Shown here in pieces: positions 1-56,594 of a DNA stretch of 56,594 bases; positions within the stretch are counted from its first letter, which is position 1, and every line of letters begins with the position of its first letter. A program made the translations under genes and the position numbers. The stretch covers positions 1 through 56,594 of the forward strand of contig CAKMJZ010000034.1 in NCBI GenBank assembly GCA_927435855.1, written 5' to 3'. Under the pieces are notes generated by a model. It was not told the origin of the DNA, made no database searches, and saw nothing but the letters and a program-made list of their open reading frames with translations. The stretch is from an uncultured Erysipelotrichaceae bacterium (GTDB lineage: Bacteria; Bacillota_I; Bacilli_A; Erysipelotrichales; Erysipelotrichaceae).

Positions 1-595
1 TACCGCTAGTCAGATTTCCCCATTGATCACTTCCGCCGATTTGCATCTCGCAATCATGGTTTTGATACAGATGCAACCAGTCAGCCGCTTGTAAAATTGT
101 ATACGTAAATTCTGTAAATGAAATCCCCGTTGCCAATCGAGTCGAAACAATATCCTTGGCAATCATGTAATTAACATTAAAATGCTTACCAAAATCGCGT
201 AAAAAAGTTAAAATATCAATTTTACTTAGCCAATTGTAGTTGTTAACGATGGTTACTGGCAAGTCCGTATTGCACAAAATCGATCGAATTTGTGAGGAAA
301 TACCGATGATATTTTGATTGATCTCATCCAGTGTCTGAAGCGAACGCTCTGTTGTCGGACGCGGATCGCCAATCATACCGGTCGCTCCTCCAATCAAAGC
401 GATTGGATGATGTCCTTGTTGTTGATAACGTTTTAAAAGCAGTAATTGTTGCAAATGGCCGATATGCAACGAATCTGCTGTGGGATCAAAACCACAATAA
501 ACGGTCATCGGACTTTTTATTCTTTCCCTTAAACCCTCTAAATCTGTAACATCTTTAATTAGCCCTCGCCACATCAATTCATCTAAAAAATCCAT
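1..595 (-). CDS. tyrS: Tyrosyl-tRNA synthetase, C-terminus cut off by window edge
   Basis: Charges tRNA-Tyr with tyrosine in the cytoplasm. Translating the minus strand from the ATG at 593-595 gives MDFLDELMWRGLIKDVTD and then the class I signature CGFDPTADSLHIGHL (HIGH motif) and GGATGMIGDP, both typical of bacterial TyrRS. About 198 residues are present; the KMSKS loop and S4-like C-terminal domain lie outside the window. The start is supported by AAGGGAGA 6-7 bases upstream. The ORF track misses this gene because it has no stop inside the window; the listed 331-549 plus ORF is its antisense shadow. It has its own promoter and a tyrosine T-box leader, so it is regulated separately from the upstream ccpA operon. 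Confidence 0.96.
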   Translation of the reverse strand, partial: MDFLDELMWRGLIKDVTDLEGLRERIKSPMTVYCGFDPTADSLHIGHLQQLLLLKRYQQQGHHPIALIGGATGMIGDPRPTTERSLQTLDEINQNIIGISSQIRSILCNTDLPVTIVNNYNWLSKIDILTFLRDFGKHFNVNYMIAKDIVSTRLATGISFTEFTYTILQAADWLHLYQNHDCEMQIGGSDQWGNLTSG

Positions 596-611
596 ATTTT
601 TCTCCCTTCAA

Positions 612-640
612 ATAAAAAACGCCCTTGAGTCCAAGGGCGC
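612..640 (-). terminator. Intrinsic terminator of the tyrS T-box
   Basis: The stem CGCCCTTG / CAAGGGCG with loop GAGT is followed on the minus strand by TTTTTT. It is the terminator half of the T-box switch and lies just before the tyrS ribosome binding site. Confidence 0.9.
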
Positions 641-812
641 TAATGCGCGGTACCACCTTAGTTCACTTTCGTGCACTTTATCCGTTAACGCCGGTAACGT
701 CTTTACTTTTCATAAAGAAGCTCAAGGTTGTATTTCATTGCTTCACACAACAGTTTTCACCAGCCACTGTCTCTCTGAAGAACTTGCAATTACTTCTTCC
801 CGTCTTTGCGAT
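612..812 (-). promoter_or_regulatory. T-box leader of tyrS (tyrosine-responsive)
   Basis: On the minus strand the leader contains the T-box sequence AAGGTGGTACCGCG (646-659). Just downstream is the terminator hairpin CGCCCTTG-loop-CAAGGGCG with a T run. An AGAGAGACAGTGGCTGG-like segment resembles stem I features. A TAC (Tyr) triplet in GAAATACAACC is a plausible specifier. Uncharged tRNA-Tyr would stabilise the antiterminator and allow tyrS transcription. The specifier assignment is by eye, not by folding. Confidence 0.93.
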
Positions 813-818
813 ACTGCA

Positions 819-847
819 ATTATATATAATCTTACGTCAATCGTCAA
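819..847 (-). promoter_or_regulatory. Consensus sigma-A promoter of tyrS
   Basis: The minus strand reads TTGACG, 17 bases, TATAAT. The -35 (842-847) abuts the ccpA stop codon, so tyrS transcription starts near 812 just after the ccpA gene. Confidence 0.88.
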
Positions 848-1837
848 TTACTTCGTGGATTTGCGCGGTGTATACAAATAACTCAATTCAATTTCACGTT
901 CTTCAAATAATTCTTGGTGTAAAAGTTTGGTCATCATTCGCATCGCTACTGCACCTAAATCATACGAAGGTATCGAGAAGCTAGAAAGGCGCGGGCGTAC
1001 CATTGCATTGTATTTTGTATCGATGACACAAATGATTTCCATTTCTTTAGGAATGGCGATTCCATTTTCATTGGCAGCATTAATTGCGGCCAACGCTTGT
1101 GAATCACGATAGGCGATGATCAAATCATGTCTTTTGTCTTTGAAATAGTTAGACAAAAACTCATAAGAACTGCGATACATTGCTGGAATCTCAATATAAT
1201 GTTCAAACTTTAATTGATTCTCTTCAAATGCACGTGTTACCCCTTTGATCAATTGGTTGATAGCATAAGAATTTTTGCGATCTTGGACGATAGCTATGTC
1301 CTTTAGACCACGACCAATGTACTGCAAAGCTAACTCATAAGCTGCTTTTTCAATGTCTACATAAACACAAGCAACATTGTTTTCGGACATACGATTACCA
1401 ATCAATACGATCGGAAACTGATACTTTGTCAATTCTTTCAGCTCATCATATAAAAGTTTATCATTGAATATAACAACACCGTCAACACGCGACTTAATGA
1501 TATTCTCAATGATCTCATTGATTTCAAGAATTCCTTCCGTCGTTGTGTGCAACATAATATTGTACTTGTAAATCTTTGCAACATCCAACAATCCGTTGAT
1601 GATCTGTCCGGTATAATTAAAACTGGCTTCCGGAACGACCAATGCGATCGTAGTAGTCTTTTGCAAAGCCAAGCCTTGAGCAATGGCATTGGGTTTGTAC
1701 CCAAGTTTATCGATAGCAAGTTCAACGCGGGCACGCGTATCTTCCCGCACGATTTCCAACCCGTTTATAACCCGAGATACAGTAGCCAAAGATACTTTTG
1801 CCTCATTAGCTACATCATAAATAGTAACACGTTTCAT
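848..1837 (-). CDS. ccpA: Catabolite control protein A (LacI/GalR family)
   Basis: Global carbon-catabolite regulator that binds cre sites together with HPr-Ser-P. The 329-residue protein starts with the LacI helix-turn-helix TIYDVANEAKVSLATVSRVING, has the hinge YKPNAIAQGLA, a periplasmic-binding-protein-like core, and ends RKSTK exactly as CcpA proteins do. The motif IYKYNIMLHTTTEG parallels CcpA rather than sugar-specific paralogues. The start is backed by AGGTGGGG. It is the last gene of the pepV-murC run, 8 bases after the coiled-coil gene, and is next to tyrS. The murC-ytxG-ytxH-ccpA order is that of B. subtilis, which supports orthology. It is probably the regulator of the three cre sites in this window. 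Confidence 0.9.
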   Translation of the reverse strand: MKRVTIYDVANEAKVSLATVSRVINGLEIVREDTRARVELAIDKLGYKPNAIAQGLALQKTTTIALVVPEASFNYTGQIINGLLDVAKIYKYNIMLHTTTEGILEINEIIENIIKSRVDGVVIFNDKLLYDELKELTKYQFPIVLIGNRMSENNVACVYVDIEKAAYELALQYIGRGLKDIAIVQDRKNSYAINQLIKGVTRAFEENQLKFEHYIEIPAMYRSSYEFLSNYFKDKRHDLIIAYRDSQALAAINAANENGIAIPKEMEIICVIDTKYNAMVRPRLSSFSIPSYDLGAVAMRMMTKLLHQELFEEREIELSYLYTPRKSTK

Positions 1838-1845
1838 TTCCCCAC

Positions 1846-2451
1846 CTACTTTTCTTCTTCTTTAGCTTTTGGCTTAAGCCAGTCTTTAAGTTTATCTACT
1901 GCTTTTTCAGCTAAATCAACAGTCTTCTCTTTCGCGCCTTCAATCTTCTCTTGAACATCAGGACGATTAATAAATTCATCAACTTTTTCTTTAGCATTTT
2001 CATAAGTTTCAACAGTCACTTTGACAGCTTTATCCTTAAAATCAGTGACTTTTTCGACGAACTCTTCATTTTCGGATACTTTATCTACGACCTTGTCCTT
2101 GATTTCAACCGTCCTGTTTTTAACAACAGCAAACCGTTCTTTCCAAGCTTCATCATCTTTAATTTCCACCAGTTTCGTTTTCGCATCATTTAATAATTCA
2201 ATGGTTTTTTCTTTTGCATGAAGAAGCTTCGCTTTCAATTCTTCATCTTCTTTCAAATCCTTAATAAGTTTTCTGGTTGACTCTATGACATTCTCGATAG
2301 CCTTAACAACATCATCCTTAATTTTTGAGACTTTGTCTTTTTCATTGTCTTCAAGTTCTACGATTACCTGATCGACATCTTCTTTAAAATTTTCCACGTC
2401 GTTGTTGATTTCATCAACAGTCTGCTCAACTCGTTCTTTAACTTCACTCAT
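1846..2451 (-). CDS. Lysine/glutamate-rich coiled-coil protein at the ytxH position
   Basis: A 201-residue, highly charged, helical protein. The ORF track begins upstream, but the start MSEVKERVEQTVDEIN is preferred: AGAAAGGAGA lies 7 bases before it and it overlaps ytxG by 8 bases (ATGAGTGA). The body consists of degenerate amphipathic helical repeats of the type KEKTxELxxxAKxKxVE. There are no cysteines, no signal peptide and no membrane segment. B. subtilis YtxH at this position usually has an N-terminal membrane helix, which is absent here. It is probably a soluble or peripherally associated stress/envelope protein working with YtxG; the function is not established. Confidence 0.82.
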   Translation of the reverse strand: MSEVKERVEQTVDEINNDVENFKEDVDQVIVELEDNEKDKVSKIKDDVVKAIENVIESTRKLIKDLKEDEELKAKLLHAKEKTIELLNDAKTKLVEIKDDEAWKERFAVVKNRTVEIKDKVVDKVSENEEFVEKVTDFKDKAVKVTVETYENAKEKVDEFINRPDVQEKIEGAKEKTVDLAEKAVDKLKDWLKPKAKEEEK

Positions 2452-2824
2452 TTTCAGTCTCTCCTTTCTGTTGTGTTTTCTTTGTTTTAACTTTATTGAC
2501 CGCTGATACTGCGGTGTCCTTGATCCACTCGTAATTTTCTGATACGACACGAACTGCACCTTTAACCGCTGATTCGGTCGCTGTATGTACTAAATCAATC
2601 GAATGCGAAAGACGAGAGATTGTTGACAATGGTGCCCTGAACTCGTCTAAACTGGAATTTACTTTGTCCATAGCCGTATTTACTTTTAAGACCGTAACTC
2701 CAACATCCGCTAATAGCAAGTACACTCTGCGCAAGATTAATATAAGAAAAATCAGTACAACTACTCCTAAAAAAGGTAATAACTGTACTGATACATCTTG
2801 TAATGCGCTCATTAATTCATTCAT
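2444..2824 (-). CDS. ytxG: DUF948 (YtxG-like) membrane-anchored protein
   Basis: A 126-residue protein beginning MNELMSALQDVSVQ. The start is chosen from GAGGTGAT and makes the track ORF nine residues shorter. One strong transmembrane helix (about residues 12-32, LLPFLGVVVLIFLILILRRV) is followed by a helical region (TAMDKVNSSLDEFRAPLSTI), the standard DUF948 layout. It lies 49 bases after murC and overlaps the next gene by 8 bases, so the two are probably translationally coupled. The family is described as general-stress or envelope associated; its biochemical role is unknown. Confidence 0.85.
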   Translation of the reverse strand: MNELMSALQDVSVQLLPFLGVVVLIFLILILRRVYLLLADVGVTVLKVNTAMDKVNSSLDEFRAPLSTISRLSHSIDLVHTATESAVKGAVRVVSENYEWIKDTAVSAVNKVKTKKTQQKGETENE

Positions 2825-2873
2825 ATTAATCACCTCAGAATTATTGTACACAATTTTGAAAATATTTTCAAGA

Positions 2874-4175
2874 TTATTGATAGCGCTTTACTGAATCACT
2901 TAGATTATAAATGTCTTTGGAACTCATAAACAAATATACGGCTGGTTTGAACCCTGCTAAGCGCAATGCGTCTTGCTCGTTTTCATCGACAATGAAACTT
3001 CCTTCGATCATATTCGAAAGATAAGTGATATCAATATCGATGCCTTCTTCCATATCATCAATGCTTGTAAAGGGGCACAAAGCCACCACATCCGCCTTCG
3101 ATAATGCTTCGGCAAACTCTTTTGCAAAATGCAATACCCTAGAAACTCGGTGCGGTTTAAATATCGCAATCAAAGTCATACCGGGATAACGCTTACGAGC
3201 CGCATCGACAGTGACCGACACCTCCGTAGGATGATGAGCATAGTCATCGATGAAAATACTGTCCTTGACTTGAGAGATGACAAAACGGCGTTTTGCACCT
3301 TTAAACAACGAAAGACCTTGATTACACTGTACGGCAGTCAGCCCTTCCAAATAGCCGATGGTAATGGCTGCAAGACTGTTGTAAAGCATGTGAGTACCGA
3401 CAAAAGGCAGTTCAAAGCGGCCAAAATGATTACCAAGAATCGTCACATCAAAGGACGTTGATGTAGGAGTTTCTACTATGCTAGTAGCCAGTACATCATT
3501 TCCTTCTTCAACTCCGTAAAACAGCACACTAGAAGAAAGTTGAAGATTACGTGAGCGCGGATCATCACCAAATACAATGCACACTTCACTGACATTTTCA
3601 GAGAACTGTTCATATGCCAAAGCATAATCAGCCTCATCTTTGAAATAATCGACATGATCAATATCTACGTTGGTAATTACTGCAATCTGCGGGCGATATG
3701 CCAAAAAATGACGGCGATATTCACAGGCTTCCGCAACCAGATAACGATCTTTTTTACTTAACAATCCATCTCCATCGCCGATTAAATGTCCAGTATTAAA
3801 ATACTGACCCATCATGGTTGAGACCATGTTGGTTGTCGTTGTTTTACCATGACTGCCGGCAATAGCGATTGTCCGATAATTCTCCATCAGCTTTCCTAAA
3901 AATTCATGATATCTAAAAATTTTCAGCGTCCTGTTGGCACGTGCCTGCTGTACTTCTTCAAAATCATCCAAGAAAGCATTACCGATGATCACGGTAGAAT
4001 GATCCAAGATTTTGTGTGCCAAAAACGGGTACACCGGAATATTACGGCGATGTAGCTCGTCTTCAGTAAAAATGTGTTTATCGATGTCACTTCCGGAAAC
4101 AGCTTCACCAATGTCATGTAACATACATGCCAATGATGCCATTCCAGATCCTTTGATACCTATAAGAAATATCAT
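2874..4175 (-). CDS. murC: UDP-N-acetylmuramate-L-alanine ligase
   Basis: Cytoplasmic ATP-dependent ligase that adds the first amino acid, L-alanine, to UDP-MurNAc in peptidoglycan synthesis. The N-terminus MIFLIGIKGSGMASLA is the MurC nucleotide-sugar site. GSHGKTTTT (about 107-115) is the Mur ligase ATP loop, and DDYAHHPTEV is the conserved C-terminal domain motif. The length of 433 residues is normal. It overlaps the upstream acidic protein gene by 4 bases (ATGA). The neighbours ytpR and ytxG are the same as in B. subtilis, where murC also sits between a ytpRS segment and ytxG. Confidence 0.97.
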   Translation of the reverse strand: MIFLIGIKGSGMASLACMLHDIGEAVSGSDIDKHIFTEDELHRRNIPVYPFLAHKILDHSTVIIGNAFLDDFEEVQQARANRTLKIFRYHEFLGKLMENYRTIAIAGSHGKTTTTNMVSTMMGQYFNTGHLIGDGDGLLSKKDRYLVAEACEYRRHFLAYRPQIAVITNVDIDHVDYFKDEADYALAYEQFSENVSEVCIVFGDDPRSRNLQLSSSVLFYGVEEGNDVLATSIVETPTSTSFDVTILGNHFGRFELPFVGTHMLYNSLAAITIGYLEGLTAVQCNQGLSLFKGAKRRFVISQVKDSIFIDDYAHHPTEVSVTVDAARKRYPGMTLIAIFKPHRVSRVLHFAKEFAEALSKADVVALCPFTSIDDMEEGIDIDITYLSNMIEGSFIVDENEQDALRLAGFKPAVYLFMSSKDIYNLSDSVKRYQ

Positions 4176-4837
4176 TCGCTCTCCTCATCTTCCTCAAAGA
4201 GGCTCATCAGTGTTTTAGGCTTTTCCTTTGATAACGGCTGCTCCTCTTCTACGATTAAGTCAAAACTGTCCTGCATGAAATTCTCACTCTTTTCAACTCC
4301 AAGCATTTGCTCTAAAGTAAAATTTTCGATCGTCGCAGTCTGTTTGATTTCGACCGGACGGTTTTTATTTTTAGTAATTCCATAAATCGGACTGATGATC
4401 GTCCCTAAAATACTCTTACTTTCTTCCACCGGCATGGATTGAACCACGGTCTTAACCGGCTCTTCTTTGTCAGAACGACCGAAAATAGGACTGATAACCG
4501 GTGAAAATTCATATGGTTTTGATTCAGTCTTTACCGGTTGTCGAATCGGTTTGACTTCAACGTCTTTCTCTTTATCAACATCGATTTTCTTAATGGCAGG
4601 CTTATATTCTGCAACCTCAAAATCATCTGCCTTTATATCAACAAATTCCTTTTCCTTGACCATAAACATTTCAAGAGGAATCTCTTCCTTCTCAGTAATT
4701 TTGCCATTTTCTACCTTTTTGGATTCGGTTTTCTTGACTTCAACCTTCTTAACAGTCGGCTCGACTACTTCTTCGACGATCTTTTCTTCAACGATTTCCT
4801 CTTCTTCAAAAAACAATGATAACAGTTTTTTTAGCAT
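4172..4837 (-). CDS. Acidic low-complexity protein with two ISPI(F/Y)G motifs, at the sftA/ytpS position
   Basis: A 221-residue protein starting MLKKLLSLFFEEEE. AGGAGA fixes the start, 14 residues inside the track ORF. It is Glu/Lys/Val rich and probably disordered, with a basic amphipathic N-terminus that could touch the membrane. Two related short motifs occur, PVISPIFGRSDK and TIISPIYGITKN. It overlaps ytpR by 7 bases and murC by 4. In B. subtilis the gene between ytpR and murC is ytpS/sftA, a DNA translocase with a disordered N-terminal region and an FtsK motor. No motor is present here, so this may be a stand-alone remnant or analogue of that region. That is inference; no enzymatic domain is visible. 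Confidence 0.7.
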   Translation of the reverse strand: MLKKLLSLFFEEEEIVEEKIVEEVVEPTVKKVEVKKTESKKVENGKITEKEEIPLEMFMVKEKEFVDIKADDFEVAEYKPAIKKIDVDKEKDVEVKPIRQPVKTESKPYEFSPVISPIFGRSDKEEPVKTVVQSMPVEESKSILGTIISPIYGITKNKNRPVEIKQTATIENFTLEQMLGVEKSENFMQDSFDLIVEEEQPLSKEKPKTLMSLFEEDEESE

Positions 4838-5454
4838 AACGTTTCTCCTAGACCGGCGATATCCAAGTTGGATCCGCATTCGGTGCCTTTCGGTAATTCA
4901 ATTAAACCTCGAACCGGTTTTTTCCCGCCGGTAATCTCTGATAATGAACACAACATGCCTTGTGAAGGTACTCCGGCTACTTTACCGTTTGAGATCAATG
5001 TTCCATCCGGTAAAATTGCATTGGGTAATGCGACAACGACAAGCATGTCTGCTTTTACATTTTTAGCAGAACACACGATGCTTAACTCTTTTTCATTGAT
5101 ATCTACCGTACAAATATGTAAATGTTCTGAAAGCGGATGTGGATCAATCTTTGTGATTCTACCACAGATAAAGTAGGATTTCTGATCTATATCAATGAAT
5201 AAATTCAACTCAGAAAATTGTTCTTCAATATAGTCTATTAATTCTTCATACAATGGTACAAAGCCGTTTTTTATAAAGGGAGTGTTGAGCAAATTAACTC
5301 CAATCAACTCAGATGTACTATAAAGCAAGACAGCCTCCGGCAAATTTTCAACTGAGCTTACCGGTTCATCATTGAACTTCACCATCAGCACACTCGGGAA
5401 ATCACGATGCATAAAAACCCTGACCACAGTAGATTTATTCGACTCCTTCGACAT
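4831..5454 (-). CDS. ytpR: YtpR-family tRNA-binding domain protein
   Basis: An N-terminal DUF4479-like region (VVRVFMHRDFPSVLMVKF) is followed by an EMAP/tRNA-binding OB fold of the PheT N-terminal type. Its signatures are GRITKIDPHPLSEHLHICTVDI, IVCSAKNVKADMLVVVALPNA and GVPSQGMLCS. It probably binds structured RNA; the physiological role is not settled. The start MSKESNK is chosen because the track ORF begins inside the upstream lipoprotein gene. Its ribosome binding site is weak, and a downstream GTG (VVRVFMH) would match Bacillus YtpR length better, so the start is uncertain. It overlaps the lipoprotein gene by 20 bases. Confidence 0.85.
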   Translation of the reverse strand: MSKESNKSTVVRVFMHRDFPSVLMVKFNDEPVSSVENLPEAVLLYSTSELIGVNLLNTPFIKNGFVPLYEELIDYIEEQFSELNLFIDIDQKSYFICGRITKIDPHPLSEHLHICTVDINEKELSIVCSAKNVKADMLVVVALPNAILPDGTLISNGKVAGVPSQGMLCSLSEITGGKKPVRGLIELPKGTECGSNLDIAGLGETLC

Positions 5455-6202
5455 CTTGATCGCCTTCTTCCTGTGGTTGCTCTTCGGGAATTTCAATCAC
5501 ATCATCATCGTAATAGTCATCAGGCAAAGTTTCATCGAAATCAAAATCACCGGTGATCAGCTTGAGCATGTCAACAATCGTGCCGGATTCAGGTGCGATA
5601 AATTCAATTAGTTCCTTTGAAATTCGGTTGTAATCCACAACGACCTTGTTTGAAAACATACTCACGATGTCATTTGATTGCGCCTTGGCACTTCTTAACA
5701 CAATTAACATATCGGTAAGAACCGGTTGAATCTTTGATAGTGGCAACATTGAACTTATTAGAAAATCTTGATTTTGTACATATACCATGTATCGATCATT
5801 GCTAAAGGGCAATACGACAATCCGATAATCAATCATGGAACCATTAATATCAGTAAGTGAACCGTTTTTTACAACAAGTGCATTTTGCGTTCCATATAAC
5901 GGTCGTAATTGTCCGGCTAATTGAACACGGTAAAACCGATTCATAATGATTGAGGCAATATCCAGACTCAAAACAACTTCTTCATCGTAGCTTACAAGTG
6001 TCGTAGCTAATTGATTGGAGCTTCGTTTGCCAATGTTACGTGGTAAATAATAACTGTAAAGTGGTAAATTGTTGTTTTTCAAATCAATGGCTGACTGCGA
6101 GGAAACTAAGGCAATACTGGCATCGATTTGTTGATTGAGAGAATCACCGGATACTGAGCATCCGCTGATAAATATGATTAATACAATAAGATATTTTCGC
6201 AT
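5435..6202 (-). CDS. Predicted lipoprotein of unknown function
   Basis: The start MRKYLIVLIIFISGC follows GGAGGTGAGCAG. The signal peptide has a lipobox ISGC with the acylated cysteine near residue 15. The mature domain (about 240 residues) is a mixed alpha/beta extracytoplasmic region that I cannot assign. It ends in a strongly acidic tail, DDYYDDDVIEIPEEQPQEEG. It is 17 bases after the M42 peptidase gene and overlaps ytpR. In B. subtilis this stretch holds ytpP and ytpQ (thioredoxin-like, DUF1444), and no similarity to either is evident here. Confidence 0.8.
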   Translation of the reverse strand: MRKYLIVLIIFISGCSVSGDSLNQQIDASIALVSSQSAIDLKNNNLPLYSYYLPRNIGKRSSNQLATTLVSYDEEVVLSLDIASIIMNRFYRVQLAGQLRPLYGTQNALVVKNGSLTDINGSMIDYRIVVLPFSNDRYMVYVQNQDFLISSMLPLSKIQPVLTDMLIVLRSAKAQSNDIVSMFSNKVVVDYNRISKELIEFIAPESGTIVDMLKLITGDFDFDETLPDDYYDDDVIEIPEEQPQEEGDQDVEGVE

Positions 6203-6219
6203 CTGCTCACCTCCGTTCA

Positions 6220-7305
6220 CTATTGATTACAAGAAATCATAGCAGATATTTGTTCATCATTCAACCCGCCAACAAATTTCAAAGCTGCCTGGTATGCAAC
6301 ACTTAAGTCATTTAGATCTATGATGGAACTGTTGGTATGAATATTGCGTGCACAAATGCACATAGTCAACGTAACGACGCCATCCGTATTTTTGTGTATC
6401 GCCCCAGCATCAGTCCCACCCATAGAAACATAGTATTGATAAGGCAATGATTCACTAGTACAAACATCGATTAGAGCATCCAATAAACAGCGATTCGGCA
6501 GATAATTGGCATCCACAAAGCGAATCAACAGTCCTTTGCCTAACTGTCCAAAGGCAGTTTCATCACCCGCAGCATCATTGGCCGGAGAACAGTCAAACAC
6601 AATGGCCAAATCAGGATTAATCATTGAAGCTGCTGTTTGAGCGCCACGCAATCCGACTTCTTCCTGAACGGTTGCACCGACATAAAGATCGACTTCAAGT
6701 TCGACATCCTTAAAAGCTTCCAATAATGCTAATCCCATGGCACATCCGTATCGATTATCAAAAGCCTTAGCCAACAATCGATTACCATTGGCCAATACTT
6801 GAAAGTCACCTTCAAGTACAATCATATCTCCAGGGCGGATGTTTAGTTTTTCAACTTCTTCTTTATTTTTAGCACCGATATCGACAAGCATGTCTTTGAT
6901 TTCCATCGGCTTTTTTCGATCAGCCTCCGTTAAGGAGTGCGGAGGTATCGATCCGATCGCACCTTTAAATACATCTCCTTTACTATTGATTACAGCAACT
7001 CGTTGTCCAAGCAATGTCTGTGACCACCAACCGCCAATCGGATGTAAGGTTAGACAGCCGGTTTTCGTAATTGTTTTTACAATAAATCCGACTTCATCCA
7101 TATGTCCGGCAATCATCACTTTTTTCGCATTTGCTTTCTTACTTCGCTTAACAGCAAAAATACTGCCCAGATTGTCATAAATGATTTCATCTGTATATTT
7201 CAGGTACTCATTCTTTAAGTATCGGGAAACATATTGTTCCTGACCGCTTACACCGTAAATCTGTGATAAGTCGGCCAAAGTCTTCATTAAGTAATCTTTA
7301 CTCAT
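6220..7305 (-). CDS. M42-family metallo-aminopeptidase (YtoP/FrvX/PepA type)
   Basis: Cytoplasmic dinuclear-zinc aminopeptidase that trims peptides. Metal-site motifs are AGHMDEVGF, AFDNRYGCAMG, QEEVGLRGAQ (the EE pair includes the catalytic base), DCSPANDA and a C-terminal ARNIHTNSS histidine. The length of 361 residues is typical. It overlaps the trmB stop by 8 bases. The match to B. subtilis position is YtoP, which lies in the same trmB-to-ytpR interval. The family has been misnamed endoglucanase; a peptidase role fits better, and the adjacent pepV also handles peptides. Confidence 0.92.
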   Translation of the reverse strand: MSKDYLMKTLADLSQIYGVSGQEQYVSRYLKNEYLKYTDEIIYDNLGSIFAVKRSKKANAKKVMIAGHMDEVGFIVKTITKTGCLTLHPIGGWWSQTLLGQRVAVINSKGDVFKGAIGSIPPHSLTEADRKKPMEIKDMLVDIGAKNKEEVEKLNIRPGDMIVLEGDFQVLANGNRLLAKAFDNRYGCAMGLALLEAFKDVELEVDLYVGATVQEEVGLRGAQTAASMINPDLAIVFDCSPANDAAGDETAFGQLGKGLLIRFVDANYLPNRCLLDALIDVCTSESLPYQYYVSMGGTDAGAIHKNTDGVVTLTMCICARNIHTNSSIIDLNDLSVAYQAALKFVGGLNDEQISAMISCNQ

Positions 7306-7939
7306 CTTTCATCCTCCATGTAGCCCGATAAATGGGTTGATTCAAATCTAAAAAGCGTTGTTCATATTCTGTGATGGCATCTTCCGGATGATCCACCCGA
7401 CGATAGTCTACCGACAAATCTTTGCAGATAAAACCGTTATTACTCATCTGTACGCAAGAGAATTCAAACAAACCGCTATTATCGGTCTTCAATTGAATCT
7501 CCCCTTCTTCTGAAAGCATTCGTTTGTATTCCTTTAGAAAATCCGCATGACTCAATCGACGCTTACTGTGACCCTTTTTAGGCCATGGATCTGAGAAATT
7601 CAAATGCAAAACATCGATTTCTCCATCAGCAAACCACAAACCAATGTCTTTGGCATCCAAGTTGACAAGTGCCATCGTCGGTAATATGTCATCCTCGTTT
7701 TTCCTTAGGCAAGTTGCGGCAACATTGCGATCTTTTTCAATCGCAACCCACCCATGAGTCGGATACATATGGGCCATGTTATTCCAATAATCACCTTTGC
7801 CACTGCCGATTTCAACATGCAATATCTCGCAATTTAAGCGGTTTTTCCATGTTGATGCAACTAGTTGAGGTTCTTTGACGACCGTTTCACCGAATGATTC
7901 AAGAAACGGGATCGCCCAAGGCTTATTTCTCATTCTCAT
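7298..7939 (-). CDS. trmB: tRNA (guanine-N7)-methyltransferase
   Basis: SAM-dependent enzyme that makes m7G46 in tRNA variable loops. The 213-residue protein has MRMRNKPWA at its start (the family usually begins MRxRxKPWA), the SAM motif HVEIGSGKGDYW, and the TrmB hallmark NFSDPWPKKGHSKRRL, followed by KTDN and EYEQRF. It overlaps pepV by 17 bases and the M42 peptidase by 8, so it is internal to the operon. Confidence 0.97.
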   Translation of the reverse strand: MRMRNKPWAIPFLESFGETVVKEPQLVASTWKNRLNCEILHVEIGSGKGDYWNNMAHMYPTHGWVAIEKDRNVAATCLRKNEDDILPTMALVNLDAKDIGLWFADGEIDVLHLNFSDPWPKKGHSKRRLSHADFLKEYKRMLSEEGEIQLKTDNSGLFEFSCVQMSNNGFICKDLSVDYRRVDHPEDAITEYEQRFLDLNQPIYRATWRMKDE

Positions 7940-9311
7940 AAGTTAGTCTATAAAGTGCTTGTGCATAAATCGCACACGCCATAATAAGCGATTCGATTTC
8001 TATGGCTTCATCTTTTTGATGAGCATCTCCGGCAAAATCCGGCAGTTTACGCAACGGAAAGGACATGCCGTAAGCAACAAAGTTAGGAAGCGTTCGGGCA
8101 TAGGTGCCACCACCCATGGTTTTTAAGGGAGTAAAGTCATCACCGCTAACTTCACGATAGACATTGTGCAATGTCTTTACTAAATCTGAGTTTGGATCTA
8201 CAAACAGCGGTTCTTTATGAGCGACTACCTCCATGGTTAACCAAGATGCATCTTTAGCTAAGGTATTTTCGATATTATTTATACAAAAGTCAAAATCGAC
8301 ATCATTTGGATAGCGGATATCCAGCGTTAAATCAAAGTTCTCTTTCTCAATATGAACGATTCCCAGATTCAATGTCAGATCATGCATATGTGCTCCATTA
8401 AACTCAATATTAAAACCAGTCCCGTGATAACTGTACAAACATGTACTTAGTGCAGCCGCAGCTTCATCCTGATAAGCAGCAGCTACAAAGTTCAACGCAT
8501 ATACAGCCGCATTCTGACCTTTTTGTGGAGTTGATGCGTGTGAGTATTTACCTTCAAATGTATATTCAGTCGAATCAGCCAAATATTTATACGATGCTTT
8601 AATGCGATGACTGCGACAGAAAAGTCGTAATTCATCCTCTTTTGGCTTACCAAAGACTTCTACGGTACATTTGCCTAAAACGATGTTGGGACGCTCTCCA
8701 CCATGCAAACTTTTGATAACGGTTTTCTTTTGACCGGAAAGCTTCACCACCATAATGCCCTTTTCTCCGTAAATGACCGGAAAATATGCATCAGGAACAA
8801 AACCCATATCCGGAAGTGGCGCGTTATCGATATAATGTTTCATACAGCGCATGCCGGTTTCTTCATCACAACCGACAATAAGCATAATTTTCTTATTCAG
8901 TTCAACACCTAAATCTCTTATGATTTTCATCGCATAATACGCCGCGATCGTAGGTCCTTTATCATCACCGCTGCCACGCCCAAAGATATAACCGTCTTTT
9001 ACTTCCCCACCAAAGGGATCGACACTCCATCCTTCGCCTATAGGAACGATATCCAAATGTCCAAGCATTCCGATGCTTTGTGTTTGATTTCCGTAACTGA
9101 TCAAACCGGCATAACCATCGACGTCCAATATGTCAAATCCATCAGCTTTTCCTTTGTTAAGCATCCAATCTAGCGCTTCACGGATTTTTGGTCCAAAAGG
9201 CGCAATGGAAGTTGCATGTGCTTCATCACTTAACGAAGGGATCGCAATAAGAGCTTGCAAGTCCTCGATCATTTGATCTTGATATTTTCTGGCTAGTGTT
9301 AAAAATTCCAT
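7923..9311 (-). CDS. pepV: Dipeptidase PepV, M20 family
   Basis: Cytoplasmic zinc dipeptidase with broad specificity. The 462-residue protein shows GHLDIVPIGEGW (first zinc histidine), GRGSGDDKGP (bridging aspartate), DEETGM (catalytic Glu) and a C-terminal GGGTYARTLPN motif. An insertion lid domain fits the PepV rather than the DapE subgroup. The start is supported by AGAGAGG. It is the first gene of the long operon that runs through to ccpA. I see no clear promoter in the 150 bases upstream, although a TGTGATAAAAT element could serve as an extended -10. Confidence 0.93.
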   Translation of the reverse strand: MEFLTLARKYQDQMIEDLQALIAIPSLSDEAHATSIAPFGPKIREALDWMLNKGKADGFDILDVDGYAGLISYGNQTQSIGMLGHLDIVPIGEGWSVDPFGGEVKDGYIFGRGSGDDKGPTIAAYYAMKIIRDLGVELNKKIMLIVGCDEETGMRCMKHYIDNAPLPDMGFVPDAYFPVIYGEKGIMVVKLSGQKKTVIKSLHGGERPNIVLGKCTVEVFGKPKEDELRLFCRSHRIKASYKYLADSTEYTFEGKYSHASTPQKGQNAAVYALNFVAAAYQDEAAAALSTCLYSYHGTGFNIEFNGAHMHDLTLNLGIVHIEKENFDLTLDIRYPNDVDFDFCINNIENTLAKDASWLTMEVVAHKEPLFVDPNSDLVKTLHNVYREVSGDDFTPLKTMGGGTYARTLPNFVAYGMSFPLRKLPDFAGDAHQKDEAIEIESLIMACAIYAQALYRLTYENEK

Positions 9312-9463
9312 GGGTTAACCTCTCTTTACACTTTGTATTTTATCACAATGCTATCAGGGATACTATGCTAATGTCCACAGGAAAACCAATATACCATCTG
9401 AATAAATGATCAAGAAATTTGATGAACAGATGTTTATTTATGACAGATCATGGACATTTTTTT

Positions 9464-9492
9464 AAAAAAAAGGATTGATTGCTCAACCCTTT
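9464..9492 (-). terminator. Intrinsic terminator after pnp
   Basis: The minus strand reads AAAGGGTTGA-GCAA-TCAATCCTTT followed by a T run. It separates pnp from the pepV operon. Confidence 0.85.
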
Positions 9493-9498
9493 GGTAAC

Positions 9499-11679
9499 CT
9501 ATTCTCTTGGTTTTCTTTTATTTCTGTCAAATGTACCTGTACCACGCGGACGTTCCGGCTTTTCGACGTAACCCTCAGGTTTAGGAAGCAATGCTTTTCT
9601 TGATACATTGACTCTGCCCTTTTCATCGATCTCAGTAACGATAACCTTAACAATGTCTCCCAATTTCAATACATCTGAAGTGTTTTCTACACGTTCATGA
9701 GAAATTTTCGAAACATGCAATAATCCGTCAGTGCCTGAGAATAGTTCGACAAATGCGCCAAAGCTTTCAACACGTACAACTTTTCCTTCATAGATTTCGC
9801 CAACTTTCGCAACACGAACGATCGTTTCGATCATATCGGCTGCTTTACGAATGGCAGCCATATCCTGATGATAAATCACAACGCGGCCATCATCTTCAAT
9901 GTCAATTTTGACATTATCACAATCAGCGATGATTTGATTGATGATCTTACCACCGGCTCCGATAACATCACGAATCTTGTCAGTAGGTATTTTCATCATA
10001 TGAATTTTCGGAGCATACTTACCAACTTCACTGCGAGGCTCTGAAATAACAGCCATCATATTTTCCATGATTTGAACGCGGCCGATTTTTGCTTGAGCCA
10101 AAGCTTCACGCAAGATGTCCGTGGTCAGACCTTCGATTTTAATGTCCATTTGCAAGGCAGTGATACCAACTTTAGTACCAGCAACCTTAAAGTCCATATC
10201 GCCAAAATGATCTTCCATCCCTTGGATGTCTGTCAATACGGTGTAATAATCGCCATAAGTGACTAATCCCATCGCGATACCGGCGACCGGCGCTTTGATT
10301 GGAACACCTGCAGCCATCAATGCCATAGTTCCGGCACAGATAGATGCTTGTGATGATGAACCGTTGGATTCCAACGTTTCCGCAACCAAACGAATGGCAT
10401 ACGGGAATTCTTCTTCGGTAGGCAATACGACAGCAAGCGCACGTTCTCCCAATGCTCCATGACCGATTTCGCGGCGTCCTGGCCCACGGATCGGACCAGT
10501 TTCACCAACTGAGAACTGCGGGAAATTGTAATGATGCATAAAACGCTTCGATTCGATATCTGTCATATCATCGATGATTTGGGTATCCCCCATCGCACCT
10601 AACGTACATATTGACATGACTTGAGTTTCCCCACGGGTAAACAAGGCACTGCCATGAACACGCGCAAGTAAATCAATTTGCGAATTCAACGCACGTAATT
10701 CATCGATGCCGCGTCCATCCGGACGGATTTTCTCAACGGAAATCAAACGACGGATTTCATCGGAAACGATATCATGACAAATCTGTTTGACTTGCTTGAT
10801 TGTTTTATCTTTTACTTTATCACTAGCATAATCCAACCCTTCATAATATGTGACCATTTCAGCTTCGATATCTTCGATTGCTCCATAACGGACCAATTTT
10901 TCTTTAATACGAACAGCATCTTCTAAACGACTTTGGCATAAACCACGTAATTGCTGATTTAATTGAGCATCAACACCATACAGCGCGATTTCACGTTTCG
11001 GCTTACCTACTTTGGCGACAATCTCTTCTTGAAATTCGCAAAGACGTTTGATAAATTCATGACCAAACAGCATCGCATCCAACATATCTTCTTCACTGAC
11101 TTCCTTGGCTCCGGCCTCAACCATGTTGATAGCCTTCTTTGTTCCTGCAACCGTTAAATTGATATCCGAAACTTCAAGTTCAGCTACCGTCGGATTGATG
11201 ATTAATTCACCATTGATACGACCGACGATGACACCTGCAATCGGACCATTAAACGGAATATCGGAAACACAAATTGCCAATGAAGCACCAAACATTGCGG
11301 CCATATCTGCGGAACAGTCATTATCTGCCGATAATACGGTATTAACGACTTGAACTTCATTACGGAACCCATCCGCAAACAATGGTCGGATCGGACGATC
11401 GATCAAACGTGCAGTTAATGTCGCATGTTCACTCGGTCTGCCTTCACGACGCAAGAATCCACCTGGGATCTTACCCACTGAATACAGCTTTTCTTCAAAT
11501 GTGACCGTCAACGGAAAGAAATCCAAATCCTTGGCATTCTTACTTGCAGTTGCGGCCGATAATACTGCAGTTTCTTCATAACGAATCAATGCTGATCCGC
11601 CGGCTTGCTTGGCTAACTCACCGGTTTCCACAATTAGACTTCTTCCTGCGAAGTCTAAACTAAATACTTCTTTTGCCAT
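9499..11679 (-). CDS. pnp: Polynucleotide phosphorylase
   Basis: Phosphorolytic 3'-5' exoribonuclease and degradosome component. The 726-residue protein has two RNase PH domains ([18 protein letters not shown] and [11 protein letters not shown]...ALFTRGETQ). A KH domain ([15 protein letters not shown]) and a C-terminal S1 domain ([20 protein letters not shown]) follow. It begins [13 protein letters not shown] after AGAGGTG. A probable own promoter sits in the 62-base gap after orr. In most Bacillota pnp directly follows rpsO; here rpsO lies about 13 kb upstream on the same strand with catabolic and efflux operons in between. Confidence 0.98.
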
Positions 11680-11703
11680 ATTTTCACCTCTTTTAACTAA
11701 TTG

Positions 11704-11733
11704 ATTGTATCATAAAACAGGGTGCGATGTCAC
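11704..11733 (-). promoter_or_regulatory. Promoter of pnp
   Basis: The minus strand reads GTGACA, 18 bases, TACAAT, with an upstream TG (TGATACAAT, extended -10). The -35 overlaps the hairpin that ends the ornithine operon. Confidence 0.65.
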
Positions 11734-11737
11734 ACCA
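11713..11737 (-). terminator. Possible weak terminator of the ornithine operon
   Basis: The minus strand reads GGTGTG-ACAT-CGCACC (six pairs, one G-T) followed by CTGTTTTAT. The T tract is imperfect, so read-through into pnp is possible. Confidence 0.5.
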
Positions 11738-11741
11738 ATTC

Positions 11742-12803
11742 TCATTTCGGGCACTTAAGAAACTGCTTTTCGACAAACGGTGAGAAAAACAGTCGTAATA
11801 AGCTTCCGTAACGAAGTTTAAAAGTTAAGATATCTCCTACCCGATGGCCACTGTCATGTGTCAACTCACATAGCAAATGATCGCTGCTAGCACCGATGAT
11901 TGATACATTGGGATCGAGTGCAACCATGTTCAAATCCGTATCGAGAAGTCCGATGGCACTGATAGCTACCCGTCGCATGCCTTTATCTTCGAAATGTGTT
12001 TTATTCCCAAAAGCATCAAACCCGGTTTCACCTACAGGCATCGAAGGTTTTGTTTTAATTTCAATAATTTGAGTGTGCAATAAAACGACATCATCATAAG
12101 TGTCTTCCAATCGAGTCTGATAAGCTGTTTCTACACCAAGAAAGAAAGATTCGCCTAATCGCAACTGATTGATTGGCAAATTCAATCCACGCTGAAGCAA
12201 GTGTAAACTTGATGAGTTACCACCTGAAACAATCGTGCAATCCGGCACGATTTGTTGGACCTTTTCCTGCATGACCTTCAGTTTTTCAAGAATGGAAAGC
12301 GTCGGTATCAGACCTCCAAAACACGTAAAGTTTGCACCTAAACCAACCAAGCGGATATGGCGAAAGTGTTTGACCATCTCCGCAAGTAAGTAAAGTTGTT
12401 CGATATTATGAATTCCTTCGCGCAAATCTCCCATATCGATCATCAGGATGATATCGTGAACTTTACCCTTGGCCCGTGCCGCAACCTCAAGAGCGATAAT
12501 GGTATCCCACTCGCTGTTTAAAGAGACATCAGATCCCATGACAATAGCTTCGGCCTCAGATTTCATAGGCAGACGAAGCATCATTTTACGCATAGGTAAA
12601 GGATTGCGTGCTAGATTTTCAATCCGTGAATCACCAATCGTCTTAACACCTTCTTCAAAAAAGATGCGATTAAGTAATGGATGACCCCCTGAGACTTTAT
12701 TGACACCGACAACCTCAATGCCTTGTTTTTGACACAACTCAGAAATCGTTCGTACATTGTGTCTGAATTTTTCACAGTCAATCGTTATTGCAGGATATTT
12801 CAT
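11742..12803 (-). CDS. orr: Ornithine racemase (PLP, alanine-racemase N-terminal fold)
   Basis: Interconverts L- and D-ornithine to supply the D-ornithine used by the aminomutase. The 353-residue protein has the fold-type III PLP lysine segment VVGVNKVSGGHP, a (beta/alpha)8 barrel and GGNSSSLHLL near the phosphate site. It is the last gene of the ornithine operon and overlaps the GlmL-like gene by 4 bases. Similar proteins are annotated as alanine/ornithine racemase family enzymes; the operon context points to ornithine. Confidence 0.9.
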   Translation of the reverse strand: MKYPAITIDCEKFRHNVRTISELCQKQGIEVVGVNKVSGGHPLLNRIFFEEGVKTIGDSRIENLARNPLPMRKMMLRLPMKSEAEAIVMGSDVSLNSEWDTIIALEVAARAKGKVHDIILMIDMGDLREGIHNIEQLYLLAEMVKHFRHIRLVGLGANFTCFGGLIPTLSILEKLKVMQEKVQQIVPDCTIVSGGNSSSLHLLQRGLNLPINQLRLGESFFLGVETAYQTRLEDTYDDVVLLHTQIIEIKTKPSMPVGETGFDAFGNKTHFEDKGMRRVAISAIGLLDTDLNMVALDPNVSIIGASSDHLLCELTHDSGHRVGDILTFKLRYGSLLRLFFSPFVEKQFLKCPK

Positions 12804-14143
12804 AGTAGTTTCCTCTCAATCAGATCGAGCATCAGTTGCTTGGCTTCTTGCGGATATTCTAGAGATAGTACGCCGATTGTTGATAGAAGATATTGTTTAT
12901 CTACCGATATTGAAACATTACTCGGTATTAACAGCGTCGGATCCATACTCTTTAAAGTTCTAGTAACCATTTCAATCGCATCTGTGTGATAAATCAATGC
13001 TCCACCAGTCAAAAGGATCGTCTTTACATCGGTACAGTCTTTACCACTGGCCATCGTTTTTCGACCACTTTGAAGATATAGGTAATGAATTTTTCCTACG
13101 TGTCGCGATAATGCCACATGAGTTGCTGCTTGTGTCAGACGATCGACCAACTCTTGCTGGCGAGCATTTTCTGCGATTGGTTGAAGTTGCTCAAGTAACG
13201 TACGCCAGTCATTTTCCGGTGGCTCTTTCATATGTTGGGCAACGATCATGCGATTTTTATATACACCCATATCCCCTTCAACCGTACGTTTGGCAAATGG
13301 TTCAGGGGAAGTCAATACATTGCGAAAGCGTTCACTGTCCTGACAGACAGAATGGACATCACTTGTAGCACCACCGATATCAATCACCATACAAGGTCCT
13401 TTGATTTCATAGAATAATTGAGCGGCCATATTCACTGCGGCCGGTACCGGTACGATACTCCCACTAACCAACTCACGGATTTTACTCATACCCACAGCTT
13501 CTGTGATGTGTTTTTCAAACACCTGCTGAATGAGTTTTCGTAAGGGCTCGACGTGAAGCTGATCAATGCTTGGATAAACGTTGTCACAAATCAGACATTC
13601 AACCCCTTTTTCCTCAAAAATGTCCATGATCTGGCGTCGGATTTCTTTATTACCGGCATAAATGATTGGAACATTAACTGACAGTTTACATAACATTCGA
13701 GCATTAGCGATGATCGTGTTCTTTTCTCCATAATCAACGCCTCCGGCAAGTAGTACGATGTTAGGTCTGATTTTTTCGATCTCTTTTAAATCATCCCCAC
13801 TTAACAATCCTGCCGTTATGTACTGAATATTGGCACCGGCCCCTAAAGCTGCTTCTTTCGCTGCTTTAACCGTCATATCCCACACTAAGCCGTGAACAGT
13901 CATTCTCAGTCCCCCAGCCGCACTGGAAGCCGCTAAAAAGCGTTGCCAATGTAACTCGTTGACATTCAGTTCTTTCTTAAGTTTTTCTATTGCGGATTTC
14001 AATCCGATGGACACATCCCCTTGATCTACGCTGGTTTCACTAACTCCTTTAGCAAGCCAAATCAGCGATCCTTCAGAAAGTTCAAAGGCATGTACCAATG
14101 TCGTAGTCGAACCGATTTCTCCAACTAACAATTCGATATTCAT
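12800..14143 (-). CDS. GlmL/MutL-like ATPase, probable reactivase of the ornithine aminomutase
   Basis: A 447-residue ASKHA-fold ATPase. MNIELLVGEIGSTTTLVHAF is the phosphate-1 loop, VLLAGGVDYGEK and MVIDIGGATSDVHSV the later nucleotide motifs. GlmL (old name MutL) proteins accompany B12-dependent glutamate mutase, and a homologue lies in the Clostridium sticklandii ornithine cluster. The inferred role is ATP-driven release of damaged cobalamin from OraSE; this is not shown by sequence alone. It should not be confused with the mismatch repair protein MutL. It directly abuts oraE and overlaps orr by 4 bases. Confidence 0.88.
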   Translation of the reverse strand: MNIELLVGEIGSTTTLVHAFELSEGSLIWLAKGVSETSVDQGDVSIGLKSAIEKLKKELNVNELHWQRFLAASSAAGGLRMTVHGLVWDMTVKAAKEAALGAGANIQYITAGLLSGDDLKEIEKIRPNIVLLAGGVDYGEKNTIIANARMLCKLSVNVPIIYAGNKEIRRQIMDIFEEKGVECLICDNVYPSIDQLHVEPLRKLIQQVFEKHITEAVGMSKIRELVSGSIVPVPAAVNMAAQLFYEIKGPCMVIDIGGATSDVHSVCQDSERFRNVLTSPEPFAKRTVEGDMGVYKNRMIVAQHMKEPPENDWRTLLEQLQPIAENARQQELVDRLTQAATHVALSRHVGKIHYLYLQSGRKTMASGKDCTDVKTILLTGGALIYHTDAIEMVTRTLKSMDPTLLIPSNVSISVDKQYLLSTIGVLSLEYPQEAKQLMLDLIERKLL

Positions 14144-16335
14144 TATTTGACCTCTTTACGGTGTTTAACTAAGAAAGTTGCGACTTGCTGACCTTTGGTC
14201 TTTCGTCCAAAGCCCTCATCCATGCCATTTACCCGTGCTATCTCCGGTGTGACCTGCGTTCCGCCGGCGATTAAAATCAATCGGTCTCTCACACCTTTTT
14301 CAACGCAGATATCATGAAGCTTTCTCATGTTTTTATAATGTACATCATCATGGCTGATAATCGTCGAAATCAAAATTGCCTCAGACGATGTTTCGATAGC
14401 CGCATCGACTAACTTCGACAATGCGACTGATGTTCCCAGATAAATGCATTCAAAACCGAATTTTTCGATACCGCCATGCTTGATATCGATGATTTCCCGT
14501 AATCCAACGGAATGTTCATCTTCTCCGACCGTGCCCGAAACTATTTTATAGGGTCTTAGTCTGACTTCCTCTTTTAGTACTTCTTCTTCCAAAATTTCAG
14601 GTTTTGGTTCGGTTTTCAGTGTTCGGACATCGATATCAAAAGGTACTTTCCCTTTAACTTCAACACGTGTTCCTTCCACAGGATGCATGACTTCAACGTG
14701 AATGACTTCCACTTCTTGAAGATTCATCTGCTTTGCACATTGAAGTGCCGCTGCTTTGGCTAAATCTGAAGAAAGCGGAAAAAACATGGTCAGTAAAACC
14801 ACACCGTCACCCTGCCATTCCATTTCCGGTTTAACGATACCACCCAAACGATATACTTCGGTTTCTTTCAGTCTCAGATAAACATTGTCTGAATCATCGA
14901 GTTCATCAATATAAATTATTTTATCTCGATCTTCAAATGTACATCCCGAAATAATCGAAGACGGTTTATTCAAATCATACTGATTGGTGTGATTAAGTCC
15001 GAAATGTGCTGTAACCGGAGCAAAATAATCACAATTGCGTGGATATACGGTATCAGCACCGATGCCCCCGTCAATCTTACGGGCAATGCCATCGCCGTTG
15101 CGCTGTGGATAAAATCCTGAATCAACAAAGAATCCTTGACTGACAGCCTCAAAATAACCCCCAACCTCAATCATCTCTTCCATCATTAAAATTGCTCGCT
15201 CTTTTAATTCGCGTATTTCTTTACTGAGCTTCTGGTTTGTACGATCGATTTTTATGTACTGATTGATTCCATCCAACCCGGCAAAAACTTGTTTAGCGGT
15301 ATCTATTGCCTCAATATTGTAAATGTGCCACGGAACATTTCGCCCTTCATCCGGAGTAATGGTTGATTGGATATCGGCGGATGTCAGTTGTGATATAAGT
15401 AGATTCAATGTATGAGTTACGGTTGCCTCACGCGTTGAGGACTCCATATATTTGGTATTCATCTGGGCCCGCATTTTTACATGCGAAAACAATTCTCTTA
15501 AAGCAATGGCATAAGGTAAGTCCATTCGTACACTTGGAGCTGGCGGGGCGGTGGGTGGGACGGTTGATAAGCAGATGTTCTTTTCATCAATTCCACAAGC
15601 TATGGAAAATGCCGTATTGATGGCATGTTGAACCAACAGTTCAGGTGTTACTTTCCAAGCTTCCACAGCGGTCGCATTGGCATTGTGAGCGCCATCGATC
15701 TGAGCCAAATTTCCATAAGCCATGATTGTCTTCGATTCTGCCGCATCTACAAAGGAGCGTACCATATTGATATTGCGATATAGAATATTGTATTGCGGAT
15801 CTTGGTGGGCACCATTGACCCCCTCTTCCACAAACATGGTGGCAATTTCCGGTCCGGCAACTCCTGAGACATAGGAATGATAATTGATAGGCCGCCCGAC
15901 TTCATCTTCAATGATATCCAATGCTTTTCGTTGGGCACGTACCTGCTTTCGGGTAATCGGAATGCCACCGACACCTTGCGGTGTTCCCTCAATCAAACCG
16001 TCAAAATGACTTTGTCCGGCCGTGCGGATGACCATCATATGATCAGCACCGTGAATGGCCGCCATACGCATCCGCCGAATATCATCCTCAAAACGTCCGG
16101 AAGCGATTTCTGTAGTGATGATGGCTTTGGGTTGGGGATCGATGGCATCAAAGGCATGGGATGCCGGCAAACCTACTGAAGTCATCAGATTTTCGGAGGT
16201 ATCGAAATACTCGAATTTGCCGATTTTCTGATGTTCAACGTGCTTACGCCAGATCCACCCTCTTCGACGGGGTACATAATCTTCAAGATTCTCTAAAATC
16301 TTCTCTATATCTAGTTTGTGATCAAACGTTTTCAT
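14143..16335 (-). CDS. oraE: D-ornithine 4,5-aminomutase, catalytic E subunit
   Basis: Moves the 5-amino group of D-ornithine to C4 to give 2,4-diaminopentanoate, using adenosylcobalamin and PLP. The 730-residue protein has an N-terminal TIM barrel. Its C-terminal Rossmann domain carries the B12 motif DEHSVG (DxHxxG, axial histidine near 608), later IISHDD and ILIAGGTQV. In C. sticklandii OraE the PLP lysine is 11 residues after the axial histidine; here that residue is the lysine in IIDIKHGG (about 619), which fits. It overlaps oraS by 14 bases and touches the GlmL-like gene. Confidence 0.96.
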   Translation of the reverse strand: MKTFDHKLDIEKILENLEDYVPRRRGWIWRKHVEHQKIGKFEYFDTSENLMTSVGLPASHAFDAIDPQPKAIITTEIASGRFEDDIRRMRMAAIHGADHMMVIRTAGQSHFDGLIEGTPQGVGGIPITRKQVRAQRKALDIIEDEVGRPINYHSYVSGVAGPEIATMFVEEGVNGAHQDPQYNILYRNINMVRSFVDAAESKTIMAYGNLAQIDGAHNANATAVEAWKVTPELLVQHAINTAFSIACGIDEKNICLSTVPPTAPPAPSVRMDLPYAIALRELFSHVKMRAQMNTKYMESSTREATVTHTLNLLISQLTSADIQSTITPDEGRNVPWHIYNIEAIDTAKQVFAGLDGINQYIKIDRTNQKLSKEIRELKERAILMMEEMIEVGGYFEAVSQGFFVDSGFYPQRNGDGIARKIDGGIGADTVYPRNCDYFAPVTAHFGLNHTNQYDLNKPSSIISGCTFEDRDKIIYIDELDDSDNVYLRLKETEVYRLGGIVKPEMEWQGDGVVLLTMFFPLSSDLAKAAALQCAKQMNLQEVEVIHVEVMHPVEGTRVEVKGKVPFDIDVRTLKTEPKPEILEEEVLKEEVRLRPYKIVSGTVGEDEHSVGLREIIDIKHGGIEKFGFECIYLGTSVALSKLVDAAIETSSEAILISTIISHDDVHYKNMRKLHDICVEKGVRDRLILIAGGTQVTPEIARVNGMDEGFGRKTKGQQVATFLVKHRKEVK

Positions 16336-16693
16336 TCAAAACACCTCCCGACTTGAAGTTGAGCGTGAAGAATGATTCATCAGCACACTTTTCAATTGTT
16401 TCACGAAGTGAAAGTCTATAATAATTCATAACTTTAATCAAACAATGACCCACACCGCTGCCAATCACTCCATTGGCAATCGCATATCCTACAATGGATG
16501 ATGCTTCGATACTACTAGCTCCCATACGTAAAAGCACCGAACGTTCGATAGAAGGTGTTGTATGTTGTCTGGCTAATTCGATCATCGGATCGACCAGTTG
16601 TTGACTCAATTGCCAAAAGCGGTTATGTAGCTCTTCATCCGTAAGATTTATCAATGAACTTCTTCGCTCATTGAAGTCATCATGTCGTTTCAT
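16322..16693 (-). CDS. oraS: D-ornithine 4,5-aminomutase, small S subunit
   Basis: A 123-residue accessory subunit that assembles with OraE. It starts MKRHDDFNERRSSLINLTDEEL and contains GVIGSGVGHCLIKVMNYY, matching the size and character of OraS. It overlaps ortB by 14 bases upstream and oraE by 14 bases downstream, indicating coupled translation and a stoichiometric complex. It has no cofactor motif of its own, as expected. Confidence 0.93.
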   Translation of the reverse strand: MKRHDDFNERRSSLINLTDEELHNRFWQLSQQLVDPMIELARQHTTPSIERSVLLRMGASSIEASSIVGYAIANGVIGSGVGHCLIKVMNYYRLSLRETIEKCADESFFTLNFKSGGVLNENV

Positions 16694-18098
16694 GTCCTAC
16701 CCCTTTCAACTCAATGAGTGCATTCTGTATCCATTCAACACTTTCATTGCATTCATGAGCCATATAAATCAAATCTTCGTTTGTAAACGAATGATTCGGA
16801 TGCATTTTTAACTGTTGTCTTAAGTAAGACAATCTCAATTGATTTAAATCAACATCTTGAGCTAGAATATCACGCGGATGCGCCGGAAAAACGATATTTG
16901 TACCGGCGATTTCATTTCGAGGATCACCAATCAAAATTTCAATACCGTTGTTTTTCGCAAAACTCAGTTGTGCATTGTAATGTTTTCCGGCACTGGTATA
17001 TTCCGTTTCCTGCACGACAATGATTTCATCTTCGCTCATATGTTGAGCTAATGAAAATGCGGCTGCCAACGAGGTATTGCCCGCCGGTCCCCGCTCCATT
17101 CCTTCAAGCTTCGCAAGTGCTTCAGTAATATAAAAGACTTCTCCCTGTTTGACCAGAAGATAACGGTCCATATAGCGCAGGGCACGTGCGGCGGAATAAA
17201 TGACATCTGAACGATCCGGATAGATTGCAAAAGGAAATCCGAAACCGGTATGACCGGTCGTAAATGATTTTCGATTGAAATCTTGATCGCTGGCCATGTG
17301 TAATCCGTGTAAATTTACACTGGCCGCAATGATTTTACAGTTACTGCCTGCTTTTTGCGCACCACGGGCTGTAGCGGTCAGATTCCCGCCACCGGCATGA
17401 GTAACAACGATGGCACTGGGATCCTTTCCTGTCAACCTTCGAATGTCATCCACACATTCCATTCCCAACGTTTCCAGTCCAGCGATACCGTAAGGACTGT
17501 ATAAAGATGCATTGAAATAACCGGTTTTATCCAAAAGGTCCAAAAAGACCACAAACAGTTCCGGTCCCACTGAACATTGAACGACTTCCGCACCATAGGC
17601 TTCGATTGCCCGTGCTTTTTCGATGATTTCAGGCTGATAGATGCCTTGAGAATCAAAACATTCCTGAACAATAATGCACTTTAAATTGAGTTTGGCACAC
17701 ATCGCCGCCACGGCAGCACCGTAATTACCGGATGTTGCCGCAATCACGCCTTTATAACCTAGTTTCTTAGCATGATATACACTAATAGCAGCTCTTCGGG
17801 CTTTAAAACTTCCTGAAAGGTTACCTGCTTCATCTTTTAGAAATATGCGAGCACCAAATCCTTCAGCAGATAGCTTTTTAATTAAGCTATTAATGTTCTT
17901 AAGTTCCAACATCGGAGTTGAACCAACTCCTAAAGAACTCTGAATACGCATGGCTTCCTCAATCGGATATCCCGTCTCTTCCATCATTTTTTCATAATCA
18001 AAAGCGATGTCCGATTGTTTATATTTTAAGAAGTCGACATCGATCGCCTTTTTCAGTATCTCATTCTTTCGATTGAGAATCGCCTGTGCTTTATTCAT
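16680..18098 (-). CDS. ortB: 2-amino-4-oxopentanoate thiolase, beta (PLP) subunit
   Basis: With OrtA cleaves 2-amino-4-oxopentanoate with CoA to acetyl-CoA and D-alanine. The 472-residue fold-type II PLP protein resembles threonine synthase/cysteine synthase. LSGSFKARRAAIS holds the PLP lysine, ATSGNYGAAVAAM the asparagine loop, and THAGGGNLTAT the phosphate-binding glycine loop. It overlaps ortA by 8 bases and oraS by 14. The pairing with ortA and ord makes the assignment firmer than the PLP fold alone would allow. Confidence 0.95.
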   Translation of the reverse strand: MNKAQAILNRKNEILKKAIDVDFLKYKQSDIAFDYEKMMEETGYPIEEAMRIQSSLGVGSTPMLELKNINSLIKKLSAEGFGARIFLKDEAGNLSGSFKARRAAISVYHAKKLGYKGVIAATSGNYGAAVAAMCAKLNLKCIIVQECFDSQGIYQPEIIEKARAIEAYGAEVVQCSVGPELFVVFLDLLDKTGYFNASLYSPYGIAGLETLGMECVDDIRRLTGKDPSAIVVTHAGGGNLTATARGAQKAGSNCKIIAASVNLHGLHMASDQDFNRKSFTTGHTGFGFPFAIYPDRSDVIYSAARALRYMDRYLLVKQGEVFYITEALAKLEGMERGPAGNTSLAAAFSLAQHMSEDEIIVVQETEYTSAGKHYNAQLSFAKNNGIEILIGDPRNEIAGTNIVFPAHPRDILAQDVDLNQLRLSYLRQQLKMHPNHSFTNEDLIYMAHECNESVEWIQNALIELKGVGHETT

Positions 18099-18399
18099 GT
18101 GAATCCTCGCTTAACAAATTACGCAATTGATGTTCAATATACGCGGTTTCAACTAGATAGTCCCCAAAGGAATGCTCATAATTGGGCATGATGTCGATTA
18201 ACTTGCCACTGATTATTCTTTCGGTCTTGGTTTTGATTGTACAATCATCCCCAACCACACATTTTTCATCCACCAGAAATCCCTTGATTCTCAAATGAAA
18301 ATCCGTTTGACGGGTATCTGAAGGTATGTTGGACTGGCGTTGATCAGCTCTCAGATATAACTGTTCGATCAAAACCCAATCACCTTTGATGGCTAGCAT
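18091..18399 (-). CDS. ortA: 2-amino-4-oxopentanoate thiolase, alpha subunit
   Basis: A 102-residue small subunit starting MLAIKGDWVLIEQLYLRADQR. It is mostly beta with conserved segments FLVDEKCVVGDDCTIKT and YEHSFGDYLVETAYIEHQLR. The role is assigned from its place between ord and ortB, its OrtA-like length and its character. It overlaps ord by 7 bases and ortB by 8. Confidence 0.92.
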   Translation of the reverse strand: MLAIKGDWVLIEQLYLRADQRQSNIPSDTRQTDFHLRIKGFLVDEKCVVGDDCTIKTKTERIISGKLIDIMPNYEHSFGDYLVETAYIEHQLRNLLSEDSHE

Positions 18400-19439
18400 A
18401 ACTCTTCCTCGAGATACAGTCTCATATCCCCCAATATCGCTCGTGGCAAAGGTAAATCAAGCATAGTTTTAATACCCGGTCGCGCATTGATCACGGCAGG
18501 TATACTATTGATAGCCATGGCAATCGTACCGATACCGCCATCGACTTCAGGGGTAATGACCATTGATACCGGAGGTGTACCGACGATGGTAATATAATCC
18601 CCAGTAGAGATACCCTCACTTTGCGGTTCGACTTGTTGAGGGTGTTTAAGAGTGATAAAAGGATAATCATTTACATAGGCGATTGCGACCATATCGCATC
18701 CGGCCACATCTCCCGCATCAACGGTAGCATGCGGTGCAACCCGATTGATCGTAGAAACGATCGGACGATTTTTTACTTCGATTTTATCAAAATCGGTATG
18801 AAAAGCTTCGGACATCATCGCCAGACTCTGATCAAATCCGACATGTCCTGCCAATGTTCCTTCTTTTTGACGCTGATAAAACTTGGACACAGAGATGCCG
18901 ACACCTTGTTCGTGCATGACCGATTTGCCAAAAGGTGACAGTGAATTAACTCGGCTGACCTCAATTTTCTCAACATTGGTACACACTGAAGTCAATGCGA
19001 TGACTAAAGCATCCATCATAAATCCCGGATTAATTCCGGTACCCAATACCGTAACTCCGTGCTCCTTCGCTTTACGATGAATCAGCTCGGAAATTTCTTT
19101 GTCTGCAGCCGATGGATAAGCCATTTCTTCAGCAATCGATATGACATTCATCTTTCGTTGTACACAAGCCAATACTTTATCTTTTGAAGTCTTCACAAAT
19201 GAATCCGTACATAAAATAGCAACATCAGCATTGGTTTGACTTAATCCTTCTTCTTCATTTGAAATCATTAACGGAAACGGATTTAACAGTTCGACAAGTT
19301 CATCTACCCGTCGCCCGATCTTATCGCCCCTGGCGATGACAGTAACTATTTCTACACCCTTTTTAGTTGATAATGCTTTGATAACGCCGGCACCCATCGC
19401 ACCGATCCCCCATACACAAACCCGAATGGCTCTGCTCAT
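18393..19439 (-). CDS. ord: 2,4-diaminopentanoate dehydrogenase
   Basis: NAD(P)-dependent oxidative deamination of 2,4-diaminopentanoate to 2-amino-4-oxopentanoate. The 348-residue protein has the N-terminal Rossmann motif VWGIGAMGAGVIKAL and a dihydrodipicolinate-reductase-like layout with GTGINPGFMMD in the catalytic half. The start is supported by AAAGGAG. It is the first gene of the ord-ortA-ortB-oraS-oraE-glmL-orr operon, and its promoter contains a cre site, so catabolite repression is likely. Confidence 0.95.
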   Translation of the reverse strand: MSRAIRVCVWGIGAMGAGVIKALSTKKGVEIVTVIARGDKIGRRVDELVELLNPFPLMISNEEEGLSQTNADVAILCTDSFVKTSKDKVLACVQRKMNVISIAEEMAYPSAADKEISELIHRKAKEHGVTVLGTGINPGFMMDALVIALTSVCTNVEKIEVSRVNSLSPFGKSVMHEQGVGISVSKFYQRQKEGTLAGHVGFDQSLAMMSEAFHTDFDKIEVKNRPIVSTINRVAPHATVDAGDVAGCDMVAIAYVNDYPFITLKHPQQVEPQSEGISTGDYITIVGTPPVSMVITPEVDGGIGTIAMAINSIPAVINARPGIKTMLDLPLPRAILGDMRLYLEEELC

Positions 19440-19456
19440 TTTAATTTCTCCTTTAT

Positions 19457-19470
19457 TGTAAACGCTTTCC
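19457..19470 (+). promoter_or_regulatory. cre site (CcpA operator) at the ord promoter
   Basis: TGTAAACGCTTTCC matches 13 of 14 positions of TGWAANCGNTNWCA. It lies just downstream of the proposed -10, covering roughly +1 to +14 on the minus strand, the usual position for repression of initiation. Confidence 0.87.
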
Positions 19471-19476
19471 TCTTCT

Positions 19477-19505
19477 ATTTTAGCTTAAAAAAAGGGATTT
19501 TTTAA
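19477..19505 (-). promoter_or_regulatory. Promoter of the ornithine-degradation operon
   Basis: The minus strand reads TTAAAA, 17 bases, TAAAAT. The element lies in the 62-base gap after the RND gene, with its -35 touching that gene's stop codon. A weak hairpin with a T7 run (GGG..CCCTTTTTTT) overlaps it and may partly terminate the efflux operon. Confidence 0.6.
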
Positions 19506-22500
19506 CCCCCGTTTTCTCTAATAATCAAATGATACAACACCGGTACGATAACCATTGTCAAAATTGTGGACATTAACAGGCCAAAAAACAATACTAATGC
19601 CATTGGTGAAGTCATTGGATCGTTGGAAATAATCAACGGAACTAATCCGATACACGTTGTCAACGTAGTAAGCATAATTGGACGATAACGTTGATCCACC
19701 GCATCTTTGCAACTGCTGATAACTGATTTACCCATGCGAACCCCTTCATCCATGACTTCCATCAGTAGTATTCCGTTATTTACGACAATTCCAATCAAAC
19801 TTACTGCACCTAACAAAGCCATCGCCTGAATGTCAATTTGGAATATATACAGTCCTAAAAAAACACCTGTTAAGGACAATGGAATACTAGTCATGATAAT
19901 AAGTGGTTTTGATAATTTATCAAACTGTACCAAAAGAATCATGTAAATCAATGCAATGACAATCAGCGCAGAAATCCCTAGATTTGATACCAAATCAGTA
20001 ATATTCTTAAGTTCTCCCTTATAGTCGATTTTTGAGTCGCCAATTAACAAATCTTCATTAATCAACTCTTTAAAAGCAAGTTCAATGGATGCCGCTGAAT
20101 AACCCGGCAATACATCAGCTAAGACTGTCACGGTACGCTTACGGTTTTGTCGGTATATCGAAGGAAGTGTTGCCTGAATGTCCACTCGTGCTAACTGACT
20201 CAGTTGCATATAAGCGTCGGTCGCTGAAGACTTAATAGGTAATCGATAAAGTTGCTCAAGCGAATTGATATCGGCTTTAACCAAAATTTCCATTTCAGTT
20301 CCGCCAGATTTAAATCCCGAAGGAGTCGCACCCATCAAAGCTGTATTGATTTGCTTGACGATGTCATATTTCAAAATGCCGCTGGTTGCAAGATAATCTT
20401 CATCAATTCGAACGACATATTCATATTCTTTTGAAACAAACGAATCACGTATGGAAGTAGTTCCGGGAATCGTTGATAGCAACTCACGAATGTTTGCGGA
20501 TGTAGCAAGAAGATCATCCAAATCTTCCCCATTCAAAGCAAAAACCAACTTTGCTTCAACAGGCATAGCATATTCAAGATATCGAACCTCTACTTTGGCA
20601 CCAATGACAGTCTCATTAATCCTTTGTTGAATAGCAAATCCGAATTCTTCATTGCTCTTATACAAACTGTCTGTCAAGTCAATTGTTAATAACAGTTGAG
20701 CAACATCTAACGCCGGACTGCTGTTAACCACGGTAATGAAAAATTTAGGTAATCCCGTTCCCACGGATGAGGTCACACTTTTTACCTCTGAAAATTCTGT
20801 GACTAACTGATAAATCTGATCATGAATTTCTGATGTTTTCTCTAAAGAAGCTGACTCAGCTTCAACATTGATATAAATGACAGGTTTATCAGAATACGGA
20901 AAGAAGCTCATGTTTAGCTGAGTAAACAACAATGCCGCAATCAGCAACGTGGCAAAAGCTAAGGCAATTGCCATCTTAGGATATCGCAATCCTGCAATCA
21001 ACATTTCATCGAAAAAACGACGAACCGGGGAGCGTTTAGTTTTCTCAATACGCTGCTGACTTTCCGGTTTGAAAAATAGATAGGCAAATACAGGTAAAAT
21101 AAGCATCGCTGTAAAATATGAAGCGATGAGCGTTGAGATTATGACGATTGGAATAGTAGCAACTGTTTTACCAATGACACCAGGGATAAACAATAAGATT
21201 CCAAAAGTGACAATCGTTGTCAGCGTTGACGTAAAAATCGGCCGTGAAGTTTCTTTGACCGCATTTTCAATAGCCAACAGTTTCTCTTCGCCATCATTCA
21301 AACGGCTTTGAATCGCCTCACAAATGACGATACCATTATCAACCAGTATTCCCAAAGAGATGATCAGTGCCGCAATTGATATGAAGTGAAACTCGATTTT
21401 CATTAAGAACATCACAATAAATGTAACCAAAATAGAAATTGGCAGAATGATTGACATGATCAGAGCATTGCGAAGATGAACACCGATCATAACGATAATT
21501 ACAATTAAAACAATGCTTTCCAGCAAATTGAAAATAAAGGAATTAATCGAGCGATCGATATCTTCTGGTGAATAAGTCACTTCCGAAAACTCAATATCCT
21601 GAGGAACTTGAGCCTTCATTGCATCAATTACTTTTCGAACATTTCCACCAATGATGACCGCATTGGTATCATTTTCAAAATAACCGGTAAGCAATACAGC
21701 ATTTTGTCCGTTATGTTGATAAAAGTACTGATTTTTCGCTTCAATACTGATTGTTGCAACATCTTTTAAACGTACGAAACCGACCTGCTCCATTGAACCG
21801 CTAATGACGATATTTTCTATATCTTTAAGCGTCTCAAAGGTTGCCGGTGTTTGAACATTGATTTTGGAATCATCATAATCAATTGAACCTGAAGGAATCG
21901 TTAGATTTTGAGCTTGAAGCAAACCGACGATTGTTTCCATCGAGACTCGATATAAATACAAATCGTCGATATTAACATTAATGACGACTTGTTTCTCAAG
22001 ATTTCCATCGATATCAACACGCGTGACTCCATTGACCTGCTCTATTTCTGTCTGGATGCTTTGTGCATACGTAACCAAATCATCCATGTTATATTCATCA
22101 TTGGATAAAGAAATGATAAATTGCGGAACCTCAGTTAGATCACTTTTAATCACACTTTCCATCGCTAAAGGCGGAAGTTCTTTTTGCACATCAGCCATTA
22201 ACTCACGTACACCTGCCATTGCAACATCCGCATCAACATCGATTTTAAACATGATCACGACCACCGAAGCACTATTGACAGAGTATGAATCTAGAACATC
22301 GATCCCAGCTAAACGACTAAGTTTATCTTCGATTTTCTTGGTTACCATCTCTTCGACTTCAGTAGAAGTCGCCCCCGGATACACCGTTGTGATTAATGCC
22401 GCTGGAAGGTTGGTGTTGGGATTCTCCTGTTTAGGAATCAGATAATAGCTGTACATACCGAAGAAAACGAAAAATATCAAGGATAAAAGCACGATTTGTC

Positions 22501-22534
22501 GCTTCAAAATGAATAATTTTACAAGTTTACTCAT
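19502..22534 (-). CDS. RND-family efflux transporter (AcrB/HAE1-like permease)
   Basis: A proton-driven exporter of about 1010 residues. MSKLVKLFILKRQIVLLSL is the first membrane helix, then two large extracytoplasmic loops and two bundles of helices. TM4 carries LGILVDNGIVICEA with a single proton-relay aspartate; TM10 carries IGIVVNNGILLMEV. The start MSKLVK is chosen over the longer track ORF because of GAGGT and an 8-base ATGAGTAA overlap with the adaptor gene. It pairs with the adaptor and TetR genes upstream. No outer-membrane channel gene is present, as expected for a Gram-positive. The substrate is unknown (drugs or lipids are possible). Confidence 0.93.
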   Translation of the reverse strand: MSKLVKLFILKRQIVLLSLIFFVFFGMYSYYLIPKQENPNTNLPAALITTVYPGATSTEVEEMVTKKIEDKLSRLAGIDVLDSYSVNSASVVVIMFKIDVDADVAMAGVRELMADVQKELPPLAMESVIKSDLTEVPQFIISLSNDEYNMDDLVTYAQSIQTEIEQVNGVTRVDIDGNLEKQVVINVNIDDLYLYRVSMETIVGLLQAQNLTIPSGSIDYDDSKINVQTPATFETLKDIENIVISGSMEQVGFVRLKDVATISIEAKNQYFYQHNGQNAVLLTGYFENDTNAVIIGGNVRKVIDAMKAQVPQDIEFSEVTYSPEDIDRSINSFIFNLLESIVLIVIIVMIGVHLRNALIMSIILPISILVTFIVMFLMKIEFHFISIAALIISLGILVDNGIVICEAIQSRLNDGEEKLLAIENAVKETSRPIFTSTLTTIVTFGILLFIPGVIGKTVATIPIVIISTLIASYFTAMLILPVFAYLFFKPESQQRIEKTKRSPVRRFFDEMLIAGLRYPKMAIALAFATLLIAALLFTQLNMSFFPYSDKPVIYINVEAESASLEKTSEIHDQIYQLVTEFSEVKSVTSSVGTGLPKFFITVVNSSPALDVAQLLLTIDLTDSLYKSNEEFGFAIQQRINETVIGAKVEVRYLEYAMPVEAKLVFALNGEDLDDLLATSANIRELLSTIPGTTSIRDSFVSKEYEYVVRIDEDYLATSGILKYDIVKQINTALMGATPSGFKSGGTEMEILVKADINSLEQLYRLPIKSSATDAYMQLSQLARVDIQATLPSIYRQNRKRTVTVLADVLPGYSAASIELAFKELINEDLLIGDSKIDYKGELKNITDLVSNLGISALIVIALIYMILLVQFDKLSKPLIIMTSIPLSLTGVFLGLYIFQIDIQAMALLGAVSLIGIVVNNGILLMEVMDEGVRMGKSVISSCKDAVDQRYRPIMLTTLTTCIGLVPLIISNDPMTSPMALVLFFGLLMSTILTMVIVPVLYHLIIRENGG

Positions 22535-23834
22535 TTTCGATGACCTCAGCAATCTTCACTCTGACACCCGGCCTTACCAGTCGTCCTCCTTCAATGACAA
22601 CAAGATCACCTATACTTAGACCAGTGGTAAGTACCATTTGGTTATTTATCGTTGTTAAAATTACTTTACGCTTAACAATTCGATCATCAACAACAATATA
22701 TACATAGTCTTCTCCATCGTTTTGAATGATGTTGAGCATCAGCCAAATCCCAGTGCGTACACCTAGATCAATAGAAACACCAGCAGTTTCTCCAATATTG
22801 ACTTGCGAATAGTCATCAATTGAAATGTAAGCTTGATACGTACGGCTCATCGAATCCGGAATTTTCGCGATTTCATAGACTTTTCCAACATAATTTACCT
22901 GATTGACGGTAATTTCAGCATTTTGACCGGTTTTAATCGTGTTAATCATGGTTTGAGAGACACCGATGACCGCAGACATCTGATAGGACGAAACAACAAC
23001 GACCGGAGCTAACGGTGTTGCTAGTTCCCCACTGTTTGATACGACTTTAACGACAAATCCATCCATACTGGCAAATAAGCGTGTAGACTCCAAATTATTA
23101 TTGGCATAAGTTAAGTTGTTTTTAGCAATTGTATATTGTGAATTCGCCGCATCATAACTAGCCTTTGCTGCCTGATAGCGGGAGTAAGCAATGTCTACTT
23201 CAACTGGAGTACCATTGGCCACAGAAGCATCATACTCTGCTTTAGCAGTCGTGGCTTCAATATTTTTTGCTGTGTAATCAATAAATGAGGCATTTGCCTG
23301 AGCAGATCCTTCCCCAAATTCAGAAAGGTCAGATTGATATTGCTCAAATGCTTGATCAGCGATATCTTGCTTAATTAAGTAGTCTTGCTTTAACATTTCC
23401 AAAGCTTCATCGGCATTATCCTTTTTATTCAAGTAATCCTGCTCTTCTGCCTTCATGTTTGCGGCTGCCTGACGACGCTGAGAATCAGCGGCTTTTAGAT
23501 TCTCTTGGGCATTACGCACTTGAATCTGGGCCTGTTGAGAATCTATGGAAGCAAGCAGTGTACCTTTTTTGACATTTTGACCTTCAGTCACATATACACG
23601 TTCAATCGTTCCAATCGTAGCAAATGTTGCCTGTTGGATGGTTTTCGGCTGTATGACGCCAATATACTTAGCAAATTCATCATTAGAAGTTTCACTGATG
23701 TTCAATACGCGAACTTGTGTTACTTTTTCATCAGTGACCACTGGTTCATCGTTATCAGAAAAGAGAACCGATATTCCGATTCCCGTGATTATCATAAGAA
23801 CAATAACGATGACTTGCCATCTATTTTTTCTCAT
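22527..23834 (-). CDS. RND adaptor protein (membrane fusion protein, HlyD/AcrA type)
   Basis: A 435-residue periplasmic-adaptor-like protein anchored by an N-terminal helix (RWQVIVIVLMIITGIGISVLF). The lipoyl/barrel half QATFATIGTIERVYVTEGQNVKKGTLLASI is followed by a long coiled-coil hairpin (about 100-240). The returning lipoyl half (LFASMDGFVVKVVSNSGEL), beta-barrel and membrane-proximal domains follow. It starts with AGGAGAATTGC and overlaps tetR by 14 bases and the permease by 8, so the three genes form one unit. Confidence 0.92.
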   Translation of the reverse strand: MRKNRWQVIVIVLMIITGIGISVLFSDNDEPVVTDEKVTQVRVLNISETSNDEFAKYIGVIQPKTIQQATFATIGTIERVYVTEGQNVKKGTLLASIDSQQAQIQVRNAQENLKAADSQRRQAAANMKAEEQDYLNKKDNADEALEMLKQDYLIKQDIADQAFEQYQSDLSEFGEGSAQANASFIDYTAKNIEATTAKAEYDASVANGTPVEVDIAYSRYQAAKASYDAANSQYTIAKNNLTYANNNLESTRLFASMDGFVVKVVSNSGELATPLAPVVVVSSYQMSAVIGVSQTMINTIKTGQNAEITVNQVNYVGKVYEIAKIPDSMSRTYQAYISIDDYSQVNIGETAGVSIDLGVRTGIWLMLNIIQNDGEDYVYIVVDDRIVKRKVILTTINNQMVLTTGLSIGDLVVIEGGRLVRPGVRVKIAEVIENE

Positions 23835-24447
23835 AATGCAATTCTCCTGCTGATATCATCAAAGTAAAAAGATTCAAATAAGTCATGATCATCCACTCGA
23901 TTTCTTCCTGTGCACTATCTTGAGAGTCTTCAAAAAGTCGAACTAACCCGCAGAAAATAGCACTGGCTAACATAGATGTTATCATGTCGGTACGTCGATC
24001 AAACAGATCGACTTGTGAAAACCATCGCTCGACCATAACGGTTATGATTCTTTTTATGGAAGTAACCACCTGATCAGCCATCCGCTGATGACGAATCAGT
24101 GTCATAAATTCTTTCCTTTCAGTTTCAAATATATGAGCGAAACCCATCGATAAGCGACGAATTCGTGCATCAAATTCAGCACTTCGACCTTGCTCATTCG
24201 AAATGTTCGTTGGTAGATTTTGTATTTCTCCGGTAATGATTTTATCAATCTTATCGATTGTCGATGACAATAAAGCATCCGCCAAATCTTCCTTATTTTC
24301 AAAATAGCGATAAAGATTTCCAACGGTCATGTGAGCTGCTTTAGCGATATTACGCATGGAAGCACCTTCATAACCATGGTTATAAAACTCGTTTCTGGCG
24401 GATTGGATGATTGCTTCTTTTAACTCAGGTTTTAGGATTTGTGCCAT
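23821..24447 (-). CDS. TetR-family transcriptional regulator of the efflux operon
   Basis: A 208-residue protein with an N-terminal TetR helix-turn-helix: AIIQSARNEFYNHGYEGASMRNIAKAAHMTVGNLYRYFENKEDL. The C-terminal domain would bind a ligand. GGAGGG precedes the ATG. It is the first gene of the tetR-adaptor-RND operon and probably represses its own promoter, which contains two small palindromes. Confidence 0.93.
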   Translation of the reverse strand: MAQILKPELKEAIIQSARNEFYNHGYEGASMRNIAKAAHMTVGNLYRYFENKEDLADALLSSTIDKIDKIITGEIQNLPTNISNEQGRSAEFDARIRRLSMGFAHIFETERKEFMTLIRHQRMADQVVTSIKRIITVMVERWFSQVDLFDRRTDMITSMLASAIFCGLVRLFEDSQDSAQEEIEWMIMTYLNLFTLMISAGELHYEKK

Positions 24448-24473
24448 AACTAACCCTCCCGTCTTATAGTATT

Positions 24474-24502
24474 AGTATACACCTGTTCACTGCTCAGTTC
24501 AA
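24474..24502 (-). promoter_or_regulatory. Promoter of the tetR-RND operon with candidate operator palindromes
   Basis: The minus strand reads TTGAAC, 17 bases, TATACT. The palindrome ACTGCTCAGT (24489-24498) lies at the -35 and spacer. GTATTAGTATAC (24469-24480) overlaps the -10. Either could be the TetR-family operator. Confidence 0.65.
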
Positions 24503-24503
24503 A

Positions 24504-24525
24504 TAAAAAAGTCGTTTCCGACTTT
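24504..24525 (-). terminator. Intrinsic terminator after rpsO
   Basis: The minus strand reads AAAGTCG-GAAA-CGACTTT followed by TTTATTT, a GNRA-loop hairpin. Confidence 0.9.
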
Positions 24526-24533
24526 CTTACAAA

Positions 24534-24800
24534 TTACTTTCTTAAGTTTAAGCGACTGACTAATTCACGATAGCGATTGACATCGTTATTACGAAGATAA
24601 GTCAGAAAGCTACGGCGTTGGCCAACCATTTTCAATAATCCGCGTAGTGAATGGTAATCTTTCTTGTGGACTTTCAAGTGCTCTGTTAAGACGTTGATTT
24701 TCGTCGTTAATACAGCTACTTGAACTTCAACAGAACCGGTATCACCTTCAGCACGTGCGAAATCTTTGATGATCGCCTGCTTTAGTTCTTTTGAAATCAT
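24534..24800 (-). CDS. rpsO: 30S ribosomal protein S15
   Basis: An 88-residue primary binder of 16S rRNA in the 30S platform. It is recognised from [74 protein letters not shown] lies before the ATG. It has its own promoter about 75 bases upstream and its own terminator. It is separated from its usual neighbour pnp. Confidence 0.98.
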
Positions 24801-24875
24801 TTTTTTCCTCCATTTTTTCTAGACCTTCATATCCGAGTAATGGGACGAGGCATCCGCAAAACCCAGAAATAAAGC
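24801..24875 (-). promoter_or_regulatory. rpsO 5' leader, possible S15 autoregulatory element
   Basis: About 75 transcribed bases before rpsO include GGATGCCTCGTCCC and GGATATGAAGG segments that could form stems. Autoregulation by S15 binding its leader is known in several phyla. No specific published structure can be confirmed here by eye. Confidence 0.35.
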
Positions 24876-24881
24876 ATGTGT

Positions 24882-24910
24882 ATTTTAACATATTTTACAG
24901 ATTGGTGCAA
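24882..24910 (-). promoter_or_regulatory. Promoter of rpsO
   Basis: The minus strand reads TTGCAC, 17 bases, TAAAAT, with a TG one base upstream of the -10 (TGTTAAAAT). It diverges from the dehydrogenase promoter. Confidence 0.8.
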
Positions 24911-24925
24911 GTAACGAAATTGACA

Positions 24926-24934
24926 TGCTATAAT
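24926..24934 (+). promoter_or_regulatory. Extended -10 promoter of the hydroxyacid dehydrogenase gene
   Basis: TGCTATAAT is a full extended -10. No good -35 is seen 17 bases upstream. The start codon is at 24956 with AAAGGAG between. Confidence 0.75.
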
Positions 24935-24955
24935 ATTTCCAAAGGAGTGTTGTAA

Positions 24956-25819
24956 ATGAAAAAAATAACTTGGATTGGAACCGGTGTCATGGGTAATGGC
25001 ATGGTATCGCATCTGATCAATGCCGGCTATCCGGTAAATGTGTATACGCGCAGTAAAGAAAAAGCTGAGAATCTAAAAGATAAAGCAACCGTATGTGACA
25101 CGATTGCGGATGCTGTTAAGGATGCTGATATCGTGATCTCTATGGTTGGCTATCCTAAAGATGTCGAATCCGTGTATGCCGGAGCAGATGGAGTATTTAA
25201 TAATGTCAAAAAAGGAACACTTTGTATCGATATGACTACCTCATCTCCCACATTAGCTGAGAAACTGTACGTTTTAGCTCAATCGCATGACTTGAGAATG
25301 TTGGACGCTCCGGTATCCGGAGGAGACATCGGCGCGAAGAACGCTACACTTTCAATCATGGTTGGAGGAGATCAACGTGACTTTGATGAAGCAAGTGAGT
25401 TGTTTTCTCTGATGGGAAAAAGTATTACTCATATTGGCAAAGCGGGAGCAGGACAACACTGCAAAATGGCCAATCAAATCGTCGTTGCCGGCAATATAGC
25501 AGCTATCAGTGAAAGTATGCATTACGCTCAAAATGCCGGAGTCGATCCCAATATCGTTTTACAAGCCATTTCCGGTGGTGCTGCCGGTTCATGGCAAGTC
25601 AGTAATAACGGTCCGAAAATATTAAAGGAGAATTTTGATCCGGGATTCTATATTCATCATTTTATCAAAGATTTGACATTAGTCGAAGAGGAAGCCGGCA
25701 AAGCCGGAATAGTTCTTCCTGTCGCACATCAGGTTTTAGAGCTTTACCATCAGCTGCTTGATGAAGGTTATGGTCAATTGGGAACCCAAGCATTGATCAA
25801 AGCCTACAAGAAAGATTAG
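24956..25819 (+). CDS. NAD(P)-dependent beta-hydroxyacid dehydrogenase family protein
   Basis: A 287-residue member of the 3-hydroxyisobutyrate/tartronate-semialdehyde reductase family. It has the N-terminal Rossmann motif WIGTGVMGNGM, the substrate motif LDAPVSGGDIGAK, and the catalytic lysine in GAGQHCKMANQ. HHFIKDLTLVEEEA closes the all-helical C-terminal domain. It reversibly oxidises a short-chain beta-hydroxyacid; the substrate cannot be read from sequence. It stands alone between divergent rpsO and convergent hemW. Confidence 0.9.
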   Translation: MKKITWIGTGVMGNGMVSHLINAGYPVNVYTRSKEKAENLKDKATVCDTIADAVKDADIVISMVGYPKDVESVYAGADGVFNNVKKGTLCIDMTTSSPTLAEKLYVLAQSHDLRMLDAPVSGGDIGAKNATLSIMVGGDQRDFDEASELFSLMGKSITHIGKAGAGQHCKMANQIVVAGNIAAISESMHYAQNAGVDPNIVLQAISGGAAGSWQVSNNGPKILKENFDPGFYIHHFIKDLTLVEEEAGKAGIVLPVAHQVLELYHQLLDEGYGQLGTQALIKAYKKD

Positions 25820-25838
25820 TTTGACCTATCTGGTCAAA
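25820..25838. terminator. Hairpin between convergent genes
   Basis: TTTGACC-TATCT-GGTCAAA lies between the dehydrogenase gene and the hemW stop, overlapping the latter. The T runs are short on both sides, so termination would be weak. Confidence 0.4.
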
Positions 25839-26940
25839 TTTCCATAAAGTCTATTAGTAAATCGTGTAAAAACAAACGTCCGTCATCACTTGGAAATATA
25901 AGGGTGTCGCTGAGGATCAGCCACCCTTTTTCTATGTTTTTGACGATGGCATCTTTAAAGACAACTTCGATAGTAACACCGAATCGATCACTAAAACGCA
26001 CTTTCTCAATACCCTTCTTCAACCGCAACCCCATCATCACAAATTCAAACATCTCATCAACCGTTGACAATCGGATATCTTCATCGAACACGATTCCTTC
26101 AGTCAAATATCGATGAATATTCTTTGTGACCGTGTAGCGGCGATGACCTTCTTTACCTGAAGCTCCCGGTCCGATAGCCACGAAATCTTCATAATGCCAG
26201 TAAGTAAGGTTATGACGGCTTTCCTTATCAGGCAGACAGAAATTACTGATTTCATAGTGCAAATATCCGGCATCACTCAGCATATTTTCAGCTAACTGAT
26301 AAAAATCTCCTTCAAGTGAATTATCGACACTTTTAATGTGCTTTCTTTCAAATGCGGAATTGGGCTCGATCGTCAAGGCGTACAGTGAAACATGAGGGAG
26401 TTTCTGATTAATCATCCAAGTCAACGTTTCCTTAAAATCATCTAAGTTCTGCGTAGGCAATCCATACATTCCATCTGCCGAAATATTATCAATGCCATGT
26501 TTTCGCAATAGTGTAATGACATTCTCAGCATCCTCTAAAGTATGTTTACGTCCGATTAGATTTAACAGTTTTGACTGAACTGATTGAACACCCAGTGAAA
26601 TGCGATTGACACCATATTCAACACACAGTTCGATCTTATCTTCACTAAAGTTCTCGGGATTAGCTTCCATAGTGAATTCACACTCAACCGCACGAAAAGG
26701 TTTTATCATTCTAAGCATTATTTCTAACTGTTTGACTGAAAGCGCACTGGGCGTTCCACCACCGATATAAATCGTCTCAAAGGTTTCGCCCTGTCTAAGA
26801 GATAAATCTTCCTCACAACGCCTTAAAAAGCGGTCTGCGAGGTCTTGGTGATAGCCGACGCGCACAAAGTCACAATACTCGCAAATGTGCTGACAAAAAG
26901 GAATATGAATATAAAGCGACTTCGCTTTACTTTGCTCCAT
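25834..26940 (-). CDS. hemW: HemW-type radical SAM heme chaperone (formerly HemN-like)
   Basis: A 368-residue radical SAM protein. HIPFCQHICEYCDF gives the CxxxCxxC cluster motif, followed by IYIGGGTPSAL and NPENFSEDKI. It lacks the N-terminal extension of true HemN coproporphyrinogen dehydrogenase, so it is better viewed as HemW, which carries heme to apoproteins. The start overlaps the MazG-like gene by 14 bases. In B. subtilis the same gene follows lepA directly; here tpl and the MazG-like gene lie between. Confidence 0.93.
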   Translation of the reverse strand: MEQSKAKSLYIHIPFCQHICEYCDFVRVGYHQDLADRFLRRCEEDLSLRQGETFETIYIGGGTPSALSVKQLEIMLRMIKPFRAVECEFTMEANPENFSEDKIELCVEYGVNRISLGVQSVQSKLLNLIGRKHTLEDAENVITLLRKHGIDNISADGMYGLPTQNLDDFKETLTWMINQKLPHVSLYALTIEPNSAFERKHIKSVDNSLEGDFYQLAENMLSDAGYLHYEISNFCLPDKESRHNLTYWHYEDFVAIGPGASGKEGHRRYTVTKNIHRYLTEGIVFDEDIRLSTVDEMFEFVMMGLRLKKGIEKVRFSDRFGVTIEVVFKDAIVKNIEKGWLILSDTLIFPSDDGRLFLHDLLIDFMEI

Positions 26941-27202
26941 ACTTCACTTTGACCTTTTCGATTTTCTGTTCAATGACCCATCGGAAATCTACGTTTGCAT
27001 CGGTGCACAATGAAATCGCGTACATCAGCACATCCGCAACTTCATCTAAAATTTCCTGCTGATCACTTGGGATTTTCGATGCTGCTTCAAGCAGTTCCCC
27101 TGCCTCCACAAACACCGACTTCGCCAAAATCAAAGGTGTATCGCTTTTATCCCACCCAAATTCCCCACGCATATGCTCAATTTTTTTAGCTATATCTTCC
27201 AT
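26927..27202 (-). CDS. MazG-like nucleotide pyrophosphohydrolase
   Basis: A 91-residue single-domain all-alpha protein of the MazG/RS21-C6 group. The metal site is visible as FVEAGELLEA followed by EILDEVADVLMYA (ExxxE then ExxD). It would hydrolyse non-canonical or excess (d)NTPs to the monophosphate. It overlaps hemW by 14 bases, so the two are probably co-transcribed. A TGTTATAAT extended -10 lies about 15 bases before the start, just after the tpl terminator. Confidence 0.85.
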   Translation of the reverse strand: MEDIAKKIEHMRGEFGWDKSDTPLILAKSVFVEAGELLEAASKIPSDQQEILDEVADVLMYAISLCTDANVDFRWVIEQKIEKVKVKYGAK

Positions 27203-27224
27203 TTTATCACCAGTGCCATTATAA

Positions 27225-27251
27225 CAAAAAAAATCCCCAAACGGGGATTTT
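27225..27251 (-). terminator. Intrinsic terminator after tyrosine phenol-lyase
   Basis: The minus strand reads AAAATCCCC-GTTT-GGGGATTTT with a run of eight Ts. Confidence 0.92.
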
Positions 27252-27253
27252 GC

Positions 27254-28648
<1,395 letters not shown>

Positions 28649-28657
28649 CTATCTACT

Positions 28658-28686
28658 ACTTTACTCAGCGATGTAAGCGCTGTCAA
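28658..28686 (-). promoter_or_regulatory. Promoter of tpl
   Basis: The minus strand reads TTGACA (perfect -35), 17 bases, TAAAGT. The cre site lies across the -35 and the first part of the spacer. Confidence 0.78.
28672..28685 (+). promoter_or_regulatory. cre site (CcpA operator) in the tpl promoter
   Basis: TGTAAGCGCTGTCA matches all 14 positions of TGWAANCGNTNWCA. It covers most of the -35 box and adjoining spacer, so bound CcpA would block RNA polymerase. Confidence 0.93.
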
Positions 28687-28742
28687 CAGAACACAGGCAT
28701 GTAAATCATGAGAATAAAAAGTAAATTTATACATTCAAATGT

Positions 28743-28766
28743 AAAAAAAAGACGGAGTGTTCCGTC
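28743..28766 (-). terminator. Intrinsic terminator after lepA
   Basis: The minus strand reads GACGGA-ACAC-TCCGTC followed by eight Ts; the stem begins at the lepA stop codon. Confidence 0.92.
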
Positions 28767-30568
28767 TAATCTTCATCCATGGAAAGAACAGCCATAAACG
28801 CTTCCTGTGGGACCTCGACACTTCCCACTTGCTTCATGCGTTTCTTGCCTTCTTTTTGCTTTTCTAAAAGTTTCTTCTTACGGGTGATATCCCCGCCATA
28901 ACACTTCGCCAAAACGTTTTTACGTAAGGCTTTGATATCAGAGCGCGCAATGATCTTATTGTTAATCGCCGCTTGAATCGGAATTTCAAACTGTTGCCGC
29001 GGAATCAGCTTACGCATTTTTTCGGTAATGGCTTTCCCACGAGCATAAGCAAAATCACGGTGAACGATGGTTGACAGTGCATCCACGACTTCAGAATTTA
29101 AAAGTATATCCATTTTTACCAGCTTGGACTCATAATAACCATCCAACTCATAATCATAGGACGCATATCCACGCGTTGCCGATTTCAATCGGTCAAAGAA
29201 ATCATATACGATCTCGCCCAATGGCAGCAGATAGTGCAAATGCATCCGACCGGCATCGACCGCAATCATCTCTTTATAAATACCCCGCTTTTTCTGGCAC
29301 AGTTCCATGACCGGACCGACATATTCGGTCGGCACCATGATCGTCGCCTTTACAAAGGGTTCTTCCATGTGATGTATCTTCTGTACATCGGGAAGTAATG
29401 AGGGATTATCGACGGAAATCATCGATCCATCCGTCATAAATGCGTGATAGACCACTGACGGTGCGGTTGCAATGAGTGATAGATTATACTCCCGTTCCAA
29501 ACGCTCCTGAACGACATCCATATGTAACAGTCCTAAAAATCCGCAACGGAACCCAAAACCCAAAGCCTGTGAGGTTTCAGCTTCATATTTCAATGAAGCA
29601 TCATTGAGTTGTAATTTCTCTAAAGCATCTCTTAAATCGTTATATCGATTGGATTCAATCGGATACAACCCGCAAAATACCATGGAATTTAATGTGCGAT
29701 AACCGGGTAACGGTTCAATTGCTCCATGTTGAGCAGAAGTGATCGTATCCCCGACGTGAACGTCTTTTACTGATTTTATACTTGCAGCAATCCAACCGAC
29801 TTCACCACAACTCAAAGAATTGCGCTTAATCTCTTTAGGTGTACGAATACCACATTCAACTACTTCGTAAAAGGCATTGGCAGCCATAAAGCGGATTTTA
29901 TCGCCGATTTTGACAGATCCTTCTTTAATTCGTACATACGCGATGACCCCACGATAGGAATCATAGATGGAGTCAAAGACCAATGCCTTCAGTGGAGCAT
30001 CGGGATCACCTTGTGGTGCAGGAACTCTGGCTACAATGGCTTCAAGAACCTGCTCGACGTTTAATCCGGTTTTCGCGCTGATTTGCGGAGCATTGGTAGC
30101 TTCCAATCCTATGACGTTTTCAATTTCTTCAATCACACGAATCGGATCAGCAGCTGGTAAATCAACTTTATTAATGACCGGAATGATTTCCAAATTGTTA
30201 TCCAAAGCAAGATATACATTGGCCAATGTCTGAGCTTCGATGCCTTGTGAAGCATCAACGACCAAAACTGCCCCTTCACAAGCGGCAAGTGACCGTGATA
30301 CTTCATAAGTAAAGTCAACATGACCCGGCGTATCAATTAAATGAAACGTATATTCGTGTCCATCGTTAGCAGTATATTTCAATTGCACGGCATTTAGTTT
30401 AATAGTAATACCGCGCTCACGCTCCAAATCAAGTGTATCGAGCATTTGCTCCATCATCTCACGGTTATCGACGGTTTTGGTCATTTCTAAAATACGGTCA
30501 GCCAATGTTGACTTGCCGTGATCGATATGAGCGATAATAGAGAAATTGCGAATATATTTTTGGTTCAT
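28766..30568 (-). CDS. lepA: Elongation factor 4 (LepA)
   Basis: Ribosome-associated GTPase that back-translocates or helps stalled ribosomes. The 600-residue protein starts [22 protein letters not shown] (G1 loop). The track ORF is nine residues longer, but GAAAGGA points to this ATG. Further motifs are [18 protein letters not shown] and the LepA C-terminal domain ending [30 protein letters not shown]. An extended -10 (TGTTATAAT, 30594-30602) lies just upstream. Confidence 0.98.
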
Positions 30569-30593
30569 AAAAATCCTTTCAAAAGCATAACAC

Positions 30594-30602
30594 ATTATAA
30601 CA
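30594..30602 (-). promoter_or_regulatory. Extended -10 promoter of lepA
   Basis: The minus strand reads TGTTATAAT about 25 bases before the chosen lepA start. No clear -35 is seen. Confidence 0.6.
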
Positions 30603-30683
30603 AAACAAGCGCAATAAAAAAAGACTTACATCTATCTTTTGGTCAACCACCCCAAATTCGATAAGCATCGCTTGTAAAAAACT

Positions 30684-30711
30684 AAAAAAGCGTCATCATC
30701 AGACAACGCTT
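30684..30711 (-). terminator. Terminator after the LytTR-partner gene
   Basis: The minus strand reads AAGCGT-TGTCTGATGATG-ACGCTT followed by TTTT. The outer stem is six pairs, with a short inner TC/GA pairing. Confidence 0.75.
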
Positions 30712-30727
30712 AAATCTTTTATAGTAT

Positions 30728-31324
30728 TTACTGAGTTAGTAATCGGTAAGTAATATTGATGGTTTCATCCTGGATGTAATAAAGTCCACCCTCTTCAAAT
30801 AAATGCAAGATGTGTGATTTACCCTCTGAATCAACTGTGGAGAATACGGCGATGGATGAAATACGTAGGGCATACTCCACGACCAGTGTCGGAGCTTTAC
30901 CGATCAGATCCTTTACGAATGCTTCACGGCCTTCTTCAATGTATATGATCTGATCGATAGATAAAGTAATCACCATGTTACTTACTTCAGCATGAGCGCG
31001 CATGTCATACGCACTTTCATCTGTATCCGGTGAATTATCTTTATTTGAAATAGCAAACTTTTCAAAATTGTCTTGAAGTGTAGTAACTGCCCCTTCATTG
31101 ACATTTTTGGCCAAATTATCAAACTGAGGTGTATTGGTTAAAAGCAAGGCAACAGCTAAAGCGGAAAGTGCGGCACCTTGAAACCAGAACATCGGTGTTT
31201 TAAATAAATCGTACTTGCGATTTGTTTTGACAGATAAACGTTTTTGCCACATATAGCTTCGAATGATCTGAGTAAGCATCCAAATGACACCCAACACCAG
31301 AATCAGCCAAGATAGTTCTTTCAT
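30728..31324 (-). CDS. Two-helix membrane protein paired with the LytTR regulator
   Basis: A 198-residue protein I do not recognise. TM1 is about residues 4-22 (LSWLILVLGVIWMLTQII) and TM2 about 46-64 (FWFQGAALSALAVALLLT). A soluble C-terminal domain of about 130 residues follows, predicted alpha/beta, with IEEGREAFVKDLIG and a final IQDETINITYRLL. It starts 1 base after the LytTR gene stop and has its own terminator, so the two form an operon. The arrangement recalls LytTR regulatory systems in which a membrane protein holds its LytTR factor inactive (HdrRM, BrsRM). That role is inferred from context only. Confidence 0.75.
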   Translation of the reverse strand: MKELSWLILVLGVIWMLTQIIRSYMWQKRLSVKTNRKYDLFKTPMFWFQGAALSALAVALLLTNTPQFDNLAKNVNEGAVTTLQDNFEKFAISNKDNSPDTDESAYDMRAHAEVSNMVITLSIDQIIYIEEGREAFVKDLIGKAPTLVVEYALRISSIAVFSTVDSEGKSHILHLFEEGGLYYIQDETINITYRLLTQ

Positions 31325-31325
31325 G

Positions 31326-31856
31326 CTACCCCTCCTTGCTTGATAAATATTCTTTAAACGATTTTGTATAACTGCGATTGACTTCGATTTTTTTCTTATT
31401 GTCCATAATCAGCGTAAGCTTTCCATTAAATCCTGAAGCGATTGCTTCAATGCGTGCCACATTGACGATGACAGATTTAGAAATGCGGAAGAACCCGGCC
31501 TGAAATAAGTCTTCTTCAAGTTGATATAGTTTAGCGGACAAACTGATTTCTGCTTTGTCTGTGTAGGCATATACATCATTACCATAGGATTCAATGGTGA
31601 ACACCTGATCAAAACGAACTCGCACTTCTCCACGCGAAGTTTTACCAGAAAGGATTCCACCCGTCTCTTTTTTGTATCTCTCCAACCAATCATGTAACAG
31701 ATCTAATTGGCTCAAATCAAAAACCAGATTGATTTTGCCCTCTTCGCTATCTGCGCTATTTCGGCAAATCACAATCTTATAGTCCGGTGATTCTTCAATT
31801 TTCAAGGTTTGTTTGATCTTTTCCTTCCCTGCGGGATCAAATTTGATCTTAAACAC
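31326..31856 (-). CDS. LytTR-domain DNA-binding regulator without receiver domain
   Basis: A 176-residue protein with a GTG start supported by GGGGAGGACATAAG. Residues 1-70 form an unassigned N-terminal alpha/beta region, not a response-regulator receiver. Residues about 75-172 are a LytTR domain: SRGEVRVRFDQVFTIESYGNDVYAYT, then FFRISKSVIVNVARIEAI and MDNKKKIEVNRSYTKSFKEYL. The latter segments are the classic RxHKSxxVN-like and VSRxYxxxF-like LytTR signatures. It probably binds imperfect direct repeats. It is co-transcribed with the membrane protein that follows. Confidence 0.88.
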   Translation of the reverse strand: MFKIKFDPAGKEKIKQTLKIEESPDYKIVICRNSADSEEGKINLVFDLSQLDLLHDWLERYKKETGGILSGKTSRGEVRVRFDQVFTIESYGNDVYAYTDKAEISLSAKLYQLEEDLFQAGFFRISKSVIVNVARIEAIASGFNGKLTLIMDNKKKIEVNRSYTKSFKEYLSSKEG

Positions 31857-31884
31857 CTTATGTCCTCCCCGGGCTTACACCCAT

Positions 31885-31912
31885 ATTCTAAACTACCTCT
31901 TTATACAGACAA
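31885..31912 (-). promoter_or_regulatory. Possible promoter of the LytTR operon
   Basis: The minus strand reads TTGTCT, 16 bases, TAGAAT, ending about 28 bases before the GTG start. Confidence 0.45.
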
Positions 31913-31913
31913 G

Positions 31914-31950
31914 CAAAAAAAGGTAAGTTACATTATTTATTCAATAACTT
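31914..31950 (-). terminator. Possible terminator after the ECF S-component gene
   Basis: The minus strand has AAGTTA...TAACTT (six pairs, 14-base loop) close to a seven-T run; the stem includes the end of the coding region. Confidence 0.45.
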
Positions 31951-32427
31951 GCGCATCATAGAAGAGAATCCAGGTGCAAGTGCAATTGCAATCAAAGCAC
32001 AACCCATACCCTGTATGATGTTATAGCTTGCTGATGGAATGAAATACTCCCAGCTTTGAGTCAAAAAGACATCGGTAAGACCGTAGGCCAACGTGATCCA
32101 AAGTCCACCGGCAATAAAAGGCACAAATCGCTTCAACGAACCTTCAAGTTTGCGATACAAATATGAAACCAAGACACCTTCACTGCCCTTAATCAAAACT
32201 GTAAATATGATGTACTGAGGAAATCCCAACGTAAAATCCGCTAATCCGCTTCCTACTCCACCAATTACAAACATCATGGGGGCAGGCAATACCGTTGCCA
32301 GCAACATAATCAGTGCATCTCCGATATTTAAGTATCCGATAAAGATCGGTACTGCCACAAAAATCGTTAACGCCGCAACCATCCCTGTAAAAAGCGCGGT
32401 AACTGTAATTTTCTTTGTTAATGACAT
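31933..32427 (-). CDS. ECF transporter substrate-binding (S) component
   Basis: A 164-residue membrane protein with about five to six helices. It has the S-component pattern GYLNIGDALIMLLATVLPAP, GGVGSGLADFTLGFPQYIIFTVLIKGSEG and a final GMGCALIAIALAP. S components capture a vitamin or small cofactor and share an energising EcfAAT module encoded elsewhere. The ligand is not readable from sequence. The start MSLTKK follows AGGAAGTGG and makes the track ORF eight residues shorter. It overlaps the fmt stop by 10 bases, so it is probably co-transcribed with fmt. Confidence 0.85.
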   Translation of the reverse strand: MSLTKKITVTALFTGMVAALTIFVAVPIFIGYLNIGDALIMLLATVLPAPMMFVIGGVGSGLADFTLGFPQYIIFTVLIKGSEGVLVSYLYRKLEGSLKRFVPFIAGGLWITLAYGLTDVFLTQSWEYFIPSASYNIIQGMGCALIAIALAPGFSSMMRKLLNK

Positions 32428-33359
32428 ACATCCACTTCCTTTCCTATCCAAGTCTTGCCGATACCGTTATAAAAGTCGGTGGCTTTGGTTTTTTTCTTGC
32501 CTTCTAGCTGTAATTGTTGAATATAAATCCAACCGTCATTTACAGCCAACACCATAGCCTCTTGATCATACGCGATAAAAGTCGGAAGTGAATACTCGTG
32601 CTTCCCCTGTACAAACAGAGCCTGATGGATTTTGCACTTTTTCCCTTCAATCAACAAGTGACCGACCGGCCAGCTGATCAAACCACGAATCTGATTGTAA
32701 ATCATCCGACCGCCTTTGTCAAAATCAATCCTCTCATCCGCTGAAGTAATATTAAAAGCGTATGTTACTTTACTTTCATCTTGCTCGCAAAACACGGCTT
32801 TATATTCGATCACCAGTCTCAAATCTTCGATGATGCAAAGTGATGCACATTCCATCAGTCGATCATGCACGATTTCAGTCGTATCATCCTCACCAATCGG
32901 TACTTCACGTTGAGCAAATACCGGACCCGCATCCATTTTTACAGCCATTTTCATCATCGATATTCCGGTTTTCATTTCACCATCAATGACCGCTTTGTGA
33001 ATTGGAGCTCCGCCACGATACTTTGGCAAAAGTGAAGCATGAACATTGATACATCCAAATCGAGGTGTTTCTAATAAGCGTTTGGGTAACATTTGTCCAT
33101 AAGCGCATGTGACAATCATGTCCGGTTGAAAAGAGAGAATATCATCGATGGCATCCTTTACTTTCAACGGTTGTAACACCGGAATATCAAAAGTCAATGC
33201 CATTGTCTTGATAGGAGTTGGCATCATTTTCTGATCGCGACCGATGGGTTTATCGGGTTGAGTAACTACCGCAACAACGTCATACTCTTCTTTGATCAAT
33301 GATTTTAAAACAGCGCTCGCAAAGACCGGTGTTCCCATAAATACCACTCTAACGTTCAT
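32418..33359 (-). CDS. fmt: Methionyl-tRNA formyltransferase
   Basis: Formylates initiator Met-tRNA. The track ORF has a 60-residue non-homologous N-terminal run-on; the true start MNVRVVFMGTPVFASAVLKSL follows GAGGTGGCAT and gives 313 residues, the normal length. The catalytic region CINVHASLLPKYRGGAPIHKAV and GISMMKMAVKMDAGPV is intact, with the C-terminal OB fold from about 205. An extended -10 (TGCTATAAT) lies just upstream. In many Bacillota fmt neighbours def or rsmB; here it is next to rpsT instead. Confidence 0.97.
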   Translation of the reverse strand: MNVRVVFMGTPVFASAVLKSLIKEEYDVVAVVTQPDKPIGRDQKMMPTPIKTMALTFDIPVLQPLKVKDAIDDILSFQPDMIVTCAYGQMLPKRLLETPRFGCINVHASLLPKYRGGAPIHKAVIDGEMKTGISMMKMAVKMDAGPVFAQREVPIGEDDTTEIVHDRLMECASLCIIEDLRLVIEYKAVFCEQDESKVTYAFNITSADERIDFDKGGRMIYNQIRGLISWPVGHLLIEGKKCKIHQALFVQGKHEYSLPTFIAYDQEAMVLAVNDGWIYIQQLQLEGKKKTKATDFYNGIGKTWIGKEVDVCH

Positions 33360-33373
33360 ATGCCACCTCACTG

Positions 33374-33382
33374 CCCTATTAT
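33374..33382 (-). promoter_or_regulatory. Extended -10 promoter of fmt
   Basis: The minus strand reads TGCTATAAT about 15 bases before the fmt start, just ahead of GAGGTGG. Confidence 0.6.
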
Positions 33383-33459
33383 AGCATTTTTTACAAAAAT
33401 CGTGATAAGCAACTGTAATTATAGTGATTTTTGATCGCTTTTTGATCGTGATTGTTTTA

Positions 33460-33488
33460 TTGCATTTTCGTCGTGGCTCTGCTATAAT
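33460..33488 (+). promoter_or_regulatory. Promoter of rpsT
   Basis: TTGCAT, 17 bases, TATAAT, with TG one base upstream (TGCTATAAT). AAGGAGG and the ATG of rpsT follow at 33519. Confidence 0.85.
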
Positions 33489-33518
33489 TTTAAAGCGAAA
33501 CTTCAAGGAGGTGCAAGG

Positions 33519-33782
33519 ATGCCAAACATTAAAAGTCAAAAGAAACGTTCATTAACAAACATAAAGCGGTCTGTGGCGATTACTTCGGAAAAATCTGCTC
33601 TTAAAACACAAATGAAATATGTGTTGAAAGCAATTGCCGATCAAAATAAAACTGCTGCTGTTGAAGCTAATGATTTATTGAACTCACGCTTAGACAAAGC
33701 GGTTACCAGCGGAATCTATCACAAAAATTACGCCAGCCGTCAAAAAGCCCGGTTTTCAAAAGCTATCAACGCATTGGTATAA
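33519..33782 (+). CDS. rpsT: 30S ribosomal protein S20
   Basis: An 87-residue basic helical protein that binds 16S rRNA: MPNIKSQKKRSLTNIKRSVAITSEKSALKTQMK, ending KARFSKAINALV. AAGGAGG lies before the ATG. It is monocistronic with its own promoter and a strong terminator, and opposes the holA-comEC run as it does in B. subtilis. Confidence 0.98.
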   Translation: MPNIKSQKKRSLTNIKRSVAITSEKSALKTQMKYVLKAIADQNKTAAVEANDLLNSRLDKAVTSGIYHKNYASRQKARFSKAINALV

Positions 33783-33785
33783 GAC

Positions 33786-33808
33786 AACCAGCCCTGCTGG
33801 TTTTTTTA
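33786..33808 (+). terminator. Intrinsic terminator after rpsT
   Basis: ACCAGC-CCT-GCTGGT is followed by seven Ts. Confidence 0.9.
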
Positions 33809-33812
33809 TACC

Positions 33813-33832
33813 AAAAAGAGCCCGAAGGCTCT
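33813..33832 (-). terminator. Intrinsic terminator after serine dehydratase
   Basis: The minus strand reads AGAGCC-TTCG-GGCTCT followed by TTTT, a stable UUCG tetraloop stem that begins at the stop codon. Confidence 0.88.
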
Positions 33833-35057
33833 AGAAATCAATATCTTCAGGCAACTCCCACGTACATTCCGTGGCTAATCCACCCAGTGAAGTTTCCTTT
33901 AATTCCATTGCGATTTTCGCTCCGGTATAATTCATCGTACGAATGACCATATCAAAACTTACACGATTGGGCTTTATCGCACCAATCGTTTTTGCCATAA
34001 AAGCCGCATCGATAGCTCGTAGTACTGCCGCACCGTTACGCTCGATACACGGAATGATTACATATCCTCCCACCGGATCACACGTCAATCCCAAGTGATG
34101 TTCCATCCCGATTTCAGCCGCATATTCAATGATTTTCAGATTGCCGCCTTCAAGATAAGCCATTGACGCCGCTGCCATCGCACAAGCCACACCGATCTCC
34201 GCCTGACAGCCCCCGACTGCACCGGAGATCGTCGCATTGGTTTTAACGACATTACCGATAATCCCACCCACCGCTAATGCATTAATCAGTTGAGCACGCG
34301 AATAACCCAAGTCATTGTAACAATGATACATCAAAGCCGCCATAACACCGCTTGCCCCTAAAGTCGGAGCTGTTACGACCTTCCCTAAGGAAGCATTTTC
34401 CTCATTATTAGCATAAGCATATGCCAACAGTTTCATACGATTGCGCTGCGTATGACTATCCAAAATGTTTGCCTGAAGCATCATCGACTTAGCAACCCGT
34501 GGCATTTTTAGTCTTCCTGGCAAAAGACCAGTACCTTCCAACCCCCGTTTGACCGCAAACAACATATCATTCAAGATTTGTGATAAATAATCAGGCAACT
34601 CCGGTTCATAAGTAAAAACAAACTGCGGAAGTGTAATTTTATTAAATGAGCAAAAATCCATAATTTCTTCCAAATTGCGATGCGGATATATCTGACGCTG
34701 AAAATCGAAATTCTCATTGAGGATCATAATACTTCCGCCACCGATGGAATATACGACCCACTCCAGTAATAATTGGTTTTCTTGATCAAACGCTTTAATG
34801 ATTAGACCATTAGGAAACGGATATTGCCAATCCAGTTTAAACTCCACATTGCAAGGAGTCGGAGCGAAGGTATCAATAATTACTTTATCTGTATAGTGCC
34901 CTTTTCCGGTCAGTGAAAGTGACCCATAAAGCTCGATGTTGACATATGCCATACCCTTGACCCGCTCCATAAAAAGCAAGCTTGCCCGACGCGGAGCCAA
35001 TGTGTGACTGCTTGAAGGTCCAGGACCTGATTTATATAGTTCTCTTAGTGATTCCAT
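33831..35057 (-). CDS. sdaA: L-serine ammonia-lyase, single-chain [4Fe-4S] type
   Basis: Deaminates L-serine to pyruvate and ammonia. The 408-residue chain fuses the beta domain (SGPGPSSSHTLAPRRAS near the N-terminus) with the alpha domain. Iron-sulfur ligands are expected at cysteines in AVGGCQAEIGVAC, LGLTCDPVGG and VIIPCIERNG. It lies 4 bases after holA with GAGGTAACC in between, at the end of a comEA-comEC-holA-sdaA run. It is slightly shorter than some single-chain homologues but keeps all motifs. It adds a third amino-acid fermentation route to the window; I saw no cre site by it. Confidence 0.93.
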   Translation of the reverse strand: MESLRELYKSGPGPSSSHTLAPRRASLLFMERVKGMAYVNIELYGSLSLTGKGHYTDKVIIDTFAPTPCNVEFKLDWQYPFPNGLIIKAFDQENQLLLEWVVYSIGGGSIMILNENFDFQRQIYPHRNLEEIMDFCSFNKITLPQFVFTYEPELPDYLSQILNDMLFAVKRGLEGTGLLPGRLKMPRVAKSMMLQANILDSHTQRNRMKLLAYAYANNEENASLGKVVTAPTLGASGVMAALMYHCYNDLGYSRAQLINALAVGGIIGNVVKTNATISGAVGGCQAEIGVACAMAAASMAYLEGGNLKIIEYAAEIGMEHHLGLTCDPVGGYVIIPCIERNGAAVLRAIDAAFMAKTIGAIKPNRVSFDMVIRTMNYTGAKIAMELKETSLGGLATECTWELPEDIDF

Positions 35058-35061
35058 GGGG

Positions 35062-36033
35062 TTACCTCATCGCTTCTATTAAAAATAACTCAAAACCCAT
35101 CGGTCCGTTGATCAGACCGGTCTTTATTTTCTGATCCAACTGCGCCAACATTTCCAAAAGTTCGCATACCCGATCTAAATTAGTCATGCGGGAATATCCA
35201 AGTGCTTTGGAAAAAACAAAATCATGTACGCCAAGTTTTTCGCGAATATCATCATCCGAAATTCGCTCGCGTTTATAAACCAATATTTGAAACATGACCC
35301 TTAACTGCCAGGCAATGGATGGCACCAAGGCCACCGGATCGTATTTCAACACTTGTAAATCCTTATAAATCCTTAATGCGGCACCGAGATCTTTTGATAC
35401 GACCGCTGCTGACAGATCGAAAACATTATCTTCTAACGGTCTGGAAATGAGTACATCCAATACTTTTTTGTCAATTGGATCTGGAAACAAAGCCAGTTTA
35501 TCCAACTCACGCATACAGGTTTCAATCTGCTTTGGTAAACGGTTGATCAGATGTCTCATTTTATCATCATCTAATTTGATTTGACGTACCAAGCACTGCC
35601 GGCGAATGATGCTTTCATATTCATTTTTACTTATTTTCGCAACTTCAATCCACACGGTATTCTTACCTTTGTTTTTTACCAACGGTTTTGTTATTTCAGC
35701 TGTTTTGTTCATCTTATCATTTTCAAACATAATCAACAAAATCACTTCTTTGGGCATCGTCTCAACAAGAGAAGTCCACGTTTTTAAAATTGTGGGATTA
35801 TCAAAATTCTTTAGTGTAAATCCTGGAGGATTTATTAATTCAATGACCTTAATATCGGAAAAGAAAGAAATCGTTTGGATTTCCTCAAATAATTCATCCC
35901 AATCAAAACTTGCTGAGTAACCGTCGAAAACAGCCGGTTCAATGCCCTTGGCTGATTTTTCATTCTTATCGACCCACTCTTTAGCTTTTTGTCTTAAGAA
36001 AAAGCGGTCGCTACCGGTTATGACAACATTCAT
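35062..36033 (-). CDS. holA: DNA polymerase III delta subunit
   Basis: Clamp-loader subunit that opens the sliding clamp. The 323-residue protein begins MNVVITGSDRFFLRQKAKEWV and has the AAA+-like domain without Walker motifs. DNVFDLSAAVVSKDLGAALRIYKDL and AWQLRVMFQILVYKRE are typical of domain III. It overlaps comEC by 4 bases, the same gene order as in B. subtilis (comEC-yqeN). Confidence 0.93.
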   Translation of the reverse strand: MNVVITGSDRFFLRQKAKEWVDKNEKSAKGIEPAVFDGYSASFDWDELFEEIQTISFFSDIKVIELINPPGFTLKNFDNPTILKTWTSLVETMPKEVILLIMFENDKMNKTAEITKPLVKNKGKNTVWIEVAKISKNEYESIIRRQCLVRQIKLDDDKMRHLINRLPKQIETCMRELDKLALFPDPIDKKVLDVLISRPLEDNVFDLSAAVVSKDLGAALRIYKDLQVLKYDPVALVPSIAWQLRVMFQILVYKRERISDDDIREKLGVHDFVFSKALGYSRMTNLDRVCELLEMLAQLDQKIKTGLINGPMGFELFLIEAMR

Positions 36034-37955
36034 TTTATCACCGTTCTCATTATACCAAATCCACCCGCAGATGACATTACAAAATGGAAATTTCCCAAGG
36101 TAGAAATCCGGATGTCGCCATCCCTATGGGTCGAAAGATAAGGAACGCGAAATTGCCATAGTGTTCTAAGTGTTTGTTTGTGAGGATGACCGTAAACTCG
36201 TGGATCGGCACTGATGATGGCAAGACGTGGTTGAAGGTTGGCAAGCAGTCCTTCGGAGGTACTTGTCTTACTGCCATGATGAGCCAGTTTAATCACATCC
36301 GCATACAAAAACGGAAACTTTCGTATCAAGTCAGCCTCTCTATCCTTCGAAACATCCCCAAGAAACAAATAGGTAAGACCGTTGATAGAAAATAAATGTA
36401 CTAAACTATTGTCATTGTCACTTACCCCTTCTTTCTTTTCAAGTAAGCTATGTAAAGAAAAACCCAAATGCTCAATATCTACATGATCTGTAGTGATTTT
36501 ACTGATCGAGAAATCTTTTTGAAGCATCACTAAACCACCACTATGATCATTGTCCATATGAGAAATAACGACTGCGTTCAAGTGTGAGATACCCCGATAC
36601 CACAAATTGGCTCTCAACAAAGATGAAGTGCTCGCTCGACCGGTATCAATCAGCCAAGCTCCTTGTTTATATGGTAATTCGATCAATGCGCTATCGGCTT
36701 GAGCCACATTGAAAAATGTTACGCTAGTAAATGGATTTATAAATAATCTTAGTTGAAACAAGAGCAATAATCCACACAGTCTGACGATTAATTGCTTCTT
36801 GGTTAATCGTGTAGAAAATACTAAAATCAGCCATACAGCAGAAAGTAAGATTCCAGGATAACCGACCAATCGTAAGTACGAAAAAAAGTGGAAACCGTCA
36901 AAGGATAGCCATTCACAGATTTTTACGAATTGAACGGTAAACTGTGGAAAGAAGATACATAGCCATGCAAAAAGGTAGCTAATAACAGCTATAAAGCGGA
37001 AAATCGGAAAAAAAAGTGCAGTTACAAAGTCAAAGCGATATGTCAATAATGTCTGAATCAAGGGGAGGATCGCCATTCTGGTTAAAAATCTAGGATAATC
37101 AAATGCATTGATCAACGATAATGTACAAGGAATGAGTAATGCCGGATGAAATAAGTGATGAGGATAAAAACAAAGCAACAATGCATATGCAAGACTTACT
37201 CTGCCCAGAGCTTTTAGTTTGAAATAGCGACACCCATCGGATAAAAGTATTCTTGAAAGAATAAATGAGCTCCCAAAAATCATCCAGCACAACAATAAGA
37301 TTAGGGTGGTTATATACTGGCGTATTTTTTCCGTATAAAAATACCCCAATATCCCTTTTAGTACTGAAACTAGAGATGATACAATCAAACCGCTGGAGAG
37401 AAATATCGCCGTAAAGTGACCGACTTGCGGTGCAGGATGGTTAAAAATGTAAGCTTTGAGCCATCCGGAAGCATCGATTTTCCCGATTCGTTCAAACAAA
37501 CGATTTCTGAAGGAATTCCCCTTCAAAATAATTTCAACAGATTCCACATCAATACTCCCGCGATGATTACGTTGATTGGACCATCTTTGAATGGGATTTG
37601 ATACAAAGGTCGAGCCAATCCTTATCGGGACTATGGTACCGATGAGGCATACTTGATCATCCAAAGACATTCCTTTTTGCTCAAATATAGAATACTCATT
37701 TCCATCGATTGAAAGAATCGTTACTTTTTCACGTATATCAACGATTTTTCCACATAAACTATTTGATTCACTAGGAAAGTGAAGAAGGATCGAAAGGCAA
37801 ACTAAGGAGAAGAATAAGATGCTAAAATATGGGCCTACTCTTCTGTAAAGAAAAATCAGCAATAGACAAAACACAGGTAAATTGATTGGAGTCGCTGTTA
37901 ACTCGAAAAGTATCGTACTTATCAATACAAAGAAAAAACCACGCTCTAAAGACAT
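36030..37955 (-). CDS. comEC: ComEC/Rec2 DNA-uptake channel protein
   Basis: Inner-membrane channel for single-stranded DNA entry in natural transformation. The 641-residue protein has an N-terminal membrane region, an OB-like domain (SLCGKIVDIREKVTILSIDG) and the central Competence domain with many helices. A C-terminal metallo-beta-lactamase-like domain carries VVISHMDNDHSGG and IKLAHHGSKTS. It is a little short compared with about 770 residues in B. subtilis but no domain is missing. It overlaps comEA by 10 bases and holA by 4. Confidence 0.95.
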   Translation of the reverse strand: MSLERGFFFVLISTILFELTATPINLPVFCLLLIFLYRRVGPYFSILFFSLVCLSILLHFPSESNSLCGKIVDIREKVTILSIDGNEYSIFEQKGMSLDDQVCLIGTIVPIRIGSTFVSNPIQRWSNQRNHRGSIDVESVEIILKGNSFRNRLFERIGKIDASGWLKAYIFNHPAPQVGHFTAIFLSSGLIVSSLVSVLKGILGYFYTEKIRQYITTLILLLCWMIFGSSFILSRILLSDGCRYFKLKALGRVSLAYALLLCFYPHHLFHPALLIPCTLSLINAFDYPRFLTRMAILPLIQTLLTYRFDFVTALFFPIFRFIAVISYLFAWLCIFFPQFTVQFVKICEWLSFDGFHFFSYLRLVGYPGILLSAVWLILVFSTRLTKKQLIVRLCGLLLLFQLRLFINPFTSVTFFNVAQADSALIELPYKQGAWLIDTGRASTSSLLRANLWYRGISHLNAVVISHMDNDHSGGLVMLQKDFSISKITTDHVDIEHLGFSLHSLLEKKEGVSDNDNSLVHLFSINGLTYLFLGDVSKDREADLIRKFPFLYADVIKLAHHGSKTSTSEGLLANLQPRLAIISADPRVYGHPHKQTLRTLWQFRVPYLSTHRDGDIRISTLGNFHFVMSSAGGFGIMRTVIK

Positions 37956-38410
37956 AATCGGTCTTTAAATTTTGCCAGTGTTTTCTCCCCAATACCTTTG
38001 ACGTTCAACAGATCTTCGATTTTTTGAAATAAGCTGACAGAAGATCGATAGTCAATGATCGCCTGAGCTGTCTTTTCTCCAATTCCAATAAGGGAATCTA
38101 GATCAGCGAGTGTCCCCGTATTGATTGATACACAAGGAATCGCTTTTTTGAAGGGAATATACAAAACATCTTTATGATGCAAAATTGTCTGTAAATTTAT
38201 CGCAGACAGGTCTCCTTCAGGTAGTACATTAACTCTTTTTAGAACTTCCTCAATTGTTGGATAAGGATCGGTAAATATCGTCCCGGAATGCTCGATAGCT
38301 CCATTGACCGTGATTGAGAAATTCCGATCGATTTGAAAATCAAATGGTTTAGGTATGGTGCAAGAAGATAGCAAGACAAGCGTACAAATTACAAAAAGAA
38401 TGCGGTTCAT
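37946..38410 (-). CDS. comEA: ComEA-like DNA receptor, predicted lipoprotein
   Basis: A 154-residue extracytoplasmic DNA-binding protein for competence. The C-terminal 65 residues form a double helix-hairpin-helix: NTGTLADLDSLIGIGEKTAQAIIDYR and IEDLLNVKGIGEKTLAKFKDRL. Between this and the N-terminus is an SLBB-like segment. Unusually, the N-terminus MNRILFVICTLVLLSSC has a lipobox (LSSC), so it would be lipid-anchored rather than held by a transmembrane helix. GAGGTGATC precedes the ATG. Confidence 0.92.
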   Translation of the reverse strand: MNRILFVICTLVLLSSCTIPKPFDFQIDRNFSITVNGAIEHSGTIFTDPYPTIEEVLKRVNVLPEGDLSAINLQTILHHKDVLYIPFKKAIPCVSINTGTLADLDSLIGIGEKTAQAIIDYRSSVSLFQKIEDLLNVKGIGEKTLAKFKDRLCL

Positions 38411-38452
38411 ATGATCACCTCATTCTTTAGTATGCGAAAATTTGTTTTTTTC

Positions 38453-38475
38453 CAAAAAAAAAGCACCGAAGTGCT
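38453..38475 (-). terminator. Intrinsic terminator after greA
   Basis: The minus strand reads AGCAC-TTCG-GTGCT followed by nine Ts, overlapping the greA stop codon. Confidence 0.92.
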
Positions 38476-38944
38476 ATTCGATGCTTAAAATTTTAACGGT
38501 GTATGGTGAATCTACATTCACAGTAACTTCATCTCCGACTTTTTTGTCCATTAATGCCTGTGCCAGCGGTGTTACATTGGAAAGTTTACCATTGAGTGGA
38601 TCGGCTTCAACCGAACCGACAATCGTATATCTCTCTTCAGCATTGGTTTCATTATCCAAAATCATAAAGGTCGTCCCTAAACGAACTACTTTTTGACCGC
38701 CTTTTTTCTCATCGATGATTTCGATGTTATTCAACATATTTTCAAGTTCGCGGATACGAGCTTCCACGCGTGCCTGACGGTCTCTGGCTGCATCATAATC
38801 GGCGTTTTCCGATAGATCGCCTTGAGCGCGGGCAGCTTGTAAATCCTCGATCACTTCTTTACGAACGACGTGGATCAAATGCTGTTGCTCCTTATTGAGC
38901 TCTTGTAAACCTTCTTGAGTAACTAATACTTTTTCTTGTGCCAT
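38474..38944 (-). CDS. greA: Transcription elongation factor GreA
   Basis: Rescues backtracked RNA polymerase by stimulating transcript cleavage. The 156-residue protein starts MAQEKVLVTQEGLQEL (three codons inside the track ORF; AGGAGT supports this). The N-terminal coiled coil carries the acidic tip LSENADYDAARDRQ, and the FKBP-like C-terminal domain ends NVDSPYTVKILSIE. An extended -10 TGCTATAAT overlaps the udk stop just upstream. Confidence 0.97.
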   Translation of the reverse strand: MAQEKVLVTQEGLQELNKEQQHLIHVVRKEVIEDLQAARAQGDLSENADYDAARDRQARVEARIRELENMLNNIEIIDEKKGGQKVVRLGTTFMILDNETNAEERYTIVGSVEADPLNGKLSNVTPLAQALMDKKVGDEVTVNVDSPYTVKILSIE

Positions 38945-38968
38945 GGGTATCAACTCCTAACTTGCGAC

Positions 38969-38977
38969 ATTATAGCA
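38969..38977 (-). promoter_or_regulatory. Extended -10 promoter of greA
   Basis: The minus strand reads TGCTATAAT, overlapping the udk stop codon and about 25 bases before greA. It allows greA to be expressed apart from udk. Confidence 0.65.
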
Positions 38978-39602
38978 CATTCCCACGAATGATGCTACTG
39001 ATTTTCGTCGTCAGTAAATCAATTGCAACTTCGTTTTTTCCGCCCTCGGGAACAATCACATCTGCGTATCTTTTGGTCGGCTCGATAAACTGCTCGTGCA
39101 TCAATCGGACCGTCGTCGTGTACTGCTGAACCACCGAATCCAAAGTCCGACCTCTATCTCGAACATCCCGGACCAGTCTTCGGATAAATCGAATATCTGC
39201 CGGTGTGTCAACATAAATCTTGATATCAAGCCGCTGACGGATGCGGGCATCTTCAAGCACAAATAATCCTTCCAACACGATGACATCGCTAGGAGCCACG
39301 ATTTCGGTATCATTGCTTCGAGTATGGTTAATAAAATCATACGTCGGTTTTTCCACTGTTATACGGTTGGCTAGCTTATCAAGATGCTCTACAAGTAAAT
39401 CATTATCAAATGCAAACGGATGATCATAATTGGTCAACAACCGTTGTTCAAAGGGCATGTAGCTTTGATCACTATAGTAATCATCCTGACGGATGATATA
39501 TACCGAATTACTGCTTTCAAACGCTTTTTTGAGCCGTTTGGCAATCGATGTTTTCCCCGAAGCGCTTCCCCCCGCGATTCCGATAATGACAGGTTTTTGC
39601 AT
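38970..39602 (-). CDS. udk: Uridine kinase
   Basis: Phosphorylates uridine and cytidine in pyrimidine salvage. The 210-residue protein has P-loop GIAGGSASGKTSIAKRL, the lid/uridine-binding YDHPFAFDNDLL, and VVEGLFVLED-like VIVLEGLFVLEDARI. It is placed between mltG and greA as in B. subtilis, 3 bases after mltG. Confidence 0.96.
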   Translation of the reverse strand: MQKPVIIGIAGGSASGKTSIAKRLKKAFESSNSVYIIRQDDYYSDQSYMPFEQRLLTNYDHPFAFDNDLLVEHLDKLANRITVEKPTYDFINHTRSNDTEIVAPSDVIVLEGLFVLEDARIRQRLDIKIYVDTPADIRFIRRLVRDVRDRGRTLDSVVQQYTTTVRLMHEQFIEPTKRYADVIVPEGGKNEVAIDLLTTKISSIIRGNVL

Positions 39603-39605
39603 AAC

Positions 39606-40667
39606 TTACCTTCCTTTTAAATACTTCTCTACATTTGCACTATGTTCAGAATACGTTTTTGCATAATAAACTGTACCATCACCATAAACATCGGCCATAA
39701 AATAAAAGAAATCTGTGTCCGCTGGATCAAGTACTGCTATAATGGCAGATTCTCCAGGACTCATAATCGGACCTACTGGTAAGCCACGATATTTATAGGT
39801 GTTGTAAGGAGATTCAAAATTGGAATTAGTTTCGCAGTCTCGCCAAGAATTGTAATTGTAAAGTGAGTAACATACGGTTACCGATGATTGCAATGGCATG
39901 TTGATCTCTAATCGATTAAGAAACACACTCGCAACCTTTTTCATATCTTCCGGCTTTGATGCTTCAAACTGAACGACTGATGCCAAAATAAACACTTCAT
40001 GAACCGAAAGTTCGGTTGCATCGAACTGTACTTTATACTTTTCATAAATTTTCTTGGTCTGATCTAGCAGTTTGACTGTCACATCTCTAGGTTTGGTCGT
40101 TACGAAAAATTCATATGTATTTGGAAACAGGTAACCCTCCAAGCGTATCCTGGTTTTTGGATTTAATATATCTTCTGATAAAAATTCATATTTATTAATC
40201 ATTTCCTTCAAAAATGTTTCATCATTCCATAAATCAAGTAAATCCTGCTCATCTACCGATGTCAAATTGCTGATTTTACGAGCAAAATCTCGGGCCCAAT
40301 CCCCTTCTGGAAATGTAATGCGAATAGTATCGACAATGGTCTTGGTCGAATCGTTGAGAGTCGTCAGTACTTCGGTAACCGACCAACTTTTATCAACAAC
40401 AAAAACCCCGGCCTTCAATCCGGTCAGCCCATCTAATCTGGCGATGACTTCAACAATGATCGCTGAGCGGACGATGCCCTGCTCCTCTAGATTGTTAGCT
40501 ACTTTTCTCAACACTTCCCCTGATTTGATTTCAAATAAAACGGCATCGCTTTCATCCGCTGCCGGTTTCGATAAATTTGTATAAAGCACATAAGTACTCG
40601 CCAGGCCTACAAGAACCAAAACTAACAGACCGGCGAGAAACTTAGCTAACCTTTTCTTCTTCTTCAT
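39606..40667 (-). CDS. mltG: Endolytic murein transglycosylase MltG
   Basis: Membrane-anchored enzyme that cuts nascent glycan strands and so sets chain length. The 353-residue protein has one N-terminal helix (LAKFLAGLLVLVLVGLASTYVLY), a LysM-like region and the YceG catalytic domain. VVQFEASKPEDMKKVASVFLNRLEINMPLQSSVTV contains the catalytic glutamate, followed by SPYNTYKYRGLPVGPIMSPG. It overlaps the DUF1292 gene by 26 bases. It is part of the alaS-ireB-ruvX-yrzB-mltG cluster. Confidence 0.95.
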   Translation of the reverse strand: MKKKKRLAKFLAGLLVLVLVGLASTYVLYTNLSKPAADESDAVLFEIKSGEVLRKVANNLEEQGIVRSAIIVEVIARLDGLTGLKAGVFVVDKSWSVTEVLTTLNDSTKTIVDTIRITFPEGDWARDFARKISNLTSVDEQDLLDLWNDETFLKEMINKYEFLSEDILNPKTRIRLEGYLFPNTYEFFVTTKPRDVTVKLLDQTKKIYEKYKVQFDATELSVHEVFILASVVQFEASKPEDMKKVASVFLNRLEINMPLQSSVTVCYSLYNYNSWRDCETNSNFESPYNTYKYRGLPVGPIMSPGESAIIAVLDPADTDFFYFMADVYGDGTVYYAKTYSEHSANVEKYLKGR

Positions 40668-40899
40668 TGATAAATGCTCCGAACACTTCTTCGACTAGCG
40701 CCCATTCTTCTTCATTCTCAATTGGAGTCAGATTACCCTCATCATCATAAATCGAAGCAAAAACCTCGCCCGACTCATCTTCTGGATTGAAATACAACAC
40801 ATATTTGTGTCCGTTTTCTTCATTTTCGAAAGTAAACAATACTTCCATTTCAATTTCTTTGCCGGTATCATCAACGACAAACAATGTATTTGATTCCAT
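40642..40899 (-). CDS. DUF1292 (YrzB-like) acidic protein
   Basis: An 85-residue acidic protein, MESNTLFVVDDTGKEIEMEVLFTFENEENGHKYVLYF. The family is small, cytoplasmic and of unknown function, and almost always lies between ruvX and mltG. The start follows GAAGGAGG, nine residues inside the track ORF. It overlaps the mltG start by 26 bases. Confidence 0.92.
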   Translation of the reverse strand: MESNTLFVVDDTGKEIEMEVLFTFENEENGHKYVLYFNPEDESGEVFASIYDDEGNLTPIENEEEWALVEEVFGAFINEEEEKVS

Positions 40900-40912
40900 A
40901 GAGAACCTCCTT

Positions 40913-41329
40913 CTATTTACGATCAAGATAACTTTGCAATATTCCTACAGCGGCTACCTGATCGATCACTTCTTTACGTTTTTTACGCGATACATCAGCA
41001 CTGATTAATAACCGCTGAGCAGCAACCGTCGTCAACCGCTCGTCCCACATCATGACCGATTCAAGACCTGCTTCAAGAAGCATTTCTTTAAAATCTAACG
41101 ACATTTGACCACTCTGGCCGATATCTCCGTTCATGTGTCGGGGTAACCCCAGAACGACTTCGTTGACTCCATTTTCCTTACATATTTCGATGACCTTTTT
41201 ACAAGCTGTATCCAAGTCATAATCCGAAAATCGGACAGTAGTCAGCGTTCGTGCTAGCATTCCCATCGGATCACTGATTGCGACCCCAACCGTTTTACTT
41301 CCTAAATCCAATCCTATCAAACGCTTCAT
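40913..41329 (-). CDS. ruvX: RuvX/YqgF Holliday-junction resolvase-like nuclease
   Basis: A 138-residue RNase H-fold protein: LIGLDLGSKTVGVAISDPMGM carries the first acidic residue, VLGLPRHMNGDIG the mid motif, and MWDERLTTVAAQRLL the later acidic site. YqgF is linked to pre-16S rRNA 5' maturation and was first proposed as a Holliday resolvase. It overlaps ireB by 4 bases (ATGA). Confidence 0.94.
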   Translation of the reverse strand: MKRLIGLDLGSKTVGVAISDPMGMLARTLTTVRFSDYDLDTACKKVIEICKENGVNEVVLGLPRHMNGDIGQSGQMSLDFKEMLLEAGLESVMMWDERLTTVAAQRLLISADVSRKKRKEVIDQVAAVGILQSYLDRK

Positions 41330-41586
41330 TCGTTTTCTTCCAAATATTGTCGCACCAGTTCCTCGATGATTTCATAGCGTTCAATTGATTGAATGACACT
41401 TCTGGCATTTCTAAAACTAGAAATATACGCGGGATCATTGGAAATCAAATACCCCGACAACTGATTGACAGCATTGTATCCTCTTTCTTCTAAAACATCC
41501 TTTACAAGACGCAATACCTGCTTGATATTTTCCTTTCGGACAGCTTCTGATTTAAAAGCCATGGTTTCGGTATTTTGTTTACTCAT
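41326..41586 (-). CDS. ireB: IreB-family regulatory phosphoprotein
   Basis: An 86-residue helical protein, KQVLRLVKDVLEERGYNAVNQLSGYLISNDPAYI, matching the IreB/YrzL family (formerly DUF965). IreB is a substrate of PASTA-domain Ser/Thr kinases and affects cephalosporin tolerance in Enterococcus. It has an N-terminal Thr-containing tail (NTETMAF) as in that family. It is 47 bases after alaS and coupled to ruvX. Confidence 0.94.
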   Translation of the reverse strand: MSKQNTETMAFKSEAVRKENIKQVLRLVKDVLEERGYNAVNQLSGYLISNDPAYISSFRNARSVIQSIERYEIIEELVRQYLEENE

Positions 41587-41633
41587 ACGTGATCCCCTCC
41601 TTTGTGTACATTCTAACTCAAAGCGATTAATAA

Positions 41634-44261
41634 TTAAAGACTTAAACCTAATTTAGAGCGGATTGTTTCGATGGCTAACGATAGTTTTGACACCTCTTTA
41701 CCACCAGATTGAGCGAAATCCGGGCGACCGCCACCATTACCGCCGGTAATGATTGCTGCTTCCTTTGCCAACTCCCCAGCCTTAAATCCACCTGCGATAG
41801 CTTTTGGGCTGCAAGTAACTACGAAAGTTACCTTATCTTCTTCCTTCAACCAAAGAAATACCAGACCATCAGGAAGAAGTCGTTTTAACGACTCACTAAG
41901 TGTTTTCAGTCCATGGGTATCGGTATCTTCGACACCCGTAAATAAAACATTCAGTCCTTTATGAGCAACAGCTTTCAAAGCAAGTTCCTGAGCCTTAAAA
42001 TTCAACATTTTCTGATTGAGTTTATCCAACTCACGTCTGTTATTTGCGGCATCTTCAAGCATTGCAGCGATTTTGCTTTCAAGATTGACAGTCGACTGCA
42101 TGCGGACCAATTGTGCAATCGATTCCAACTGATTTTCTAAAGCCACAAAATCCTGATAAGCTTTCATGCCAGACTTAGTCGTGATGCGTCGGATTCCAGA
42201 TCCGATACTTTCTTCACTGTCGACCTTAAACACGCCAATTTCCTTTGTATTGTTAACATGGGTTCCGCCACAAAGCTCTTTGGAAACATCTCCCATCGTA
42301 ATTACACGCACGATATCTTCATATTTCTCATCAAATAAAGCCGTCGCACCACTCTCTTTAGCATCATCAATATTCATAAACTGAACCGACACCGGATGTT
42401 GGGCAAAGACTTCTTTATTGACCAATGCTTCAATTTCTTTGATTTGTGCATCACTGACTTTTTCATAATGAGTAAAGTCAAAACGCATATATTCATCACT
42501 GACAAATGATCCCGCTTGGGCAATATGCGAACCAACGATTTTCTTTAATGCCGCTTGTAACAAATGGGCTGAGCTGTGATTAGCCATGATTCGTAAGCGT
42601 CTGGAAGAATCAATTTCAGCTATGACTTTATCGCCTAAACGCAGTTCGCCTGAAGAAATTTCAATACTGTGCAAATGTTGTTTGCGCGGAGCTTTTTGAA
42701 CATCACTGACTAGTGCGACTCCCCAATCTCCAAAAAAAGTTCCAGTATCAGCCACCTGACCACCGCTTTCCGCATAGAAACACGTATGATCCAGAATAAC
42801 CTCTCCTTTTTCTGTTAAGATATCCGTTGCATGACCGTTTTTAAACAAACCAACGACCACAGCATTGTTCTTCATGGATTCATAACCTAAAAACTGAGAT
42901 TCTAATGTAAAATTCATTAAATCAACGGATTGAGAGGACATGGACTCAACTTCTTCTCTAGCAGCACGAGCACGTGAACGCTGTGCTTCCATCTCAACAT
43001 TGAATCCATCCAAATCCAACAGATAACCGCCTTCCTCAGTGATTTCCTTGGTGAGTTCAACCGGAAAGCCGTAAGTATCATAAAGTTTGAAAATCGTCTT
43101 ACCATCCAACACCTTACCATCAAGTTTGCTTAAAACATTGTGCAACAGGTTTTCCCCATCTTGCAATGTTGAGTGAAAACGCTCTTCCTCAGCCTTTACT
43201 AACTTAGCAACCAATGCTGTTTTCTCCTGCAGATACGGATAAAATTCTTCCATAGCATCCGCAACGACATTGACAAGTCTGTACATAAATGAACCACTGA
43301 TACCTATCTTTATGCCATATCGAACCGCTCTGCGTAAGATTCGACGCAAAACATAACCGCGGCCTTCATTAGCAAACAAAGCCCCATCACTCAATGCAAA
43401 TGTTACGGTACGGATATGGTCAGCGATGACCCGGTAAGCCATCGGATATTGATTATACGATATTTTTGCGAAAGTTTCGGTAGCGGATATAACTGGCATG
43501 AAAATGTCGGTATCAAAGTTGGTTTCAACTTGTTGAACCAGACAAGTCAGACGTTCAAACCCCATACCAGTATCAATATTGCGTTGAGGCAGTTCTTTAT
43601 ATTCACTGCGCGCCACCCCTTCTTTGCCGTCATATTGCGAAAAGACGACGTTCCAAACTTCGATATAGCGATCGTTTTCGATTTCCTCAAAAAACAACCG
43701 CTCACCCAGTCCTTGTGGATCATATTGTTCGCCACGATCCACGTAAATCTCCGAATTGGGTCCGCAAGGTCCTTCGCCGATTTGCCAATAATTCTCTTCC
43801 GATTTCAAAATGCGCTTTGAATCTATACCGATGATATCGGTCCAGATACGATATGCATCATCATCGGAGGGATGAACGGTTACATACAGTTTGTTTTTAT
43901 CAAAGCCGATCCATTTTTCGCTAGTCAAAAATTCCCAGGCAAACTGTAGGGCTTCTTCTTTAAAATAATCCCCAATCGAGAAATTTCCCAACATCTCAAA
44001 GAACGTATGATGCCGTGCCGTTTTGCCGACATTTTCGATATCATTGGTACGAATGGACTTTTGAGCATTGGCAATACGGTTATTCGCCGGTTTGACTGAA
44101 CCGTCAAAATACTTTTTCAGTGCCGCAACCCCAGAGTTGATCCAAAGTAAAGTCGGATCATTGATGGGAATCAGTGATGCTCCTGGTTCGATCATATGTC
44201 CTTTGCTCTTAAAATAATCCAAAAACATTCTTCTGATTTGATTACCTGTCAACTGTTTCAT
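41634..44261 (-). CDS. alaS: Alanyl-tRNA synthetase
   Basis: An 875-residue class II synthetase. The catalytic core starts MKQLTGNQIRRMFLDYFKSKGHMIEPGASLIP. The editing domain has the zinc motif NHSSAHLLQAALKK and ELCGGTHVNNTKEIG. The C-terminal domain ends in GGGRPDFAQSGGK. It is controlled by the alanine T-box upstream and leads the alaS-ireB-ruvX-DUF1292-mltG-udk-greA series. Confidence 0.98.
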   Translation of the reverse strand: MKQLTGNQIRRMFLDYFKSKGHMIEPGASLIPINDPTLLWINSGVAALKKYFDGSVKPANNRIANAQKSIRTNDIENVGKTARHHTFFEMLGNFSIGDYFKEEALQFAWEFLTSEKWIGFDKNKLYVTVHPSDDDAYRIWTDIIGIDSKRILKSEENYWQIGEGPCGPNSEIYVDRGEQYDPQGLGERLFFEEIENDRYIEVWNVVFSQYDGKEGVARSEYKELPQRNIDTGMGFERLTCLVQQVETNFDTDIFMPVISATETFAKISYNQYPMAYRVIADHIRTVTFALSDGALFANEGRGYVLRRILRRAVRYGIKIGISGSFMYRLVNVVADAMEEFYPYLQEKTALVAKLVKAEEERFHSTLQDGENLLHNVLSKLDGKVLDGKTIFKLYDTYGFPVELTKEITEEGGYLLDLDGFNVEMEAQRSRARAAREEVESMSSQSVDLMNFTLESQFLGYESMKNNAVVVGLFKNGHATDILTEKGEVILDHTCFYAESGGQVADTGTFFGDWGVALVSDVQKAPRKQHLHSIEISSGELRLGDKVIAEIDSSRRLRIMANHSSAHLLQAALKKIVGSHIAQAGSFVSDEYMRFDFTHYEKVSDAQIKEIEALVNKEVFAQHPVSVQFMNIDDAKESGATALFDEKYEDIVRVITMGDVSKELCGGTHVNNTKEIGVFKVDSEESIGSGIRRITTKSGMKAYQDFVALENQLESIAQLVRMQSTVNLESKIAAMLEDAANNRRELDKLNQKMLNFKAQELALKAVAHKGLNVLFTGVEDTDTHGLKTLSESLKRLLPDGLVFLWLKEEDKVTFVVTCSPKAIAGGFKAGELAKEAAIITGGNGGGRPDFAQSGGKEVSKLSLAIETIRSKLGLSL

Positions 44262-44280
44262 ACATTTTCTCCTTTTTCAT

Positions 44281-44307
44281 AAAAAAAAGTTCCTAAACTA
44301 CAGGAAC
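44281..44307 (-). terminator. Intrinsic terminator of the alaS T-box
   Basis: The minus strand reads GTTCCT-GTAGTTT-AGGAAC followed by eight Ts. Confidence 0.9.
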
Positions 44308-44489
44308 GAAAGTCTCGCGGTACCATCCTGATTCACGCATTGCGTGCACCTCTTGCGTCGTAACGTGACATCCACGGGAAAGTTTGTTTCCTCTTAAAAG
44401 CAGCTTCATCCACCAATACCGGAAACTTACACCATCCGTTTCCTCTCTGTAGGCTTGATTTGGATTACTCGACTTTATCATCGATTTAC
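44281..44489 (-). promoter_or_regulatory. T-box leader of alaS (alanine-responsive)
   Basis: The minus strand holds the T-box AGGATGGTACCGCG (44316-44329) followed by the terminator hairpin GTTCCT...AGGAAC plus T8. A GAAGCTGCTTTTAAG segment offers a GCT alanine specifier. No other gene lies between this leader and alaS. Confidence 0.93.
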
Positions 44490-44495
44490 AGTGGC

Positions 44496-44524
44496 ATTAT
44501 AGCATATGCAAACCATTCATTCAA
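44496..44524 (-). promoter_or_regulatory. Promoter of alaS
   Basis: The minus strand reads TTGAAT, 17 bases, TATAAT, with TG upstream of the -10 (TGCTATAAT). It diverges from the C39-like peptidase promoter. Confidence 0.85.
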
Positions 44525-44546
44525 CTGCAACAAATTTTAAAATATG

Positions 44547-44555
44547 ATAGAATAG
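44547..44555 (+). promoter_or_regulatory. Possible extended -10 promoter of the C39-like peptidase gene
   Basis: TGATAGAAT is an extended -10 about 24 bases before the chosen ATG, with a weak CTGCAA -35. Confidence 0.5.
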
Positions 44556-44578
44556 TGTCAAATATAACAGAGGTAACT

Positions 44579-45328
44579 ATGGATAAAAGACGATTTTGGC
44601 TGTTAGGCCTAGTAGTACTAACCCTGATTACAGCAGGAATGTCTTTTGCTTTGCTTTCAAATTATGAAAAACCCAATGAGCAAGTTGATCCATCCGAGCA
44701 CCAAAGAAATCTGTACGCCAATTCGCAAGTTTGGGGATTAGGCAAAACCATTACCTCATACAAGAGCAATGACCGTGATTATATGTGGTATTTTGATCAG
44801 GCCGACAGCGGTATTCACTCCGGTAATAACTGTGGACCAAGTTCCATTCAAATGGTTGGTAAGTGGGTTGATAAAGATTTCAATCTGAGTGCAGAAGACA
44901 TTCGGAAAGACTTCCGTTCACTGGGCGGCTGGTGGTATGGCGAGGATATCAATGGTTCACTCGACAAATATAAAATCGTTTATCAGATGAAAACCATTGA
45001 GGATAAATACGATCTCATGTTTATTATCGATGCCGGCAATATTGCAATCATTAATAACAACATGGACGTCATAAGTCGCAACGCAAATGAAAACCAGCGA
45101 ACCAATCGTTTTTACGATTATGTCACTGGTCACTATTTCATACTTAAAGGTTATGTCATCGTTGACAATAAGACTTATTTTGAAGTTTATGACCCCAATA
45201 ATTGGGGAGCAACGTATGAAGACGGTACTTTAAAAGGTCAAAATCGCTATTACGAAGCCGAAACCCTGCTAGCATCCATGCTGCAATGGTACAACCAGGC
45301 AGTCGTCATTTATCCCAGTACTAACTAA
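44579..45328 (+). CDS. Membrane-anchored C39-like cysteine peptidase
   Basis: A 249-residue protein. The start MDKRRFW follows AGAGGTAAC and is eight residues inside the track ORF. One N-terminal helix (FWLLGLVVLTLITAGMSFALL) anchors or exports it. The rest is a papain-like C39-type fold: SGNNCGPSSIQMVGKW holds the catalytic cysteine, TGHYFILKGYVIV the histidine, and YDPNNWG the third residue. It is not fused to an ABC transporter, so it is not a bacteriocin exporter. It is a single gene on the plus strand between divergent alaS and convergent recD2. Its substrate and role are unknown. Confidence 0.85.
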   Translation: MDKRRFWLLGLVVLTLITAGMSFALLSNYEKPNEQVDPSEHQRNLYANSQVWGLGKTITSYKSNDRDYMWYFDQADSGIHSGNNCGPSSIQMVGKWVDKDFNLSAEDIRKDFRSLGGWWYGEDINGSLDKYKIVYQMKTIEDKYDLMFIIDAGNIAIINNNMDVISRNANENQRTNRFYDYVTGHYFILKGYVIVDNKTYFEVYDPNNWGATYEDGTLKGQNRYYEAETLLASMLQWYNQAVVIYPSTN

Positions 45329-45343
45329 TTTCTACGGATATAG

Positions 45344-47515
45344 CTAGCTGAGAAATTCGATCAGTCGCTGCTTCAGATAGGTCTTACGAGTATCCTTATC
45401 CACGGTCGATACCGCTTTTTCAAAGGCGGTTTTTTGTCCGACCAAAATCAACGAACGACTTGCCCTCGTAATGCCGGTATACATCAAACGTCTTTGTAAC
45501 ATCTGACCATACTCCATGATTGCGGCCATGATGACGATTGGATATTCACTGCCTTGAGCTTTGTGTACGCTGATGCAATAAGCATGTGTGATATGGATAA
45601 ACCACTCCGGTGTGTATTCGACGATGATACCATCAAAATCCACAAACATCCGATTCTGATTGTTTTCATCTTCCGAAGCAAATACGATTTCAATCAATAT
45701 CCCGATATCACCATTAAAGACATCGTCCTCCGGCTGGTTCTTTAATTGCAAGATTTTATCGCCTTCCCGATACAATCGATAACCGACTTGTAGTTCGCGT
45801 TTCTGCTTGCTTGGCGGATTACATAATTTCTGTAAAGCATGATTTAATGCATCAATGCCTGCCGGACCGCTGTACTTAGCCGCAAGCACTTGAATATCCT
45901 GAATGCGATAGCCTTTCATCATGGCTTCATCAACGATGCGTAAGATTAAGTCTTTTACATCATAAGGCTTCGCCGAAAAGAACCGTACATCATTTTTACA
46001 CATGGACTCATTAAAGTTACCTTCTTTGATGTGTTGTGCCAACTGAATGACATCCGATCCTTCTTTTTGGCGGTAAATGTGTTGTAAGCGCACGGTTTTA
46101 AAACGGTTAGATGCAATCAAGTCTCGTAAAACACTGCCACAAGCCACTGAAGGCAGCTGATCTTCATCACCGATAAACAAGATCTTGCGAACGTAACCGC
46201 TGGCCAAAGCCAACTGTGCCATCAACCAGCCATCGACCATGGAAAACTCATCTATGATCAACACATCGGCCAACAGCGGATCTGATGCATTTTTACCAAA
46301 AGTATTGGTTTCCAGATTCCACTTCAATAACGCATGAATCGTGGTCGCAAAGTTACCGGTTACTTCTTTCATGCGCTTTGCCGCCCTTCCGGTCGGTGCA
46401 CAACAGACGATTTCATAGCTTGGATAGCGCTTTTTGCATACATCAATGATGCCTTGCACGATCGTTGTCTTACCTGTTCCTGGACCACCGGTCAATATCA
46501 TGACATCTTCATCAAAAAAACTAAGTACTGCTTGACGCTGGATATCATCATATTCAATGCCGATACGTGCTTCAAAATCATTTAAAAGTTCATTCACGTC
46601 TTTATCACTGTGATCAAATGTACGCAATGGAAATGTCACAAAGAAGTTTGCGATATCATTTTCAGCTTTATATTGAGTGAAATGGTAGAGTTTACCCTCT
46701 TCATCGACGACTTTTTCCTTATCAATCAATCGATTTAAAACTTCATCGATATCATTAAGCCACTCTCCAAACAAACGTGAACAACGGTATGAAAGCGATT
46801 CAATATCTGTATAGGAGTCGCCGGTGGACATACATGTGTCCATAATAGCTGATACGATGGCGGCTTCTTTGCGTAAGGGATGCTCAATATCAAATCCCAT
46901 TGATAACGCCAGTTTATCAGCCGTCGTAAATCCGATTCCATCGACCTCATCAATTAATCGATACGGATTCTCACTAATCAGATCAAGCGCTTTATCGCCA
47001 TATATCTGATCGATTTTCATGATATTGCGAATACCCAATCCATGAGTAGTAAAGAAGCGTACGGCTTCTTCCAAATTATCCTGCTGGCAAACACCGATGA
47101 TAATTGCTTCCCTTTTCTTCGGGTTCATACCTTGTACATCCAGTGAAAGTTCAGGATTATCACGTATTAACCTTAAAACATCTTCACCATAGGTATCGAC
47201 GATGCGCTGAGCTAAGGTTTTTCCCACTCCTGGGAATAATGGTGATGACAAGTATCTGACAATCGATTCTTTGTCCGATGGCAACAGTCGGCGATAACTT
47301 TCAATCGAAAACTGCATTCCATATTTGGGATGATCGATGTAAGTTCCGGAAAATTCAAAAAGGACATCCTTGGGTAACTCAGGCAAATACCCCGTCACAA
47401 AGATATCCTTTTCTGTTAATTCATATAAACGAAAACGCAACACGGTGAACGAGTTGCTTTCACTGCGAAAGAGCACTTGGCGGATTTTTCCGGTAATAGT
47501 GCTGGTTTCATTCAT
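45344..47515 (-). CDS. recD2: RecD2-type 5'-3' DNA helicase
   Basis: A DNA repair helicase that acts without RecBC. The chain is about 723 residues from MNETSTITGKIRQVLF. An N-terminal OB region is followed by helix-hairpin-helix modules (FPGVGKTLAQRIVDTYG, VDGIGFTTADKLA) and the motor. Walker A is ILTGGPGTGKTTIVQ, Walker B VLIIDEFSMVDG, and the last motif is HITHAYCISVHKAQGSEYP. The start ATG (47515) overlaps the CPBP gene stop by 4 bases; a GTG 18 bases upstream is an alternative. The ribosome binding site is weak, so translation is probably coupled. B. subtilis also has recD2 between mnmA and alaS. Confidence 0.95.
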   Translation of the reverse strand: MNETSTITGKIRQVLFRSESNSFTVLRFRLYELTEKDIFVTGYLPELPKDVLFEFSGTYIDHPKYGMQFSIESYRRLLPSDKESIVRYLSSPLFPGVGKTLAQRIVDTYGEDVLRLIRDNPELSLDVQGMNPKKREAIIIGVCQQDNLEEAVRFFTTHGLGIRNIMKIDQIYGDKALDLISENPYRLIDEVDGIGFTTADKLALSMGFDIEHPLRKEAAIVSAIMDTCMSTGDSYTDIESLSYRCSRLFGEWLNDIDEVLNRLIDKEKVVDEEGKLYHFTQYKAENDIANFFVTFPLRTFDHSDKDVNELLNDFEARIGIEYDDIQRQAVLSFFDEDVMILTGGPGTGKTTIVQGIIDVCKKRYPSYEIVCCAPTGRAAKRMKEVTGNFATTIHALLKWNLETNTFGKNASDPLLADVLIIDEFSMVDGWLMAQLALASGYVRKILFIGDEDQLPSVACGSVLRDLIASNRFKTVRLQHIYRQKEGSDVIQLAQHIKEGNFNESMCKNDVRFFSAKPYDVKDLILRIVDEAMMKGYRIQDIQVLAAKYSGPAGIDALNHALQKLCNPPSKQKRELQVGYRLYREGDKILQLKNQPEDDVFNGDIGILIEIVFASEDENNQNRMFVDFDGIIVEYTPEWFIHITHAYCISVHKAQGSEYPIVIMAAIMEYGQMLQRRLMYTGITRASRSLILVGQKTAFEKAVSTVDKDTRKTYLKQRLIEFLS

Positions 47516-48243
47516 AGCGTTGAACTCAACCACATGATGCTTAAAGCAATCGCATTATTGGTAAAATGTAACAGAATCGCCGGGAATACCGAACCGGTTT
47601 CCTCGTATATTTTTACAAAGAAAAAGCCCATTGCCATATAGGTGAATATATTCCATAAATCCAAAAAATCGCCTGCTAAAAGTGAAGCGAAAACATGAAC
47701 AAAGCCAAAGGCAAACATACTGATAAAAACAGCCCGTTTATACGAATAGCGATTACGTAAAGCACGGTATAATCCACCTCGAAACACAAGTTCTTCAACG
47801 ATAGGTGCCATAATCAGTGCCGCAAAGATAATAAGTACCGGCGATTCCATAAAGGTCTGATACACTAAATCCTGATTAGCACTGGATTCTACCCCGGTGA
47901 ATGTACTAATGGCCGTATTGACAACAAATAGCGATGCAAAAAGAAACAGATAATTAATCGGAATTTTCTTAAGATGACTAAACCAACGACCCTTCGCCAT
48001 CCTCAATGATTCACTTATTATGGGTTGAGCCAGATACAATGTCAGTAAAATTAAAGAACCATAAATGCCAAAAGCGACTTCACTGGTCATAGCACCGGAC
48101 TCTCCAGTCAGTTGATATGTGATAAATACTCCTAAAATCGGATAAATAAATAAATAACCAAGCAAGTAATTCGAAATAAGTGCAAACACACGTGTATGCA
48201 TCATTGGTAAGTTTTGATCTAATCGTGGATTTCTTCTAATCAT
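47512..48243 (-). CDS. CPBP-family (CAAX-like) intramembrane metalloprotease
   Basis: A 243-residue membrane protein with about six to eight helices. The active-site motifs are MAPIVEELVFRGGLYRAL (EExxxR), GFVHVFASLLAGD and LHFTNNAIAL (HxxxN). Bacterial members have been linked to bacteriocin immunity or signal processing; here there is no bacteriocin gene near. It overlaps mnmA by 4 bases and the recD2 start by 4, so it is co-transcribed with both. Confidence 0.88.
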   Translation of the reverse strand: MIRRNPRLDQNLPMMHTRVFALISNYLLGYLFIYPILGVFITYQLTGESGAMTSEVAFGIYGSLILLTLYLAQPIISESLRMAKGRWFSHLKKIPINYLFLFASLFVVNTAISTFTGVESSANQDLVYQTFMESPVLIIFAALIMAPIVEELVFRGGLYRALRNRYSYKRAVFISMFAFGFVHVFASLLAGDFLDLWNIFTYMAMGFFFVKIYEETGSVFPAILLHFTNNAIALSIMWLSSTL

Positions 48244-49382
48244 AGTTTCCCCCTTGATAAACGCTCTGACATCGACAATCCATTTTTAAATGTCTCTTCG
48301 ATGACACCTCCACCTAAACAAACATCCCCTAAATAAAACACCGCTTCTTGTCCGGGTGTGACAGAAGCTATCGGATAAGCATATTGTACAATCACCAAAT
48401 TACTCTCAAATCGAATGGTCACCGGATGATCTTTTTGGCGATAGCGAAATTTCGCGTTGCACGATAATTCCTCTGTTGGAAGCGGACCAAACCAATTGAT
48501 CCTTGAGACCCGGCATTCATCCGTTTTCAGCCAGTCATTGTCTTCTTTTGCGGCAACATAAAGCGTATTGCTATCCAAATCCTTATGAACCACAAACCAA
48601 GGACCTTCCACTCCGCCAATACCCATGCCCTTGCGTTGTCCCAAGGTATAAAACATGACTCCATGATGTTCTCCAACAATTTTTTCTGTATCTATATCGA
48701 CAATCTTTCCCGGTGTTTTAGGAATGTAATTATGCAAGAATTCGCGAAAGTGACGTTCACCGATAAAGCAGATGCCGGTCGAATCTTTCTTTTGAGCTAC
48801 GGATAAATCCAATTCAAGAGCGATTTTTCGGACTTCGGCTTTGGTCAACTCTCCCACCGGAAACAAGGTATGATTTAAAGCATCCTGCGGAACCTGAACC
48901 AAAAAGTAGGTTTGATCTTTATTGGCATCTAATCCTTTGAGCATAATTGCGTCTTTATCTTTGTGATGTAAAACACGGGCATAATGACCCGTTGCAACCC
49001 AATCAAATCCCAAAGACTTAGCATACTTGAAGAAAGCATTAAATTTGATATGACGGTTACATAAGATATCGGGATTGGGCGTGCGTCCTTTCTTCGTTTC
49101 TTCTAAAAATACCGAAAACACATCATCCCAGTACTCTTTGACAAAATCGACCCGCAACAAAGGCAGTCCGAGTTTATCTGCTACCTTCTTCGCATCGAGG
49201 TAGTCTTCTTCCTGTGGACAAATGTCATCCAGTCCTTGCGTAGGATTTCCAAGAATATCATTATTGGCATAAGCATCCCAATTGCGCATAAAAGCACAGG
49301 TCACATCATGACCTTGCCCTTTAAGTATATAAGCGGCGACTGCCGAATCGACACCACCGGATAATCCGACTAAAATCTTCAT
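48240..49382 (-). CDS. mnmA: tRNA-specific 2-thiouridylase MnmA
   Basis: Inserts sulfur into U34 of tRNA-Lys, -Glu and -Gln. The 380-residue protein has P-loop VGLSGGVDSAVAAYILKGQGHDV and the first catalytic cysteine in NPDILCNRHIKF. The second is in STGICFIGERHF, followed by YTLGQRKGMGIGG. GAGGTGAAAT precedes the ATG, and an extended -10 TGCTATAAT lies 20 bases upstream inside the spx terminator region. Confidence 0.97.
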   Translation of the reverse strand: MKILVGLSGGVDSAVAAYILKGQGHDVTCAFMRNWDAYANNDILGNPTQGLDDICPQEEDYLDAKKVADKLGLPLLRVDFVKEYWDDVFSVFLEETKKGRTPNPDILCNRHIKFNAFFKYAKSLGFDWVATGHYARVLHHKDKDAIMLKGLDANKDQTYFLVQVPQDALNHTLFPVGELTKAEVRKIALELDLSVAQKKDSTGICFIGERHFREFLHNYIPKTPGKIVDIDTEKIVGEHHGVMFYTLGQRKGMGIGGVEGPWFVVHKDLDSNTLYVAAKEDNDWLKTDECRVSRINWFGPLPTEELSCNAKFRYRQKDHPVTIRFESNLVIVQYAYPIASVTPGQEAVFYLGDVCLGGGVIEETFKNGLSMSERLSRGKL

Positions 49383-49401
49383 ATTTCACCTCAACGAATC
49401 T

Positions 49402-49410
49402 ATTATAGCA
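49402..49410 (-). promoter_or_regulatory. Extended -10 promoter of mnmA
   Basis: The minus strand reads TGCTATAAT about 20 bases before mnmA, between the spx terminator and GAGGTG. Confidence 0.65.
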
Positions 49411-49413
49411 TAA

Positions 49414-49441
49414 TAAAAAAAAGCTATGAAACATCATAGCT
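49414..49441 (-). terminator. Intrinsic terminator after spx
   Basis: The minus strand reads AGCTATGA-TGTT-TCATAGCT followed by eight Ts. Confidence 0.93.
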
Positions 49442-49872
49442 CAATTCTCTTGACGGACTTCTCCGCACGTGCAGAAATTCGGACAGCTCGGACCGCAATT
49501 CACCTTAGCGATATTGCGTAATTCCGGCGGAACGAATGCACCGATTTCTTCTTCGTCGTAACCGACTAAGAAACTCCGTTCATTCAGAATAATCGGACGT
49601 TTTAGTACCGAAGGGTTGTTTTGGATAAACTTGACCAAAGCACTCATGGACAATTCATCTAAATCGATTTTCAGTTCTTGTATGACTTTTGAACGTTTCG
49701 AGATAATATCTTCCGTACCGTTTTCAGAGCGCATCAGTAAATGCTTGATTTCACTCTCATTAAGTAAGGTAGTAAATATATTTTTTTCGATGAATTTCAA
49801 TTCACGATCTTTAAGCCACTGTTTTACTTTACGGCAGGAAGCACAGCCAGGAGATGTGTATACAACGATCAT
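49441..49872 (-). CDS. spx: Spx/ArsC-family redox regulator with cysteine-rich tail
   Basis: A 143-residue protein of the Spx/MgsR/ArsC family that would bind RNA polymerase alpha. The thioredoxin-like CASC switch (Cys10, Cys13), NGTEDIISKRSKV and LKRPIILNERSFLVGYDEEEI all match Spx. Its C-terminus is unusual: instead of the normal Spx end it has CGPSCPNFCTC, four cysteines near 126, 130, 134 and 136. These could bind metal or sense redox or metal state, and would change the usual C-terminal ClpXP/YjbH recognition. A TATAAT (49897-49902) and AAGGAGG precede it. It might be a paralogue rather than the main Spx. Confidence 0.85.
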   Translation of the reverse strand: MIVVYTSPGCASCRKVKQWLKDRELKFIEKNIFTTLLNESEIKHLLMRSENGTEDIISKRSKVIQELKIDLDELSMSALVKFIQNNPSVLKRPIILNERSFLVGYDEEEIGAFVPPELRNIAKVNCGPSCPNFCTCGEVRQEN

Positions 49873-49896
49873 TCGTTAAATCCTCCTTGTCATCTT

Positions 49897-49902
49897 ATTA
49901 TA
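49897..49902 (-). promoter_or_regulatory. -10 box of spx
   Basis: The minus strand reads TATAAT about 24 bases before the ATG; the -35 is not clear. Confidence 0.5.
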
Positions 49903-49933
49903 AACGATAAGTTAAAATAATAAAAGATACTAC

Positions 49934-49961
49934 TTGACAATAATAGCGGTTACATTATATT
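49934..49961 (+). promoter_or_regulatory. Promoter of the amino-acid permease gene
   Basis: TTGACA (perfect -35), 16 bases, TATATT; TATTAT with an 18-base spacer is an alternative -10. The spacer is filled by a cre box. A TTTTCA-CATTA-TGAAAA inverted repeat follows in the leader (49974-49990). Confidence 0.8.
49941..49954 (-). promoter_or_regulatory. cre site (CcpA operator) in the permease promoter
   Basis: The minus strand reads TGTAACCGCTATTA, 13 of 14 matches to TGWAANCGNTNWCA. It fills the spacer between -35 and -10, so CcpA binding should repress. Confidence 0.78.
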
Positions 49962-49973
49962 ATTTTCATTAAG

Positions 49974-49990
49974 TTTTCACATTATGAAAA
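49974..49990. repeat. Inverted repeat in the permease leader
   Basis: TTTTCA-CATTA-TGAAAA, a six-base perfect inverted repeat between the promoter and the start codon. It may be an operator or an mRNA hairpin; there is no T run after it, so it is not a terminator. Confidence 0.5.
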
Positions 49991-50012
49991 CAATTTCAAA
50001 AGGGAGAAACAC

Positions 50013-51374
50013 ATGGATTCACAACAACAACGGAAGTTTGGTCTTTTGACCACAGTTGCGATGATTGCGGGCATCGTCATCGGATCTGGCATTTTCTTCA
50101 AAACCGACGACATATTACGTGCGGTTGAAGGCAATGTTTTACTCAGCTCCTTGGGCTGGATACTAGGAGCCATCGGTATCATTTTTGGCGGATTGACAAT
50201 CGCTCAGTATGCCAAAAAGGAAGATACAGTTGGCGGAATTATTACCTATAGCGAAATGGCTTGGGGTAAAACCTTAGGTTACTTAGCTGGTTGGTTTCAA
50301 ATCGTGTTTTATTATCCGGCGCTTGTCGCCATCATCGCATGGGTAGCCGCAAGCTACATCTTGGTGTTATTTGGTGCGCCCGGACCATTCTCATCAGGAG
50401 AATTTACCTTATTCTCATGGGTTCTGACCGTGGGCTTAATGGTCGTATTCTTCATCTTCAACAGCTTTGCTACAAAGGCAGCTGGAAAATTCCAGTCATT
50501 CGCTTTAATTGCCAAAGTATCGGCATTAGTCGTACTTGCATTGTTTGGTTTGGTATTGGGAAATCCAATCGTAGCTGTTCAGGCAGCTTCACGAGGCGGT
50601 ACGATGAGCGGTTTGTTTGTCGCACTAATTTCCATCGCCTTTGCCTATGATGGCTGGCTAGTCGCTCCTTCGGTTGCACACGAAATCAAAAATCCCAAAC
50701 GTAATCTGCCATTGGCACTGACATTTGCGCCAATTCTAATCATGTTTGTCTACTTGGCCTATACTATCGGCTTAACCTCAGTGTTAGGTGCCGATGTCGT
50801 TATGGAATTAGGCAATGCGGCTGTTGGAGAAGCAGCAACGATGTTCTTTGGGGCATGGGGTCCTAAAATCATTTACGTATTTGTAGTAATCTCAATTTTG
50901 GGAACGTTTAACGGATTGATCCTCGGTTTCATCCGCCTGCCATATGCACTGGCACTTCGTGAAGAAGTACCCTTCTCTGCAAAACTGGCTGTCGTCAACA
51001 AGAAATTCGATATCCCTCTGGCTTCTGCACTTTTAACATTCTTTATCAGCCTTGTCTGGTTGTTCTTACACTTCTTAAGTACCTCAGGCGTTGTTCAATA
51101 CGGCCTGTCGATGTTTCAAGGGTTGGAGATTGACGGATTGCCAATCGTATTGACCTATGTATTCTATGTCATGCTTTATATTGGAGTCATAAAAAAAGCT
51201 AAAGTTGATGGTTTGTCAGTACTTAATGGCTACATCATTCCGATCTTGGCCGTGTTAGGTGCAGCGATCGTTATCTACGGCGGTCTGAGTGCTCCTAAAT
51301 TTAACGTATATTTTATTATTTCTTTGGTAGGAATCGGTGCTGGACTATTGATTAAACCGAAGAAAAGTGCTTAA
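50013..51374 (+). CDS. APC-family amino-acid permease
   Basis: A 453-residue transporter with about 12 membrane helices. TM1 carries the APC glycine motif MIAGIVIGSGIFFK and TM6 the region FVALISIAFAYDGWLVAPSVAHEIKNPKRNLP. It imports or exchanges amino acids by proton symport or antiport; specificity cannot be read. AAAGGGAG precedes the ATG. The cre site in its promoter, shared with tpl and the ornithine operon, makes tyrosine, ornithine or a related amino acid an attractive but unproven substrate. Confidence 0.92.
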   Translation: MDSQQQRKFGLLTTVAMIAGIVIGSGIFFKTDDILRAVEGNVLLSSLGWILGAIGIIFGGLTIAQYAKKEDTVGGIITYSEMAWGKTLGYLAGWFQIVFYYPALVAIIAWVAASYILVLFGAPGPFSSGEFTLFSWVLTVGLMVVFFIFNSFATKAAGKFQSFALIAKVSALVVLALFGLVLGNPIVAVQAASRGGTMSGLFVALISIAFAYDGWLVAPSVAHEIKNPKRNLPLALTFAPILIMFVYLAYTIGLTSVLGADVVMELGNAAVGEAATMFFGAWGPKIIYVFVVISILGTFNGLILGFIRLPYALALREEVPFSAKLAVVNKKFDIPLASALLTFFISLVWLFLHFLSTSGVVQYGLSMFQGLEIDGLPIVLTYVFYVMLYIGVIKKAKVDGLSVLNGYIIPILAVLGAAIVIYGGLSAPKFNVYFIISLVGIGAGLLIKPKKSA

Positions 51375-51376
51375 AT
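51348..51376 (+). promoter_or_regulatory. Possible trpS promoter inside the permease 3' end
   Basis: TTGATT, 17 bases, TTAAAT with TG upstream (TGCTTAAAT). A start near 51383 would yield the full T-box leader. Confidence 0.45.
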
Positions 51377-51382
51377 AAAAGC

Positions 51383-51602
51383 ATCAACTAAGAAAAAAGG
51401 AAGTAATGTCGCAATCCTTGCTTAAAGAGAGACAATGTCGGTGGAAATTTGTCACTAGCTGCGATATGAATTGGGCTTTTGGAGTTGTGGATGGCATCAG
51501 TCGTCCACCGGCGTTCACCGTTATCCCACACAAGCGACTCTTATGAGTAAGTTGGGTGGTACCGCGCAGACAAGCGTCCCTACATGGGGCGCTTTTTTTA
51601 TT
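51383..51602 (+). promoter_or_regulatory. T-box leader of trpS (tryptophan-responsive)
   Basis: The T-box GGGTGGTACCGCG lies at 51554-51566, followed by the terminator AGCGTCCC-TACAT-GGGGCGCT and T7. GATATGAATTGGGC upstream contains a TGG (Trp) triplet as a plausible specifier. Stem I-like AAGAGAGACAATGTCGGTGG is present near the 5' end. Confidence 0.94.
51573..51600 (+). terminator. Intrinsic terminator of the trpS T-box
   Basis: AGCGTCCC-TACAT-GGGGCGCT (one G-T pair) is followed by seven Ts. Confidence 0.9.
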
Positions 51603-51618
51603 TCTCAGGAGGAACATT

Positions 51619-52611
51619 ATGAAACGAATGTTAAGCGGCATAAAGCCAAGCGGAGAATTGACACTAGGAAATTACCTAGGCGCACTTCGCAATTTTGTTA
51701 ATTATCAAGACGAATATGAAATGATCGTTTTTATCGCCAATCTTCATTGCATCACCGTGTATCAAGACCCCAAAGAGCTGCGTCAGTATCTTAAAGATGC
51801 GGTTGCTCTTTATCTTGCTTCCGGACTTGATCCACAGCGCTCAATCATCTTTTTACAGTCCGATGTCATGGAACACGCTCAACTCGGATTTATTCTGGCG
51901 TGTAACAGCTATCTAGGCGAGATGAACCGGATGACTCAATACAAAGACAAAACGGCCAAAGGCGAGAATGCTTTGACTGTGGGGTTTTATACGTATCCGA
52001 CTTTAATGGCCGCCGATATCTTGGTTTATGATCCAGATTATGTTCCGGTCGGCGAAGATCAGAAACAACACGTTGAAATCGCCAGAGACATCGCTGAGCG
52101 CTTTAATAATCGCTATTCCCCCACCTTTAAAATTCCCGAACCACTGATTCCCAAAGTAGGCGCAAGAATCATGTCATTAAGCGATCCTGCCAAGAAAATG
52201 AACAAATCTGATCATCAGGATAAAGGTGTTATTTATATGTTGGATGAACCAACCGTGATAAGAAAAAAAGTAGGTTCAGCTGTAACGGATTCATTTGGTA
52301 AAGTTGCCTTTGATCCAAAAGAACAACCAGGAATCGCCAATCTTCTTCAAATCCTGGCATCATGTAAAAATACGTCTATCGAACAGATTTTGCCAACCGT
52401 CGAAAATCTTAATTACGGTGATTTTAAGAAAGTCGTTGCAGATGCCATAATCGAATTACTCGAGCCGATTCAAGCTCGATATCACAAGATCGTATCGACC
52501 GATCTATTGGAAAAAACACTTTTTGAAGGCAAATTGAAAGCACAAGCCATCGCTTCTAGAAAGCTGAAGAAAGTTCAACATAAAGTCGGACTGGAAATCT
52601 TCAAGAAATAA
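51619..52611 (+). CDS. trpS: Tryptophanyl-tRNA synthetase
   Basis: A 330-residue class I synthetase. The start MKRMLSGIKPSGELTLGNYLGAL follows AGGAGG; the track ORF begins 21 codons earlier within the T-box terminator. TLGN is the HIGH-equivalent and PAKKMNKSD the KMSKS loop. VGEDQKQHVEIARDIAERFN is a conserved tryptophan-site region. It is followed by uppP after 2 bases. Confidence 0.98.
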   Translation: MKRMLSGIKPSGELTLGNYLGALRNFVNYQDEYEMIVFIANLHCITVYQDPKELRQYLKDAVALYLASGLDPQRSIIFLQSDVMEHAQLGFILACNSYLGEMNRMTQYKDKTAKGENALTVGFYTYPTLMAADILVYDPDYVPVGEDQKQHVEIARDIAERFNNRYSPTFKIPEPLIPKVGARIMSLSDPAKKMNKSDHQDKGVIYMLDEPTVIRKKVGSAVTDSFGKVAFDPKEQPGIANLLQILASCKNTSIEQILPTVENLNYGDFKKVVADAIIELLEPIQARYHKIVSTDLLEKTLFEGKLKAQAIASRKLKKVQHKVGLEIFKK

Positions 52612-52613
52612 CT

Positions 52614-53420
52614 ATGGAAAAACTATTTATTTTTATTATCCTGGCCATTATTCAGGGTATCACTGAACCGATTCCGGTATCATCTTCCGGTCATTTAGTC
52701 ATTGCGAAAAGTCTGTTTGGCTTACAGACAACCGATGCGACATTAGAGATTTTATTACATGCCGGATCACTTATCGCAATTATCGTCTACTTTTACAAAG
52801 ACATCAAAGATCTGGTTGTTTTAGGATTGGGATATTTCATCAAACCGACCAAACAAAAGCAACCTTATTTTCTTTACGGATTGAAACTGATTGTAGCGAC
52901 TATTCCAGCTGGTATCATAGGTCTTATATTCAAAGACACCATAGAAGCCTCCTTGAATTCTCCCAAAATCGCCGGAGGGTTTCTGTTATATACCGCATTG
53001 ATACTATTCATAGCATCTCGGATTCAACCCAAAAAATCACCCAAAGAATTCGGATTCAAAAATGCTCTTCTAACTGGATTGGCTCAAGCCGTCGCGCTAT
53101 TGCCCGGTGTATCGCGTAGCGGCTCGACCAATGCGGCATCTCTTATTCAAGGATATGACGTAGATACATCGATGCGATTTGCCTTTTTAATGTTTATTCC
53201 GATCGCAATAGTTGTCATCCTTGGAGGCATTCCCGACATGTTAGCAAACCCTGAATTTGGATCTTTGTTTATCCCCTATATGATCGCCATGGTTGTTAGT
53301 GGTGTGGTAACGTTTTACTCCATCAGATTATTCAAAATTATTCTGGTGAAACGTAAACTCCACTATTTTGCGTATTATTGTGTTTTTATCGGAATCTTCA
53401 CAATCTTGTTTATCGGGTAG
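52614..53420 (+). CDS. uppP: Undecaprenyl-diphosphatase (BacA/UppP type)
   Basis: A 268-residue membrane enzyme with about eight helices that dephosphorylates undecaprenyl pyrophosphate to recycle the cell-wall lipid carrier; overexpression gives bacitracin resistance. Signatures are GITEPIPVSSSGHLVIAKS and LLPGVSRSGSTNAASLI. The usual EFLPISSSGH reads EPIPVSSSGH here, with the core intact. It follows trpS by 2 bases and may depend on the same T-box transcript. Confidence 0.95.
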   Translation: MEKLFIFIILAIIQGITEPIPVSSSGHLVIAKSLFGLQTTDATLEILLHAGSLIAIIVYFYKDIKDLVVLGLGYFIKPTKQKQPYFLYGLKLIVATIPAGIIGLIFKDTIEASLNSPKIAGGFLLYTALILFIASRIQPKKSPKEFGFKNALLTGLAQAVALLPGVSRSGSTNAASLIQGYDVDTSMRFAFLMFIPIAIVVILGGIPDMLANPEFGSLFIPYMIAMVVSGVVTFYSIRLFKIILVKRKLHYFAYYCVFIGIFTILFIG

Positions 53421-53459
53421 TTTTGTAATAATATTAACAATGTAACAGGAGAAAAAAAC

Positions 53460-54185
53460 ATGATCAACATTCAAAACGTAACAAAAGTCTATAATGGCAA
53501 GGTTAAAGCAGTTGATAATATCTCTTTGACTATTGAAGATGGGCAAATCGTCGGTTTTATCGGTCCCAACGGTGCCGGAAAAACCACGACACTTAAAATG
53601 ATTACTGGAATCCTAAATTCGGATACCGGTAATATTTCGTTAAATGGCTATGACATCCGCAAAGATGCTATCATGGCAAAAAAGCAATTCGGATTTGTTC
53701 CGGATAATCCGGATATTTTCCTACGTTTAAAAGGTCTTGAATATCTAAATCTGATGGCAGATATTTATGAAGTAGATTCCGAGTCGCGACGCGAACGAAT
53801 CACAGAGCTGGCCAAACTTTTTGAAATGGACCATGCTTTAAACGATAAGATTTTGTCATATTCACATGGAATGCGCCAAAAAATCGTCGTTATGGGCGTA
53901 TTGGTTCATGATCCGAAAATTTGGATATTGGATGAACCCCTCACCGGCTTAGATCCGCAATCCGCATTCGCTCTTAAGGAAATGATGCGCAAAGTCGCTC
54001 AACAAGGCAAGACAGTATTCTTTTCAACCCATGTCTTGGAAGTCGCTGAAAAGCTGTGTCACAAAGTGGCAATCATAAAAAAAGGTCAGATCGCATTCTT
54101 TGGAACATTGGAAGAACTTAAGAAAGATTTTAGTCAAGATATGTCGCTGGAAGAGATTTTCCTAGAGGTCACCAAGAATGCGTAA
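53460..54185 (+). CDS. ABC transporter ATP-binding protein (ABC-2 type exporter)
   Basis: A 241-residue ATPase: Walker A FIGPNGAGKTTTLKM, signature SYSHGMRQKIVVMGVL (a G/S/H variant of LSGGQ), Walker B IWILDEPLTGLDPQSA and an HVLEVAEKLC switch. It lies 39 bases after uppP with AGGAG before the ATG, and overlaps the permease by 8 bases. It should energise the permease that follows; the substrate is unknown. Confidence 0.95.
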   Translation: MINIQNVTKVYNGKVKAVDNISLTIEDGQIVGFIGPNGAGKTTTLKMITGILNSDTGNISLNGYDIRKDAIMAKKQFGFVPDNPDIFLRLKGLEYLNLMADIYEVDSESRRERITELAKLFEMDHALNDKILSYSHGMRQKIVVMGVLVHDPKIWILDEPLTGLDPQSAFALKEMMRKVAQQGKTVFFSTHVLEVAEKLCHKVAIIKKGQIAFFGTLEELKKDFSQDMSLEEIFLEVTKNA

Positions 54186-55834
54186 GCTAAAATCATTGGT
54201 CTTGGCAATGCTAAAAAACACGTTTAACATGGTTGACCAAGGCAAACGCAAAAAATCTTCAAAGATTCTGCTCTATGGTTTTGCTTTACTAATGATTGTA
54301 GCTTTTTTACCGACATTAGCCTGGCTTCACTTTCTTACGATTGATGCAGTTGCACTGCTCGCCCCCTATCAACAAACCGGAGTCATCGTTGCCCTGCTTT
54401 TTAATGCACTGGCACTTATGATCTTCTTTTTTGGAATATTCCTTATTCCAGCCGTATTCTACTTTTCCAAAGACATAGAAACCTTATTAGCATTACCTTT
54501 AAAACCGGTCGATATCATTTTATCAAAATTTGCGGTCACACTGATTTATGAATATTTGACACTGGCAATATTCTTTGTCCCAGTCATTTCAGGATATGCC
54601 CGAGCCGTATCGCCAGATTTGATTTTCTATGTATTTGTTATCATTGTATTTCTGATACTTCCAATCGTCCCGCTCATCTTAGCCGGACTGATCATCATGC
54701 TCATCATGTGGCTGATTCCCTTTGCAAAAAATCGCGACTTCTTCAACATGCTATCCGGTGGTATCGCCTTAGTATTTGCCTTGTGGCTCAATTACGCATT
54801 AGCCGGTTTGGCAACATTTACCGAAGGTGATTTGCTCAATATGCTTATTGAAGGAAACAATTCGATGATAGCATTGTTTCAGTCCTTCATCCCCAATATC
54901 CCCTTTGCTATCAATGCTGTTGTAAACGGTAATGTTGTCCAGCTGCTGCTATCCCTAGCCATTACAGCCGCAATTCTGGCTGGTTTCCTATTATTATCAC
55001 AAATCTTATACTTCAGAGGTGTAATTGGAGTCAATGAAACCTCATCTTCTCGACGTCAGCTCTCAAGTAAAGATTTTTCAAATTCGACTCGCTCTCAAAA
55101 AAGCAATCGTTACCTATTTATTAAAGGAACTGCGTTTATTGTTTAGAACACCGATCTATCTGATGAATTGTGTATCGGTCAACGTTCTTTTGCCCGTTTT
55201 ATTCATCATTATGACCGCCGCATTCCCTGAGGAAGAAGATATATTCGCCATGATTCTTACGATACCATGGGATAATGTACTTGCGATATCCTTATCATCT
55301 GCCTTCGGCGTAGCCTTTGGATTGGTCATGGGAAGCATGAACATGGTCAGTGCCACCGCAATTTCACGTGAAGGTCAACATGTTTATTTCATGAAGATGA
55401 TTCCGATGGAAATCATGGACCAGTTGCATGCCAAGAGTTTGAGTGGCTTTTTACTTTCAATGATTGCATTAGTAATTACGATTGTACCTGCTGCTTACTT
55501 CTTAAATGCCCCTTGGTACATCCTGACAATCTTTACGATCATGGCTATCTTAGCATCTCTGTTTATCAATTACTTATCGATCATCATCGATGTCATCCAT
55601 CCCAAACTGGTTTGGGAAACCGAACAGGCCGCTGTCAAACAGAATATCAACTTCCTCTTTACGATGTTGCCATCCTTTGGATTGTCGTATCTGCTGGTAT
55701 GGCTAGCTCTTACCTTCACGTTTGATTACCGCATTTTTGCACCGGCTACATTTCTGATCATGTTGGTCCTGACATTGATAACAATCAAAGCAACTGAGAT
55801 GGTCGCACGCATCAGATTTGACGAAATCAGTTAA
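54178..55834 (+). pseudogene. ABC-2-type permease split by an apparent frameshift
   Basis: Two overlapping ORFs in different frames (54178-55146, 322 residues; 55025-55834, 269 residues) look like one permease of about 550 residues with two membrane halves. The first half (six or so helices) runs to SSRRQLSSKDFSNSTRSQ. The second resumes at KKAIVTYLLKELRLLFRTPIYLMN, typical of mid-protein sequence in this family. The frames meet at the run of six As at 55097-55102; one A fewer would join them. The second ORF's own N-terminus (MKPHLLDVSSQ) is out-of-frame reading of the first, and its start has a poorly spaced GGAG. It may be a real mutation, a sequencing error, a phase-variable run or slippage. 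Confidence 0.72.
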
Positions 55835-55838
55835 AAGA

Positions 55839-55872
55839 AAAGGAGAATCACTGGATTCTCCTTTATTTTATT
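55839..55872. terminator. Bidirectional terminator between convergent genes
   Basis: AAAGGAGAATC-ACTG-GATTCTCCTTT with T-rich sequence on the plus side (TTTATTTTATT) and TTTTCTTTTAA on the other. It serves the ABC permease and the convergent MacB-like gene. Confidence 0.88.
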
Positions 55873-56594
55873 CAAAACGCAGTGCTTCGACCGGTTCAAG
55901 CTTGCTGGCTTGCATCGCCGGATAAATCCCGAAGATCACGCCAATGGTAATCGAGAAGACTAACGATAACAACACAGAATCCCAACCCAATACGACATTG
56001 AAGTCTGTGATGGATGTAATGATCTGTGCTCCGATATAACTGACGGTCAGACCGATGATTCCACCCAACGTTGTAATAATGACTGCTTCAATTAAGAATT
56101 GAATTAAGATTTGTTGGCGGCGTGCACCCAACGCTTTTCGTATACCGATTTCTCGGGTTCGCTCACGTACTGTAACCAGCATAATATTCATAATGCCGAT
56201 TCCTCCGACAATCAATGAAATCGATGCGATCCCTGACAACAAGGTTGTTAACAGTGCCATCAGTGTATCAAGCACCCCTAAGATTTGTGACTGAGAGAAA
56301 ATACGATACTGATTGGAAGATGGTAAATAACTAGATAAGTATGAAGTCACACGACTCATCGTCAGATCAATGTTCTCTTCTGACTCGGCCGTAATATAAT
56401 AAGTTTTAAACCGTCCACCCAACGGGAACATCGTACGTGTATAATCAATTGGAATATAAATCATCATATCGTTGTCACCGCTAAAATTGGTACCTCGTTC
56501 CTCAACGATACCCACGACCGTAAACGGCATGCCTTTGATATACAACGTATTTCCTAAGATGTCTTGATTTGGAAACAGAAGGTCAGGTATTTTG
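55868..56594 (-). CDS. MacB/FtsX-type ABC transporter permease, N-terminus outside window
   Basis: The reading frame is open to the window edge (KIPDLLFPNQDILGNTLYIKGMPFTVVGIVEERG), so the track's start at 56545 (a TTG) is not the real one. The visible part is the end of the MacB-PCD periplasmic-core-like domain, then the FtsX domain with three helices. These are TLLSGIASISLIVGGIGIMNIMLVTV with the coupling RTREIGIRKALGARRQQIL, then IIGLTVSYIG, then SLVFSITIGVIFGIYPAMQASKLEPVEALRFE. It exports peptides, lipids or drugs with a cognate ATPase that is probably encoded just beyond the window. Confidence 0.93.
   Translation of the reverse strand, partial: KIPDLLFPNQDILGNTLYIKGMPFTVVGIVEERGTNFSGDNDMMIYIPIDYTRTMFPLGGRFKTYYITAESEENIDLTMSRVTSYLSSYLPSSNQYRIFSQSQILGVLDTLMALLTTLLSGIASISLIVGGIGIMNIMLVTVRERTREIGIRKALGARRQQILIQFLIEAVIITTLGGIIGLTVSYIGAQIITSITDFNVVLGWDSVLLSLVFSITIGVIFGIYPAMQASKLEPVEALRFE

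Follow-up and report, generated by a model that had tools for sequence, protein, structure and literature searches.

The closest described relatives of the locus analyzed here are the LytTR Regulatory Systems (LRS) of Streptococcus mutans, above all HdrRM and BrsRM, in which a soluble LytTR regulator devoid of a receiver domain is encoded first and a membrane protein second, in a two-gene operon preceded by 9-bp direct repeats spaced by 12 bp and placed close upstream of the -35 element (Zou et al. 2018, PMC6193735). The signature of the group as a whole is a pair of 9-bp direct repeats, 11 to 13 bp apart, and followed about 10 bp further on by the -35 of the operon (PMC6193735, Tables 2 and 3). 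Loss of the membrane protein results in positive autoregulation, and inhibition was described for all five systems of S. mutans (PMC6193735); for HdrM, the mode of action is membrane sequestration (Xie 2020, as cited in PMC13384398). The usual LRS partner has three or four transmembrane (TM) helices and no periplasmic domain (PMC13384398), and four of the five S. mutans partners belong to DUF3021 or DUF2154. In the literature searched, LRS have been characterized only from S. mutans, with no signal described.

Here, we analyzed a stretch of 56,594 nucleotides (the window) from an uncultured Erysipelotrichaceae bacterium, in which a LytTR gene is followed by the gene of a two-helix membrane protein, both on the minus strand. 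We consider, with a probability of roughly 70%, that this pair is a variant LRS, with the partner as a putative membrane inhibitor and sensor and a predicted regulon of cell-surface genes. The preliminary description of this DNA had already likened the pair to HdrRM and BrsRM with a partner of a different shape, and this comparison holds: gene order and promoter resemble theirs, whereas the partner combines two TM helices with a domain that most likely lies outside the cell.

Organization and promoter of the LytTR operon

The first gene (31326-31856, minus strand) has a GTG start preceded by the ribosome site GGGAGG and encodes a LytTR-family regulator of 176 aa. As had been read from the translation alone, it lacks a receiver domain: the only domain recognized by Pfam was PF04397 (LytTR, E = 1e-22), at residues 78 to 171. 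This DNA-binding domain (31344-31625, minus strand) gave an HMM match of 81.6 bits in the genome and was modeled by AlphaFold with a pLDDT of about 80 to 90 over most of its length. It is preceded by an N-terminal region of about 77 residues (31626-31856, minus strand), close to the 70 or so estimated before, whose sequence is kept in close orthologues and whose length is similar in all of them, with a pLDDT of <50 at residues 1 to 48. We infer that this region is a candidate contact surface for the partner. Neither a receiver domain nor a partner histidine kinase was found at the pair with Pfam and NCBIfam, so that it does not qualify as a two-component system. In place of the earlier label of a candidate one-component membrane-controlled system, the locus is better named a two-protein LytTR Regulatory System.

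The partner gene (30728-31324, minus strand) starts 1 base past the LytTR stop. Regulator and partner are shown by the predicted signals on both sides to form a bicistronic unit with its own promoter and terminator, elements (the promoter with its direct repeats at 31885-31952) that were missing from the preliminary description. The promoter search found a -35 TTGTCT (31907-31912) and, 16 bp after it, a -10 TAGAAT (31885-31890), the only sigma-70-like promoter in the region 30560-32500. The repeat search placed two LytTR half-sites in front of it, GCAAGTTAT (31944-31952), which overlaps the 3' end of the upstream ECF transporter gene, and, 12 bp from it, GTAACTTAC (31923-31931), which lies 10 bp before the -35. 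The full layout, GCAAGTTAT-12-GTAACTTAC-10-TTGTCT-16-TAGAAT, all on the minus strand, reproduces the direct-repeat arrangement of the LRS. At the other end, a hairpin search located an intrinsic terminator after the partner gene, with a 10-bp stem and a T run (30688-30711, minus strand).

The repeats are conserved well beyond the window. A matrix built from other genera only scored the window site at 23.7, first among all places on both strands of the window; leaving aside the opposite-strand match at that position, the runner-up reached 10.9. Two half-sites separated by 11 to 12 bp and followed after 32 to 33 bp by a -10-like hexamer were present upstream of 17 of 17 orthologous loci (the window, five relatives of its genus and the orthologues from other genera), and 16 of these 17 regions contained the core YAACTTA, against an average of 0.56 for dinucleotide-shuffled regions. 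A matrix derived from published half-sites, mostly of the ACC type, did not single out the window site (rank 82), and the repeat claim therefore rests on the comparative matrix. The half-sites of the window are of the type GYAACTTA, a rarer form that differs from the ACCNCTTA of HdrRM and BrsRM and resembles that of the SMU_1070c/1069c-type LRS of S. mutans, whose half-sites (GCAACTTAG-11-GCAACTTGA) are the closest; there, however, ABC transporter genes are linked to the system, and none is found at the window locus.

The partner protein and the conservation of the pair

The partner is a membrane protein of 198 aa and putative inhibitor or sensor. It consists of TM1 (residues 3 to 21, 31262-31318, Kyte-Doolittle 1.93), a basic loop of 23 residues with 7 K/R and 1 D/E (residues 22 to 44, 31193-31261), TM2 (residues 45 to 63, 31136-31192, Kyte-Doolittle 1.76) and an acidic domain of 135 residues with 22 D/E and 10 K/R (residues 64 to 198, 30731-31135), all on the minus strand. 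The two helices and the soluble part of some 130 residues proposed earlier are thus both recovered. The positive-inside rule places the loop in the cytoplasm and both ends of the protein outside, which makes an extracytoplasmic location most likely for the soluble domain. This shape departs from that of the usual LRS partner with its three or four helices, and the protein carries neither DUF3021 nor DUF2154. In fact, Pfam and NCBIfam gave no match over the cut-off, in agreement with its initial assignment to an unknown family and against the possibility, raised at the time, that it might turn out to be a known DUF of unrelated function. The structure model had a pLDDT of 56, and at this low confidence its C terminus appeared beta-rich; the fold found no PDB match at E < 0.001, and a sequence profile found none in the PDB either. 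Beyond the genus, neither single-sequence nor profile searches returned a convincing homologue, and partners in other genera were recovered only by their position beside the LytTR orthologue. Within the genus, the dN/dS of 0.07 to 0.10 indicates a real protein under purifying selection.

Seven genera of Erysipelotrichaceae had a LytTR orthologue with >110 bits at this locus, in the order fmt, a riboflavin-type ECF transporter S component (in some), LytTR, partner and lepA or another gene. The ECF S gene, which is the upstream neighbor in the window (31933-32427, minus strand; PF07155, E = 3.2e-23), lies between fmt and LytTR in the genus, in genus g24 and at locus L042, and is absent from L036 to L038. 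Downstream of the pair, lepA is found in the genus and at L038, L040 and L041, and a different gene in genus g36 (pdxS-like) and at L037. Wherever the junction could be read, a two-helix protein followed LytTR, in five of five genomes of the genus and in 10 of 10 loci from six other genera (L036 to L041 and L043 to L046), so the two genes do co-occur in other genomes, the opposite of what had been named at the outset as a refutation. These counts include L039, readable only in part since its contig ends about 90 residues into the partner, and leave out L034 and L042, whose contigs end before it.

Sequence divergence is much faster in the partner than in the regulator. Between the window and the other genera, identity was 39 to 50% for LytTR and 19 to 25% for the partner, and between L037 and L038 it was 75% and 24%, respectively. 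In profile-profile comparisons, the partners of the genus and of genus g10 were alike only over 32 residues, covering TM1 and the basic loop, with a Trp-Gln-basic stretch of the loop common to both, and no link was detected between the partner of the genus and those of g36. With likeness confined to these 32 residues or absent, the homology of the partners rests on position and topology. Their architecture is nevertheless constant, with two TM helices (TM2 of L045 being under the cut-off), a basic loop of 20 to 36 residues and an acidic outside part of 73 to 156 residues.

This pattern bears on what the partner does. It could be an effector or a positive cofactor, for example a membrane anchor, with the N-terminal region of the regulator sensing a ligand in the cytoplasm. 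This region is kept in close orthologues and has no assigned function; moreover, in HigX, a transmembrane LytTR protein, the membrane part is required for activity (PMC13384398). We regard this as unlikely, because gene order, spacing, promoter repeats and the two-gene unit are those of LRS with a proven membrane inhibitor (PMC6193735), and a partner whose topology is kept while its sequence is little kept is likelier to be a sensor or inhibitor than an enzyme.

Similar pairs occur elsewhere in the family. At L052, L055 and also L059, a LytTR protein without receiver domain is likewise followed by a membrane protein, but these LytTR proteins are distantly related to that of the window, the loci are different, and the partners have four TM helices (DUF3021-type at L052 and L055) and no outside domain. 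At five further loci (L050, L051, L053, L057 and L058), a receiver-less LytTR gene precedes other two-TM proteins with larger outside domains (162 to 251 residues), so that the two-TM LRS architecture seems to extend beyond the window locus. More distant LytTR relatives in family f2 (L158 and L159) are encoded in one operon together with a short, multiply membrane-spanning protein of about 120 aa, not of the two-TM type, and a gene similar to D-2-hydroxyacid dehydrogenases comes next.

Predicted regulon and the question of competence

A blind search for the repeat pattern, allowing up to one mismatch, was carried out in seven genomes of the genus. In addition to the autoregulatory site, five of the seven contained a second conserved one, GCAAGTCAT-12-GCAACTTAY with small variations, which in most genomes sits 10 bp before TTTGCT-17-TACAAT. 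The genes behind it encode a DUF4358 lipoprotein, an MBOAT protein, which also resembles DltB (below the cut-off), and a DHHW/AlgX-like protein. The composite pattern of repeats plus promoter matched 13 times in the 16 genomes that have the system or belong to the genus, ten times at the two genus sites and three times in genome G287, versus 0 for the pattern read backwards. Within the genus, composite sites were found only at the operon's own promoter and at that of DUF4358.

The repeats might instead belong to another LytTR protein, which would then regulate the pair, the lipoprotein operons lying outside the control of the pair. LytTR half-sites are indeed alike across the family, and the window's genome contains three LytTR genes, including two of the receiver type. 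The composite sites, however, track the orthologue group: they were absent from all 29 family genomes chosen for lack of the LytTR orthologue (0/29), even though many LytTR proteins belonging to other groups occur in these bacteria. This makes regulation by another LytTR protein very improbable.

A regulon controlled by the pair is also indicated by the DUF4358 genes of other genera. A matrix trained exclusively on LytTR promoters served as a test independent of the way in which the sites had been found. Among genomes that have the system or belong to the genus, 12 of 19 DUF4358 loci reached a score of 15 or more, and these span five genera (g1, g10, g24, g36 and g76); in genomes without the system, none of the 17 loci evaluated reached this value. 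Some gene starts of the control are doubtful, and neither count is corrected for relatedness. Some script-assigned starts in this control run were wrong (L100 scores 18.9 with the correct one) and five loci went unscored, which makes the control with the composite pattern the cleaner of the two. The three-gene DUF4358-MBOAT-DHHW operon stands behind repeats in g1 (L155), g24 (L156) and g36 (L157, where the third gene was matched by position only). In G287, a g10 genome, the pattern matched 11 times versus 0 backwards, largely before lipoprotein genes, the other targets including a VanW-domain protein and an ABC transporter ATPase. One lipoprotein family was matched independently in two genera, g24 (L075) and g10 (L086 and L093), with mutual E values of 1e-23 to 1e-37.

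The distribution of these sites suggests that the system acts on genes of the cell surface (lipoproteins and envelope acylation) and not on DNA uptake. A link to the latter had been suggested at first from the neighboring comEA and comEC (36030-38410), some 4 to 7 kb (4.2 kb or more) upstream of the pair, and control of competence by HdrRM and BrsRM in S. mutans (PMC6193735) would be a precedent. Nevertheless, the LytTR repeat was not found upstream of either of these two genes, where nothing scored above 4 with the other-genera matrix, and the composite sites of the genus point elsewhere. Between the pair and comEA/comEC lie holA, a serine dehydratase gene, rpsT, fmt and the ECF S component. 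The order comEA-comEC-holA-rpsT-lepA is ancestral in Firmicutes, as in Bacillus-type genomes, and this speaks against a functional reading of the proximity. Joint control of competence by the pair and the nearby com genes is therefore the least probable of the alternatives, to the point of being hardly tenable, and the proposed link is not borne out.

Individual genomes depart from this picture. A search of the window's genome (about 70% complete) yielded the autoregulatory site alone and no DUF4358 operon, and G001 (68% complete) has the DUF4358 site and lacks the LytTR match. The G005 assembly has the DUF4358 gene and its repeat-bearing promoter at different contig ends (L160, end of C30; L161, start of C33) whose sequences do not match, meaning that the locus is either interrupted, possibly by an insertion between promoter and gene, or misassembled. 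Single-genome matches with one mismatch preceded genes for a sulfatase/LTA-synthase-like protein (L069 in G003), a beta-propeller protein (L070 in G006) and a serpin (L072 in G004); these sites are not conserved across the genus and are thus unproven.

Proposed mechanism and other features of the window

We infer inhibition, activation, DNA binding and signal alike in the following scheme. The partner would bind the regulator at the membrane and keep it off the DNA, as HdrM does with HdrR, while its C-terminal outside domain would detect some condition of the envelope. Upon the signal, the regulator would be released and bind the direct repeats, amplifying its own operon and switching on genes for surface lipoproteins and envelope O-acylation. 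The predicted targets would thus differ from the bacteriocins and competence governed by HdrRM and BrsRM. The chances seem to us even that this is a distinct class of LRS, defined by a fast-evolving extracytoplasmic sensor on the membrane inhibitor together with the control of surface modification (DUF4358/MBOAT/DHHW and lipoproteins). If so, it would be the LytTR counterpart of the envelope-stress anti-sigma systems; anti-sigma/ECF sigma pairs also join a cytoplasmic transcription factor to a small membrane protein with an outside domain, although the regulator here is a LytTR DNA-binding protein and not a sigma factor. The outside domain may serve as the sensor, and the genome comparisons provide a testable regulon with exact candidate binding sites. 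For the DUF4358-MBOAT-DHHW operon, a candidate regulator is put forward as well; the lipoprotein family of this operon was mentioned in a single paper of the literature searched.

The window contains several other features of note, all on the minus strand. Two T-box leaders (RF00230, Rfam) were detected, one of 100.7 bits (44299-44490) that precedes alaS and one of 114.8 bits (630-815) close to the edge of the window, on the far side of a gene for a LacI-type regulator. An ornithine degradation cluster (11742-19439) includes an OraE-like ornithine aminomutase gene (14143-16335) with aminomutase and B12-binding domains, the neighbors of which resemble OraS, threonine-synthase-like, dehydrogenase and racemase genes. 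Next to it (19502-24447), inspection of the translations by eye revealed an RND-type efflux transporter with a membrane fusion protein and a TetR regulator, in this case in a Firmicute.
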